IMG/VR virus record: IMGVR_UViG_3300017788_000002
Coordinates: 1-42,601 of that record
Length of the DNA stretch: 42,601 bases
Reading direction: 5' to 3' (one strand)
Source of the DNA: a virus
This document shows positions 1 to 42,601 of the stretch, piece after piece (within the stretch, counting starts at the first letter, position 1; every line of letters begins with the position of its first letter). The notes below the pieces were generated by a model, which was not told the DNA's origin, searched no databases, and was given only the letters and a program-made list of their open reading frames with translations. Made by a program: the position numbers and the translations under genes.

Positions 1-123
1 CCGCCTGACCCGACAGCGCACCTGTCCCCCCGCAGGGGGGGGCGGGATGCGACCGCCGTGTGGCATCGCACCTGACCCCCTACCGGAGACCTGACCCATG
101 CAAGTTGAAACCCTGTCCGTGAC
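1..123. repeat. Terminal direct repeat (circular overlap), left copy
   Basis: These 123 bases are repeated exactly at 42479-42601. The repeat includes the end of one gene's stop region, a leader cassette and the first codons of the gene at 98, so it interrupts an otherwise continuous rightward cluster. That is what an assembler leaves when it closes a circular or circularly permuted molecule. A true short terminal repeat cannot be excluded from sequence alone. Confidence 0.95.
26..100 (+). promoter_or_regulatory. Leader cassette upstream of the gene at 98
   Basis: A hairpin of six C and six G around a GCA loop (26-40) is followed by a small inverted repeat GCC GTGT GGC. Then come the conserved CACCTGACCCCC box, the ribosome-binding core TACCGGAGA and CCTGACCC before ATG 98. 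GGAG lies nine bases from the start codon. The same arrangement recurs ahead of many genes in this genome. Confidence 0.75.
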
Positions 124-520
124 CCGCCTGACCGTCACCCTCCCCATCCGCACCAATCTGTCGCAGGGACGCATCCGCTTCCTGCTGACGGTGGAGCGCG
201 TCATCGACCTCACACATCGGAGTACAGCGTCCGCGCCAAGGGTGACCTACCGCCTGTCGTTCCGCACCGAACACGCGACCGAGGCGCTGCAAACGCACTC
301 CGCATGCGACCATCTCGGTTGGCCAACCGATGTGTTCAGCCTGTCCGGGCGGGCGTACGACCTGCTGTCCACCCACGGCGCGGATGCCGAGCGGGACGCC
401 ATCCGCATGGTGCTGGGGCACCTCCAGCAGGACGCGGTGGAGGGCGCGTTCCCGGTCCAGACCCGCCGCATCCTGCTCGCCTTGTGGGACGGCATCGATA
501 CCTCGTCTGCAACCGCCTGA
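98..520 (+). CDS. Hypothetical early protein, 140 aa
   Basis: I do not recognise this protein. It has no signal peptide or membrane segment. The N-terminal half alternates hydrophobic and polar residues as in beta strands, and the C-terminal half looks helical around the segment ADAERDAIRMVLGHLQQDA. The ATG at 98 sits directly behind a leader cassette with CCGGAGA, which fixes the start. It is third in the rightward early cluster, after the genes at 41934 and 42181 across the circular junction. Small, leader-driven early genes of this kind usually encode accessory or host-modifying proteins, but nothing in the sequence shows a specific role. Confidence 0.7.
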   Translation: MQVETLSVTRLTVTLPIRTNLSQGRIRFLLTVERVIDLTHRSTASAPRVTYRLSFRTEHATEALQTHSACDHLGWPTDVFSLSGRAYDLLSTHGADAERDAIRMVLGHLQQDAVEGAFPVQTRRILLALWDGIDTSSATA

Positions 521-536
521 CCCGACCGCGCACCGC

Positions 537-607
537 GCACCCCAACCGGGGTGCCGGATGCGACAGCCGTGTGGCCTAGCACCTGACCCCTACCGGAGAC
601 TGACATG
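537..607 (+). promoter_or_regulatory. Leader cassette upstream of the gene at 605
   Basis: A hairpin with arms GCACCCC and GGGGTGC around AACC (537-554) is followed by GCC GTGT GGC, the box CACCTGACCCC, TACCGGAGA and CTGAC before ATG 605. GGAG is six bases from the ATG. From about 574 through codon 7 the sequence is almost identical to 3408-3458, so this leader was duplicated together with the start of its gene. Confidence 0.75.
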
Positions 608-1105
608 TACGACTACACACTCATGCGAATCACGACCGCCAACATTGCCTTCCGCCTCGACGCCCTCAACAACGACCGGGCCACGAAAGGATGCGTGTAC
701 GATGCCCGGCGCACGGGACGCCTGTGGGTGATCACCATGACCCCAGAGGGCGCGACCATGGCGAGGACGGTGGCCGACTGCCTGACGAGCCGCGAGTGCT
801 TCGCCATGCTGTACGGCCTGCTGCGCGGTCGCCAGCACCAGCACGACGATCGCCTGCGCACGGTGTTCGGCCCCTGCGCAGCGGGGCCGTTGACGCCCGC
901 CCAACCGGAGCGCGTCTGCTGCGACCATTGCGCGGTCGGCCTGACTACACAGACGGCGCACTTCGTGGAATGCCTGTCCCGCGACTGCGCCAGCGCGAAC
1001 GCGGGCGAGTCCGGCACCCTCTGCGCGACCTGCTTTGAGCGCGACTCCCTGCCCGCAGCCGACTGCTGCCCCATCACGGGCGACGAGTACGGGATGCCGT
1101 CCTGA
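605..1105 (+). CDS. Cysteine-rich putative zinc-binding protein, 166 aa
   Basis: The C-terminal 65 residues hold a cysteine cluster: C105, C106, H108, C109, then C123 and C128, a CxxC at 140-143, and C154/C155. Two CxxC pairs with further cysteines between them suggest one or two zinc sites of the RING or treble-clef kind. The N-terminal about 100 residues are unrelated to any family I recognise. The first eleven residues (MYDYTLMRITT) closely match the 35-residue peptide encoded at 3438, and the leader is shared too. A role in binding nucleic acid or host protein is possible but only inferred. Confidence 0.75.
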   Translation: MYDYTLMRITTANIAFRLDALNNDRATKGCVYDARRTGRLWVITMTPEGATMARTVADCLTSRECFAMLYGLLRGRQHQHDDRLRTVFGPCAAGPLTPAQPERVCCDHCAVGLTTQTAHFVECLSRDCASANAGESGTLCATCFERDSLPAADCCPITGDEYGMPS

Positions 1106-1120
1106 CGCTGCCCTGCCCTC

Positions 1121-1195
1121 GCCTCCGGCCCGCGCCGGAGGCTTGGGCTGGTCACCGTGACCAGCACCTAACCCCTTACCGGAGACCTGACCATG
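1121..1195 (+). promoter_or_regulatory. Leader cassette upstream of the gene at 1193
   Basis: Hairpin one has 9-base arms GCCTCCGGC and GCCGGAGGC around CCGC (1121-1142). Hairpin two, CTGGTCAC C GTGACCAG (1148-1164), is nearly a perfect palindrome. They are followed by CACCTAACCCC, TTACCGGAGA and CCTGACC before ATG 1193. The layout matches the cassette at 3367-3440 element for element, although the stem sequences differ. Confidence 0.8.
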
Positions 1196-1429
1196 ATCGT
1201 GAACATCCCCGCCCGTCTTCTGACGCCCGTCCTGCCCGCCCTGCTTCGTGCCGTCGAGGACGCCGAGCGGGCCGCAACAGACCGCGACCTACGCCAGCGC
1301 GACCGCGACCACGCGCAGCAGGACGCGAACGCCCTCAACGAACTGGACACCCTGCTGCGGGCTGCGCTTGATGCCCAGCCCTATTCCGTGGCCGAACTGG
1401 CCGTCCGCGAATCCCCGATTGTCGCCTGA
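1193..1429 (+). CDS. Hypothetical early protein, 78 aa, helical
   Basis: An unrecognised small protein. Residues about 12-60 are strongly charged and read as a long amphipathic helix or coiled coil rich in D, E, R and A (DAERAATDRDLRQRDRDHAQ). The start codon follows a leader cassette, with GGAG eight bases upstream. It has no cysteines or membrane segment. Its place in the run of leader-driven early genes is all that can be said about its role. Confidence 0.7.
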   Translation: MIVNIPARLLTPVLPALLRAVEDAERAATDRDLRQRDRDHAQQDANALNELDTLLRAALDAQPYSVAELAVRESPIVA

Positions 1430-1430
1430 C

Positions 1431-1460
1431 CGCACCCCTTACCGGAGATACCTGACCATG
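1431..1460 (+). promoter_or_regulatory. Short leader (no hairpin) upstream of the gene at 1458
   Basis: It carries only the downstream half of the cassette: CACCCCTTACCGGAGA, then TACCTGACC and ATG. There is no hairpin between the stop at 1429 and the ribosome-binding core, unlike the neighbouring cassettes. GGAG is ten bases from the ATG. Confidence 0.65.
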
Positions 1461-2003
1461 AAGACCGTGAAGCACTACCGTCCGATCCCGCGCCCGGAGA
1501 ACGACCGCACCGCAGGCGTGGCGCACGACCTGTTGACCGAATCCTTGACCGCGCTGGCTGGCCTTGCCGACCAGCCGCGCAAGGACGCCGCTCGCCGCGA
1601 GCAGGCGATGCGGGAGCGCGAGCGGGCGGTGGGCCCGCTGACCGTCCTGCACCTCGCCGGAGCCATCACGACGGGCCAGTTCACGCTGACCCTGTGCCAC
1701 ATCGATGCGCTCATGCTGGTGGCGATCGGGGACTACCGCGCTCCCGCTCCCCGTCAGAAGCGTGTGGAGTACGTCGTGCTGCTCCTCGACGAGCATGGCG
1801 ACTCGCACAATTCGACGTTTCACGACACGTTGAAAGACGCCCGTGCCGACGCCCGGCGGTACGTCGGTGAAGAGGAGGGCGATGGTACTGTCATCGTCGG
1901 CACGGTCATTGAGCGCGTCCGTCTCGACGATCCCCTCGACCGCACGACCATTGAGACGCACGGCCAAGTCACGCCGGGATGGATCGACGCCCAGCACCCG
2001 TGA
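1458..2003 (+). CDS. Hypothetical early protein, 181 aa
   Basis: I do not recognise this protein. The start at 1458 is chosen because it follows the genome's standard leader; the open frame extends further upstream but would overlap the gene ending at 1429. Residues 1-70 are helical and charged. The C-terminal half (from VEYVVLLLDEHGD onward) alternates strand-like segments with a DARADARRYV helix, compatible with a small alpha/beta domain. A strong hairpin starts only a few bases after its stop, suggesting that this gene ends the first rightward transcription unit. Confidence 0.7.
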   Translation: MKTVKHYRPIPRPENDRTAGVAHDLLTESLTALAGLADQPRKDAARREQAMRERERAVGPLTVLHLAGAITTGQFTLTLCHIDALMLVAIGDYRAPAPRQKRVEYVVLLLDEHGDSHNSTFHDTLKDARADARRYVGEEEGDGTVIVGTVIERVRLDDPLDRTTIETHGQVTPGWIDAQHP

Positions 2004-2005
2004 GC

Positions 2006-2042
2006 GGCGAGCAGGGGGGGCGCTTACGCCCCCCCTCTCGCC
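2006..2042 (+). terminator. Strong hairpin after the gene ending at 2003
   Basis: Perfect arms AGGGGGGGCG and CGCCCCCCCT (2013-2022 and 2027-2036) close on a CTTA loop. They are extended by GGCGAG and CTCGCC outside, with one bulged C. There is no U-run after it, so it may act as an attenuator or RNA-stabilising end rather than a classical intrinsic terminator. It separates two early transcription units, because a promoter follows at 2248. Confidence 0.6.
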
Positions 2043-2244
2043 TTCGGCGGAATGCTCCTTGCACCAACGGTTGGCCTGCCGGGGGGCGTGGTTCGCACCC
2101 TTCTGCCCCGGCCCGTGTGGGACTACGCGATGACCCACATCGCCGCTCCCGAATTCTACTGCCCCTGCCCGAACTTCCGAACACCCTGTCGCAAGTCACG
2201 CGCCCGCCGCCACTTACGACAATCTCGCAAACTTACTGGATTGT

Positions 2245-2278
2245 TGGTTGCCTGTCTGTCGATAGTCGATATACTGAT
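2245..2278 (+). promoter_or_regulatory. Candidate early rightward promoter
   Basis: TTGCCT at 2248-2253 and TATACT at 2270-2275 are 16 bases apart, a fair sigma70-like pair. Between them GTCGATA occurs twice in tandem (about 2258-2271). The stretch GTTGGTTGC, CTGT, GTCGATA, TATxCTG is shared with the candidate leftward promoter near 8260-8290, which supports a common promoter/operator design. The start of transcription would lie about 50 bases upstream of ATG 2336. Confidence 0.6.
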
Positions 2279-2300
2279 GATCGCTCGGGTCGCGTGACCC

Positions 2301-2338
2301 GGGCACCTGACACCCCTGACCGGAGATACCTGACCATG
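2301..2338 (+). promoter_or_regulatory. Leader upstream of the DUF932 gene
   Basis: CACCTGACACCCCTGACCGG leads into GGAGA, TACCTGACC and ATG 2336. The ribosome-binding core is the same as in the other leaders, with GGAG ten bases from the ATG. The CACCTGAC box is present but its second half is altered. Confidence 0.65.
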
Positions 2339-3352
2339 GCACACGAACTGAAGCAGAATGACGGCCTCGTCCTCGCCCGCAACGCCGCTTGGCACGGGCT
2401 CGGCACCGTCGTGGAGTCCGCCCCCAACCCCTTCGCCGCCCTCCGCCTCGCCCGGCTGGAATGGACCGTCGAGGAGTCCGCCAACCTGACGGGGATCTTC
2501 AACCCCGGCGAGCAGGCGGAGTACCGCGTCTCGACCGACACCGCCAAGGTGCTCGTCCGCTCCGACGATCACAGCGTCCTCGGCGTGGTCGGCCCGGACT
2601 ACACCCCGGTGCAGAATCAGACGCTGGCCGAACTGGCCTACGCCCTGCGCGACGCCTCGTCGGAGCAAGGGGTGCGCATCGAATCCGCCGGATCGATCCG
2701 TGGCGGCAAGCGCGTGTGGTTCCTGATTCAGGCACCCAGCATTGAGATCGGGGCGAAGGGCGATGTAACGAACCCCTACCTCATGCTCACCAACGGGCAC
2801 GACGGGGGCGAGTCCCTCAAGGCGTTCGGCACCAACGTCCGCGTCGTGTGCGCCAACACCTACCGCGCTGCGATGGGGCAGGCCCGCGATGTGATCTCGT
2901 TCCGCCACACCAGCGGCATCAACGAGCGTGTGGACAGCCTGAAGTCCACGATCAACACGTGGTTCGCCTCCATCGCGAAGGGCCGCGAGTTCGCCTCGGC
3001 GCTCGCCGCCCGCCCGATGACCCGCACACAGGTGCAAGACCTGTGGGTCGAGGTGATCCAGCGCCTCGACGGCGAGATCCCCACCAAGCCCAAGAACGGT
3101 TGGGAAGAGCGCAGCCGGGAGCAGGCCATCGCGGGCCTCGCGCACATGGCGCAGGTGTTCGACCGCGAGTCGCAGCAGTTCGGCGCGACGGCGTGGGTCG
3201 CGGCCAACGCCGCCACCAACTGGGTCCAGCACGTGCGTTCGGAGTACAGCGTCCGCGCCAAGGACGCCAGCGTCCGCCGTTTCGCCAACTGGGGCGGCAC
3301 GGTGGCCGATGACACGGCGGAGGTGTGGAAGGCCGTCGCCACCCTCGCCTGA
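2336..3352 (+). CDS. DUF932 / phage-plasmid-like protein (TIGR03299 type), 338 aa
   Basis: The N-terminus (AAWHGLG near residue 20) and the central block NGHDGGESLKAFGTNVRVVCANT with following RHTSG match the DUF932 family, which is widespread on phages and plasmids. The biochemical role of the family is unproven. The length of 338 residues is typical. The start at 2336 is set by the leader; the frame is open further upstream through non-coding sequence. It follows its own candidate promoter at 2248 and heads the second rightward early unit. It is the largest protein of the early region, which fits an abundant early product. I am confident of the family and make no claim about function. Confidence 0.85.
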   Translation: MAHELKQNDGLVLARNAAWHGLGTVVESAPNPFAALRLARLEWTVEESANLTGIFNPGEQAEYRVSTDTAKVLVRSDDHSVLGVVGPDYTPVQNQTLAELAYALRDASSEQGVRIESAGSIRGGKRVWFLIQAPSIEIGAKGDVTNPYLMLTNGHDGGESLKAFGTNVRVVCANTYRAAMGQARDVISFRHTSGINERVDSLKSTINTWFASIAKGREFASALAARPMTRTQVQDLWVEVIQRLDGEIPTKPKNGWEERSREQAIAGLAHMAQVFDRESQQFGATAWVAANAATNWVQHVRSEYSVRAKDASVRRFANWGGTVADDTAEVWKAVATLA

Positions 3353-3366
3353 CCTGACCTGCCCTC

Positions 3367-3440
3367 GCCCCCCGGCCACCGCCGGGGGGCTTGGGCTCGC
3401 CACGTTGGCTAGCACCTGACCCCTACCGGAGACTGACATG
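3367..3440 (+). promoter_or_regulatory. Leader cassette upstream of the 35-codon gene
   Basis: A hairpin with 10-base arms GCCCCCCGGC and GCCGGGGGGC around CACC (3367-3390) is followed by TTGGGCT, a small inverted repeat GCCA CGT TGGC, CACCTGACCCC, TACCGGAGA and CTGAC before ATG 3438. It parallels the cassette at 1121-1195, including the flanking CTGCCCTCGCC and TTGGGCT, with both stems changed on both sides. Confidence 0.8.
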
Positions 3441-3545
3441 TACGACTGCACACTCATCCGCCTGACCACCGACACCGACCACACCATCAGCGCCAGCATC
3501 ACCGTCGAGAACGTGGCCTGCGCCGGGAAGGGGGTGGCCAAGTGA
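3438..3545 (+). CDS. Small peptide, 35 aa, partial paralogue of the protein at 605
   Basis: The reading frame starts MYDCTLIRLTT and ends VACAGKGVAK. Its first eleven residues match those of the 166-residue protein at 605 except for three substitutions, and the leader upstream is nearly identical. The stop TGA overlaps the GTG start at 3542, so translation of the next gene is probably coupled to this one. It may be a decayed duplicate of the 605 gene kept as a translational lead-in, or a functional micropeptide. Confidence 0.6.
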   Translation: MYDCTLIRLTTDTDHTISASITVENVACAGKGVAK

Positions 3546-3988
3546 ACTGCATCTTCAACGATGGCGGTCGCGCTGCGGCGGGCTTCGCCGGGCAAACAGG
3601 CGACTGCGTTTGCCGGGCCGTTGCCATCGCCGCGCAACGCCCCTACGCGGAGGTCTACGCTGCGCTCAACCACCTTGCGCAGTCGGAGCGCCCGCGCAAG
3701 GGACGCAAGCGCAGCAACTCGCGCACCGGGGTGTTCGTTCAGCGAGAATGGTTCAAGACCTACATGAGATCCCTTGGGTTCCGGTGGGTTCCGACCATGA
3801 AGATCGGCAGCGGGTGCAAGGTTCACTTGCGGGACGGCGAACTTCCTGCCGGGCGGCTTGTCGTGAATGTCAGCCGACACATGACCGCCGTGATTGATGG
3901 AACTGTGCAGGACACTCAAGACCCAACCCGGAACGGTACGCGCTGCGTCTACGGTTACTGGATTCACACTAATGAGGTGACCAAGTGA
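3542..3988 (+). CDS. Putative papain-like cysteine hydrolase, 148 aa
   Basis: The segment DGGRAAAGFAGQTGDCVCRA with C22, the later SRHMTAVIDG with H113, and DTQD with D124 or D127 give the Cys, His, Asp order and spacing of papain-like or C39-like folds. I know this layout (FNDGGRA, GDC, RAIAIA, RH.AVIDG) from a common phage protein family of unproven activity. It could be a peptidase, an amidase or a catalytically idle fold. The start is GTG at 3542, overlapping the upstream TGA; no ATG fits. The stop overlaps the GTG of the next gene. It has no signal peptide, so it acts inside the cell unless released at lysis. Fold assignment is moderate, activity low. Confidence 0.7.
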   Translation: MNCIFNDGGRAAAGFAGQTGDCVCRAVAIAAQRPYAEVYAALNHLAQSERPRKGRKRSNSRTGVFVQREWFKTYMRSLGFRWVPTMKIGSGCKVHLRDGELPAGRLVVNVSRHMTAVIDGTVQDTQDPTRNGTRCVYGYWIHTNEVTK

Positions 3989-4224
3989 CCCGCCACCTCC
4001 GCACCGTCGGCTACTGGATGCGGATCGACCCGTCGATTACCGCGCTGCACCTCGCACGCAGGATGGACGGCCCGACCGTCACGGAATTCCTGCTTGCAGC
4101 AGACACATTGGCACAGGCCGACCCGGATGACGAGGCCGGATGGGCCACCGCAGCGGATGCGTATTCGCAGGCGGAACGTGAATTCCTCGACGTTCACCGA
4201 GACACGAAGGTTTCCTACCGATGA
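3985..4224 (+). CDS. Hypothetical acidic protein, 79 aa
   Basis: An unrecognised small protein. The middle (LAQADPDDEAGWATAADAYSQAE) is acidic and helical. It starts with GTG at 3985, overlapping the TGA of the upstream gene, and its own stop overlaps the ATG at 4221. It is therefore one link in a chain of translationally coupled genes from 3438 to 4755. No leader cassette precedes it. Confidence 0.65.
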   Translation: MTRHLRTVGYWMRIDPSITALHLARRMDGPTVTEFLLAADTLAQADPDDEAGWATAADAYSQAEREFLDVHRDTKVSYR

Positions 4225-4424
4225 GCAACCCGTACAGCACATTCAAAGACCGCAAAACGGTGCCCCTGCCGCAGCCGACGTTCGACATGCTGTTGCAGTA
4301 CCGATCGATGATGGCCGTCACCGTCCCGCCCGGCGTCAACGTCAGCCTGCACGCCGCCGTGCATCACGCGCTCGTCACCGCCATGGCGGTGCATGCCAAG
4401 GAGAATGCCCATGAAACTCGTTAG
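4221..4424 (+). CDS. Hypothetical protein, 67 aa
   Basis: An unrecognised small protein. It begins with ATG at 4221 inside an ATGA overlap with the upstream stop. The tail VSLHAAVHHALVTAMAVHAKE looks like an amphipathic helix. The C-terminal 14 bases overlap the next gene, and the Shine-Dalgarno of that gene lies inside this coding sequence. Confidence 0.65.
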   Translation: MSNPYSTFKDRKTVPLPQPTFDMLLQYRSMMAVTVPPGVNVSLHAAVHHALVTAMAVHAKENAHETR

Positions 4425-4755
4425 CCTCATCGTTCTTTCCCTGTCCGCCACCTGTTCCGCAGGCGATGTGCTGCTGAACTTCGGCAGGGGTATGCAGATG
4501 TGGAACGGTGGCGTCGCCATCGACATCGGCGGCGGATCGTGGGTTGGTTCGGGCTGGGCTCGTTACCCCGGCATCAGCCCGCCATGGAACCCCGTGCTGC
4601 CGCCCGTCCGGATGCCGTCGGCTCCGTTCGTCGTGCAGCCCGCCGTGGTGCAGCCGCCCGTCGTGCTGGTGCAGCCTCCGGCTGCGCCCAAGACCTACAC
4701 GCTGTGGGTCGCAGGCGAGCCCTATACTGTGCTCGCAGCCCAGCCCGCCCGCTGA
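4411..4755 (+). CDS. Secreted proline/valine-rich protein, 114 aa
   Basis: The start at 4411 is preferred because AAGGAG lies seven bases upstream and the product then begins with a clean signal peptide, MKLVSLIVLSLSATCSAGDV, with likely cleavage after CSA. The cysteine is not in a proper lipobox, so export by signal peptidase I is more likely than lipidation. The mature part has a glycine-rich stretch (GGVAIDIGGGSWVGSG), then a repetitive proline/valine segment with VVQP and VQPP units at about 74-93. It ends the rightward cluster, just before the hairpin at 4771. An exported proline-rich early protein could act in the envelope, for instance in superinfection exclusion, but this is only inference. 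Confidence 0.7.
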   Translation: MKLVSLIVLSLSATCSAGDVLLNFGRGMQMWNGGVAIDIGGGSWVGSGWARYPGISPPWNPVLPPVRMPSAPFVVQPAVVQPPVVLVQPPAAPKTYTLWVAGEPYTVLAAQPAR

Positions 4756-4770
4756 TGCTGCTCCCGTGAT

Positions 4771-4800
4771 ACCCCCCGTCCTGTTCGCAGGGCGGGGGGT
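4771..4800. terminator. Convergent-operon terminator hairpin
   Basis: The arms ACCCCCCGTCCTG and CAGGGCGGGGGGT pair over 13 positions with one G-U and a TTCG loop. It lies between the rightward gene ending at 4755 and the leftward gene ending at 4804. The TTATTCATTTC that follows on the + strand is moderately T-rich. It probably stops both early transcripts. Confidence 0.85.
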
Positions 4801-4803
4801 TAT

Positions 4804-5061
4804 TCATTTCATCGCCGCCCGCCGCAGACGGTGCCGCTGCGAGTTGGCCGCGACGCATCGCTGGCAGCGGCACCCGTACTGGTATGCGGTGCATGGCGTG
4901 AGCCGTGGATGAGCACAGCCCCGGCCCCTCCGGGCGTAGCCCTTGGCTGCGGCGACAACCCTCCGCTGCTTCAGCCGATTCCATTCCCGGCATCGGTCGC
5001 ATCGGCAACCGAGTTGATAGGCGTAACTGGATGAGTACTGTTCATGCTTGCACGTGCACAT
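4804..5061 (-). CDS. Double CRC zinc-binding protein, 85 aa
   Basis: Two copies of a motif of the form AYQ.GCRC..C....N...R occur at residues 14-34 and 59-80, with cysteines at 19, 21, 24 and at 64, 66, 69. Each copy is followed by a basic patch, and a histidine precedes each one (H6, H51). This CRC motif is common in small phage and actinobacterial proteins that probably bind zinc and nucleic acid. It is the last gene of the leftward early operon and overlaps the end of the RusA-like gene by 20 bases, next to the hairpin at 4771. Confidence 0.8.
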   Translation of the reverse strand: MCTCKHEQYSSSYAYQLGCRCDRCREWNRLKQRRVVAAAKGYARRGRGCAHPRLTPCTAYQYGCRCQRCVAANSQRHRLRRAAMK

Positions 5062-5452
5062 CGTGAACCTTCAGCAGGATGTAGGGCTGCTGGCCCTTAC
5101 TGATTCGGTGCGTGGTGAATTGGATGGACTGGACGCACGCATCATCTCGCCACACGTTCGCGTCGGTGAGGCCGTCGATGTATGCCTTGGTTCGTCCTCC
5201 GATGTTGTCTACATCCGGCAGGCGACCGCGCCCGTGCCACTCCACGAACACGGTCGCCTGCTGGAACGGTTGCCACGATGCGCACTTTCGCATCTCTGCC
5301 GCCGCGAGCGTGGCCGCAACATTGCGGTCGCATCGCGAAGCCTTGTGCCGCACCCGCCAATGGGTGCGAGAGTTGGCACTTGGCATCAGCGGCAGCGGCA
5401 ACCGAATGATCAGGCGTTGAGCAGTTCCGTCGTCTCGTCTGCCAACAGCCAT
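5042..5452 (-). CDS. rusA: RusA-like Holliday junction resolvase, 136 aa
   Basis: The sequence shows the RusA pattern: an N-terminal strand (RLIIRLPLPLMPSAN), then PDVDN at residues 79-83, TKAYIDGL with a lysine at 89, and WRDDACV at 101-107. In the family the acidic residues of these blocks bind metal and cleave four-way junctions, and the length fits. The ATG at 5452 is chosen because it keeps the first strand, has GAGG about 12 bases upstream, and overlaps the previous gene only slightly. It likely resolves recombination or replication intermediates made by the RecE/ERF pair, so that packaging receives unbranched DNA. Confidence 0.88.
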   Translation of the reverse strand: MAVGRRDDGTAQRLIIRLPLPLMPSANSRTHWRVRHKASRCDRNVAATLAAAEMRKCASWQPFQQATVFVEWHGRGRLPDVDNIGGRTKAYIDGLTDANVWRDDACVQSIQFTTHRISKGQQPYILLKVHDVHVQA

Positions 5453-5754
5453 GTCATTACTGCCTCGGCCCACTCCGCCGCTTCGTCTTCGGTCACGTGC
5501 TGGGTTTGATCGATCGTTAGTGCTCGGCATCGGTCCCCTGCGTGCAGCGTGACGATGGTGCGGCGTCGGTTGTACAGGATCCGGTCCTTTTTGATCAGCC
5601 AATCGGCGTTCTCGTACACCATTGTTAGGCAACTGGCCACGACCATCACTCCCGTGGCCGCAGTGTCTCCCTTCGATACGTCAACCGTCGAGGCCGCAGA
5701 GAGTACAGGGTTCGTGCTATCGAACCAGTCGATCTGTATGTGCCAGTGTTTCAT
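5410..5754 (-). CDS. Hypothetical protein, 114 aa
   Basis: An unrecognised protein. The first 75 residues look like a beta-rich domain (HIQIDWFDS, TGVMVVASCLTMVYENADWL, RRRTIVTLHAG). The last 35 are a helix rich in glutamate (HVTEDEAAEWAEAVMTWLL). It overlaps the upstream gene by 38 bases and the RusA-like gene by about 43, so expression is probably coupled. Confidence 0.7.
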   Translation of the reverse strand: MKHWHIQIDWFDSTNPVLSAASTVDVSKGDTAATGVMVVASCLTMVYENADWLIKKDRILYNRRRTIVTLHAGDRCRALTIDQTQHVTEDEAAEWAEAVMTWLLADETTELLNA

Positions 5755-6040
5755 CTAGGTTCTCCACGACTTTGCGTTGGCTGCATGGGCTGATGCCGTC
5801 GAGTGCGTTCGCCCGCAGGGTGCGGAACTTCTGCAACAGCCGCTTCGCACGGCGGGCCTGCATTCCACGCGGTGTTGCTGCCGCCTGCACCAGCGCCAGC
5901 ATCAGCAGTGACAGGCATTCATCAAGGGCAGCGGCGGCTGCGTGCGCCCTGTACTCCCGTTCTTCCGCCAGCCTGCGTAAGCGTTGCTGCGCGATCGGAT
6001 CGTCATCGGGTTCCGGAATCACTGGTGTCTTGCGTTTCAT
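5717..6040 (-). CDS. Hypothetical helical protein, 107 aa
   Basis: An unrecognised protein, almost entirely helical and rich in alanine, leucine and arginine, with basic residues near both ends. The ATG at 6040 is preferred over the GTG one codon upstream because it forms a TGATG overlap with the preceding stop, the same coupling seen elsewhere here. It has no membrane segment. Confidence 0.68.
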   Translation of the reverse strand: MKRKTPVIPEPDDDPIAQQRLRRLAEEREYRAHAAAAALDECLSLLMLALVQAAATPRGMQARRAKRLLQKFRTLRANALDGISPCSQRKVVENLDETLAHTDRLVR

Positions 6041-6279
6041 CACCCTTCTCCCATATAAAGCGCCTTGTGGATTGCGGTCTCCACGCGAGTGCGCAGTTGC
6101 ACGTTCTCCGCCTTCAGTCGCTCGGAATCCAGTACCACTATCGTGTTTCGCATCGCGAGCCGATCACATTCCTTTCGCAGCCGTTCGATCTCATCAGCGG
6201 CTTCGCGGTTCATCAGTTCTACGCTGCGATCGTTGTGAAGCACGGCTCGTAGCCGCGCAACAATGTCGGTGTCAGTCAT
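6040..6279 (-). CDS. Small coiled-coil protein, 79 aa
   Basis: Starting at ATG 6279, which overlaps the upstream stop as ATGA, the product begins MTDTDIVARLRAVLHND. It continues as a long heptad-like helix (AADEIERLRKECDRLAMRN, then SERLKAENVQLRTRVE). Proteins of this layout are common in phage early regions and usually have no known role. The C-terminus overlaps the next start as TGATG. Confidence 0.75.
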   Translation of the reverse strand: MTDTDIVARLRAVLHNDRSVELMNREAADEIERLRKECDRLAMRNTIVVLDSERLKAENVQLRTRVETAIHKALYMGEG

Positions 6280-6617
6280 GCCGCCCCCACCGGAAACAGG
6301 AACTCGGAGTCCGCGCACTTCCATACCCGGGCGGACCTGCCGGAGCGCGTTGGGCGGTAGCCGCTGGCGACGATCAATCCCTTGTTCATCAGGTTGTTCA
6401 CCGATGCGCTGCATGTTTGATGCGTCAGGCCCAGCGCCTGCTCCAGTTCGTCGCACGTGCTCGGGCACAGCCTGATCGCCTCCAGCACCTTGTGGTTGAT
6501 GGTTGATAGGCGCGGCTGCACCGCCGACCATGCCGCGTCCTGCGTGTCCCAACGGGTGTCCTGCTTCGGCGTGCGCCGGGGAGGCAACCCGTCAGAGGCG
6601 AAATTAGTCCTGCTCAT
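6276..6617 (-). CDS. Winged-helix DNA-binding protein, 113 aa
   Basis: Residues 36-100 form a MarR-like winged helix: helix one LSTINHKVLEAIRL, helix two STCDELEQALG, recognition helix HQTCSASVNNLMNKG, then a wing with GLIVASGYRPTRSGRSARVW. The first 35 residues are disordered-looking and basic. It sits directly after the ERF gene and overlaps it by 14 bases. It could regulate the early promoters, or load recombination or replication proteins at a DNA site. Nothing in the sequence decides between these. Confidence 0.78.
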   Translation of the reverse strand: MSRTNFASDGLPPRRTPKQDTRWDTQDAAWSAVQPRLSTINHKVLEAIRLCPSTCDELEQALGLTHQTCSASVNNLMNKGLIVASGYRPTRSGRSARVWKCADSEFLFPVGAA

Positions 6618-7395
6618 CGAACATGTCCTCCCCCGCAGCCACCGCCTCCGGCGGCTTCATGCGAATCTGCGTCACGCGGGGCGGCGCGTCGGCCTTCTTC
6701 GACGCCTCCAGCACGACCCACACGGTCTGCCCCTGCGCAGCCTTTGCGACGCCGTGCAACTGCTCGTCCCACACAAAGTAGTTCCTGCCGTCCGAGTCCT
6801 TCAACTTCACATAGGGCGTCTGATTCTTCCCAGCGACGCCCTCGTCGGCGTACTTCACCGTGATCGCCACCCAATCTCCGAGAGGCGCAGCGGATTCCGC
6901 TGGTGCTGCCTTGGCTGGCCGGGCGGCGGGCTTGGGTGCAGGCGCGTCGCCGCCCCGTGCTTCCGCCGGACGGAACGGCGCGCGGGCAGGCGCGGAGCGC
7001 GTGTTTCGGTCACCCTCCCCGTCGTCGTCCTCGTCACCGACGATGCCGACGATCGCGGCCAGCGCGTAGCGGCGCAGGTACGTGATGCACGATCCCATCT
7101 GCTGGACGGTGGCGTTGTTCGGCAGCGGGAACATCGCGATGTCCTCGACGGATTGTCCCGATGCGTGCATGAGCGAGGTCGTGACGGTCACCATGCCGTT
7201 GGCCATGCTGACGGTCTGCACGGGCGCGATCCCGTGCTTCGCGAGCGGGACACGAATTGCGTTGAGGATGCTTCCGAGCGTCGCGTAGCGGTTCTTGAAG
7301 TGCGGGTTGACGCGGTCGAGTTCCGCGTTGCGGATCTCAAGGTTGGCCTTGGCCAAGGCTGCGGCCAGTTCTCCAATGTTCTCTGTCCGGTTCAT
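6604..7395 (-). CDS. erf: ERF-family single-strand annealing protein, 263 aa
   Basis: Residues 1-125 match the ERF family: NIGELAAALAKANLEI, FKNRYATLGSILNAIRVPLAKHGIA and the conserved block VQQMGSCITYLRRYALAAIVGI followed by acidic residues. A low-complexity A/P/R linker (about 128-170) joins it to a C-terminal strand-rich segment (VAITVKYADEGVAGKNQTPY) that could be an OB-like domain. The acidic end (GEDMFDEQD) recalls the tail of single-strand-binding proteins. ERF proteins anneal complementary single strands in phage recombination, here with the RecE-like nuclease encoded upstream. The start lies behind a short leader with CGGAGACTGACC. Confidence 0.9.
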   Translation of the reverse strand: MNRTENIGELAAALAKANLEIRNAELDRVNPHFKNRYATLGSILNAIRVPLAKHGIAPVQTVSMANGMVTVTTSLMHASGQSVEDIAMFPLPNNATVQQMGSCITYLRRYALAAIVGIVGDEDDDGEGDRNTRSAPARAPFRPAEARGGDAPAPKPAARPAKAAPAESAAPLGDWVAITVKYADEGVAGKNQTPYVKLKDSDGRNYFVWDEQLHGVAKAAQGQTVWVVLEASKKADAPPRVTQIRMKPPEAVAAGEDMFDEQD

Positions 7396-7414
7396 GGTCA
7401 GTCTCCGATGGGGG
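7395..7414 (-). promoter_or_regulatory. Short leader upstream of the ERF gene
   Basis: On the minus strand the start at 7395 is preceded by ATCGGAGACTGACC, the same ribosome-binding core as in the rightward leaders. It overlaps the end of the RecE-like gene and carries no hairpin. Confidence 0.6.
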
Positions 7415-8216
7415 CGAGCAGGTCAGTCGTTGCCCACGCAGGCATCCGAATTTCCGTCACGGTGTCAGGCCAGCCCTTGCCGGGCTCATCCATGTACTTG
7501 CGGTACAGGTCGATCAGGTCAGGCAGGCGGGCGGTAGCGAGGTCGAGGTGGTCAGGGTTGAGCGCAGCGCACAGGCAGGCGTGCGGCGGGTTCTTCTCGA
7601 CAACGATGAGGATGACGCTCGACACTTCCTTCCCGGCCCGGCGCAGCATCTCGCGATAGAACGCGAACTGCGTCCAGTACCCGAAGTTGTGCGCAGCCCG
7701 TGCGAATTCCTGTGGACTGGCCAGACCGCCGTGCGTCTTGATATCAATGATCGTGCCGTGCTCCTCAATCCAGCCGTCAATGCGAGCCTTGCAGGGGACA
7801 CCATCCCACTCTCCGACCAGCGTCATCTCCGTGCATCCATTGCACGCAGTCAGCAACTGCCGTGCAGTCGCGCTCGACATCACGCCGCCACGCATCTCCT
7901 CGACGAGGTTCGATTCGTCCTTGGTCAGGACGGTGCGGCCATCAGCAAGCGTAAGAAACTTCTCCCATTCTTCCTTACCGACCTTAGTCCGGCGGTCGAT
8001 GTCCGGCGCGGTAACGAAGTCCAGTTCGTACTTGGCTGGGGTCAGCAGCAGGCTGTGCAAGGCTCGTCCAACGCGGAATGCAGGCGAGTCCGACTGGTTC
8101 TCGCGCTCGGCCAGCAAATGCAGTGGTGTCGCACGGTCAAGGGTCTTGAGCGCACTCGCGCTCATGCGGTTGAGGCTGTGGTATTCAGCCTCCGGCATGT
8201 TCATCACGATCTTCAT
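7398..8216 (-). CDS. RecE/exonuclease VIII-like PD-(D/E)XK nuclease, 272 aa
   Basis: The core ARIDGWIEEHGTIIDIKT (D147, then D158 and K160) and YWTQFAFY with Q183 and Y187 match the PD-(D/E)XK exonucleases of phage recombination systems. GRALHSLLL at 50-58 is the usual N-terminal motif with its histidine. The family resects double-strand ends to give single strands for the annealing partner, here the ERF protein immediately downstream. ATG 8216 is set by a CCGGAGACCTGAC leader and keeps the typical MPEAEYH start. It is the first gene of the leftward early operon, 37 bases or so after a candidate promoter. Confidence 0.88.
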   Translation of the reverse strand: MKIVMNMPEAEYHSLNRMSASALKTLDRATPLHLLAERENQSDSPAFRVGRALHSLLLTPAKYELDFVTAPDIDRRTKVGKEEWEKFLTLADGRTVLTKDESNLVEEMRGGVMSSATARQLLTACNGCTEMTLVGEWDGVPCKARIDGWIEEHGTIIDIKTHGGLASPQEFARAAHNFGYWTQFAFYREMLRRAGKEVSSVILIVVEKNPPHACLCAALNPDHLDLATARLPDLIDLYRKYMDEPGKGWPDTVTEIRMPAWATTDLLAPIGD

Positions 8217-8232
8217 GTCAGGTCTCCGGTTT
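8214..8232 (-). promoter_or_regulatory. Leader upstream of the RecE-like gene
   Basis: On the minus strand AAACCGGAGACCTGAC precedes ATG 8216, the same sequence as the core of the rightward leaders. It shows that the element is used in both early operons and both orientations. No hairpin or CACCTGACCCC box is attached. Confidence 0.7.
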
Positions 8233-8256
8233 CGCAGGCGGAATTGCCTGCAGGTC

Positions 8257-8293
8257 AGCAGCATACCCACAATATCGACACAGCGCAACCAAC
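8257..8293 (-). promoter_or_regulatory. Candidate early leftward promoter
   Basis: On the minus strand TTGCGC (8288-8283) and TATGCT (8265-8260) are 17 bases apart. They are embedded in GTTGGTTGC, GCTGT, GTCGATA, then TATGCTG, which parallels the rightward early promoter at 2245-2278. The individual boxes are weak, so the shared sequence is the main support. Confidence 0.5.
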
Positions 8294-8338
8294 GGCTGCA
8301 CACATGGTGCGACATTTGTTGATTGCGGTAGCAAAGAA

Positions 8339-8381
8339 CACGCCCCCGGCCTTGCGGCAACAGGGGCGTGCTTCCGGGGGC
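8339..8381. other. Two mutually exclusive hairpins
   Basis: CACGCCCC at 8339-8346 can pair with GGGGCGTG at 8363-8370. GCCCCCGG at 8342-8349 can pair with CCGGGGGC at 8374-8381. The left arms share bases, so only one stem can form at a time, as in an attenuator or switch. Whether the region is transcribed is unknown. Confidence 0.5.
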
Positions 8382-8392
8382 TAGATGGGGGT

Positions 8393-8422
8393 GGGGACGG
8401 GCACCTGACCGCGCCCGTCCCC
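8393..8422. other. Hairpin enclosing a CACCTGACC box
   Basis: The arms GGGGACGGGC and GCCCGTCCCC pair perfectly over 10 bases around ACCTGACCGC. The loop and last stem base spell CACCTGACC, the box found in the early leaders. No gene follows it. Confidence 0.6.
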
Positions 8423-8434
8423 CTGACCCTGCGT

Positions 8435-8464
8435 TTGACATGGAGGCGACCGGGACGCTACCAT
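8435..8464 (+). promoter_or_regulatory. Possible rightward promoter in the gene-free region
   Basis: TTGACA at 8435-8440 is a perfect -35 box, and TACCAT at 8459-8464 follows after 18 bases. No credible gene lies downstream before the giant gene on the other strand. If active, it would make a non-coding or antisense transcript. Confidence 0.3.
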
Positions 8465-8828
8465 GCTGGCTGCGGAACAACCAAACGCGCTCGGAGCATA
8501 GCGCACACTGGCCTGCGGGTCAATGCTTCTGCAAGAATTGCCCGGCACGGTAAGGGCAAAGTGGTTCAAGACGCGGGACATGACCCTAGCCCGCGCCGTC
8601 GCCCTGACACGACGCGCTCATCCCACAGTGAGGCGGCTGGCTACCACCCAGCGAAATGGTGCAACATGTGGGCAACGGGAAACCTCGCACGGCTCCGGTC
8701 GGGCTGACTTCCGTGACCTCTTGCCGGGGTCATGGTGTTCCTGCACTCACCCGTCGAACTGGAGCCCAGATCCGGCGGCGCTCGGGGCTGTGCGGGGGTG
8801 CGGGGGGCGCAGCCCCCTGCCTGACCCC

Positions 8829-8882
8829 TTGAAAAATAAACCCCGTGTGCGTCCCGTAGCGAGCGACGAGGCGAAGCCTCGG
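8829..8882 (-). terminator. Candidate terminator of the late cluster
   Basis: On the minus strand, just after the stop of the giant gene, CGAGGC TTC GCCTCG forms a short hairpin. About 25 bases later comes TTTATTTTT, the only long T-rich run in the region. The hairpin and T-run are further apart than in a standard intrinsic terminator, so this may be a composite or processed 3' end. Confidence 0.4.
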
Positions 8883-8888
8883 CGCGAA

Positions 8889-11800
8889 CTAGGGAATTCG
8901 GAACTGACCCTGCGCCTTTCGCTTTGCGTCGTTGAGAATTCGTTCGCGAATCCTGTCCGGCGCAAACCGATCTCGCAACCGTTCCACCTGATCGCGCACC
9001 TTCTGTTCCGGGCTTGGCTTGGCTTCCGGAATTTGGGTTTCGACGAATCGATACAACTGGTACAGCGGCACGCCACGCAACTGGAGCAGCGCCAGCGTTG
9101 CCTTGGTTGCGTTCAGCGCCGCAGCGTTGTCGTCCTGCATGGCCCGCGACGCCTGCTCAATCGGTCGAGCCGCCAACGCCTGCCCCATCGCACGCCGATT
9201 GACCGCTGACTGGATCGTGGATGACATGGCGAGACCGACGTAGCCGAACGTGGAGCCGATGAGTTCCGCGCCGACCTGCGTCGGGATGTTCTTCACCGCC
9301 TCCTTGAACGCCTTGTCCTCTTCTTCATCGGGCTCGTCGGCTCCACCGAGCAGCGCCGCGATGGTCTTCGCGAGGTACAGAACGGTGGCGGTGCTGGCCG
9401 CGCCGATGATTGCGCCGCTCGTTGTGTTCCCCGTAATCGCCACGGTCGTTCCGATTCGGCGCTGCCCCGTCAGCCACGCCCGTCGAATCTGGTTGCGTGC
9501 CTTCAACGGGTCGCTGCTGAACGGGAACACCAGTCGCCACGTCGCGCCGGAACCACGGGTGCGGTTGACGGCGGCGAACGCCGTCTCGTCGAACTCGTCG
9601 CTTGCGTTCTGCGTCATGCGGAAATCCCTTTCCGCACGATTGATGGCCTCGCGCAACGCAGGTTCGCCCGACATGCCTTCGTCCCGCACCTGCCTCAATC
9701 GCCCCTGCACGGCCACCAGCATGATGGTCTCATCCATCACGCGCAGCATGTCCACCAACGCCATCAGGGTCATGTTGGCATTGTCGGTCGCGTCGCCAAG
9801 CGCATTCAATGCGTCGGTGATGTTCTTCGCCGCCGCCGAATGTCCGGCGGCAGCAATGGATCTCGCGAATGCACGTGCCGCCGTCATCACCGTGACGCGG
9901 TCCCCGGCAGACATCGTTCCGCTGATGATGCCGCGCATCTGCATCTGGTGGCGGCGCGTAAAGTACCCGCTGAACGAATGAATCTCCGCCACCCGTGCAG
10001 CCCACCCGCTCGGAGACTGCAACGCCAGCGTGGCGGACGCGACGCCCGCTGCCCAGTATTCGCCGGGCAACTCGCTGGCCAACCGGATCGTCCCGCCGAC
10101 CAGCACCTTTGCCGCCGTGCGCGGAGACAGCGACAGCACCGCACCCGTCACGTTGTTGGTGAGCCTGTCGATCGCATTGGTCGAACTGCGAGCCGTGGCC
10201 CCAACCCCGTTGGAGAACATCGACAGCAGCGCCTGCGCGGTGTCCTTGCCCATCTGCACGTCGATGGCTTCGACCACTCGCGGATCCGTGAGCACCGTCG
10301 ATGCATCCCGGTACGGCTGCGCCATGTGAATCATGTCGAGCGACACCTGCACGTGCCGCTGCCACGTCTGAAGTGCATCGCGATAGATCAACGGCATGCG
10401 TCCACCCTCGCGGGCGTTTGCGAATCCAACGCTCGTCAGTGCGCTGCGGACCAGCGACCCATGCGCCGACAGCACGGACTTGTTCTCGCCTTGGAACTCC
10501 TCGGTGTTGCGGACGCGAGGCCAGTAGTTCGGGACCACTGGCGGCTGGTCCCCCTCCACGAGGAACACCGCTTCCATCACGCGATCGCGGATCTGCGTTT
10601 CCAACACATCCTTCATCGCCTGAATGAGATTGGTCTGGCCGGGCGTGAGCGCCGACCGCAACGCACGGATCTCCCCGTCGGTGGGGTAGATCGTGAGCGT
10701 GGTCTCCGCTCCGGCAAACTGCAACCCCTGACGCGCCGCGTCGGGATCCGCCGGAGGGACGAACAACTCCAGCGTCTCGTCATCCATTGCCGCGATCGAC
10801 ATGGCAACGCCGACCGGAATTCGGTGCACACTTCCGCCAAGGGTGACCTCGACGAGTTCCGCAATCTGCGTTCCGTACAGCCCGTTGCGCAGCGCGTAAT
10901 CCTCAATGCCTCCGTACCCAGCACCGAGCAACGGAGCCGACAGCGCAGACATTATCCGCGCATGCTCCAACGCCGCCAGTCCCTTGGCATCCTGTGCAGC
11001 CACCAACATCTCGTTGATGACCCCGTCCATGGTTCCCTCGACCTCCAGCATCAAGGTGTAGATGTCCGAATTGGCAAGGCTGATACGCTTGGCCAAGGAC
11101 TGGATCGGTGGCTGGTCTGCCCGATCTCGCATGGCCAGCCTGCGCCGCCCCTGCATCGCCAGCAGAATGCGCTCCTTGAGGTTGTTGTACCGGGCAACGC
11201 GAGCAGCCTGCGCAGACTTGTAAGACTGCCTGTCTGCCTCGTACAGCAGCAGCGCCTGCTCCGCACGGTTGGCCGCGTCCACGACCTGCGCGTAGATGCG
11301 CACCGCGTTGACGACACCGACGGCAAACGTCCGTCCGCTGCCGTCCTTCATCCCCTCAACCTTGGCGTAGATCCGTCGTCGATTGGAGTTGCGCAGCAAC
11401 GCATCGGCTTCTCGCAGCAAGTCGTCTATCTGTTGCCGAACGGCATACCGCATCCCGCGCTGGTTCATCTTCTTCCGCAACGCGGAAATCAGTTGCAACT
11501 GCCGCCGCACCTCCTCGTTGATCGCCAGTTTGGTAGCCTCGACCGCCACGCGGTTTGCTTGGCCGATCGTCTTTGCCTTCGCAATCCGCACGGCAAGCGG
11601 ACCACGCAGGCGAGCGGGGAGCATCTGCGCCGCATCCGTGGCGATCCTTCGCACCGCCGCATCCATCTCGCGGATGCGCATGACCTTCATATCCATCAGG
11701 TCACGCAGCGATTGCAACTGCCGCTGCAACGTGTCCTCGCGCCTCTGCATCTTGCGCAGAATCTGCCTTCTCCCCTCCATCATTCCCTGCACAAGACCAG

Positions 11801-14800
11801 ACCGCAGACCCATCTGGTGCGCGAAATCGATGGCTCGCTTGGAGGCTCTCGCATCCGTCTTGATGCGCTGGCGGGCCGCCTGCAATTCCTTGGTGGCCTG
11901 CTGCAAACGCAACTCCACCACCTCCAGCCGCTCGCGGTACGGACGGTTGGCGCGACGCTCGGCCTGCATGCCAGCAACCTGCCCGGCGACGAGACCCTCG
12001 TTGCGACCGATGGCGTATGCCCAGTTTGCCACCCGATCGGTCTTGTCCTCGGCCTCCGCCAACGCCTCCAACGCGGCCTTGGTGGAGGTGCGCTGGGTTC
12101 GCAAATCATCCTTCAGGCGGGCGACCCGAGCCTTCGCTTCCTCTACCCGATCCGTCATGCGCTCGACAATCTCCTCGGCCTGCGCCTTGTCAGACGCGCG
12201 AAGTTCAATGTTCCGCTGAAGCCGGGCCTTCAGCCGGGCCAATTGCCCTGTGCGCTGCTCCGCCAAGAGCGAACTTGCCGCAATGCGGCGCTCCAACAAG
12301 CGAACGTCGCGGGCGGCGTTGGCCCGCTGCGCTGCCGTGACGTTCTGCACGTCGCGCATCTGGCGCTTGAGATCGTCCACCTGCGCTTGAAGCGAGGCAA
12401 TCTCCTCGGCGTCCGCGTCAGGGTCGCGGGCAAAGGCAATCTCTGGCCTGCTAGCGCCGAGCGATTCGCGTGGAGCGCGAGACATCGTCTCCGATACGTC
12501 GAGTTCGCCGACCTCTCCAAACCTGCTGCCCTGAACGAATCCGAAACGGCCATAGAACTCGACTAGCCTGTTGGCAACATCAGAGCCCGGCTGCCCGGCA
12601 GGTGCAAGGAACAGCGGCACGTTCTGCTGGTCGGCGGCATCGACCAGAGACTGCATTACCTGCGATCCAACACCTTGACCACGGGTTCCCTGCGGAACCT
12701 CGATGTTGCCGATCATTACCTCGCCATCCCAATCGGCAAGTTCGAGGCGGACATCTTTCGGAACCGAAACGGCGGCACGAAGCATCTCTGCCGGGCCACC
12801 CGGGATGTTCCGAACCTCTTCGTCAAATGCGGAGACCGGGCGCAAGTCGCGGGCGAAGGAAGTCGCTGGCCCACTAGTCGGAGGCACGCTTGTTGTGGCC
12901 GGGAGCATGGGAGCAATTTCTGGCTCACGCTCCAGAAGTTCGTCGAGGCGGGTCATTGCTCCCGAGAAGACCGATCCATCTGCATGGTTAAGTCTTCCGG
13001 GATACAACCCAACCAAGGTACGATACGTTGGAGTTTTGTTCTCAACGGCTTTTGCCAAAGCCTGTCGTGCCTGCTCGTACACATCGGGGTCGGTAGCCCA
13101 ATGCAGCGGCGTGACGGGAATCAAGTCCAGTATTGCTTGTGGCGACCTCTGTTGCAAGAAGGCTAGGTTGATGCTAATGGACGTTGGAATTGGAAATCCA
13201 TCAATTGCCCGATCGAGGTTGGCAGCAACAAACTGCACCAATCGCTCTGTGTCTGCGTCACTGACAGTGGCCATATCCAGTAGCACAGCAATCGAACCAA
13301 ACTCGGATCGCTTATAACCAGCCAGCGCCTCCATGGTCTCACCCAAATTGCGGCGCACTGGTTCCGGAACTGTGCGATTCTCTTCGTTTACCAGTTGCTG
13401 AAGTGTCCGGACATATCGCAACAGCGTGATCGCGACTTCACGCGGATCTGGCCTGTCGATGACCCGCGAATTGTGCTGCCACATTGTCCGAATGTCGGAC
13501 AGGAAATAGGCTTGCTCGTCAGCCACCGGGTCATATGGTTTGGGCTGGCCTTGCGCCCGAAACCTTCCAGCGCCCCCGAGATCCACCCACATCAACTCGT
13601 CAGTGTCAGGGTTTACGAGCGCGTTGTCCATGGCGAGCCCGATCATGTCCCAGTTCCGGGCAAGGACATGCGCAACAAAATCCCGTTGGATCTGCTGGTA
13701 CACAGGTGTCACTTCAAACAAGGAAGTGCGGGACGTTCGATCCACGTATTGGCCAAGCGTGATGTATCCGTCCGCAAACTTGGTCACCAAGGTTGGAAGC
13801 ACAAGTGTGGACGTTGGCTCCTCTGGGACAACATCCATGTCCGCCAGAGGCACGTTGACGCCAAGCGCACGCAAGGTGCGCAGATGCTGGAACTCATTGA
13901 TGGCATGCGCAGGACTTGCCCCACGCTTCAGCACCCATGTTCCGCCGTTCGGATCCCGCATCTTGCGTGCGCCCGTGCTTCCTCCAAGATTCTCGACGAA
14001 GCCAAGGATGGAAGCAGGGGGAACTACTCCGGGGGTTTCTTGCCACAACGACATGTCCATGTCGTGCAGCGTCTGGCCTGTCGCGGGGCTAATGAGGTTC
14101 TTGCGGCTGCTGACGACAATCTCGTCGTGATCAAAATCGTATTCCGACACATTCTCAAACACGACCACGTCATATCCAGCGCGAATTGCAGCGCGACTAA
14201 TTGCATCAGTCGAAGCCAGAATTCCGTCCACCTGCAATTCTTCGGCAATCGCCACCTCGTCTACCGTGTCCAACCCGCCTTGCAGCGCGATCGCAACGTC
14301 TATGGGAGTGTCCTCGGGCAGGATGATGCGGTCCCACGCTTGTCCTGCGCACTTGATCGTCAGCGGTCGTTCCGCCACGACATAGAACGAATACTGATAA
14401 TTGCCAAACTGGCCAAGATTCGTCCACTTGTTCGACAACGACAACGCTCGGTAATACGTCTCTGCCTGCCCACGAACTTTGTATGGCTCAAACGGCTTGT
14501 CGTTGCTGTTGTGGAACAGCACTTGCGGGTCGTCGGGTGCGCCACCAATAAACTGCAATTCACCGCGTGCAACCTTGGCAAAAATCTCCGGGTCGATTGG
14601 CCTGTTGAACGAAAGATCCGCGCCAGTCGCACGGGCCCACCGTCCGAGACCGCGAATGGCCTCGACGGTCGCAGCCTGTTCACGCTCAATCGCCTCGTCC
14701 CGGGCCATCGACTCCGTGTCGTTGTCGGCAAGTACCCCAGCCTCCGCCGCCTCGGTCACCACGTCGCCGCTGACGCTCGACGTAACCGCCTCCGCAATCA

Positions 14801-17800
14801 TGCGTGCGCCCGTCTCTGAATCCAAATTGACGTTCATCGCATCGCGCATGGCCTTCTGGTAGTCCTGCCCAGCAGGATCCGGGCCCGCGCCGAACCGAGC
14901 GTACAACTCCTTCTCGACATACCACAGTGCGGCCTGCGCGTCCGCCATTTCGTACGACAGCCCGGTTTCCTGCTTGACCAACGCAATCGCCTTGGTCATC
15001 ACGGATCGCATCAACGACCGGGCGTACATCGATTCAGGCGCAGCAGCGTTGGCCTTGGCGGCCTTGGCGTACCGAACCAGCGCCGCCTCCGCCGTGGTCT
15101 TCGGACGCAACTTTCCGTTGGCCAGACGATTGGCGGGATCCTTGACGAACTGCTTGTCGAACTCATACGCCGCACGTTCCAGTGCTTCGGGATCCGCAAG
15201 CGCGTTGCTCGGCACGATCGACAGAATGTTCTGCGCGTCGGCGTAGCCGGGAGCCGTTTCGCCCTGCTCGACAATCGCACGGGCCCGCGCCAGTTCGGTC
15301 GCAATGTCCTGAATTGCACTGCGCACACCCACCTCGTCCGGTCGGCGCAACCCGCCAAGGATTCGCACGAACGTCCGGGTAAACCACACATCCGCAGTAA
15401 GCGTGTCAAACTTCTTGTGCAGGTTGTTGTAGAACGAACCAATCTTGGGGCCAAGCACCGACGACATGTACACGTCGTCGTCCTTGGCGTCGTCGATCTG
15501 GCCGATCGCCTCTGCCATGGTCGTGGCAGCGCCATCCACCTGCATCGCTTGCTCGCGCAACGCCGCATTGTGCGTGGCCGTCTTGGCCTTCTGCAACATG
15601 AACTGCTCCACTTCGGCCCAACTTCCGAAGTGCTGATGCAGCAGATTCAACTTCTCCAAATTCTTGATCATCGCGGACGCATGCCGCGCATCGAACGACG
15701 CGGGAATGACAACCGCACCACGACCGTTCTTGACCCATGCCTCGTACAGCACTCGCGTGAGGATGGCGTTCTGGGAAACCTTCTCACCCTGCGAAGTAAT
15801 CGCGAGGAACATCGCGAACACCCGGCGGTCATCGGATTGCGGATCTGCCAGCGCCTTGTACTTCCGCGCTGACTCGGACCACATTTGATCCACGACCCGC
15901 CCGTACCACTCCAGTGCCGACGAACTGCCGACCTTAGTCGCCGCGTACTTCAGGTCGTCCGCAATCGCACGAACCATGATCTGCTGGATGCCATCGGGCA
16001 TCGTGTTCTTCGCGTCGTACTCGGTGAGCCATCCGACGATGGATTGACTGAACGAATCCAGCAGCCCCTGCAATTCGCCAACGGTGTACTTGCGCTGCCC
16101 CGCCAGTCGATACGACAGGATGCCGCGATCCGCCAGAATGTCTCCGAACGTCTGGAGTTTGGTATCGGCCAATGCCTGCTCTGCATCCTTCACGGCCTGC
16201 TTGGCATCCAGCAGCAACTGCATCTCCGGATCATCGGTCATCCATTCGCGCAATTGCTTGTCGATCTCGCGCAGGCGGGCGGACACGACGGCGATGCGTG
16301 GCTTGTACTGGTTGGGGTCGGCACCGACGGCGGATGCCGCCACGGCAAATTCAGACAGATCCTGCTTGCGACTCTTGGCCTGTTGCGCTTCCGATGCGAG
16401 CGCCACCAGAGCACGCTGCTCTGCCGACAGATGATCCGCCTGCGACGCCAAGGACGCCAACTCCATGGCACGGCCCAGCCGCGCTGCTCGCAGCAGATTC
16501 TGCGGATCCTTGGTCTTCTTCAGCCGGGCCCGGGTCTTGGAAATCCGGTCCTCAATTTTCTCGACCATCTTCTCGGCTGCCGTGACAGCCTTCATGGCAG
16601 AGGCAATGGCGTCGGTCGCGGCAGCCTTCTCTTGCGCCAACTTCTCCGGCGCGACCGTCACTGCCGTGGGAAGCCATTGCGACGCCGACAACAGTCGCCC
16701 CTTCTGTTCGGGCGACATGGCGTCCAGTTCCGACTTCAGTGCCAGCGTCAGTTTTACGAGCGAGATGCGTCGAGAACTGCCGATGAAGATGTCAGGATCT
16801 GGTTGCGGACTTGCGCTATTCCCTTGATTGTTGCCAGCACCGTCGCTCGGTCGAGGTTCTGCCACACTTTGGCTGGGTCTTCCGTCTGCCGAGACTGCCA
16901 CACTAGAGACAGCATCGCCTCCGCTTCGTCCTGCGGCAACGCTTTCCAGTCGGCGGGGGTTAGCGGTGAAGCCTGCAAGGCCCGCGTTACGAAGTCGCTT
17001 GCGTTCGGCAGTGTCGAGGTTGAGTTTGGCGAACCAGACGCCGGGGTAGTTGGTGATGCGTCCACTTGAGTCAGTCTCCGGAACCCAGCCTTCGGCCTTC
17101 CAATACTTCTCCAGCGTTGAGATGTACTCGTCCAGAGTCATCCCGTCTGGCGGTGTCAGGTACGCGGGGTTCCATGCGCTGTACCCCTCCGGCATCTGGG
17201 ATTCGTCCTCGACGAATCCGAACTGGCGGTAGGCCGTGGGCAACTTGCCGTTGCGAAGTGCCTGCCCGGGCCGACGCACATCGTAGCAATCGCACCGCAT
17301 CGGCACTTCTGGATATTGTGAAATTGCATGCAGCATGACCGGGGCAATCACGTCGGTGATGTCGCCCTCGTTGCTGTACAACCCCACCGCCTCGTCATAA
17401 CGCTGTCCGGTAGGGTTGCCGGATTCATCGACGTACTCCACCCGCTTGATCATGTACGCAACGTCAAGTCCGGGAATTCCGAACGGCTCAAACGACACGC
17501 GAATCCGCTGGCCGTCGGAGTCTTCGATGCGCGGGTTGGCGATCTGGTCGAGCGTGTACTGGGTGAGCGTCTGCGTCGCCTTGTTTCGGCGGTGGCCCGC
17601 CAAGTATTCCACGGGCGTGAGGGTGCGGAACGACAGCGTGGTCATAGCCGCCGCCGCCGACAGGAAGCGGCGAGACATCGCCAGCCGTTCCGCCTCCCGC
17701 ATCTTGGTCGTGCCGACCAGCGCCGACCGCAACCGCGAAAGTTGCACAACCTTCTCTAATTTTCCGACCTTGCGTGTCCGCGCCGCTGCCGCTCGCTTTT

Positions 17801-20327
17801 CTTCCTCGGTGGCCTTGACCTGCTCCGCCCGCTGCTTCACCTGCTGTGCAACAAACTTGCTCGCCTGCTGTTGCTCACGAGCAAAGTTCACATCCATGTC
17901 GCTGGCCCACAGCAACGTCCGCGCCAACGGCGACAGCGTGGCGTCCATGGCCTTGACGCCTGCCACGTTTTCGATGGCCGCTGCGCGTTGGACTGCGTCG
18001 AACACCGACATGGCAGCGAGCACCTCGCGGCCAAGGAAGCCACGCTTGGCGGCAAACTCCATGAGCGGAGCAAGGATGGACCCGCCCTTGGCAGCGGCTG
18101 CGGCGGCAGCAAACGCATTGGCTGCGCCTTCCTGCTCAAGCCGAGCGGCTCCGGCGCGAGCCTGCGCCGCCGACAATCCGGGTTGCCGGAGATTGTCTAC
18201 CTGCCCAACTACGTCTTCCACCTGCGCCAACGCTGCCTCATCCAGCCGGGCCTTGGCCGCAGACTCGGGCTGCCCGCGCAGCGCATATTCCGCCCCGGCA
18301 GCGTAAATCGGCGCGAGCCCTGCCTTCTCGGCAAAGACCTCCGCCAACTGGGGTTCAAACATCTGAATGTCGTGGAACACCTCTTCCAACGCCGACGCCA
18401 ACAGCGCGTCAGGGCGAGCGTCCGCATTCAAATAGACCACACCACGCGACCGCATGGAATGGAACCCCGGATTGAACTTGCCGTCCGTGGGCCGGAACCA
18501 CACCACCTGCCTGCCGAGGGCTTCCACCTGCTTCTGGACGTTCTTGCCTCTCCGGGGAGCCTCCGTCCGCTCCAGCGTCCGGCCCGCACGGGTGGCCACA
18601 TCCGCCAGCACTTGATCCGGCGACGCCTGCTCTATGACCGCAGGCATGTCGCTGATCTTCTCTGCCACCGCATTGTGCGTGGCTGATGCAATGAGTCGAT
18701 CGGTCACCGCCAGACGCAACTCATTGTCAATCTGGGAGATACGGTTACGAATTCTGGTAACCTCATCAGAATTTGGGTCGATGGACATCGCACCCATCAG
18801 GGCGACATCCAACTGTTGCCGCTCTCCAAGCAGCCGTTCCGCCTGCGCTTGGGTTTCGGCCTGCCGCTGGGCCAGATCCATCAGGAACGTGCCGCGCTGT
18901 TCCTGCGTCATGCCATTGACGCTGTCCAGTGCCGCCGCCACGGTGGCCGCTTGCGTGTCCGTCAAGTCCTGTTGCCAGTTGGTCCGGCGCTTGAGCGCCT
19001 CGCTGTGCGCGAATCGCAGGACGCGCTCATGGTCTGTCTCGGGCCGCGTGGCCTCACGGCGGTTGGTAATGGCCCGGTTGCCGCCGACCGCCAGCACACT
19101 ACTGCCACCCATGACTCCGCCCGCGACCGACCCGATGAACGCTCCATACAACCCCTCGGCCAAATCTTCCGATAGGGGTGCCGCAGTCCACGGAGACATA
19201 AGTGCCGCCGTGACAAACTCTTCCGCTCCCTCCTCTGCACCAGAGGCCAGCACAATTCCGCTAGCCTTGCCAAACCATCCGTTTCGGAAGGATGCGGTTC
19301 GCCCGGCAATGCGGGCGAAGGTGTCCAGACCGCGTTGTCCAGCCTTGCTCTGCAACGCCCGGGTCGCCAAAGGCGCACCACGTTCAATCAGCGGCTTCAA
19401 CGCCGCTTGGCCCATCTTGGTCTTGACCCCGTACCCGGCAAGTCGGGCCACCGCCTTGGCCCCAATGGCTGCTCCACCGAGTTCAACCCCCGTCTCAATG
19501 ACGGCTTGCGCCTCGGCCCGCGACCGCGACTTCGCCAACGAGTATTCGGTGAGGGGCCGACCTTCCAGCGCGTCCAACGCCCGTTGCTCGTCCGTCTCCT
19601 GCATGTCCTCCAGAAACCCGGAGGAGTAGCCCATGAACGGAATCGTGGCGGTAGACGCGATCGCCGCTGCCGTCGGCACGTTGCCCGTGACCAGCGCACC
19701 CGCAACCCCCACCATCTGCGGCAAGTTCTGGCCTACGGCGCGACCAACGTCGCCCATGACGCCTTCCTGCTGCCCCTTCGCCAGCCCTTCCGATGCGCCA
19801 CGCATGGCGATCAACTCCGACCGCAAGTCATCCACGGACAAGCCGGACCCCTCCGGCTCAAACATCATGGAAAGGCGGTTGGCCACCAACTGGTTGGCGA
19901 TCTCCTGATCCTCCGGGCTCGCCTCGGAGAACAGGTCGGCAATGAATTCCACTGGGCGCATCAACGACCGGATGAACTGGGCCCGCATCCCCGGCGTCGC
20001 GACGGCCTGCGCAGTCAGCGCCATGCTCTGGCGAAACCCGCGCTCAATTTCCCGGGGCTGAATCGCCAACGGGCTCTGGTTGATCCACGGCAACTCCGGA
20101 ATCAACAACTCGTCTTCAAATTCCTTGGCCGCCTCGGCAAGCACGTCCTGCTCGCCAGCCGCCATGCCGGGCGTCGCGCCCGGCGATGCCGTCATCTGCT
20201 GGTCAACGATTGACCCAATGGCGTCTTGAAACGACCGGGGCTGGTCCGGCTGCACAGCAGCACGGGGATCGGTCCCATCCACCGACGATTGCATAATCTT
20301 GTCGATGGCGCTCTGAAAACTCGACAT
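8889..20327 (-). CDS. Giant polyvalent ejection protein, 3,812 aa
   Basis: This single frame fills about 27% of the genome and is the last late gene, behind three ejection-type proteins, where podoviruses encode large proteins injected with the DNA. The N-terminal part (about 200-430) has glycine/alanine-rich helices that could cross membranes and an EEGAEEF motif typical of large phage polyvalent proteins. EEVFH at 648-652 resembles a metallopeptidase helix lacking its first histidine. About 1010-1070 includes a YRQFGF block. ADP-ribosyltransferase-like (about 1935-2082), kinase-like (about 2107-2275) and GNAT-like (about 2515-2600) segments follow, then long coiled coil (about 2630-2900). 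The C-terminus has hydrophobic helices near 3630-3660 and a charged tail. AAGGA lies eight bases before ATG 20327. The ejection role is well supported by position and the effector segments are inferred from motifs. Confidence 0.85.
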   Translation of the reverse strand: MSSFQSAIDKIMQSSVDGTDPRAAVQPDQPRSFQDAIGSIVDQQMTASPGATPGMAAGEQDVLAEAAKEFEDELLIPELPWINQSPLAIQPREIERGFRQSMALTAQAVATPGMRAQFIRSLMRPVEFIADLFSEASPEDQEIANQLVANRLSMMFEPEGSGLSVDDLRSELIAMRGASEGLAKGQQEGVMGDVGRAVGQNLPQMVGVAGALVTGNVPTAAAIASTATIPFMGYSSGFLEDMQETDEQRALDALEGRPLTEYSLAKSRSRAEAQAVIETGVELGGAAIGAKAVARLAGYGVKTKMGQAALKPLIERGAPLATRALQSKAGQRGLDTFARIAGRTASFRNGWFGKASGIVLASGAEEGAEEFVTAALMSPWTAAPLSEDLAEGLYGAFIGSVAGGVMGGSSVLAVGGNRAITNRREATRPETDHERVLRFAHSEALKRRTNWQQDLTDTQAATVAAALDSVNGMTQEQRGTFLMDLAQRQAETQAQAERLLGERQQLDVALMGAMSIDPNSDEVTRIRNRISQIDNELRLAVTDRLIASATHNAVAEKISDMPAVIEQASPDQVLADVATRAGRTLERTEAPRRGKNVQKQVEALGRQVVWFRPTDGKFNPGFHSMRSRGVVYLNADARPDALLASALEEVFHDIQMFEPQLAEVFAEKAGLAPIYAAGAEYALRGQPESAAKARLDEAALAQVEDVVGQVDNLRQPGLSAAQARAGAARLEQEGAANAFAAAAAAAKGGSILAPLMEFAAKRGFLGREVLAAMSVFDAVQRAAAIENVAGVKAMDATLSPLARTLLWASDMDVNFAREQQQASKFVAQQVKQRAEQVKATEEEKRAAAARTRKVGKLEKVVQLSRLRSALVGTTKMREAERLAMSRRFLSAAAAMTTLSFRTLTPVEYLAGHRRNKATQTLTQYTLDQIANPRIEDSDGQRIRVSFEPFGIPGLDVAYMIKRVEYVDESGNPTGQRYDEAVGLYSNEGDITDVIAPVMLHAISQYPEVPMRCDCYDVRRPGQALRNGKLPTAYRQFGFVEDESQMPEGYSAWNPAYLTPPDGMTLDEYISTLEKYWKAEGWVPETDSSGRITNYPGVWFAKLNLDTAERKRLRNAGLAGFTANPRRLESVAAGRSGGDAVSSVAVSADGRPSQSVAEPRPSDGAGNNQGNSASPQPDPDIFIGSSRRISLVKLTLALKSELDAMSPEQKGRLLSASQWLPTAVTVAPEKLAQEKAAATDAIASAMKAVTAAEKMVEKIEDRISKTRARLKKTKDPQNLLRAARLGRAMELASLASQADHLSAEQRALVALASEAQQAKSRKQDLSEFAVAASAVGADPNQYKPRIAVVSARLREIDKQLREWMTDDPEMQLLLDAKQAVKDAEQALADTKLQTFGDILADRGILSYRLAGQRKYTVGELQGLLDSFSQSIVGWLTEYDAKNTMPDGIQQIMVRAIADDLKYAATKVGSSSALEWYGRVVDQMWSESARKYKALADPQSDDRRVFAMFLAITSQGEKVSQNAILTRVLYEAWVKNGRGAVVIPASFDARHASAMIKNLEKLNLLHQHFGSWAEVEQFMLQKAKTATHNAALREQAMQVDGAATTMAEAIGQIDDAKDDDVYMSSVLGPKIGSFYNNLHKKFDTLTADVWFTRTFVRILGGLRRPDEVGVRSAIQDIATELARARAIVEQGETAPGYADAQNILSIVPSNALADPEALERAAYEFDKQFVKDPANRLANGKLRPKTTAEAALVRYAKAAKANAAAPESMYARSLMRSVMTKAIALVKQETGLSYEMADAQAALWYVEKELYARFGAGPDPAGQDYQKAMRDAMNVNLDSETGARMIAEAVTSSVSGDVVTEAAEAGVLADNDTESMARDEAIEREQAATVEAIRGLGRWARATGADLSFNRPIDPEIFAKVARGELQFIGGAPDDPQVLFHNSNDKPFEPYKVRGQAETYYRALSLSNKWTNLGQFGNYQYSFYVVAERPLTIKCAGQAWDRIILPEDTPIDVAIALQGGLDTVDEVAIAEELQVDGILASTDAISRAAIRAGYDVVVFENVSEYDFDHDEIVVSSRKNLISPATGQTLHDMDMSLWQETPGVVPPASILGFVENLGGSTGARKMRDPNGGTWVLKRGASPAHAINEFQHLRTLRALGVNVPLADMDVVPEEPTSTLVLPTLVTKFADGYITLGQYVDRTSRTSLFEVTPVYQQIQRDFVAHVLARNWDMIGLAMDNALVNPDTDELMWVDLGGAGRFRAQGQPKPYDPVADEQAYFLSDIRTMWQHNSRVIDRPDPREVAITLLRYVRTLQQLVNEENRTVPEPVRRNLGETMEALAGYKRSEFGSIAVLLDMATVSDADTERLVQFVAANLDRAIDGFPIPTSISINLAFLQQRSPQAILDLIPVTPLHWATDPDVYEQARQALAKAVENKTPTYRTLVGLYPGRLNHADGSVFSGAMTRLDELLEREPEIAPMLPATTSVPPTSGPATSFARDLRPVSAFDEEVRNIPGGPAEMLRAAVSVPKDVRLELADWDGEVMIGNIEVPQGTRGQGVGSQVMQSLVDAADQQNVPLFLAPAGQPGSDVANRLVEFYGRFGFVQGSRFGEVGELDVSETMSRAPRESLGASRPEIAFARDPDADAEEIASLQAQVDDLKRQMRDVQNVTAAQRANAARDVRLLERRIAASSLLAEQRTGQLARLKARLQRNIELRASDKAQAEEIVERMTDRVEEAKARVARLKDDLRTQRTSTKAALEALAEAEDKTDRVANWAYAIGRNEGLVAGQVAGMQAERRANRPYRERLEVVELRLQQATKELQAARQRIKTDARASKRAIDFAHQMGLRSGLVQGMMEGRRQILRKMQRREDTLQRQLQSLRDLMDMKVMRIREMDAAVRRIATDAAQMLPARLRGPLAVRIAKAKTIGQANRVAVEATKLAINEEVRRQLQLISALRKKMNQRGMRYAVRQQIDDLLREADALLRNSNRRRIYAKVEGMKDGSGRTFAVGVVNAVRIYAQVVDAANRAEQALLLYEADRQSYKSAQAARVARYNNLKERILLAMQGRRRLAMRDRADQPPIQSLAKRISLANSDIYTLMLEVEGTMDGVINEMLVAAQDAKGLAALEHARIMSALSAPLLGAGYGGIEDYALRNGLYGTQIAELVEVTLGGSVHRIPVGVAMSIAAMDDETLELFVPPADPDAARQGLQFAGAETTLTIYPTDGEIRALRSALTPGQTNLIQAMKDVLETQIRDRVMEAVFLVEGDQPPVVPNYWPRVRNTEEFQGENKSVLSAHGSLVRSALTSVGFANAREGGRMPLIYRDALQTWQRHVQVSLDMIHMAQPYRDASTVLTDPRVVEAIDVQMGKDTAQALLSMFSNGVGATARSSTNAIDRLTNNVTGAVLSLSPRTAAKVLVGGTIRLASELPGEYWAAGVASATLALQSPSGWAARVAEIHSFSGYFTRRHQMQMRGIISGTMSAGDRVTVMTAARAFARSIAAAGHSAAAKNITDALNALGDATDNANMTLMALVDMLRVMDETIMLVAVQGRLRQVRDEGMSGEPALREAINRAERDFRMTQNASDEFDETAFAAVNRTRGSGATWRLVFPFSSDPLKARNQIRRAWLTGQRRIGTTVAITGNTTSGAIIGAASTATVLYLAKTIAALLGGADEPDEEEDKAFKEAVKNIPTQVGAELIGSTFGYVGLAMSSTIQSAVNRRAMGQALAARPIEQASRAMQDDNAAALNATKATLALLQLRGVPLYQLYRFVETQIPEAKPSPEQKVRDQVERLRDRFAPDRIRERILNDAKRKAQGQFRIP
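12525..12785 (-). other. GNAT acetyltransferase-like segment of the giant protein
   Basis: Within the giant protein, IGNIEVPQGTRGQGVGS contains the RGQGVG acetyl-CoA loop at about residue 2548. It is followed by a helix (QVMQSLVDAADQQN), a strand (VPLFLAP) and the RLVEFYGRFGF block usual near the end of GNAT domains. The target is unknown. It could also be a degenerate structural copy. Confidence 0.6.
13495..14010 (-). other. Kinase-like segment of the giant protein
   Basis: The order of elements fits a protein/lipid-kinase or HipA-like fold: a glycine-rich start (LGGSTGARK), WVLK with K2134, a glutamate helix (INEFQHLRTL), then NWDMIGLAMDN at 2225-2235 and VDLGG with D2249, which resemble the catalytic and metal-binding loops. 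I know the pattern of K, NWD..G..DN and D.GG from phage polyvalent and toxin-like proteins. Activity is untested. Confidence 0.5.
14080..14530 (-). other. ADP-ribosyltransferase-like segment of the giant protein
   Basis: VLFHNSN with H1939, FYVVAERP, and the end GYDVVVFENVSE, then DEIVVSSRKNLIS with E2069, follow the H-Y-E type layout of ADP-ribosyltransferases found in large phage proteins, where the last block is usually EYVVF.P.QI.S. Substrate and activity are unknown. Confidence 0.55.
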
Positions 20328-20336
20328 GTGCAGTCC

Positions 20337-21833
20337 TTACCGTCGATACTTGACGAGCAAGGCGACAAACTTTGCGTACCGGGCGCGACCCTCACGAGAG
20401 GTGTCGCGAGCCAATTGCGTTGCCGCCTCGGTGATGTCTTCGACAGGGTTACCAGTATCGGGCATCTCATATCCCAGCGCCAACACCTCCTCGCGCAGGG
20501 CTGCGTAATCTTGCTGATCCTGTTCCGTGATGATGCCAGTGACCGCCTCGGTCTGGGCAGCCGATGCCTCGCTGCGCCGAGCACCCGCCAGTGCCCCGGT
20601 CGCACGCGCCCGCTCCGACGCCAACTTGGCCTGCTGCATTTCCGCCTCTTGCGTTGCCGCCTCCTGACGACGCTCTCCCTGCGCCATTCGACCCAGCACC
20701 ATCTGGCGGCGAGGATCGGACGCCGGAGCATCCATGATCTCCGGAGCATTCATGTAGCGCATGGACATTTCCTGTGTCGGCTGTCCACCCTGCAACCGCT
20801 GCGCGATGTACTGCATCGCAATGTCCCGGTCGGCGGGCGACCACGCCCGTCCCCATCCAATCCGACGGGTGAAATCCTCTGCCCGGGACGCCAGCGTTGC
20901 CACCCGCAAGGATGCGGGAATCGCTGACACCGCATCCAGCCCCATGTCCGAGATGACCGTATCGGCCATGCTGGTCAATGCAGCGGAGTTCCCCGTCGTC
21001 AGGTAGTACGACGGAAATGCCGCCGCAGTCACCACGGACCCGTCCGGCGGCGCGTACACGCCGAACTGCTGGAGGTTCAGCAACTTGATTCGCAAGTGCT
21101 GCTCCATCTGGGCCTTGTAGAAATCCGGGATGGTGCCGTCCACCATGACACCTTCCAACTGACTGGTGTACTCGTCACTCTTGTAGTTGACGAATCCGTC
21201 CGCTTGCGTACGGGCTACCTCCAGATTCGTCGTTTGAATCCGCTTCTGCAACTCTCGCAGTGCCGCTTCATCCTTGGCCTGCATCTTGGCATAGGCGCCC
21301 TGCACGGTGACATATGCCTGCTGCGGATCCTTCTCCATCTCGACGCTGGCAAACTGGCTGAACCCCGGCATGTTGGGTTCCAGTTCTTGCGTCATCTGCA
21401 TGATGGCCGGGCGCAACCGCTCGGCGTCCCGTTGGCGGCGCATCTGCGTGGCCATTGCAATGCGGGCTTGCGATCGCTGCTGAATCGCCGCCAGCCACTG
21501 CTGTTCGGACAACCGAATGGCCTGCCGCTGTCCCGCCTTGTCCGTGAACAGCGCGGCAGGGCTGCCATCCGGCATCGTGCCGAAATCCAGAGCCTCCAGC
21601 CCCGTGTAGTACCCATTCTCCAGCGCCTGCTCAACAGCGGCGTACGACCCAAACGGCGCAATCTGGCGAGATCCATAGGGATCCAGCGATGCACGCATCA
21701 ACTGATCCGCGTCCAGCAACGGGTCCGGCATGTCCGGCTGCTGCGGCGTCGCCGCGAAGCCTTCGTTGGGACGCAACGTCAACGGCGGCTGATCAGCGAA
21801 ATTGGTCGGCTTCGGGTTGGGAAACGCGCTCAT
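20337..21833 (-). CDS. Putative internal virion / ejection protein, 498 aa
   Basis: A soluble, largely helical protein rich in Q, A, R and M, with no membrane segment. A long helical region spans about 100-225 (AAIQQRSQARIAMATQMRRQ and onward) and another about 375-420 is rich in E, A and R. It lies between a short glycine/alanine-rich protein and the giant protein, the place of the middle ejection protein (gp15-like) in T7-type phages. Start ATG 21833 forms a TAATG overlap with the upstream stop. The role rests on position and composition because I see no family motif. Confidence 0.7.
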   Translation of the reverse strand: MSAFPNPKPTNFADQPPLTLRPNEGFAATPQQPDMPDPLLDADQLMRASLDPYGSRQIAPFGSYAAVEQALENGYYTGLEALDFGTMPDGSPAALFTDKAGQRQAIRLSEQQWLAAIQQRSQARIAMATQMRRQRDAERLRPAIMQMTQELEPNMPGFSQFASVEMEKDPQQAYVTVQGAYAKMQAKDEAALRELQKRIQTTNLEVARTQADGFVNYKSDEYTSQLEGVMVDGTIPDFYKAQMEQHLRIKLLNLQQFGVYAPPDGSVVTAAAFPSYYLTTGNSAALTSMADTVISDMGLDAVSAIPASLRVATLASRAEDFTRRIGWGRAWSPADRDIAMQYIAQRLQGGQPTQEMSMRYMNAPEIMDAPASDPRRQMVLGRMAQGERRQEAATQEAEMQQAKLASERARATGALAGARRSEASAAQTEAVTGIITEQDQQDYAALREEVLALGYEMPDTGNPVEDITEAATQLARDTSREGRARYAKFVALLVKYRR

Positions 21834-22408
21834 TACTTCACCAATCCAAGAGTGCGAGCGGCTGCGGTTTGGCCGTAGCCGATCTGAATTCCAAATGGTT
21901 CCTGCGGAGCCTTGGGCACCGCCACCGTCGGAGCCGACACGCCTGCGACAATTCCCGCCAGATCCGGCATAGCCGTGGCGCGATCCGCCTGCGAGCGGTA
22001 AATGGTTTCCTTCGTAGTGGCCGCCATGGCTTCGTCAGCGGCAGCCTGCTCACGCTCAAACTGCCGCTGGCGAGCCTGAATTGGCTCGTCCATCTTGGCC
22101 TGCAATCCACGGGACGCACCCAAAATTCCCCCAGCCAAGGAACTGTACGGGTTGTCCGGGTTGTACGCAGCAAGACCTGTGGCAAACCCACGCAGCATGT
22201 TGGCACCAAACTGGCCCGCGCCCGTCAGGAACTGATCCCATCCCGACGCTTGCTGGCTTTGCTGCTGCCGTCCTTGCGCCTGCGAGTACTTGTCTTGAAT
22301 GGCTTGGGTGGCTTGCTGCTGCGCTTTGGTTCCGGGCTGAAACGAACTCCCAGCCATTCCCTGCGCCATCGGGCCGATCATTGCCATCAGTCCGGCAAAT
22401 CCACTCAT
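21833..22408 (-). CDS. Putative small ejection protein, 191 aa
   Basis: From ATG 22408 (GGGAG upstream) the protein begins MSGFAGLMAMIGPMAQGMAG, a glycine/methionine-rich stretch. A Q-rich helix (KAQQQATQAIQDKYSQAQG), a glycine-rich amphipathic part (GANMLRGFATGLAAY) and a helix with EREQAAADEAMAA follow. Glycine-rich amphipathic segments of this sort are common in ejection proteins that enter the host envelope. It is placed between the 278-aa and 498-aa proteins of the same presumed class. Confidence 0.65.
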   Translation of the reverse strand: MSGFAGLMAMIGPMAQGMAGSSFQPGTKAQQQATQAIQDKYSQAQGRQQQSQQASGWDQFLTGAGQFGANMLRGFATGLAAYNPDNPYSSLAGGILGASRGLQAKMDEPIQARQRQFEREQAAADEAMAATTKETIYRSQADRATAMPDLAGIVAGVSAPTVAVPKAPQEPFGIQIGYGQTAAARTLGLVK

Positions 22409-22409
22409 G

Positions 22410-23246
22410 TCATGCTCCCGCCACGAATGGCGCTGAAATTTGCTCGCCAGCCTGCCGCCCAATCTGCCCGCCCATAGGTCCGCCGAAGGCACTGCCTAGC
22501 CCTTCGCCAAGAGCACCGATGGCAGATCCAAGCAACGCGCCGCCGAAAGCGGAACCCGACTGCATGTCCAGCAACGCCTGATTGATTTCGGCCTGATACC
22601 GGGTCTCGACAGGCCGCGTGCGCAATTGCAGCCCAGCCTGCAATTGTCCGGCGCGAGCACCTTGCGCCGCCGTCGTGTACTGCTGGTATTGCTGGCTCTG
22701 GTACTGCGCCGACCCCAACCCCGCCGCAAACATGCTTTGCGCCGCTTGCTGCTCCATCTGCGCCAAGGCATTAGCCTGTGCCTGCTGCGCGGACGCCAGC
22801 GTCTGGGCGTATTGCTCGTTCAGCGCAGCCGCCTGCAATGCTCCCTGCATCGACACCGCTTCAATCTGCTGCTGCCCGAACGTCGTGTTCGACAATCCCA
22901 TGAACGCCGACCGCGCCGTCGTTCGGCCAACAGCCCGTTCCGTCTGCTGCCGCAACAACTGAAGACTCGCATCCCGGCCCGACGCCAGTGTCTGGTACGC
23001 CTCCCGGGAGGATTCCTTAAACGCCTCCCGCGACTGCGCCATCACGCTGGCGTATTGATTGACCGCCGAGTTGTACGCCTGCGAGTACACCTCCGCGTTG
23101 TTGGTGCGCTCCTGCAAGAACTGGTCGATGATCTTGCCGTACTGCTCGTCCGCGTACGTGCGGGCTTCCTTGTAGCCCTGCTCCATGCGCTGGATAGCAC
23201 CCTTATACGACGATCGCCCACCGAACAAATTGCTGAAGAGTCCCAT
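22410..23246 (-). CDS. Putative gp14-like ejection protein, 278 aa
   Basis: The N-terminus MGLFSNLFGGRSSYKGA is typical of gp14-class internal virion proteins. It is followed by about 190 residues of helix extremely rich in Q and A (AQTLASAQQAQANALAQMEQ). The C-terminus is glycine-rich and hydrophobic (GGALLGSAIGALGEGLGSAFGG), with glycine-zipper spacing suited to membrane insertion. The ATG at 23246 overlaps the stop of the nozzle gene as TAATG. In T7-type phages the equivalent protein is first into the outer membrane during genome ejection. Confidence 0.78.
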   Translation of the reverse strand: MGLFSNLFGGRSSYKGAIQRMEQGYKEARTYADEQYGKIIDQFLQERTNNAEVYSQAYNSAVNQYASVMAQSREAFKESSREAYQTLASGRDASLQLLRQQTERAVGRTTARSAFMGLSNTTFGQQQIEAVSMQGALQAAALNEQYAQTLASAQQAQANALAQMEQQAAQSMFAAGLGSAQYQSQQYQQYTTAAQGARAGQLQAGLQLRTRPVETRYQAEINQALLDMQSGSAFGGALLGSAIGALGEGLGSAFGGPMGGQIGRQAGEQISAPFVAGA

Positions 23247-25405
23247 TAGTACGTGCCCTTTACATTCTTGGTGTGGCCCATTTGATCCACCAGCACCGAC
23301 ATGCGCTCCAGCGCCCACGGAACCCCAAGGCTTTCAAGGCGCACGTAAATCGCTTGGTCGCGAACGCGGCAGCGCAACGCATCATTCCTGCCGGGCAGCA
23401 ACCCGCCAAGCGAAATGCTGTTGGTGTTGTTGTAGGTCGCGCTGCTCACTTTGATTCGTGGGGGGAGTATCGATGTTGGTAGAGTAAGCCCGGGCGGCAA
23501 AGCGTCATACAGGTACGTTCCGCCGGGCGTGTCAAGCGAGGTGTCCGGCAACGACGTGTCGCGGGTGGCAATGATGGGATGCGGGCCCGGGGGCTCCACA
23601 TGTTCAATCAACCACGTGCCCGGAGCCGTCGGAGATGGGCTGCGAATCCGATTGGACTGGTAGGTGTAGGACCGAGCGATCGGATCGGAAATTAGGGTGT
23701 CCGCCGTGGTGTACGTCCGGGGCGCAACCTCCGTAGGAAACAACAGGCAGATGCCAAAAGTGAACGACCCCGGCGGTCCACCGCAGTCGTACGTGGTCGA
23801 GGCAGTAAACGACGTGTGGTCGCCGCCATCCAAGACCACCAACGGGTAATCTGGGTCAAACACCGTTGAAACGGCCACGATGTTCTCGCCAATCGCTTCT
23901 TCGGCAGTTTGGCCGGACAACAAAGATGCGAACGGTCCAGACAAGCGTCCCGCAAAGGCTGTTTCCTCCTGTGGCTCATCCATCGTCAGTTCAATGCGAA
24001 CGTCCCGCATCATCACCTGACCGAGCGTGCGTTCAAGGACAGGACCGATGGTAAGGCGACTGACGATCTTGTAGTCCGCTGCCTGATCGTTGGTGACGTT
24101 GAACCCCGCCGTCTTGTACCCCGTCGCCGCTTGGCCATCGACGCCACTGGTCAAGTCGCGGTCAAACCACCCGACGAATCCATCAGCAGATCCAAACGCC
24201 AGAATCGGTGCCCGGGCGTCTCCGAACGGAAAGTCTCCGCAACACGTCGGGGAATGGAACGACGGCCACCCAGTCTTGTACGGCCAGAACGCATCCGTTG
24301 CTTGGCTGTACAGCAAATGCACGCTGCTAGCAGGCAGGTCCGTGCGCGACATCACGCAGTGCACGTTCTGCCCTTCCGCGTCATACCCCAGAACACAGTT
24401 CAGGGCATCGAATTTCTGTTGCTGGAAGAACGTGTCAAGGCGACCGCCTGTGATGCGACCACTCTGTGTCACCAGTTGCTCGTTGGGCTGCACCCGGTAG
24501 AGCCCGTCCTGCGACATGAGGTAAATGGTCTGCGCGTCGCTGGCGCACCACGCTCGTTGGCTGACGATCCCGACCGATCGGGACAATTCAATCATGCGGG
24601 CCGTGTCTTCAAACACGGGGTCTGCCGTCAGATACGTCATCGTGTGGCGGCCAGCCACCAACAATCCGCTTTCGGCAATCGGAACCAGCGCAATAATCGG
24701 CTCGCCCACCAAGCCGAATTTGGTGCTGCTGTTCGCGGCCAGCGCGTCTTCGGTGCTGGTGTTCGGAATCCAATCCTCTGGATCACTGATCTTGCACAAG
24801 AACCAGTTGTTCGGGCTTGATTCCAAACCAGACAACGCAAGGCGTGCCCCGAATCGCACCAACAAACTGGCACGAAAACCTTGCTCGTTTCCTGCTGATC
24901 CATTCGGGTTTGGGCCGCGCACAGGTGCTTCCGGCCCAGCCCACACCACAACTTGTGGAGTTGCGTCGGTGATCTTGATCTTTCGGTAGCAAGCACCATC
25001 TGCGAAATACACGTACTCGCCAAAGACAGCGGCTCCAACGTGACCCGTGGACTTGATCTTTTTGACAATGCCAGCGTTGTACGCCAACTGGGTTGGCGTC
25101 GTGCTGCCCGGGTCAATGATGAACACCTCCCCGCCCGCCACGACAACGCATCGCTGCAACAGAATGCCGCCCACGTATGCGTCCGCACGCAGAATCACCT
25201 GCACTTCTCGCGTCACCGCCGGACTTACATCGTTGAATTCCAACGCACCCAACAGCGCCCGGCGCTGGCCCAGACGCAGTTTCCCCTTGTACGCATCGTA
25301 GGGGATCACGTTGATTGCGTCCGCAGCAAAGCCGGGAGGCAACGCGGAGTATCCGCTGTCTACGTGAACGCCACGAAACGGAATTGTCACAGGGGCATAT
25401 GGCAT
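23246..25405 (-). CDS. Tail nozzle / tubular protein B-like, 719 aa
   Basis: The N-terminus (IPFRGVHVDSGYSALPPGFA, then DAINVIPYDAYKGKLRLGQR) and the long run of beta segments match large podoviral nozzle proteins that extend the tail below the adaptor ring. The body reads like a propeller, with repeated strand pairs such as YVYFADGACYRKIKI, LLVAGRHTMTYL and IYLMSQDGLYRV. Its length is close to T7 gp12-type proteins. It overlaps its upstream neighbour by a TAATG and lies next to the ejection proteins, as expected. Confidence 0.85.
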   Translation of the reverse strand: MPYAPVTIPFRGVHVDSGYSALPPGFAADAINVIPYDAYKGKLRLGQRRALLGALEFNDVSPAVTREVQVILRADAYVGGILLQRCVVVAGGEVFIIDPGSTTPTQLAYNAGIVKKIKSTGHVGAAVFGEYVYFADGACYRKIKITDATPQVVVWAGPEAPVRGPNPNGSAGNEQGFRASLLVRFGARLALSGLESSPNNWFLCKISDPEDWIPNTSTEDALAANSSTKFGLVGEPIIALVPIAESGLLVAGRHTMTYLTADPVFEDTARMIELSRSVGIVSQRAWCASDAQTIYLMSQDGLYRVQPNEQLVTQSGRITGGRLDTFFQQQKFDALNCVLGYDAEGQNVHCVMSRTDLPASSVHLLYSQATDAFWPYKTGWPSFHSPTCCGDFPFGDARAPILAFGSADGFVGWFDRDLTSGVDGQAATGYKTAGFNVTNDQAADYKIVSRLTIGPVLERTLGQVMMRDVRIELTMDEPQEETAFAGRLSGPFASLLSGQTAEEAIGENIVAVSTVFDPDYPLVVLDGGDHTSFTASTTYDCGGPPGSFTFGICLLFPTEVAPRTYTTADTLISDPIARSYTYQSNRIRSPSPTAPGTWLIEHVEPPGPHPIIATRDTSLPDTSLDTPGGTYLYDALPPGLTLPTSILPPRIKVSSATYNNTNSISLGGLLPGRNDALRCRVRDQAIYVRLESLGVPWALERMSVLVDQMGHTKNVKGTY

Positions 25406-26544
25406 TATGCCGTCCGCACCATCAACAGGGCGTGCGTGTGTTCACCGGGGTTGTGGTTGGATATTGACCACGACAAGGTTGTCCACACGGCCCCGGCACC
25501 GCCAAACAGTACTGGAGAACTTCCACCAATGGCTTGGGTTGAGTACGCTACGGGACTAGTTGTGCTTGCCCTATACAGTTTTGCTCCCGCCGTGCCAACC
25601 GTTGTCGGATTGGTAATCGATGACCCAATTTGAATTATGAAGCCTGCGTTTGCGGAATCCACCAACACGAGCGCCAATGACCCTATAGACCCCGGGGTCT
25701 GAAAGTCGGTCTTGGACTGCACATCCAGCGTTGTTCTCTGCGCTGCTGCGTTCGCATCATCAAGCAATGCACGACCCGCTGCGGTGCAAGTGATTTCCTC
25801 AATGTCGCCAGCACCCGCAGTGCTGCGTCCTAGCAGTCGATCCGTAGCAGACACATTCTGAATCTTGGCATACGTCACTGCATCGTTGGCAATGCTGTTC
25901 GTGGCGACAGTAGCGAATGCAATCGACGATCCGCTTCTCCGCAACACTTCTGCATCGTTCGCTGCCGTAATCTCTCCAAAGTCTCCCGCGCTATTCGTCG
26001 ATCGGCCAACAACTGACAACCCAGCGGCGGCGCTGTTCTGCATCTTTGCAAACGTCACCGCGTCGTTGGGGATCTTTGCTGTAATCACCGCATCGTTGGC
26101 AATTTCGGTGCTGCCGACCGAATTCGCATACAACGTTCCAGCAACCCACGTGCTCCACGTCGAACCGTCATACGCTCGCTGGAACGCCTTCTGTGTCTTG
26201 GTCGAGATCAGCGTCTGCACCACGTTGGCTCCGGACACCGTTACCACCAGCACGCCGGGCGCGTCCGAGCCCGTGACCCATGCCGATGGGATTGCAGTCG
26301 TCACAGACGCAGTAATGGTGAACCGACCCGCACGTCGGTAATCCACGTGGTCAAGGGTGGTCTGCGCGGACGAAAGCGCCGGAACGGACGAGGACAGGTA
26401 TGGCAAGGCAGCCCATGCCACCCCCGTCCCGATCTTCACGTTGCCCGTGTCGGTCTCATAGCCGATCTCGCCAGCAAGCAACGCAGGATCCGCCGTAGTC
26501 CATTGAGTTGCCGTTCCACGACGAATCTGCAACTTGATAGACAT
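25405..26544 (-). CDS. Tail fibre with Mtd-like N-terminal domain, 379 aa
   Basis: Residues 1-50 (IKLQIRRGTATQWTTADPAL, then LAGEIGYETDTGNVKIGTG) are the N-terminal module found in phage fibres and in the Bordetella phage tropism protein Mtd. The middle holds two copies of a repeat of about 42 residues, NDAVTFAKMQN with GRSTNSAGDFGEIT and NDAVTYAKIQN with GRSTAGAGDIEEIT, joined by further NDAV units. This suits a trimeric shaft. The C-terminal 100 residues are a beta-rich tip ending in HTHALLMVRTA. ATG 26544 is preferred over the GTG just upstream, with GGAG at good spacing. Confidence 0.85.
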   Translation of the reverse strand: MSIKLQIRRGTATQWTTADPALLAGEIGYETDTGNVKIGTGVAWAALPYLSSSVPALSSAQTTLDHVDYRRAGRFTITASVTTAIPSAWVTGSDAPGVLVVTVSGANVVQTLISTKTQKAFQRAYDGSTWSTWVAGTLYANSVGSTEIANDAVITAKIPNDAVTFAKMQNSAAAGLSVVGRSTNSAGDFGEITAANDAEVLRRSGSSIAFATVATNSIANDAVTYAKIQNVSATDRLLGRSTAGAGDIEEITCTAAGRALLDDANAAAQRTTLDVQSKTDFQTPGSIGSLALVLVDSANAGFIIQIGSSITNPTTVGTAGAKLYRASTTSPVAYSTQAIGGSSPVLFGGAGAVWTTLSWSISNHNPGEHTHALLMVRTA

Positions 26545-26560
26545 CACAAACTCCTTTCAC

Positions 26561-26674
26561 TCAAATCTTGTTGCCGTACTTCTTGTGCAGGATCCAGCCT
26601 GCGCCAAGGCCAACGACTCCCATGAGCAGCGCGAAGAACACGTTCCCGAGAAACGAAGACAGATTAGCCAGCAT
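26561..26674 (-). CDS. Single-span membrane peptide, 37 aa
   Basis: The frame encodes one hydrophobic helix, FFALLMGVVGLGAGWILHKK, with a short N-terminus and a basic end. ATG 26674 has AAAGGA eight bases upstream and overlaps the previous gene by 11 bases. It is the third membrane protein in a row, so a holin-like or pinholin-like role is possible. A virion membrane role is equally possible. Confidence 0.6.
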   Translation of the reverse strand: MLANLSSFLGNVFFALLMGVVGLGAGWILHKKYGNKI

Positions 26675-27167
26675 GTGCCTCATCCTTTCGCGCAGCCCAC
26701 GCCTTCTCAAAGGCGGAATTGAATTCAGGATCTGCTGCGCGTCGGGCTGCAATGTATTCCCGCGCAGTCTCCTTGTGAGATGGCTCCAGCATGTCTGCGG
26801 CGAGCCGCGCATCCTGCACCTTTCGGCGGGGCAACCACCCCACCGCCACCCGGATGCCCTGCCCAATTCCCGTTTGCCACAGGATGACCACCACAGCGAG
26901 CGCCATGACGGCCAACGCCACCCATCCAACGGTGATCAGCCACGCCGGAACCCGGTCCTGCACCGACGGCAACTGCCTATGGATGTTCTGCGCGAGCACG
27001 TAGATTCGCTCGGCACCGGACACAACCACTGGATCCCCGATCTGCTGGCCATACTCAACCAAATCGCGGGCCTGCAATTGGATATCCGTCGCACCCGCAG
27101 CGATGCGCTTGCTGGCCGAGCAGCCCCCAAGGAGGCTAGTTGCGAGAACGCTCAATCTTGGCCTCAA
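26664..27167 (-). CDS. Lipoprotein with a second membrane span, 167 aa
   Basis: Reading from TTG 27167 the protein starts MRPRLSVLATSLLGGC, a lipobox with the acylated cysteine at 16. A helical segment follows, then a strong transmembrane stretch (AWLITVGWVALAVMALAVVV, about 75-96) and a charged C-terminal part of 65 residues. The start overlaps the 67-aa coiled-coil membrane protein by 32 bases, as an outer spanin often does, but outer spanins normally lack a second span. TTG is chosen because GGAAAGG lies about 10 bases upstream and no ATG gives a signal sequence. Confidence 0.6.
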   Translation of the reverse strand: MRPRLSVLATSLLGGCSASKRIAAGATDIQLQARDLVEYGQQIGDPVVVSGAERIYVLAQNIHRQLPSVQDRVPAWLITVGWVALAVMALAVVVILWQTGIGQGIRVAVGWLPRRKVQDARLAADMLEPSHKETAREYIAARRAADPEFNSAFEKAWAARKDEAHAG

Positions 27168-27339
27168 TCTGGGCCAGCCTTTCCGAAAGGGTTTCTTGCT
27201 GGGTTACCAACCGCATCAGCAATCGATCGTGGTGGATGAACGCCGCAAGCACTCCCGCAGTGATCGTCAACAACAAGCCCGTGATCGCAATCCAATCGCG
27301 AGCCGACAGTCGAACAACGTTTCCTCGTTCCAACGTCAT
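27136..27339 (-). CDS. Membrane-anchored coiled-coil protein, 67 aa (inner-spanin- or holin-like)
   Basis: Residues about 15-35 (WIAITGLLLTITAGVLAAFI) are a transmembrane helix. Residues 38-65 (RLLMRLVTQQETLSERLAQI) form a coiled coil. A short basic N-terminus and periplasmic coiled coil is the plan of a small inner-membrane spanin, and the overlapping lipoprotein gene fits that. It is short for the class. It could also be a holin-type protein. Confidence 0.6.
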   Translation of the reverse strand: MTLERGNVVRLSARDWIAITGLLLTITAGVLAAFIHHDRLLMRLVTQQETLSERLAQIEAKIERSRN

Positions 27340-27348
27340 GTGGTGTCT

Positions 27349-29679
27349 TTAGGTCAGGTTTGCGAGAACTGCGTTCGGCAGCCGATACGGCCAGTACTTG
27401 ACGCGACGGACGTTGGTCTGCGCCGATCGGAGTGGGTCGCAACCCACATGCAGTCGATTCACCGTGGGAATGGTGGCCGACGTATCCGTTGGTTGCGCGG
27501 TTCCGTTGTACGCAAACCCAATATCGTTCAACTTGTAGGCCAGCATCACATTTGTGCGAGTCGGAAAGGGCAGATTGCGCGTGACGTTCCACGATGCTTG
27601 GGGCGTTCCGTCTGTTACTACTGCCCCGACGCTGTCAATCAAATCGCTGTACAGCAACAGGCGATAGTTTTGGCTATTGTCATTGGCAGACAAGTACCGG
27701 GACATCCCACCTGTTCGACCACCCTCAAACAAGAACGTCCCCTCGGTCGGGTTGAACCACGACGAGAACGCCGCACCAGTCATCACGCACACGTCCTGAT
27801 TCCGGCTCGCGGGTCCTGCTCCCGTGGCAATGTACGACGATGGACGCGCTGTGCTATTGATAGACTCCATCTGGGCACCAAAGAACCGAGCGGCATTTCC
27901 TTGCGTCGTGGCGTGTTGCGTAAGGCTGTTGGATGGCAACAACCTAAACGATCCGTTCCCGGCGCTCATCGCAAGGAATGACGCCGACACTCTCCACCAG
28001 CCGTTGCCGACGTTGCGTGTTTCGACGGACCCCGTGCTGATTCCCGTTGGGTTCCCCGTAGTGACCAATTGCGCCTCCCCAGTGTTGAGATTGACGCTGA
28101 CGTAGAACCCGTCTGTCCCACCGGGGTTGATCCATCCCATCGCACCAAAATGCTGGGTGGAGTCCAAATCCTTTTTGAGATACACGGAAATCGTGTATCG
28201 GCCACTAGACACTACGGCGACGGACTGTTCGATGTACCGCGTTCCCGGCGTTGGGGTGTTGGTTGCCAACGTGAAGGCATTTCCCGTGCCCATGGGATCG
28301 GAAGAAAACGTGCCGTCATTCGTTACATCGACAAACGATGCGGTCCACGGGGACGTGGCAAATTCTTGAGACCGCAACAGCATGTTCGTGGTCCCGTCCT
28401 CCATCAACATTCCGAGCGGTTCGCGAGTTACGGGGTCAATCTCAAACCGCGGCTCATTCGCGTTGCCAATTGTCTGCATCTGCCCGTAGGTCAGAGCGGT
28501 TCCAGAGGTTTCGATGTAATCGCAAAGGTAGCCTTCGTTGCATTGGAAGCCCCACACCATCATGGTCTTGTTCAGTGTCGTAGCCGAGGACTGCCCCGAA
28601 AGTGGCGTTTGCAAACCAATTGACCTTACTGGAGCCGCGCTACTGGTGCCCGGTTTCCGGATATTTTCTACGGTCAACCAGACCCGATACCACCCATTGC
28701 CAACGGCAACGACTCCGTGGTCAAGACACCGCATCGTCCAGTTGGTGTTGGTTTGTGGTTGTTCTGTGATGGTCGCTTGGTACGTGGACAAATTGACCAC
28801 TAGGACGACATAAGTCCAAACGGGATTCTCTTGCCGACGGATATCCAGCCGAAATGCCGGGGTATCGATGTTCTTGATGTAGATGGATGTCGTCCAAATC
28901 ACACTTCGGTTGAAGGTGACATCGCGTACGAAATACGCCGACTCGGAAGGGCTCGTTCGTCGAATCGTTTTTGCGGTATTGGAACCATCTGGGGCGATGC
29001 CGCTGTTGGGAACAACGGTGCCGTTACCATATATAGTTGGATCGACATTACTGGTGGGGTTGAGATTCTGCGCGTATGGACGCGCCAGATACGTGGCGTT
29101 CGTGCTGCCGCGAGTGAACGTCAGGCCGGACGGCAACTGCCCCGACAAGAAATTCATCTGCAAGGTCGAGTTGTCGAACGTTTCCAACGTCCAGTACTGG
29201 TCCGGCACGAACACGTCCACCAGATCATTGGTTAGCACGTCCTTGCGCTGCATCAGAATGGCCGCCGGGGTGAAGTCCCCTAGGTCCGAAGCGTCGTCTG
29301 CGAACGCTTCCTCCGTGTCCGACGCCCGCAGCCGCGTGCCCGGGAGCAAGTCATGTCCCGCCAGCGAGGTCACCTTGGCCTTGACAAGGCCACCAAACTG
29401 AACTTCCACTTCTCCGCCGGGCGCACCACTACGACCCAGCAGCGACGTGACCACTCCGATGTACCCATTGGTCTTGGCCACCTTGCCGTCTGCTTGGCGG
29501 ACGCAATTGAACACGTACAGCGGGCTGCCGGACTGCTCGGGGTCTAGCACCGCGCCCGAGTGCGTAAACGACGTGTGCACCACCGAGCCGACCGACAACG
29601 GCGCTCCGCTGCGGTTAAACACCCGAAGCCGCATGCCGTGCGGCTGAAGACCAAGCGGGCCAGACATGGGCGAAATCAT
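27349..29679 (-). CDS. Modular fibre with decoration-type N-terminal domain, 776 aa
   Basis: Residues 1-170 are clearly homologous to the 168-aa protein at 32660: GPLGLQPHGMRLRVFNRSG pairs with GPYGIQPASMQTRCVNKSG, then VFNCVRQADGKVA, NGYIGVVTSL, VQFGG and FVPDQYW align in order. Two carbohydrate-binding-like modules follow (about 185-420 and 430-640), each with a SIYIKN or SVYLKK strand, an NGWYRV or NGWWRV block and an ending like YIETSG or SYIATG. The C-terminal 120 residues (GTFLFEGGR onward to LPNAVLANLT) are the concanavalin-like tip common in phage fibres. The likely role is host-surface binding. The N-terminal homology suggests attachment to the capsid, making this a head fibre. Confidence 0.82.
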   Translation of the reverse strand: MISPMSGPLGLQPHGMRLRVFNRSGAPLSVGSVVHTSFTHSGAVLDPEQSGSPLYVFNCVRQADGKVAKTNGYIGVVTSLLGRSGAPGGEVEVQFGGLVKAKVTSLAGHDLLPGTRLRASDTEEAFADDASDLGDFTPAAILMQRKDVLTNDLVDVFVPDQYWTLETFDNSTLQMNFLSGQLPSGLTFTRGSTNATYLARPYAQNLNPTSNVDPTIYGNGTVVPNSGIAPDGSNTAKTIRRTSPSESAYFVRDVTFNRSVIWTTSIYIKNIDTPAFRLDIRRQENPVWTYVVLVVNLSTYQATITEQPQTNTNWTMRCLDHGVVAVGNGWYRVWLTVENIRKPGTSSAAPVRSIGLQTPLSGQSSATTLNKTMMVWGFQCNEGYLCDYIETSGTALTYGQMQTIGNANEPRFEIDPVTREPLGMLMEDGTTNMLLRSQEFATSPWTASFVDVTNDGTFSSDPMGTGNAFTLATNTPTPGTRYIEQSVAVVSSGRYTISVYLKKDLDSTQHFGAMGWINPGGTDGFYVSVNLNTGEAQLVTTGNPTGISTGSVETRNVGNGWWRVSASFLAMSAGNGSFRLLPSNSLTQHATTQGNAARFFGAQMESINSTARPSSYIATGAGPASRNQDVCVMTGAAFSSWFNPTEGTFLFEGGRTGGMSRYLSANDNSQNYRLLLYSDLIDSVGAVVTDGTPQASWNVTRNLPFPTRTNVMLAYKLNDIGFAYNGTAQPTDTSATIPTVNRLHVGCDPLRSAQTNVRRVKYWPYRLPNAVLANLT

Positions 29680-30314
29680 TCGTCATCCTCCAAAGATGGC
29701 ATTCCCGGAACATCCGGAATCGGTCGCATGGGAAACGCCCGGACGACCCCGGGCACGGTCACATCGTCATACAGATCAATGTCTGCCGCGTATGCCTGTC
29801 GGATCAATTCCAACTGTTGCGCCGACGGCGTTGGCTTGGGGTGCGGCGTCGTGTTCCGCACTGGAAATCCATTCAGGCCAACGAAAGCCACGAACTGATC
29901 GATGTGATCAGGGAATCGGAACAGGTGCGTGTCACCCCAACCGAAATCGCCTTGAGGCCGGAAGTGGATGTTGCGCTGGATGGGCATCGCCCGGCGTCGA
30001 ATCTGGATGTCGGTGCCGTTGACCAACGATTCCACCGCCTCTGCCAAATCCAATTCCATGTAGGCCACGCCGGACAAAAACCGATCTACGGGCTCGCGGA
30101 CCAGCAAAACCACCGGGTGCGTCGGCTTTCGGGAGCCGGGGCACAACCCATGCCACTGCATCGTCTCCATGGTGACTCCTTCGGGATACCACCCATTGAC
30201 GATCTTTCCGTACAGGTCCGGATGAAACGTCTCCAGCACCGCGATTGAAATGCTGCTGCTTCCCACTTTGGGGTTGAGCGCAATCGAATAGTGGATGGCG
30301 TCGAAATACTTCAT
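29676..30314 (-). CDS. Sulfotransferase-family protein, 212 aa
   Basis: NPKVGSSS at 14-21 matches the phosphosulfate-binding loop of PAPS-dependent sulfotransferases. VREPVDRFLSG at 72-82 matches the 3'-phosphate motif with its arginine and serine. HFRPQ at 117-121 and the closing YAADIDLYDDV are features of the carbohydrate sulfotransferase branch. It is shorter than most family members, which exceed 250 residues. It overlaps both neighbours by ATGA junctions between the LRR protein and the fibre, so it is made with virion proteins. It could sulfate a host or virion glycan, or have lost activity. It has no signal peptide. Family assignment is good, substrate unknown. Confidence 0.78.
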   Translation of the reverse strand: MKYFDAIHYSIALNPKVGSSSISIAVLETFHPDLYGKIVNGWYPEGVTMETMQWHGLCPGSRKPTHPVVLLVREPVDRFLSGVAYMELDLAEAVESLVNGTDIQIRRRAMPIQRNIHFRPQGDFGWGDTHLFRFPDHIDQFVAFVGLNGFPVRNTTPHPKPTPSAQQLELIRQAYAADIDLYDDVTVPGVVRAFPMRPIPDVPGMPSLEDDE

Positions 30315-31354
30315 GTGATCACCACATAGCCCTTGCTTGTGGCAATGGTGGGATCACACGTCGCAGATCCGGGATTGTTGTAGACGATGATGATCGGTGT
30401 CTGCCCGCCGATTGGATCCGCAGGATCCAAGTCATCAAACATGGAATTCAACGCCGAGGCAGACATGTTGTTGTCCGCCACGTTTAGGCCAGCGACTATT
30501 TTCTTCTTGTATTTGCCTGCTGATGGCGAACACCCCTTGGCCGCAACGCTCGTCAAGCCGTTGCTTTGGGCATTGATCCGCTCAGCAGACGAACCAGTAA
30601 TGTCCAGATGCGTCATAGACGCATTGTTGATGCACACCACGGTGTTCAACATCGACAAGTTGCGCAAGTTCAGCGATTGTACTTGCGTATTGTACAAGTA
30701 GAAGGAATTCAACGCAATGCACCCTTGTACGTTGAGGCTCTTCAATGAGGTTGACAACATAAAGACTTGGTCTAGGTTGGGTTGATACCCAAAGTCCACT
30801 TCCGTCACGTTCTGCGCTGCAATGTTCACGCTCGTAAGCGGGCAGTTTTCAAATCTCGGCATCGTGGACAGAATCGCGTCAGATGTCAGAGTCAGTAACT
30901 GCAACTTCGTAAGCGAACCCCAGTCTGTCGCCGTCCAATTTCCCGCTGCGACACCAAGAGTGGTGATGTTCGCTGCTTCTGACAGGTCGATAGAAGCGAG
31001 GTTCGGAGAGAAGTTCTGCACTACAAGGACCGACCCGCTGTCGCCACCAAGACCATTGACCGAATACAACGTCGCAGTCTTGCCAGCCGCCGCCGTGAGG
31101 GTTTTGCTCGACGTAAGAAAGTTTTCGGGATCGCCATTTCCAAGAACTCCACTTGACGTGCCGTCCCACCAATCAACCTTTGCGAACCCCGTGGTAGTCA
31201 TCACACCAAAGAGAATCCCTCCCGAGGTTCCCGAAATGTTTGCCACCGCCTTGTTGGTGGCCAGCGGTGGCTTGGTCACCATGGGAATAGCGCGATCCCG
31301 GTCGCCGCGCTGCTCGACGCGCCACAACGGAAGTGTTCGGTTGCGAGGCAACAT
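30311..31354 (-). CDS. Leucine-rich-repeat virion protein, 347 aa
   Basis: Residues about 105-290 are a run of irregular leucine-rich repeats of about 20-23 residues, seen as LTSVNIAAQNVTEVDFG, LKSLNVQGCIALNSFYLYN and MTHLDITGSSAERINAQ. They resemble BspA or internalin-like repeats more than classical enzymes. The N-terminal 100 residues are beta-rich. ATG 31354 forms a TAATG overlap with the upstream gene. Position among fibre genes suggests a surface-exposed binding protein. LRR proteins usually recognise protein or glycan partners. Confidence 0.75.
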   Translation of the reverse strand: MLPRNRTLPLWRVEQRGDRDRAIPMVTKPPLATNKAVANISGTSGGILFGVMTTTGFAKVDWWDGTSSGVLGNGDPENFLTSSKTLTAAAGKTATLYSVNGLGGDSGSVLVVQNFSPNLASIDLSEAANITTLGVAAGNWTATDWGSLTKLQLLTLTSDAILSTMPRFENCPLTSVNIAAQNVTEVDFGYQPNLDQVFMLSTSLKSLNVQGCIALNSFYLYNTQVQSLNLRNLSMLNTVVCINNASMTHLDITGSSAERINAQSNGLTSVAAKGCSPSAGKYKKKIVAGLNVADNNMSASALNSMFDDLDPADPIGGQTPIIIVYNNPGSATCDPTIATSKGYVVIT

Positions 31355-31890
31355 TAGAACCCTGCAACAAAGGCGTTGGCCACCTGCCCGCCACTGGATT
31401 GGTGGATCACCACCTCGACGAGTTCTGCGCCAAGACAGTCCACCACGACTGCGCCCCAGCGCGTCGTGAACTGCTGGCCCGCGAAATTCTTGCGGTCCCC
31501 GGACGTTGGGGTGGAAAGCGTCAGGGCTCCGTACATCGTTTGGCCATTTACCGTGACCTGTCCTGTCGTTGCCGCCGTCACGCTGCCATACGACAGGGGC
31601 GTTGGAACCCACAGGTCTTGACTCTCCACATACGCCCAGCCGATGACGCCGAGGAAGTACGTGGCACCACTGCTGTTGATGATGGGGGCAATCTTGAGGT
31701 AGTTCAGCCCGGGCTCGACGACAATGCCTGCCGAGTTGCCCGTCGGCACAGTGACGGGCTTGGTGGCCGTAGGAACGCGCTCCACCACATTGGCCGATGC
31801 GGGCACCGTCAGGTTTGTGAGGCTGGCCAGCAGTTGCCGAGCAGGCAGCGTGCGCGGAGTCGAAAGCGTCTGGGAGAAACCGTTGTACAT
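31354..31890 (-). CDS. Hypothetical beta-rich virion protein, 178 aa
   Basis: I do not recognise this protein. It is beta-rich with many T, V, S and G, and the end (GAELVEVVIHQSSGGQVANAF) resembles a strand-packed structural domain. It lies between the head-tail adaptor and the LRR protein, so a minor capsid, tail or fibre-base role is likely. No clear Shine-Dalgarno precedes ATG 31890, so coupling to the adaptor gene that ends at 31898 is probable. Confidence 0.65.
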   Translation of the reverse strand: MYNGFSQTLSTPRTLPARQLLASLTNLTVPASANVVERVPTATKPVTVPTGNSAGIVVEPGLNYLKIAPIINSSGATYFLGVIGWAYVESQDLWVPTPLSYGSVTAATTGQVTVNGQTMYGALTLSTPTSGDRKNFAGQQFTTRWGAVVVDCLGAELVEVVIHQSSGGQVANAFVAGF

Positions 31891-31897
31891 GGTGAAT

Positions 31898-32620
31898 TCA
31901 GGGGTTTTGTACGGGGTTCAAGAGAACGTATCCGCCGTTTCGCCAGCGAGTCGATCTCCAGTTGGATGCAGGGAGTTGTCCGTAATGCCCCTGCAACATG
32001 CCATCCTTGCTCTTCGCGGCTCCGAACACCGGGCCCAACTCAATTTCGGCAAGGCGCTGGGCCTGCTGGCCATCCTCGTAACTTTCCGCGATGGCACGCA
32101 CATACAGCACCAACACCGTTTCCAGCCACGGCGGAATGGAAATGACGGTGTCGTCTGGCGTCGATGCAGTCACCGACTGCCAAGCCGTTCGATACATCAT
32201 CTTGTAGACGTTGGATGCCGTGGAACTGGGGGTGGGGTACAGTTCCACCCGGTATTCCGTCACGGGGTTCAGCGTCGTCGGGACGATGGTCCGAACGTAG
32301 GCCCGCACGGTCAGGTCGGGAAACGACGTGACGCGGGCGTTCTCGACTTCCTCTTGGCTGCACAGCCAGACCGCCTGATCGTTCTTCCACAGCGCGGTCA
32401 CTTCCCCGAAATCCGCAGGCAACGGTGCATAGGGTTGCCCGGCCACGGTGGGCAAAAACGCTGTCTGCTGCCGGAACATCCACGGGTGCGTGAACAGGTG
32501 CTCTCCGGCCTGATTGACGATTTCCGCCTGCCGCTGGGCAACGGTTTGCCCCGGCGACGTGGACGGTCGTCCGCCGAGCGCCAGCAACACATGATTCCGG
32601 AGATTGCCGTAGGTGAGCAT
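31898..32620 (-). CDS. Head-tail adaptor (tail tubular protein A-like), 240 aa
   Basis: The N-terminal helices (NLRNHVLLALGG, then AEIVNQAGEHLFTHPWMFRQ), the following loop-strand region with LPADFGEVTALW, and the helical C-terminal part (SIPPWLETVLVLYVRAIAES, then AQRLAEIELGPVFGAA) match adaptors that form a ring beneath the portal. A hairpin ends six bases before the ATG and no Shine-Dalgarno is visible, so its translation may be unusual or coupled. Confidence 0.82.
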   Translation of the reverse strand: MLTYGNLRNHVLLALGGRPSTSPGQTVAQRQAEIVNQAGEHLFTHPWMFRQQTAFLPTVAGQPYAPLPADFGEVTALWKNDQAVWLCSQEEVENARVTSFPDLTVRAYVRTIVPTTLNPVTEYRVELYPTPSSTASNVYKMMYRTAWQSVTASTPDDTVISIPPWLETVLVLYVRAIAESYEDGQQAQRLAEIELGPVFGAAKSKDGMLQGHYGQLPASNWRSTRWRNGGYVLLNPVQNP

Positions 32621-32626
32621 GAATGT

Positions 32627-32652
32627 CTTGCAGCGGGTTTCCCCGCTGCAAG
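32627..32652 (-). other. GAAA-capped hairpin before the adaptor gene
   Basis: On the transcribed strand CTTGCAGCGGG and CCCGCTGCAAG pair perfectly over 11 bases around a GAAA tetraloop. The stem ends six bases before the adaptor ATG and lies just after the decoration gene. It could be a transcript-processing site, an attenuator that lowers tail-gene expression, or a block on ribosome access. Confidence 0.75.
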
Positions 32653-32659
32653 CGCAAGA

Positions 32660-33166
32660 TCAAATCGTGACTGCCATCCAGTACTGCAACGGAATGAACA
32701 CCCGGGCCGCCGTGGTTGCCGACGTGGCCTCCTCAAGGAGGACCGCGCCGATCATCGACGCCGAGGAGTCGTTTCCGCTGTTAGTGAACTTGCCGCCGGA
32801 ATCCGTCGGGACGAGCGGCGTGCCCGCCGGGACGGTTCCGCCGGAAACGATGGTCACAAACGCATTGGCAATGCCACCAAACTGGACATTGACCACCTTG
32901 TCTGGGCCACCGCCTTCGGCTTGCAGCCGGGTCACCACGCCGAGATAGCCGTGGTTGTTGGCTTCGTCGCCGTCCGCTAGCCGCACCGTGTTGAACACGT
33001 ATGCAGGATCATTGGACTGCGACGGGTCTGTCACCACGCTGGTGTGAAGGAATGAGGTAACCACCACGTCACCAACCTTGAGCGTGGTTCCGGACTTGTT
33101 CACGCACCGCGTCTGCATCGACGCGGGCTGGATTCCATACGGGCCGCTGTTAGAAGCAAATTGCAT
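32660..33166 (-). CDS. Capsid decoration-type protein B, 168 aa
   Basis: ATG 33166 is chosen over the GTG three codons upstream because GAGG lies eight bases before it. The protein has the pattern of small beta-barrel proteins encoded after capsid genes: a strand-rich start (GIQPASMQTRCVNKSG), LKVGDVVV, GYLGVVTRL, VQFGGIANAFV and VFIPLQYWM. The same domain, with clear identity, begins the 776-aa fibre at 29679. Proximity to the capsid gene points to decoration of the capsid surface. Confidence 0.72.
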   Translation of the reverse strand: MQFASNSGPYGIQPASMQTRCVNKSGTTLKVGDVVVTSFLHTSVVTDPSQSNDPAYVFNTVRLADGDEANNHGYLGVVTRLQAEGGGPDKVVNVQFGGIANAFVTIVSGGTVPAGTPLVPTDSGGKFTNSGNDSSASMIGAVLLEEATSATTAARVFIPLQYWMAVTI

Positions 33167-33186
33167 GGTGGTCACCTCGTTCGCTG

Positions 33187-33690
33187 TTACGGCTTGACGG
33201 TGGTGCCGTCGAGAAGAATCTGCACGGTCGTCGCGCTACCGGCTGTCGTGTGCAGCACCGTTCCAATTCGGGCACTGACCACTCCACCCGCCCCCTGCAC
33301 CACGCCGGACGTGCCGCCAGTCGTGCCGAGATACACCGTTTGGCCCTGCGTGTACGTGCCGCTTGCGCACTTCACGGTCGCGACGCCGCACACCAGAACG
33401 TCTCCGGTCCTGCCAACGCCAATCGGGCTCATGGCGACACCGTACAGTCCACCGAGAGTTCCTGCCGGAGCGTTTGCGGGCGCACGGGCGACATTGGCAA
33501 ACTTGGACGTTGACGCCTCAGTTGCAGCCGCATCGCCCTGTCCGGGCTCGGCGGAAGTCTGCGCGAAATCAAACCGAACGAGATCCGTGGCCACGATGGC
33601 ATCCGCTCCGCTGTTGCGGACGCGAACGATGATGGACCGGGGGTGAATTCCGAGAGTGCCCTGCGAAAGGGCTGCAAGAAGAACAGACAT
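33187..33690 (-). CDS. Capsid decoration-type protein A, 167 aa
   Basis: Start ATG 33690 follows AGGAT at good spacing. The product is beta-rich with GIHPRSIIVRVRNSGADAI, GLYGVAMSPIGVG, GDVLVCGVATVKCASGTYTQ and a final VQILLDGTTVKP. The order of strands parallels the 168-aa protein encoded next, so the two look like distant paralogues. It is the first gene after the major capsid gene, separated by a hairpin, the usual position of a decoration or head-stabilising protein. Confidence 0.68.
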   Translation of the reverse strand: MSVLLAALSQGTLGIHPRSIIVRVRNSGADAIVATDLVRFDFAQTSAEPGQGDAAATEASTSKFANVARAPANAPAGTLGGLYGVAMSPIGVGRTGDVLVCGVATVKCASGTYTQGQTVYLGTTGGTSGVVQGAGGVVSARIGTVLHTTAGSATTVQILLDGTTVKP

Positions 33691-33708
33691 GAGAGATCCT
33701 TTGTGATG

Positions 33709-33738
33709 GCTGGTGGCCGGGCGAACCCGGCCACCAGC
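33709..33738 (-). terminator. UUCG-capped hairpin after the major capsid gene
   Basis: On the transcribed strand GCTGGTGGCCGGG and CCCGGCCACCAGC form a perfect 13-base stem around TTCG. It starts a few bases after the capsid stop at 33747 and lies before the decoration gene. Without a U-run it is more likely a partial terminator or 3'-end protector that raises capsid mRNA relative to the genes downstream. Confidence 0.75.
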
Positions 33739-33746
33739 GTTGCTGA

Positions 33747-35015
33747 TTAGGAAGTGCGGAGCGGAGCCACGATGCCGTGACGCTGGCGGCTGTTGCAGAA
33801 CAGGTTCCACCAGCAATCCACGGGCTGCACCCACGAGAACGGCTGGTTCGGGTGCCGCATGATGTCGTGCTTCTTCATGTACCGGGTGCTGTGCATGATG
33901 GGAGTCACGTAGTTGGCGTTGACGAACCAGTAGCGGGCACCCTTGTCGATGGTGTTGGCACCGAATTCCGTGCCCGTGCCAGCGACCGTCTGGCCGTTTC
34001 GGCCCGCCACGTTGTCGCTTGTTACCGCGCTGGCGGCTGCGGGGAAGATCGCCGCAGTGTCCAGATCCGCGCAGTACTCCAGCGGGATACCGGAGAACGT
34101 CGGGTTGACGTACGACGAATCCTGCTTGGAGACCAGCACATCGTTGGCTTCACGCAGCGCACGCTTGTACTGATTGATGCCCTCGCGGGAGCACAGAATC
34201 ATCTGGCGCTGGAAGTTCGTCTCCTCAAAGTACTGACGCTGCGTCAGCGGAGCCTTGAACTGCACCTTCAGGTACATGTCGTCGAACGCCCCGAACATGC
34301 TGTGCACCTGACGACCAACGCTGTTCGCGTTATGGCTATTGTAGGTCGACGCCGCTTTGGTTTCTGACGCCGCATTGTCCGCGAGGTTGCGCGAATAGAA
34401 CGAAATCTGGTTGGCCCAGCGCGGATCCGTGGCCGGATTGATGCCGAGGATGGTGCTGCCGCCCCAGCCAGCGGGGATGCCGCCACGCTCACCCAGCGAC
34501 ACGTCGCTGTTGACCGTCTCGGTGATGAAGGCGGGCAGGCTGTACGGCTCCTTGCCGCCAGTCTCCATCTGGCTCGACTGCGCGAAGTACGACGCCCACA
34601 GGTCGTTCTCCATGCCGTTGAGCATGGAAGTCCACATGCGCATCTCCTTGATGCGCTTGAGGCGCTTGTAGACCACTTTGGCGTCGCCCTCGTTGAGTTC
34701 GACTTCCTGATCGGTCCACGACATGTAGTCCATGCTGAAGCGCCACGGCGCGGTCAGCGTGTCGGTGACCTGCGGGTTCGTCCACGTGAACGTGTCGTTC
34801 GGCTGGTACTTCTGGTAAGTGCTGGCGTCATCAAAGACGATCACGTCCTTGATGCTGTTGCCGCCCTGAATGACGGTTTCCCCGGCCTTCTCCTTGAGGA
34901 GGCGGGACAGCACGTAGTTGTTCTTGACTGCTTCGTTGATGACGGCTTCGGCGGACTTCAGGTACGACGGACCCGTTGTCTGCATGAAGTCGTTGAACTG
35001 GGTAATAGAAGGCAT
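33747..35015 (-). CDS. Major capsid protein, 422 aa
   Basis: The start MPSITQFNDFMQTTGPSYLK, then INEAVKNNYVLSRLLKEKAG with ETVIQGG, and the central blocks DDMYLKVQFKAPL and QILCS-like RQMILCSREGINQYKRALR, belong to a capsid family of podoviruses with the HK97 fold. The length, the upstream scaffold gene and the downstream hairpin and decoration genes all fit. AGGA precedes ATG 35015. No protease gene is visible nearby, so maturation probably proceeds without cleavage. Confidence 0.88.
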   Translation of the reverse strand: MPSITQFNDFMQTTGPSYLKSAEAVINEAVKNNYVLSRLLKEKAGETVIQGGNSIKDVIVFDDASTYQKYQPNDTFTWTNPQVTDTLTAPWRFSMDYMSWTDQEVELNEGDAKVVYKRLKRIKEMRMWTSMLNGMENDLWASYFAQSSQMETGGKEPYSLPAFITETVNSDVSLGERGGIPAGWGGSTILGINPATDPRWANQISFYSRNLADNAASETKAASTYNSHNANSVGRQVHSMFGAFDDMYLKVQFKAPLTQRQYFEETNFQRQMILCSREGINQYKRALREANDVLVSKQDSSYVNPTFSGIPLEYCADLDTAAIFPAAASAVTSDNVAGRNGQTVAGTGTEFGANTIDKGARYWFVNANYVTPIMHSTRYMKKHDIMRHPNQPFSWVQPVDCWWNLFCNSRQRHGIVAPLRTS

Positions 35016-35030
35016 GACTGATTCCTGTGG

Positions 35031-35909
35031 TTAGCGGGCTCGTCGCGGGGAGTTGCCCGACATGATGCGTTCAAGGGCCACGTCATCCTCGTCAAGCGCC
35101 GGAGGCTGCACGGGCGGAGACGACGCACGCGGCGCGGTCGGCTGTGCAGCCTTGACGTTGACGGCAGGCTTGGTGGACCCAACAAGAGCCTGATAGGCGC
35201 TGCGGGTGAGGTCATCAACCGTGGCGTATCCACCGGGCTTGGAGTTGCCGAGTTCGGACATCTTGGCCAACACCGCGTCCCATGAGGGAGCCTTGCTCCC
35301 GAACTGGACCCGCAGCGCGGCATCCGATGCCCGTGCTTCAGCCAGCAGCATCCGCTCCTGCATCTGCTGCTGCTGCATCTGGAATGCGGCCCGCACCGGA
35401 GCGACGAGTTCTTCGCCGTAGGTGGCGGCCATCGACGCGAACGGATCAGCGGGTTGCGCAGGCGTTGCCGTGGTTGCGGGCTCCTGCGGATTCGCTGGCG
35501 CTTTCGTCTTGGCCAGTTCCGATTCCAGTTGCTTCATTCGACTGCCGTACGAGTCAACGTCCTTCTGGCGCTTCGCCGCCTTGCTGACCCAATCTGCCAG
35601 CACGGCGTCGGACGCAGAACCGATGATCTCGTCGGGCACGCCATCCCTCTTCAGGACTTTGGCGGCCTCTTCACGGTCAAATGGCGGACTGGTTGCCTCG
35701 GGCTGCGGAACGGTCTCCGTCGAAACGGGAGCAGGTTCCTCCTCCACGGCATCCAGTTCGTCGAGCAATCGGGCCAAGACCGCGTCGTCATCGTCCATCG
35801 GTTGGCCGACCTGCGGCTCGACGGGCAATTCGGGTGCGTTCGTGACCTGCTCCGGTGCCCCGCTGGGCACCGCGTCGGCCTGCTCCATGGGTTCAGCAGT
35901 GCTGTCCAT
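35031..35909 (-). CDS. Scaffolding protein, 292 aa
   Basis: It is acidic and low-complexity in the first half (MDDDDAVLARLLDELDAVEE), with A, P and Q runs, then a helical core (MQQQQMQERMLLAEARASDA) and a basic C-terminus (RIMSGNSPRRAR). This composition, with a charged C-terminal tail for capsid binding and a place between portal and capsid genes, marks an assembly scaffold. ATG 35909 is chosen because GAGGAGACTGAC precedes it, similar to the core of the early leaders. Confidence 0.85.
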   Translation of the reverse strand: MDSTAEPMEQADAVPSGAPEQVTNAPELPVEPQVGQPMDDDDAVLARLLDELDAVEEEPAPVSTETVPQPEATSPPFDREEAAKVLKRDGVPDEIIGSASDAVLADWVSKAAKRQKDVDSYGSRMKQLESELAKTKAPANPQEPATTATPAQPADPFASMAATYGEELVAPVRAAFQMQQQQMQERMLLAEARASDAALRVQFGSKAPSWDAVLAKMSELGNSKPGGYATVDDLTRSAYQALVGSTKPAVNVKAAQPTAPRASSPPVQPPALDEDDVALERIMSGNSPRRAR

Positions 35910-35910
35910 G

Positions 35911-36210
35911 TCAGTCTCCTCGTTGATAGCCGTGCTCGGACGCGACGTTGCGTTCGTGATTGCGGCTGGTGATGATCGGTCGTCCACGGGAATCCGTTGC
36001 GCATCCGGGCAGGTTGCGCGGCAGCGAATGGCTGACGTACGGGTAGCCCCACGTGGTGAAATTCGTGCTGATCTGCGAGTCGCTGACGATGCGCGTCAGC
36101 GACCCAAGTTCCGGATGGTCGATCTCGGTTCCAATCGACGGCACCTCCGACATCGGCATGGCCAATTCGTGGATGTTTCCGTCCGGGGATTGAAATCGGT
36201 AGATCGGCAT
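35911..36210 (-). CDS. Hypothetical phage protein, 99 aa, between portal and scaffold
   Basis: It begins MPIYRFQSPDGNIHELAMPM and ends with GRPIITSRNHERNVASEHGY. I have seen this layout (MPIYRF start, CxTDxxGRPIITS, HER near the end) in other phages next to capsid genes, without a known role. The start recalls FmdB-type zinc ribbons but the cysteine pairs are missing. ATG 36210 overlaps the portal stop as TGATG and is preferred over the GTG before it. Confidence 0.7.
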   Translation of the reverse strand: MPIYRFQSPDGNIHELAMPMSEVPSIGTEIDHPELGSLTRIVSDSQISTNFTTWGYPYVSHSLPRNLPGCATDSRGRPIITSRNHERNVASEHGYQRGD

Positions 36211-37979
36211 CACATGCGGGAACGGACAGAGGTCAGTGCAGCCTGCGCGGCAGGGGGAATTGCCTGTGGCTCACCAGTAGCAGAAGGTGCCGGAGCCTGT
36301 TCGCCAATACCCCCCCCTTCGGTCGCGGGGGCTGCGACAGCCTGTCGCATCTGCTGCAATGCGTTGTCGTCCACGAAGTCTTGCATCTGGGGGACGTTCT
36401 GGGCGTCACCAAGGAACGAAAAGACCTCCTTCCACTTGATGAACGGCGTCATCGGCATGACCTGCGCTGCCGTGGTGATGACCTGCATGGTCTCGACCGC
36501 ACGGCGCTGGGCGAGCATTTCGCTGATCCGCTCCATGCTGTACACATCGATGTCCACCTGCAAGTCTTCCCACTGCCCGACCTTCAGGCCGCCCACGAAC
36601 ACCGGGTCCGACACGCCGATGTTCTTGGTGTCGTCGCCGCCAACGGCGAACGTGATCCGATCGTCGTGCCAGAGATACCACGCCACCCCACGGAACAGCG
36701 TGTCGCAGGCTTCCTGAAAGTTGCGCTTAAGGTGCGCGATTCGCATCGTGCTGGCGGACTCCGCCACCGCCACCTCCGTGGCGCTGGCCGACCCGGCGAT
36801 GTTTCCTCGCATGGCATCCGACATGCCCAGAGCGCGATCCAGCCGTTCCTTGGCCGTCTCGACGGACTGGATGTGCTGGTTCGTGCTGCCACCCACCTCG
36901 ACGGGCTGAAGGCTGCGGGCGTCCAGTCCCGCCTCGGCAAAGACGTACAGATCCGGGGAGTTGACCACGTCCTGCAAGAACTTCGGGTTCTTGGCATCGC
37001 CCACCAGCATGCGCTTGTACCGCTTCTGGTTCTCCTGCTGGGTGATGGCCATGTCATTGCAGTACCGGATCTGGTCGCGGCAGGCCACGATCGGAGACAG
37101 GGGATACGGGTCGTTCGGGACCGTGAACGCCCCGAACACCACGTACGGGCCGGACGCCGGGCCGTAGTACGGCATGGGCCGACGCACCATCTGTCGCGAA
37201 ATCTCGCCGGACGACCCGCTCTGGTACTTGGCCAGCGTGTAAATCGTCCCGTTGAACATGGACTCGTCGGCCATCTCGTCCAGCATCTCGGCGGCGAGCG
37301 GGTCCAGTTCGGGCACCCAAATCTCATAGACCGCCAGTTCGCGACGCTCGGGCACGTCCCGGTCCTGCCGGAGTTCGTCCACCCCGTTGTTCGTCGCCAA
37401 CGATTCGATCACCTCGCGGTTCCACGTCTCGTCAGTCTCCGCCCGGCGCAGCAGCGTGTCCTTGTCCGTGATGTACACGTGCCCCATGTACCTGCACTCT
37501 TCGATGTGCTGGGCCGCCGGATCGACGAAGAACCGACCGGGATCGATGCGGTAGATGCGAGGAAGGTATGGGCCATCCGCATCCCACTTGCGCATCCCGC
37601 ACTTGGGCTCGTTGACCACCAAGCCAACGCCCCACCCCAACAACATGTCCACGGCGATCCGCTCCAGCGTGGCGCGGGCCTTGGTCATGCGGGACCACCG
37701 ATTCATCGCCGCCTGCATCGCCACACACGCTGTGCGCTGCGTATCCGGACGGGCACTGCGAACCCGAACCTTCGGGTTGTCGTGAATGATGCGCGGCAAC
37801 ACCATGCTGATGTATGCATGCACCGCGTTCTCGGGCTGCTCTTCGCCCCACTGGTCGCGGTACGCACGCCCAGTAAACCACTCGCGCAGTTCAGTGGGCA
37901 CCGTCATGTGCTGGTTGCGGAAGTCCTCGGCGCGGTCGATCTCGTCGCGAATCGCCCACAGATTGGAGAAGTCAAGCAT
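36210..37979 (-). CDS. Portal protein, 589 aa
   Basis: It is a long mixed alpha/beta protein with a typical late portal block, SASATEVAVAESASTMRIAH and LKRNFQEACDTLF (about 397-428), which includes the stem and crown-adjacent helices. Other portal-like parts are the opening helix (LWAIRDEIDRAEDFRNQH) and DPGRFFVDPAAQHIEECRY. The C-terminus is proline/alanine-rich and disordered-looking. It follows the terminase genes and precedes scaffold and capsid as in most podoviruses. ATG 37979 overlaps the previous gene by 8 bases. Confidence 0.88.
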   Translation of the reverse strand: MLDFSNLWAIRDEIDRAEDFRNQHMTVPTELREWFTGRAYRDQWGEEQPENAVHAYISMVLPRIIHDNPKVRVRSARPDTQRTACVAMQAAMNRWSRMTKARATLERIAVDMLLGWGVGLVVNEPKCGMRKWDADGPYLPRIYRIDPGRFFVDPAAQHIEECRYMGHVYITDKDTLLRRAETDETWNREVIESLATNNGVDELRQDRDVPERRELAVYEIWVPELDPLAAEMLDEMADESMFNGTIYTLAKYQSGSSGEISRQMVRRPMPYYGPASGPYVVFGAFTVPNDPYPLSPIVACRDQIRYCNDMAITQQENQKRYKRMLVGDAKNPKFLQDVVNSPDLYVFAEAGLDARSLQPVEVGGSTNQHIQSVETAKERLDRALGMSDAMRGNIAGSASATEVAVAESASTMRIAHLKRNFQEACDTLFRGVAWYLWHDDRITFAVGGDDTKNIGVSDPVFVGGLKVGQWEDLQVDIDVYSMERISEMLAQRRAVETMQVITTAAQVMPMTPFIKWKEVFSFLGDAQNVPQMQDFVDDNALQQMRQAVAAPATEGGGIGEQAPAPSATGEPQAIPPAAQAALTSVRSRM

Positions 37980-38268
37980 TTGTCACCTTCTTGGGCTTGC
38001 TCCGGGCCATGTTGTCGGCCAACTGCGCAACCCGGGTTTCCAGCGCCATGATCCGACCAAGAGTCGCCGTCGAGGATCCGGTGGAGGGGGCAGGCTCCGG
38101 CGTTGCTGCCGACATCTGCTTCAGAACCTTCTCCCCCTCCACCGCGTCAAGATCGATCTTGACGCCGCCGTTGATGACCACCAACACCCGGCCACCCATG
38201 TCGCGGATCTCGTCGATCGCGTCCACGTGATAGAACGTGTTCCGGACACGGATGAAACGGGCGTTCAT
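37972..38268 (-). CDS. Hypothetical protein, 98 aa
   Basis: An unrecognised protein. The first 50 residues form a compact beta unit (RFIRVRNTFYHVDAI, then GRVLVVINGGVKIDLD). After a P/S/T linker, residues 70-90 are a short coiled coil (GRIMALETRVAQLADNMARS) and the tail is basic. It is translationally coupled to both neighbours (ATGA upstream, 8-base overlap downstream). Confidence 0.68.
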   Translation of the reverse strand: MNARFIRVRNTFYHVDAIDEIRDMGGRVLVVINGGVKIDLDAVEGEKVLKQMSAATPEPAPSTGSSTATLGRIMALETRVAQLADNMARSKPKKVTNA

Positions 38269-38390
38269 CGCTTCTTGCCCCGTGCCTTGGACTTCATCGC
38301 GCCGGGCTTCTTGGCGAACCGCTCCGCCATCGACGCTTCCATCTTGCCCTTGGCGGTGTACGGGAACTTCTTGTTGTTAACCTTCGGCAT
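38265..38390 (-). CDS. Small basic protein, 41 aa
   Basis: The product starts MPKVNNKKFPYTAKGKMEAS and ends in KSKARGKKR. Short proteins with a KKFPYTAKGK-like block occur near head genes in several phages without known role. ATG 38390 forms a TGATG overlap with the preceding stop, and its own stop overlaps the next ATG, so it is embedded in a coupled chain. Confidence 0.65.
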   Translation of the reverse strand: MPKVNNKKFPYTAKGKMEASMAERFAKKPGAMKSKARGKKR

Positions 38391-38521
38391 CACTTGCCTT
38401 TCTTCCAGCCGCGCTTCATTGCGGCGTAACTCTTCGCGCTGACAGTAGTTGCAGACTTGGGGCGCGAAATCCCGAGTTTGCGACGCTTGTTGATGTTGCC
38501 CACCAGCGAGTTCTTGGCCAC
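38390..38521 (-). CDS. Small basic protein, 43 aa
   Basis: A GTG start at 38521, one base after the upstream stop, gives a product with NKRRKLGISRPKSATTVSAK and the end KRGWKKGK. It is very basic and lysine-rich, consistent with nucleic-acid contact. GGTGGGGGT lies upstream as a weak ribosome-binding site. It is one of three consecutive tiny basic proteins between terminase and portal. Confidence 0.55.
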   Translation of the reverse strand: MAKNSLVGNINKRRKLGISRPKSATTVSAKSYAAMKRGWKKGK

Positions 38522-38522
38522 G

Positions 38523-38756
38523 TCAGCACCCCCACCGTGCACGTGCCGCCTTGCCGCGCTCGCCCTTCCATGAACTCGACCTCGCGCAGAACGACTTGTG
38601 GCGCGGGTTGTCCTTGTCCTTGGTCGGAGCCTGAAGGTTCGACCCGGTCGCCCGGTTGTACTTGGCCCGGCCCTTGGCAGTCAGACCCGCGCCCTTGGAC
38701 ACAGGCATCTTCTCGCCACGACCCACCGACAGATTCGGGCCACGCTTCTTTGCCAT
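38523..38756 (-). CDS. DUF6321-like basic protein, 77 aa
   Basis: The blocks KGAGLTAKGRAKYNRATGSN, then PRHKSFCARSSSWKG and a final ARARWGC, match the DUF6321 pattern (KAGLTKAG..KYNR.TGSNL, RKSFCARM, ..RKWNC) known from marine and other phages. The family has no proven function. ATG 38756 overlaps the upstream stop as TAATG. The Lys/Arg-rich start suggests RNA, DNA or capsid contact. Confidence 0.75.
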   Translation of the reverse strand: MAKKRGPNLSVGRGEKMPVSKGAGLTAKGRAKYNRATGSNLQAPTKDKDNPRHKSFCARSSSWKGERGKAARARWGC

Positions 38757-39046
38757 TACTCTTCCTCCTCCTCGACCACCGGAAGAAACGACCACACGGG
38801 CGTCCCTTCACCCACGTACGCCGAGACCACGTTGTGCTCCAAATGCTCCACAGCATCGTCGTACGTCATGCCGTGATCGTTGATCAGCACCTGCATCACC
38901 CGGTGAGTGTCGTAGACCACGCGGTACGACCCAGACTTCATGTCGCGGGTGATGCCGATGATCGCATCGTCCAGCCCGTCCGCAAGCACGAGCCGCTCCG
39001 TGTTCTCGTCCGCCCATGCCTTGACCTTGTCCGCGTTCGCAATCAT
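38756..39046 (-). CDS. Conserved phage protein of unknown role, 96 aa
   Basis: The pattern AIIGITRDMKSGSYRVVYDT, then HGMTYDDAVEHLEHNVVSAY and VGEGTPVWSF, is a common phage family (often ...GMTYEEA.E..E.NV.GA.VGE.TP.F). It is found near structural or early genes, with no known biochemistry. An acidic tail of five glutamates ends it. ATG 39046 overlaps the TerL stop as ATGA. Confidence 0.78.
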   Translation of the reverse strand: MIANADKVKAWADENTERLVLADGLDDAIIGITRDMKSGSYRVVYDTHRVMQVLINDHGMTYDDAVEHLEHNVVSAYVGEGTPVWSFLPVVEEEEE

Positions 39047-41163
39047 CTGAAGACCTCATGGTGCTTGAAGATGTCGCCTGCCGTACCGGAAGCGTAACCC
39101 TGCTCCACAGTGGATGGAACAGGGGCATCATCCTTCGCCATCCACGCTAATGCAAGCGCAATCACCCGGTCACCGTGATTCTCCCGCGCACCCGTGCTCT
39201 CGTCGCGCAACCGACCGGGAATCACCCGGCCATTGCTGTCCAGCACGTACGCCAGCATCTCGTCCAGCGTCCCCGTGCAGGAAATGATCATCTCCCCCTG
39301 CTGCACCGCACGCGACAGGTTGCCCAACAGCAACCGCTTGCTCTGCTCGCTCGACACCCAACCCACCCTGTCCACAATTCCGTGCGTGCTCTTGCCCTCC
39401 TTGCGAGGCTTCCATACCCGATGGAACCGCTGGGCCTCAAAGTCCCGCTGCAAACTCTGGCCGGGACCGTTCACCTCCCACGCCACCACCGCCTCGCGGA
39501 AGAACCCCCGACATACCTCCGATACCTCCGCCGCCAAATCCGCTGGCGTAATGGTCGCGTCCACCAACATCGCCACCAACCGACGCTCGTTCACGTCCAA
39601 CACCGCTACCGCGCTCGCGTGGTTCCCCGTCCCATACGCCGGGTCAATCCCCACCGCGTATGACCCCACCACCACCTCGTCCTCACACCACAACCGCCAA
39701 CGACCCGTCGGACTGTCCACCCACCGACCGCGAACCCAGTTGGCACGGCGAGGCTCCCGACCAAACTCCCGCCGATGACTCGTCACCGTCACACTGGGGA
39801 AGAACGCCGCACCAGCACCCATCGCCTCCGCAAACACGTTCTGCGCCAAATCCACCTTGTCACGCTTGCGCAACTGGTCCGCAAGCCATGGCGTCCAGAC
39901 GTAAGTGCTTCCAACAACACCACTTATGCTGCCGTCAAAGTCTACCCGAGTCTCCGCCCCGTGCGCCTTCTCCGGATGCTGGTAGTACAACATCTCCACT
40001 AACTCCGGGTTGCCCGTCCCACGCGCCTCCCCCACCAACCTGTCGTACCTCGTCCCATACCCAATCGGCGTGGAAACCGCGATCCGACAAGACGTTGTGT
40101 CCGACGCCGAACGCCACGCAGCCTCGTCGTCCTCAAGCGCAGCAAACTCGTCGAACAACACAAACGTCCGGCGGCCACCACGGCCAATGTGCGCACCACT
40201 CGCCTGACCCGCAATCGTCGCCCCAGTCACCGGATGACGCAACACCATGTGCTGACGGTACTGGCCACCCTTGCGCAAGTCCGGAACCGCGCACGGCAAC
40301 AACCAGCCGGGCTGGCTCGACAACAAATAATCCACCTTCCAGAACAGACTATCCGGGTCGCCAGACCTGTCCACATTGTCCTCCACACGGCTGACCAACA
40401 AACTCTGCCACCCATGGAACAGCCACCCCCATACCGCTAACCCCAACACCACCCATGACGCACCCATGTCTCGGCTCTTGCGAACCACCACGTCACGACC
40501 CTCCGTCACGCACGTGTGCAACCGACGGATCGTCCCAATCTGCACAGGCCACGGAATGAACGGAACGTCAGGGATCGCCACAGGCTTCTCACGCCCGTCC
40601 AACCCAACCTCCTTCACCCGGTACGTCCACGCCGTAAGTGCAAGCCACGCCGCAGGATCCGACTTGAACAAGGCGTGCAAATCCGCCCGCTCACTGGGCG
40701 ACGCACCCGTCACCACAAACTCCCGCAGACGCAACACATCAGCCAACGCAGGCGGCCAAGAAGGGAGGCATAGGGGATCCGTACTGGGGGAATAGGGGGC
40801 ACCGTGACGCAGAGGGGAGGGGGACTCCGGCGGCGCGGCAGGCCCGGGGGATCCGGACGCAGGCACCCCCGCCCCCCCACCCGGCACCCCCGCCCCCGCC
40901 CCCCTCGCGCCCCGCAGCGTGCGCCCGTCCGGCTTGGGCCCGGCCTCGGCCTTGCGCTTGGCGTACCGCGCCTTCGCCCACTTGCGGCGGTTGGCCAGCG
41001 CGGCCCTCGTCGCCGCGTACCGCTCGGCCTGTGTCGGCACCCCGCCGGGGTGCGCCGCCTGCCACGCGGCCCACACCTCGCCGCCCGCTTGCCGTGCCGC
41101 CTTGCGCTTGGCCAGCCACGCCCGCGATGCGCCCTGCGGTCGCCCGCGTCCATCGTCAGCCAT
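39043..41163 (-). CDS. terL: Terminase large subunit, 706 aa
   Basis: The ATPase has a deviant Walker A loop, RKSRDMGASW at 228-237, and Walker B TFVLFDEF at 333-340 with D338 and E339, followed by S364/T365 as coupling motif. The nuclease has GIDPAYGTGNHA with D507, WEVNGPG with E563, and GDRVIALALA with D665. These power DNA packaging through the portal and cut the concatemer. An unusual extension of about 130 residues precedes the ATPase: basic helices up to residue 75, then a glycine/proline/alanine segment at 80-120. The ATG at 41163 overlaps the TerS gene by 8 bases. Confidence 0.93.
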   Translation of the reverse strand: MADDGRGRPQGASRAWLAKRKAARQAGGEVWAAWQAAHPGGVPTQAERYAATRAALANRRKWAKARYAKRKAEAGPKPDGRTLRGARGAGAGVPGGGAGVPASGSPGPAAPPESPSPLRHGAPYSPSTDPLCLPSWPPALADVLRLREFVVTGASPSERADLHALFKSDPAAWLALTAWTYRVKEVGLDGREKPVAIPDVPFIPWPVQIGTIRRLHTCVTEGRDVVVRKSRDMGASWVVLGLAVWGWLFHGWQSLLVSRVEDNVDRSGDPDSLFWKVDYLLSSQPGWLLPCAVPDLRKGGQYRQHMVLRHPVTGATIAGQASGAHIGRGGRRTFVLFDEFAALEDDEAAWRSASDTTSCRIAVSTPIGYGTRYDRLVGEARGTGNPELVEMLYYQHPEKAHGAETRVDFDGSISGVVGSTYVWTPWLADQLRKRDKVDLAQNVFAEAMGAGAAFFPSVTVTSHRREFGREPRRANWVRGRWVDSPTGRWRLWCEDEVVVGSYAVGIDPAYGTGNHASAVAVLDVNERRLVAMLVDATITPADLAAEVSEVCRGFFREAVVAWEVNGPGQSLQRDFEAQRFHRVWKPRKEGKSTHGIVDRVGWVSSEQSKRLLLGNLSRAVQQGEMIISCTGTLDEMLAYVLDSNGRVIPGRLRDESTGARENHGDRVIALALAWMAKDDAPVPSTVEQGYASGTAGDIFKHHEVFR
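40862..40912 (-). other. G-rich tract within the TerL gene
   Basis: On the minus strand this stretch holds at least five runs of three to seven G separated by one to four bases, enough for a G-quadruplex. It encodes the glycine-rich part of the TerL N-terminal extension. Confidence 0.5.
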
Positions 41164-41638
41164 CGCCGGGCTCCGGCAGGGCTGGCGGACTTTCCGCCTC
41201 GGCGCGAAGTCGCGCAGCCGCAGTAAACTTCTCCAGCATCTCCAGCGCCCGGCTGGCGTTGCCGTCCTCGACGCGCAGCCCGCCGGACAACTCGACCTTC
41301 TGCACCCCGTCCCTGTACCGCCCGGGCTTCAGCCCGCGCAGCCGCAGGGCGATCGCGTTCAACTGCACCTGCGAGCCGGGCACCGCGCCGGACGCGAGCC
41401 CGTCCAGCGTCTCCTCGTGCCGCTCGGCCACCACACGCTCGGCGGTCGCCCGCGCCTGCGCAAACACCGGGTCCGCCCGCTCCCAGCCGCCGGGCGTCGA
41501 TTCCGCCACGCCCGCCGCCGCGCATGCGCCGCGCCAGCCTGCGCCGCTCGCCCAAGCCCGCAGCCACGCCACTTTCCGCTCCGCCGACTTTGTGAATTGC
41601 GGCACGAATTCCGCCAGCCAATCGTCCTCGTCGCTCAT
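41156..41638 (-). CDS. terS: Terminase small subunit, 160 aa
   Basis: From ATG 41638 (run of G five to seven bases upstream) the product has a helix-turn-helix-like region (GAGWRGACAAAGVAESTPGG, about 32-51), a coiled-coil centre (FAQARATAERVVAERHEETL) and the block LRLRGLKPGRYRDGVQKVEL, which matches the end of phage small terminases. It would recognise the packaging site and dock TerL, encoded next. The frame is open to 41764 but the upstream part overlaps the control region and lacks a ribosome site. Confidence 0.82.
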   Translation of the reverse strand: MSDEDDWLAEFVPQFTKSAERKVAWLRAWASGAGWRGACAAAGVAESTPGGWERADPVFAQARATAERVVAERHEETLDGLASGAVPGSQVQLNAIALRLRGLKPGRYRDGVQKVELSGGLRVEDGNASRALEMLEKFTAAARLRAEAESPPALPEPGDG

Positions 41639-41745
41639 CGTCCCCCCATTCTGCCACGTTCGCCCGCGCTTGTCGCTCGTAACCCCTGTTTCGATAGCCC
41701 TTTCCGACTTTCTGACAAATTTTCCGAATAATCCGTCCTCACCTC

Positions 41746-41774
41746 TTGACAGCCTGTCCATCATGTGTCATCAT
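41746..41774 (+). promoter_or_regulatory. Candidate promoter of the rightward early cluster
   Basis: TTGACA at 41746-41751 and CATCAT at 41769-41774 are 17 bases apart. The -35 box overlaps the inverted repeat GACAG CC TGTC, and the spacer and -10 box overlap two tandem copies of TGTC(C)ATCATG. This looks like a regulated promoter. Confidence 0.5.
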
Positions 41775-41775
41775 G
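41755..41775. repeat. Tandem repeat, possible operator
   Basis: TGTCCATCATG (41755-41765) is followed directly by TGTCATCATG (41766-41775), identical except for one extra C. It covers the spacer and -10 box of the candidate rightward promoter and is upstream of the terminase genes, so a regulator bound here could influence both directions. Confidence 0.55.
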
Positions 41776-41909
41776 TTGTCGCTAGGTTCTTTGACAAGTG
41801 AAGACCGCCCGCCCAGCCCGCCGAACGCGGGTGACAGCGGGCCGCGCACCGTGCAGCGCGTTCGCCGCCCCGACCGGGACGGCCTACGCGGTTCATTGTG
41901 ACCCGCATC

Positions 41910-41936
41910 GCACCTGACCCGGAGACCTGACCCATG
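41910..41936 (+). promoter_or_regulatory. Leader upstream of the gene at 41934
   Basis: CACCTGACCCGGAGACCTGA and CCC lead to ATG 41934. The CACCTGACC box and the CCGGAGA core are fused here, without the usual CCCTA between them. GC-rich hairpins lie further upstream. Confidence 0.65.
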
Positions 41937-42158
41937 ACCTACTTCATCGAACTGTACGACGCCACCGACTCGCACGTTGGCACCCGCTCGCTCCGCGCCA
42001 CCACCGAAGGCGACGCCGCCGACGAGATTTGTGTGATCCTCCGCGCCGTCCGTGACGCCGCCAACGCGGCCCACTCGGCCCGCCTGTTTGAGCAGCCCCC
42101 GCTCGCGAACTACCGCGAGGTGGCGACCTATCACGTGTTCGCCAAGCGCACCGCCTGA
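41934..42158 (+). CDS. Hypothetical early protein, 74 aa
   Basis: An unrecognised small protein with an alpha/beta look: TYFIELYDATD, a threonine/alanine stretch, then an AADEICVILRAVRDAANAAH helix and a final VATYHVFAKR strand. It is the first gene of the rightward early cluster, directly behind the candidate promoter at 41746 and a leader, so it is probably among the first proteins made. Confidence 0.7.
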   Translation: MTYFIELYDATDSHVGTRSLRATTEGDAADEICVILRAVRDAANAAHSARLFEQPPLANYREVATYHVFAKRTA

Positions 42159-42183
42159 CCCCCTACTGGAGACCTGACCCATG
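42158..42183 (+). promoter_or_regulatory. Leader upstream of the gene at 42181
   Basis: CCTGACCCCCTACTGGAGAC and CTGACCC precede ATG 42181. It differs from the consensus by a T for C just before GGAGA. It starts at the TGA of the previous gene, so no room remains for a hairpin. Confidence 0.65.
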
Positions 42184-42486
42184 ATTACCTACAAGACCCA
42201 GCCCAACCACACCAATCGACTCGCCGCCCTCACCATCGGCCACCGCCTGCAAACGGCGCTCGACTTCCTGCACAACACCGGGACGCACCGCCCCCGCCGA
42301 ATCACGATGGAAGCCCTGTTGTGCAATCGCGCCGAGGCCATCACGCTGTGGAGCCTCCTGTGGACCGACTTCGACGGCATCGATCACACCGAAGCCGACC
42401 GCCTCCGAGAAGAGATCCACAGCGCCTACACCAATGCCGTGATCCGCCTGCGCACCAAGCGTGGCCGGACCACGACCTCCGCCTGA
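42181..42486 (+). CDS. Hypothetical early protein, 101 aa
   Basis: An unrecognised, mainly helical protein (LAALTIGHRLQTALDFLHNT, then HTEADRLREEIHSAYTNAVI) with a basic C-terminus. It is second in the early cluster. Its stop lies just inside the right copy of the terminal repeat, and the next gene is the one at 98. Confidence 0.7.
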   Translation: MITYKTQPNHTNRLAALTIGHRLQTALDFLHNTGTHRPRRITMEALLCNRAEAITLWSLLWTDFDGIDHTEADRLREEIHSAYTNAVIRLRTKRGRTTTSA

Positions 42487-42601
42487 CCCGACAGCGCACC
42501 TGTCCCCCCGCAGGGGGGGGCGGGATGCGACCGCCGTGTGGCATCGCACCTGACCCCCTACCGGAGACCTGACCCATGCAAGTTGAAACCCTGTCCGTGA
42601 C
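42479..42601. repeat. Terminal direct repeat (circular overlap), right copy
   Basis: It is an exact copy of 1-123. It includes the hairpin and leader of the gene at 98 and its first nine codons (from 42575), which are the same gene and not a second one. Confidence 0.95.

Follow-up and report, generated by a model that had tools for sequence, protein, structure and literature searches.

Why do early genes of unrelated families in one phage genome share nearly the same short sequence ahead of their start codons? The question arises in IMGVR_UViG_3300017788_000002, a circular-looking virus record of 42,601 nt, which is analysed here over its whole length and called the window. The terminal repeat of the record is 123 nt long, so the copy of the shared motif at 42577 is the leader of gene 98 counted again. 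The virus is an uncultured virus of bacteria, probably with a planctomycete as host, and belongs to a phage group with no cultured member. No DNA near-identical to the window was found among named phages; the closest isolate match to TerL is ~32% identical and covers 43% of the query, so that no isolate names the host.

Phage early regions are rich in small genes that are unrelated to each other and are often gained and lost. One short leader may account both for the prompt expression of a new gene and for the site at which it is spliced in, and judged from its sequence the leader described here seems to switch genes on and also to serve as a plug-in joint where new ones are added.

The core motif and its genes

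The core was defined as GGAGA-N0-4-CTGAC and counted on the circularised genome. It is present in 13 copies, 11 of them directly 5' of an ATG (0.51 and 0.02 expected, respectively, from Markov-1 genomes), which refutes the notion of a motif common away from starts; a mirrored control pattern had no copies in the window record and 28 related records. Single strings are also frequent in the window (CCTGACC, 32 versus 6.9 expected; CCGGAGA, 22 versus 7.0), where the consensus is CCGGAGA(TA)CCTGACC. The original prediction had named ten starts with this sequence. All ten carry the core, but the exact string is looser than claimed: the leader of gene 42181 has CTGGAGA, that of 7395 has TCGGAGACTGACC, and those of 605 and 3438 have GGAGACTGAC without CCTGACC. 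An eleventh copy, which precedes the leftward gene with its start at 35909, had been missed.

Each of the 11 genes behind these cores is from a family of its own, unrelated to the others, so that duplication of neighbours does not explain the motif; only 605 and 3438 have leader and first codons in common. A motif search in related IMG/VR phages found 95 cassette genes in 47 gene families, with unrelated genes behind near-identical leaders. Across all viral contigs, a 17-18 nt leader pattern matched 41 stretches, with multiple copies solely in two relatives; the single matches elsewhere are thus background. No Rfam family was matched within the window.

Leaders and hairpins along the genome

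The rightward early operon is headed by a promoter-like site (41746..41774, + strand; TTGACA-17-CATCAT, TG before the -10 box; a consensus match only). Downstream, an element at 41788..41831 (+) comprises a boxA-like TCTTTGACAAGTGAA (41788-41802), conserved in relatives, and a hairpin (41817-41831, CCCGC-CGAAC-GCGGG) with compensatory changes in relatives. The boxA-like 15-mer also stands 5' of rRNA/tRNA genes in one planctomycete family, a lead that points towards a host family; a search of this family for a prophage relative, run without a positive control, was negative in all nine genomes.

The rightward leaders (all + strand) differ in composition. That of gene 41934 (41888..41933) has the hairpin GCGGTTCA-TTG-TGACCCGC with one mismatch, then CACCTGACCC and the core GGAGACCTGACCC. 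The leader of 42181 (42154..42180) is made up of a stop-codon CCTGACCCC and the core GGAGACCTGACCC, with no hairpin. Gene 98 (leader 1..97, repeated at the record end) has a GC-rich hairpin, CACCTGACCCC and the core GGAGACCTGACCC, and within the same interval a small hairpin, GCC-GTGT-GGC inside GCGA..TCGC. In the leader of 605 (531..604), the hairpin GCACCCC-AACC-GGGGTGC (537-554) and a small one, GCC-GTGT-GGC (566-575), are accompanied by CACCTGACCCC and the core GGAGACTGAC. Two hairpins, GCCTCCGGC-CCGC-GCCGGAGGC (1121-1142) and GCTGGTCA-CCG-TGACCAGC (1147-1165), stand in the leader of 1193 (1121..1192; fold z -3.0) with CACCTAACCCC and the core GGAGACCTGACC. The leader of 1458 (1425..1457) has a stop-codon CCTGACC, CACCCCTTACC and the core GGAGATACCTGACC, again with no hairpin. 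The DUF932 gene 2336 (leader 2248..2335) has a promoter (2248-2275, TTGCCT-16-TATACT), a hairpin with compensatory changes that begins 7 nt past the -10 box (2283-2304, GCTCGGGTC-GCGT-GACCCGGGC), CACCTGACACCCC and the core GGAGATACCTGACC. Finally, the leader of ORF 3438 (3367..3437; fold z -3.6) has hairpins GCCCCCCGGC-CACC-GCCGGGGGGC (3367-3390) and GCTCGCCA-CGT-TGGCTAGC (3395-3413, one mismatch), CACCTGACCCC and the core GGAGACTGAC. On the - strand, cores precede the exonuclease VIII-like gene 8216 (8217..8229, CCGGAGACCTGAC), the Erf-like gene 7395 (7396..7406, GGAGACTGACC) and a structural-module gene whose start is at 35909 (35910..35919, GGAGACTGAC).

Two further claims of the original prediction can be read from these leaders. 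The proposed CACCTGACCCC box does not stand by itself in every leader, as the CCTGACC of 42181 and 1458 is the stop-codon context of the gene before it (GCC TGA CC). The GC-rich hairpin said to be frequent is clear at five rightward leaders (41934, 605, 1193, 2336 and 3438) and probable at 98, but absent at 1458 and 42181. Four leaders (1458, 42181, 7395 and 35909) have the core alone, and the hairpin is therefore not essential.

Hairpin arms differ among leaders yet stay complementary: four of nine pairs have changed on both sides, and 98% of the cells in the hairpin alignment are paired, compared with 24-46% in slid controls. Loops vary as well (CCG, CGT, TTG, GCGT). Hairpins were found in 27 of 72 non-redundant leaders (4.8 in shuffles, 8.9 in random genomic segments); at 2336, 98, 605 and 41934 the predicted folds are not significantly more stable than those of shuffles. 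A sigma-70-type promoter was found for 32 of 126 leaders versus 16 of 2000 random segments, and in promoter-bearing leaders the hairpin most often starts 6 nt past the -10 box, at the predicted +1. Within the window, a detectable promoter together with a +1 hairpin is seen at the leader of 2336 only. Leaders of the GC hairpin type and of the promoter type alternate in an orderly way, and the linker between hairpin and GGAGA is C/A-rich, G-poor and more open.

Other roles for the hairpins were considered and rejected. They are not intrinsic terminators: none of the cassettes had a T-tailed terminator in a terminator scan, which gave a single one, at 4771-4800, the end of the rightward operon. 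Nor are they N4-like hairpin promoters for a virion RNA polymerase, as they sit after the -10 box; a 3812-aa protein tried as that polymerase gave only weak acetyltransferase-like matches.

Gene exchange and the probable role of the leader

Leaders that are 80-100% identical in different phages front unrelated genes, and identity stops at the start codon. Junctions at ATG were found in several phage pairs; in one pair (G002 relative to G001), one gene is inserted with a copy of the 16-nt core on either side. The spacer after GGAGA is similar inside one genome and differs between lineages (0/500 permutations); in the relatives G003 and G004 it carries CTGCC. By these comparisons, much of the leader identity comes from leaders that move together with genes or are exchanged against them, with a spacer homogenised in each lineage. 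Conservation had been taken to imply dedicated control; that conclusion is weaker. Selection is visible at the hairpin, in its compensatory changes, and at GGAGA.

The agents of exchange are perhaps the phage's own Erf/RecE-type recombinases. The Erf-like single-strand annealing protein (6604..7395, -; Pfam ERF, PHROG Erf-like) is a candidate recombinase for exchange at leaders, and the exonuclease VIII (RecE)-like nuclease (7398..8216, -; PHROG exonuclease VIII, E 4e-62) a candidate partner. In phages, recombinases of the Rad52-like type exchange DNA that has diverged (PMC3945230).

We consider it fairly probable (roughly 0.6) that the leader is a portable module for early-gene expression and at the same time a stretch of homology at which genes are exchanged. 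Its 5' part would be a sigma-70-type promoter or, inside an operon, a GC-rich hairpin right after the preceding stop codon. In many copies the next element would be a short hairpin whose loop has 3-4 nt and which, in promoter-bearing copies, starts close to the base predicted to be transcribed first; then would come the C/A-rich, G-poor linker, GGAGA as the Shine-Dalgarno sequence, a spacer of 6-10 nt (containing CTGAC in the window's lineage) and the ATG. We infer that a 5'-terminal hairpin would shield the mRNA against 5'-end-dependent decay, that the open linker and strong Shine-Dalgarno would give efficient initiation for any gene behind them, and that near-identical leaders would offer homology to the Erf-type annealing protein and RecE-type exonuclease. 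A gene could then enter, leave or replace another with the ATG as the exact boundary, and would arrive pre-wired for early expression. At the level of sequence, this reading is supported by the restriction to starts, the unrelated genes behind the leaders, the covarying hairpins, the geometry of promoter and hairpin, the ATG junctions and the homogenisation within lineages. A 5' hairpin hinders RppH and stabilises bla mRNA (PMC3997798); against the module, the majority of leaders in the window lie inside operons, and the RNA would have to be processed for a hairpin there to become 5'-terminal.

The best-placed alternative, itself unlikely, is a trans-acting factor (a phage RNA-binding protein or small RNA) that binds the hairpin and/or CTGAC for joint translational control, as proposed for start-associated sequences. 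CTGAC is retained although its distances vary (0-4 nt to GGAGA, 0-3 nt to ATG), which spacing alone does not explain, and concerted spacer change per lineage, such as CTGCC, fits a changed factor. However, leader exchange accounts equally well for concerted change, the differing arms within one genome leave the stem without a fixed binding sequence, the loops vary, and no candidate factor was identified. Somewhat less credible is that a phage protein or RNA reads hairpin and CTGAC as a lineage-specific address, in an early system distinct from the host's. The current leader version would then bring early expression, newly acquired genes would have to adopt that version, and the rRNA-type boxA borrowed at the operon head would be part of the system.

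As doubtful as such an address is a pure by-product of recombination, the RBS region being copied repeatedly with no function beyond an ordinary Shine-Dalgarno. Near-identical leaders before unrelated genes and the lineage-wide spacer would fit, but not hairpin pairing preserved by compensatory changes, placement at the predicted +1 in unrelated sequences or the orderly alternation of leader types. It is very improbable that the inverted repeat works at the DNA level, with a DNA-binding regulator using it as operator or as part of a promoter, a suggestion made for ESAS: there are short dyads near promoters, and cluster K ESAS contain promoters (PMC11373665), but half-sites differ within one genome, unlike operators of one protein, and the dyads lie downstream of the -10 box, with many copies lacking a promoter. 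An ordinary host-like ribosome-binding site common to all host genes is scarcely tenable: GGAGA is an ordinary Shine-Dalgarno, but core plus CTGAC plus ATG is nearly absent among 688 cellular genomes of three phyla (at most 5 per genome, usually 0-1), including the boxA-sharing family genomes G118, G239 and G261, and the phage's own late genes lack the core, with 35909 the sole exception.

Comparison with known systems

The analogy drawn in the original prediction to start-associated sequences (SAS) is apt. SAS occur in cluster K mycobacteriophages (PMC3203893) and Microbacterium cluster EF phages (PMC7302621) as a conserved short sequence spanning the Shine-Dalgarno of 10-19 genes, most of them non-structural and from various families. 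About half have an inverted repeat just upstream; they are rare in the host genome, and versions differ by subcluster. The window leaders are likewise conserved at the RBS and restricted to starts, and different families stand behind them, in the window and in its group; upstream inverted repeats, some sigma-70-type promoters, host rarity and lineage versions are found in both. The sequences are unrelated: the consensus is a 13-bp GGGATAGGAGCCC in cluster K (PMC3203893) and GGGAAAGGACCCC in EF (PMC7302621), as against GGAGACCTGACC in the window. In ESAS, the inverted repeat is imperfect, spans 17 bp and has a consensus to itself; the authors say that it does not favour RNA pairing. Whereas ESAS have a fixed consensus, the repeat of the window group varies freely, keeps its base pairing through compensatory changes, lies in the transcribed region and, in promoter-bearing copies, most often begins at the predicted first transcript base; gene exchange exactly at the ATG, seen in this group, is a further difference. 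Applied to related phages, the leader rule can be used for telling which starts are true and for spotting new accessory genes.

In T4-like phages, PeSLs (promoter early stem-loops) are, by the account in PMC4503421 (which gives Arbiol 2010 and Comeau 2014 as the originals), a repeated promoter/stem-loop cassette that stands between small early genes and is associated with their shuffling. Compared with that account, gene shuffling is a shared association, with ATG junctions in several phage pairs here; phage group and sequence differ, the window repeat extends through the RBS to the start codon, and its stem-loops show compensatory changes and have no T tract. As to the early promoter of PeSLs, a promoter was found for 32 of 126 leaders only. 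mRNA-stabilising 5'-terminal stem-loops (ompA, papA and engineered bla leaders; reviewed in PMC3997798) show the same order of a hairpin near the 5' end (here predicted, and for promoter-bearing copies only), an unstructured stretch and the ribosome-binding site; they concern single genes, whereas the window module recurs through the genome and moves between genes, its stabilising effect being putative. The leader resembles both cluster K SAS/ESAS and T4 PeSLs, and belongs to neither.

Leaders at start codons

The leader is a near-identical sequence found before early genes: often a hairpin, then a C/A-rich linker, a core (GGAGA-N0-4-CTGAC, in which GGAGA is the Shine-Dalgarno site) and ATG. 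On the circular genome, with both strands counted, the core occurs 13 times, and in 11 of these copies ATG follows within 0-3 nt; Markov-1 genomes give 0.51 copies, 0.02 with ATG. The mirrored pattern has 0 occurrences in the window and 28 related records. Taken singly, CCTGACC is found 32 times where 6.9 are expected, and CCGGAGA 22 times where 7.0 are. The original prediction was that CCGGAGA plus (TA)CCTGACC is shared before ATG; the core is indeed present at the starts it named, but at 42181 and 1458 CCTGACC is the sequence around the preceding gene's stop codon. Starts with core and ATG are 41934, 42181, 98, 605, 1193, 1458, 2336 and 3438 (rightward) and 8216, 7395 and 35909 (leftward). 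Apart from 35909, no core was found before late genes in the window.

The first 123 bases (1-123) are repeated at the end of this circular-looking IMG/VR record, and thus position 42577 is gene 98 over again. The early operon starts at 41934, crosses the origin and extends rightward to about 4755. The leftward genes include those for terminase, portal, head and tail, and a block that encodes an exonuclease VIII-like protein (7398-8216) and an Erf-like annealing protein (6604-7395). The late operon ends in a single 3812-aa reading frame (8889-20327, minus strand) with no clear family, its matches being weak and acetyltransferase-like (about residues 2530-2620); a tRNA-Arg (ccg) predicted within it (18445-18531, minus strand) is possibly spurious. 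A sulfotransferase-like protein is encoded amid the tail genes (29676-30314, minus strand; PHROG 3347, E 2.5e-6).

Among genes behind rightward leaders, only that at 2336 (DUF932) has a Pfam family. A perfect 25-nt repeat, TCGGAGTACAGCGTCCGCGCCAAGG, is shared by gene 98 (217-241) and the DUF932 gene (3239-3263). The leader at 3438 drives no more than a 35-codon ORF (3438-3545), and the stop codon of this ORF shares bases with the GTG that starts the next gene (3542). Relatives have this leader before a 138-codon gene, and so the ORF looks like a truncated gene now used for coupling. Elsewhere, a 1.7-kb stretch of a cellular genome (G661:C3:193707-195417) contains GGAGANCCTGACAATG four times at even spacing, likely a tandem gene array.

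Hairpin, promoter and spacer

A strong short hairpin lies 5-28 nt upstream of the core in 27 of 72 non-redundant leaders; dinucleotide shuffles give 4.8 and random genomic segments 8.9 (in the redundant set, 40 of 81 leaders compared with 4.3). Its arms vary from gene to gene inside one genome: GCTGGTCA-CCG-TGACCAGC at 1193, GCTCGCCA-CGT-TGGCTAGC at 3438 (one mismatch), GCTCGGGTC-GCGT-GACCCGGGC at 2336 and GCGGTTCA-TTG-TGACCCGC at 41934 (one mismatch). Across six distinct leaders of DUF932 orthologues, 98% of cells are paired (slid controls, 24-46%), both sides have changed in 4 of 9 pairs, and the covariation score is 0.526 against 0.284 in shuffles; these comparisons support a base-paired structure. 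Leaders 1193 (z -3.0) and 3438 (z -3.6) have fold energies well below those of shuffles; the remaining window leaders do not.

A sigma-70-type promoter lies within 120 nt upstream of 32 of 126 leaders, compared with 16 of 2000 random segments. Where promoter and hairpin occur together (25 distinct leaders), the commonest distance from the -10 box to the hairpin is 6 nt, so that the hairpin would start at +1; leader 2336 fits this geometry with a distance of 7. In leaders inside the operon, the previous stop codon is soon followed by a GC-rich hairpin instead; it lacks a T tract, in contrast to 4771-4800, a terminator-like site. Base composition over the 14 nt ahead of GGAG is C 44%, A 26% and G 13%, against 30% G in the genomes, and this stretch is more open than random windows. 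For lineages found with one pattern, spacers (GGAGA to ATG) of unrelated genes are more alike within one genome (0.742) than between lineages (0.590; 0/500 permutations). Versions in other lineages include CTGCC in phage genomes G003 and G004, AACCTGACC in G005, G006, G027 and G028, TACTGAC in G007 and G020, and GTACAGCC in G009.

A boxA-like element at the operon head

In the 5' leader of the early operon (41732-41933) lies a boxA-like 15-mer, TCTTTGACAAGTGAA (41788-41802); three lineages have it unchanged or with one base different, and a fourth has it too. A CGAAC-loop hairpin with compensatory changes follows (element plus hairpin, 41788-41831). boxA is an antitermination element, with a parallel in E. 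coli. Of 119 sampled planctomycete genomes only 3 have the 15-mer, but it is present in 8 of the 9 genomes from one carrier's family; every copy fetched from that family, L169 excepted, lies either upstream of 16S, 23S or tRNA genes or among them. By this placement, TCTTTGACAAGTGAA looks like the family's stable-RNA boxA, adopted by the phage. As leads rather than proof, the element suggests that Nus-dependent antitermination acts along the early operon, and its sharing suggests a planctomycete host. A search of this family's 9 genomes gave no related TerL.

Exchange at leaders and known systems

Related loci were taken from IMG/VR, 58 by TerL scan and 13 by DUF932 scan; some searches excluded records that nearly match the window. 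Close relatives repeatedly have the cassette ahead of many genes; leaders of more distant lineages were located by patterns specific to each lineage. The 95 genes translated behind cassette copies form 47 families, and the window's 11 form 11, by BLASTP clustering at 1e-3, which could miss remote homology; on this clustering, unrelated genes carry the leader. When 80 nt on either side of the core are compared between phages, many pairs have upstream DNA 80-100% identical and unrelated genes behind. The cleanest are G001 32572 with G002 21973 (upstream 100%), G006 22023 with G027 3116 (100%) and G001 33957 with G002 20114 (97%). In the last pair, G002 has a second core 187 nt further on. The gene that stands directly behind the leader in G001 comes in G002 after this second core, and a different gene, of 52 codons, fills the space between the cores; judged from this comparison, two copies of GGAGACCCTGACCATG flank a gene that one phage gained or the other lost. 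One class of leader is also preceded by upstream genes that are unrelated.

From these features together we favor, at roughly 60%, a portable expression module that is also a recombination joint. In E. coli, a 5' hairpin hinders 5'-end-dependent decay (PMC3997798), and by analogy the leader's hairpin would do the same for its mRNA. Rad52-like phage recombinases, including an Erf, exchange diverged DNA (PMC3945230); this phage has both Erf and RecE-type exonuclease genes, whose products, going by their known families, could exchange DNA at leaders.

The nearest published parallel in anatomy is the start-associated sequences and their extended form (SAS/ESAS) of cluster K mycobacteriophages (PMC3203893, PMC11373665). 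The sequence differs, and so does the nature of the inverted repeat, since the ESAS authors state that cluster K repeats do not support base pairing. In exchange role, the nearest parallel is the promoter early stem-loops (PeSLs) of T4-like phages, as described in PMC4503421. By analogy, the leader would work like both systems and is a member of neither.
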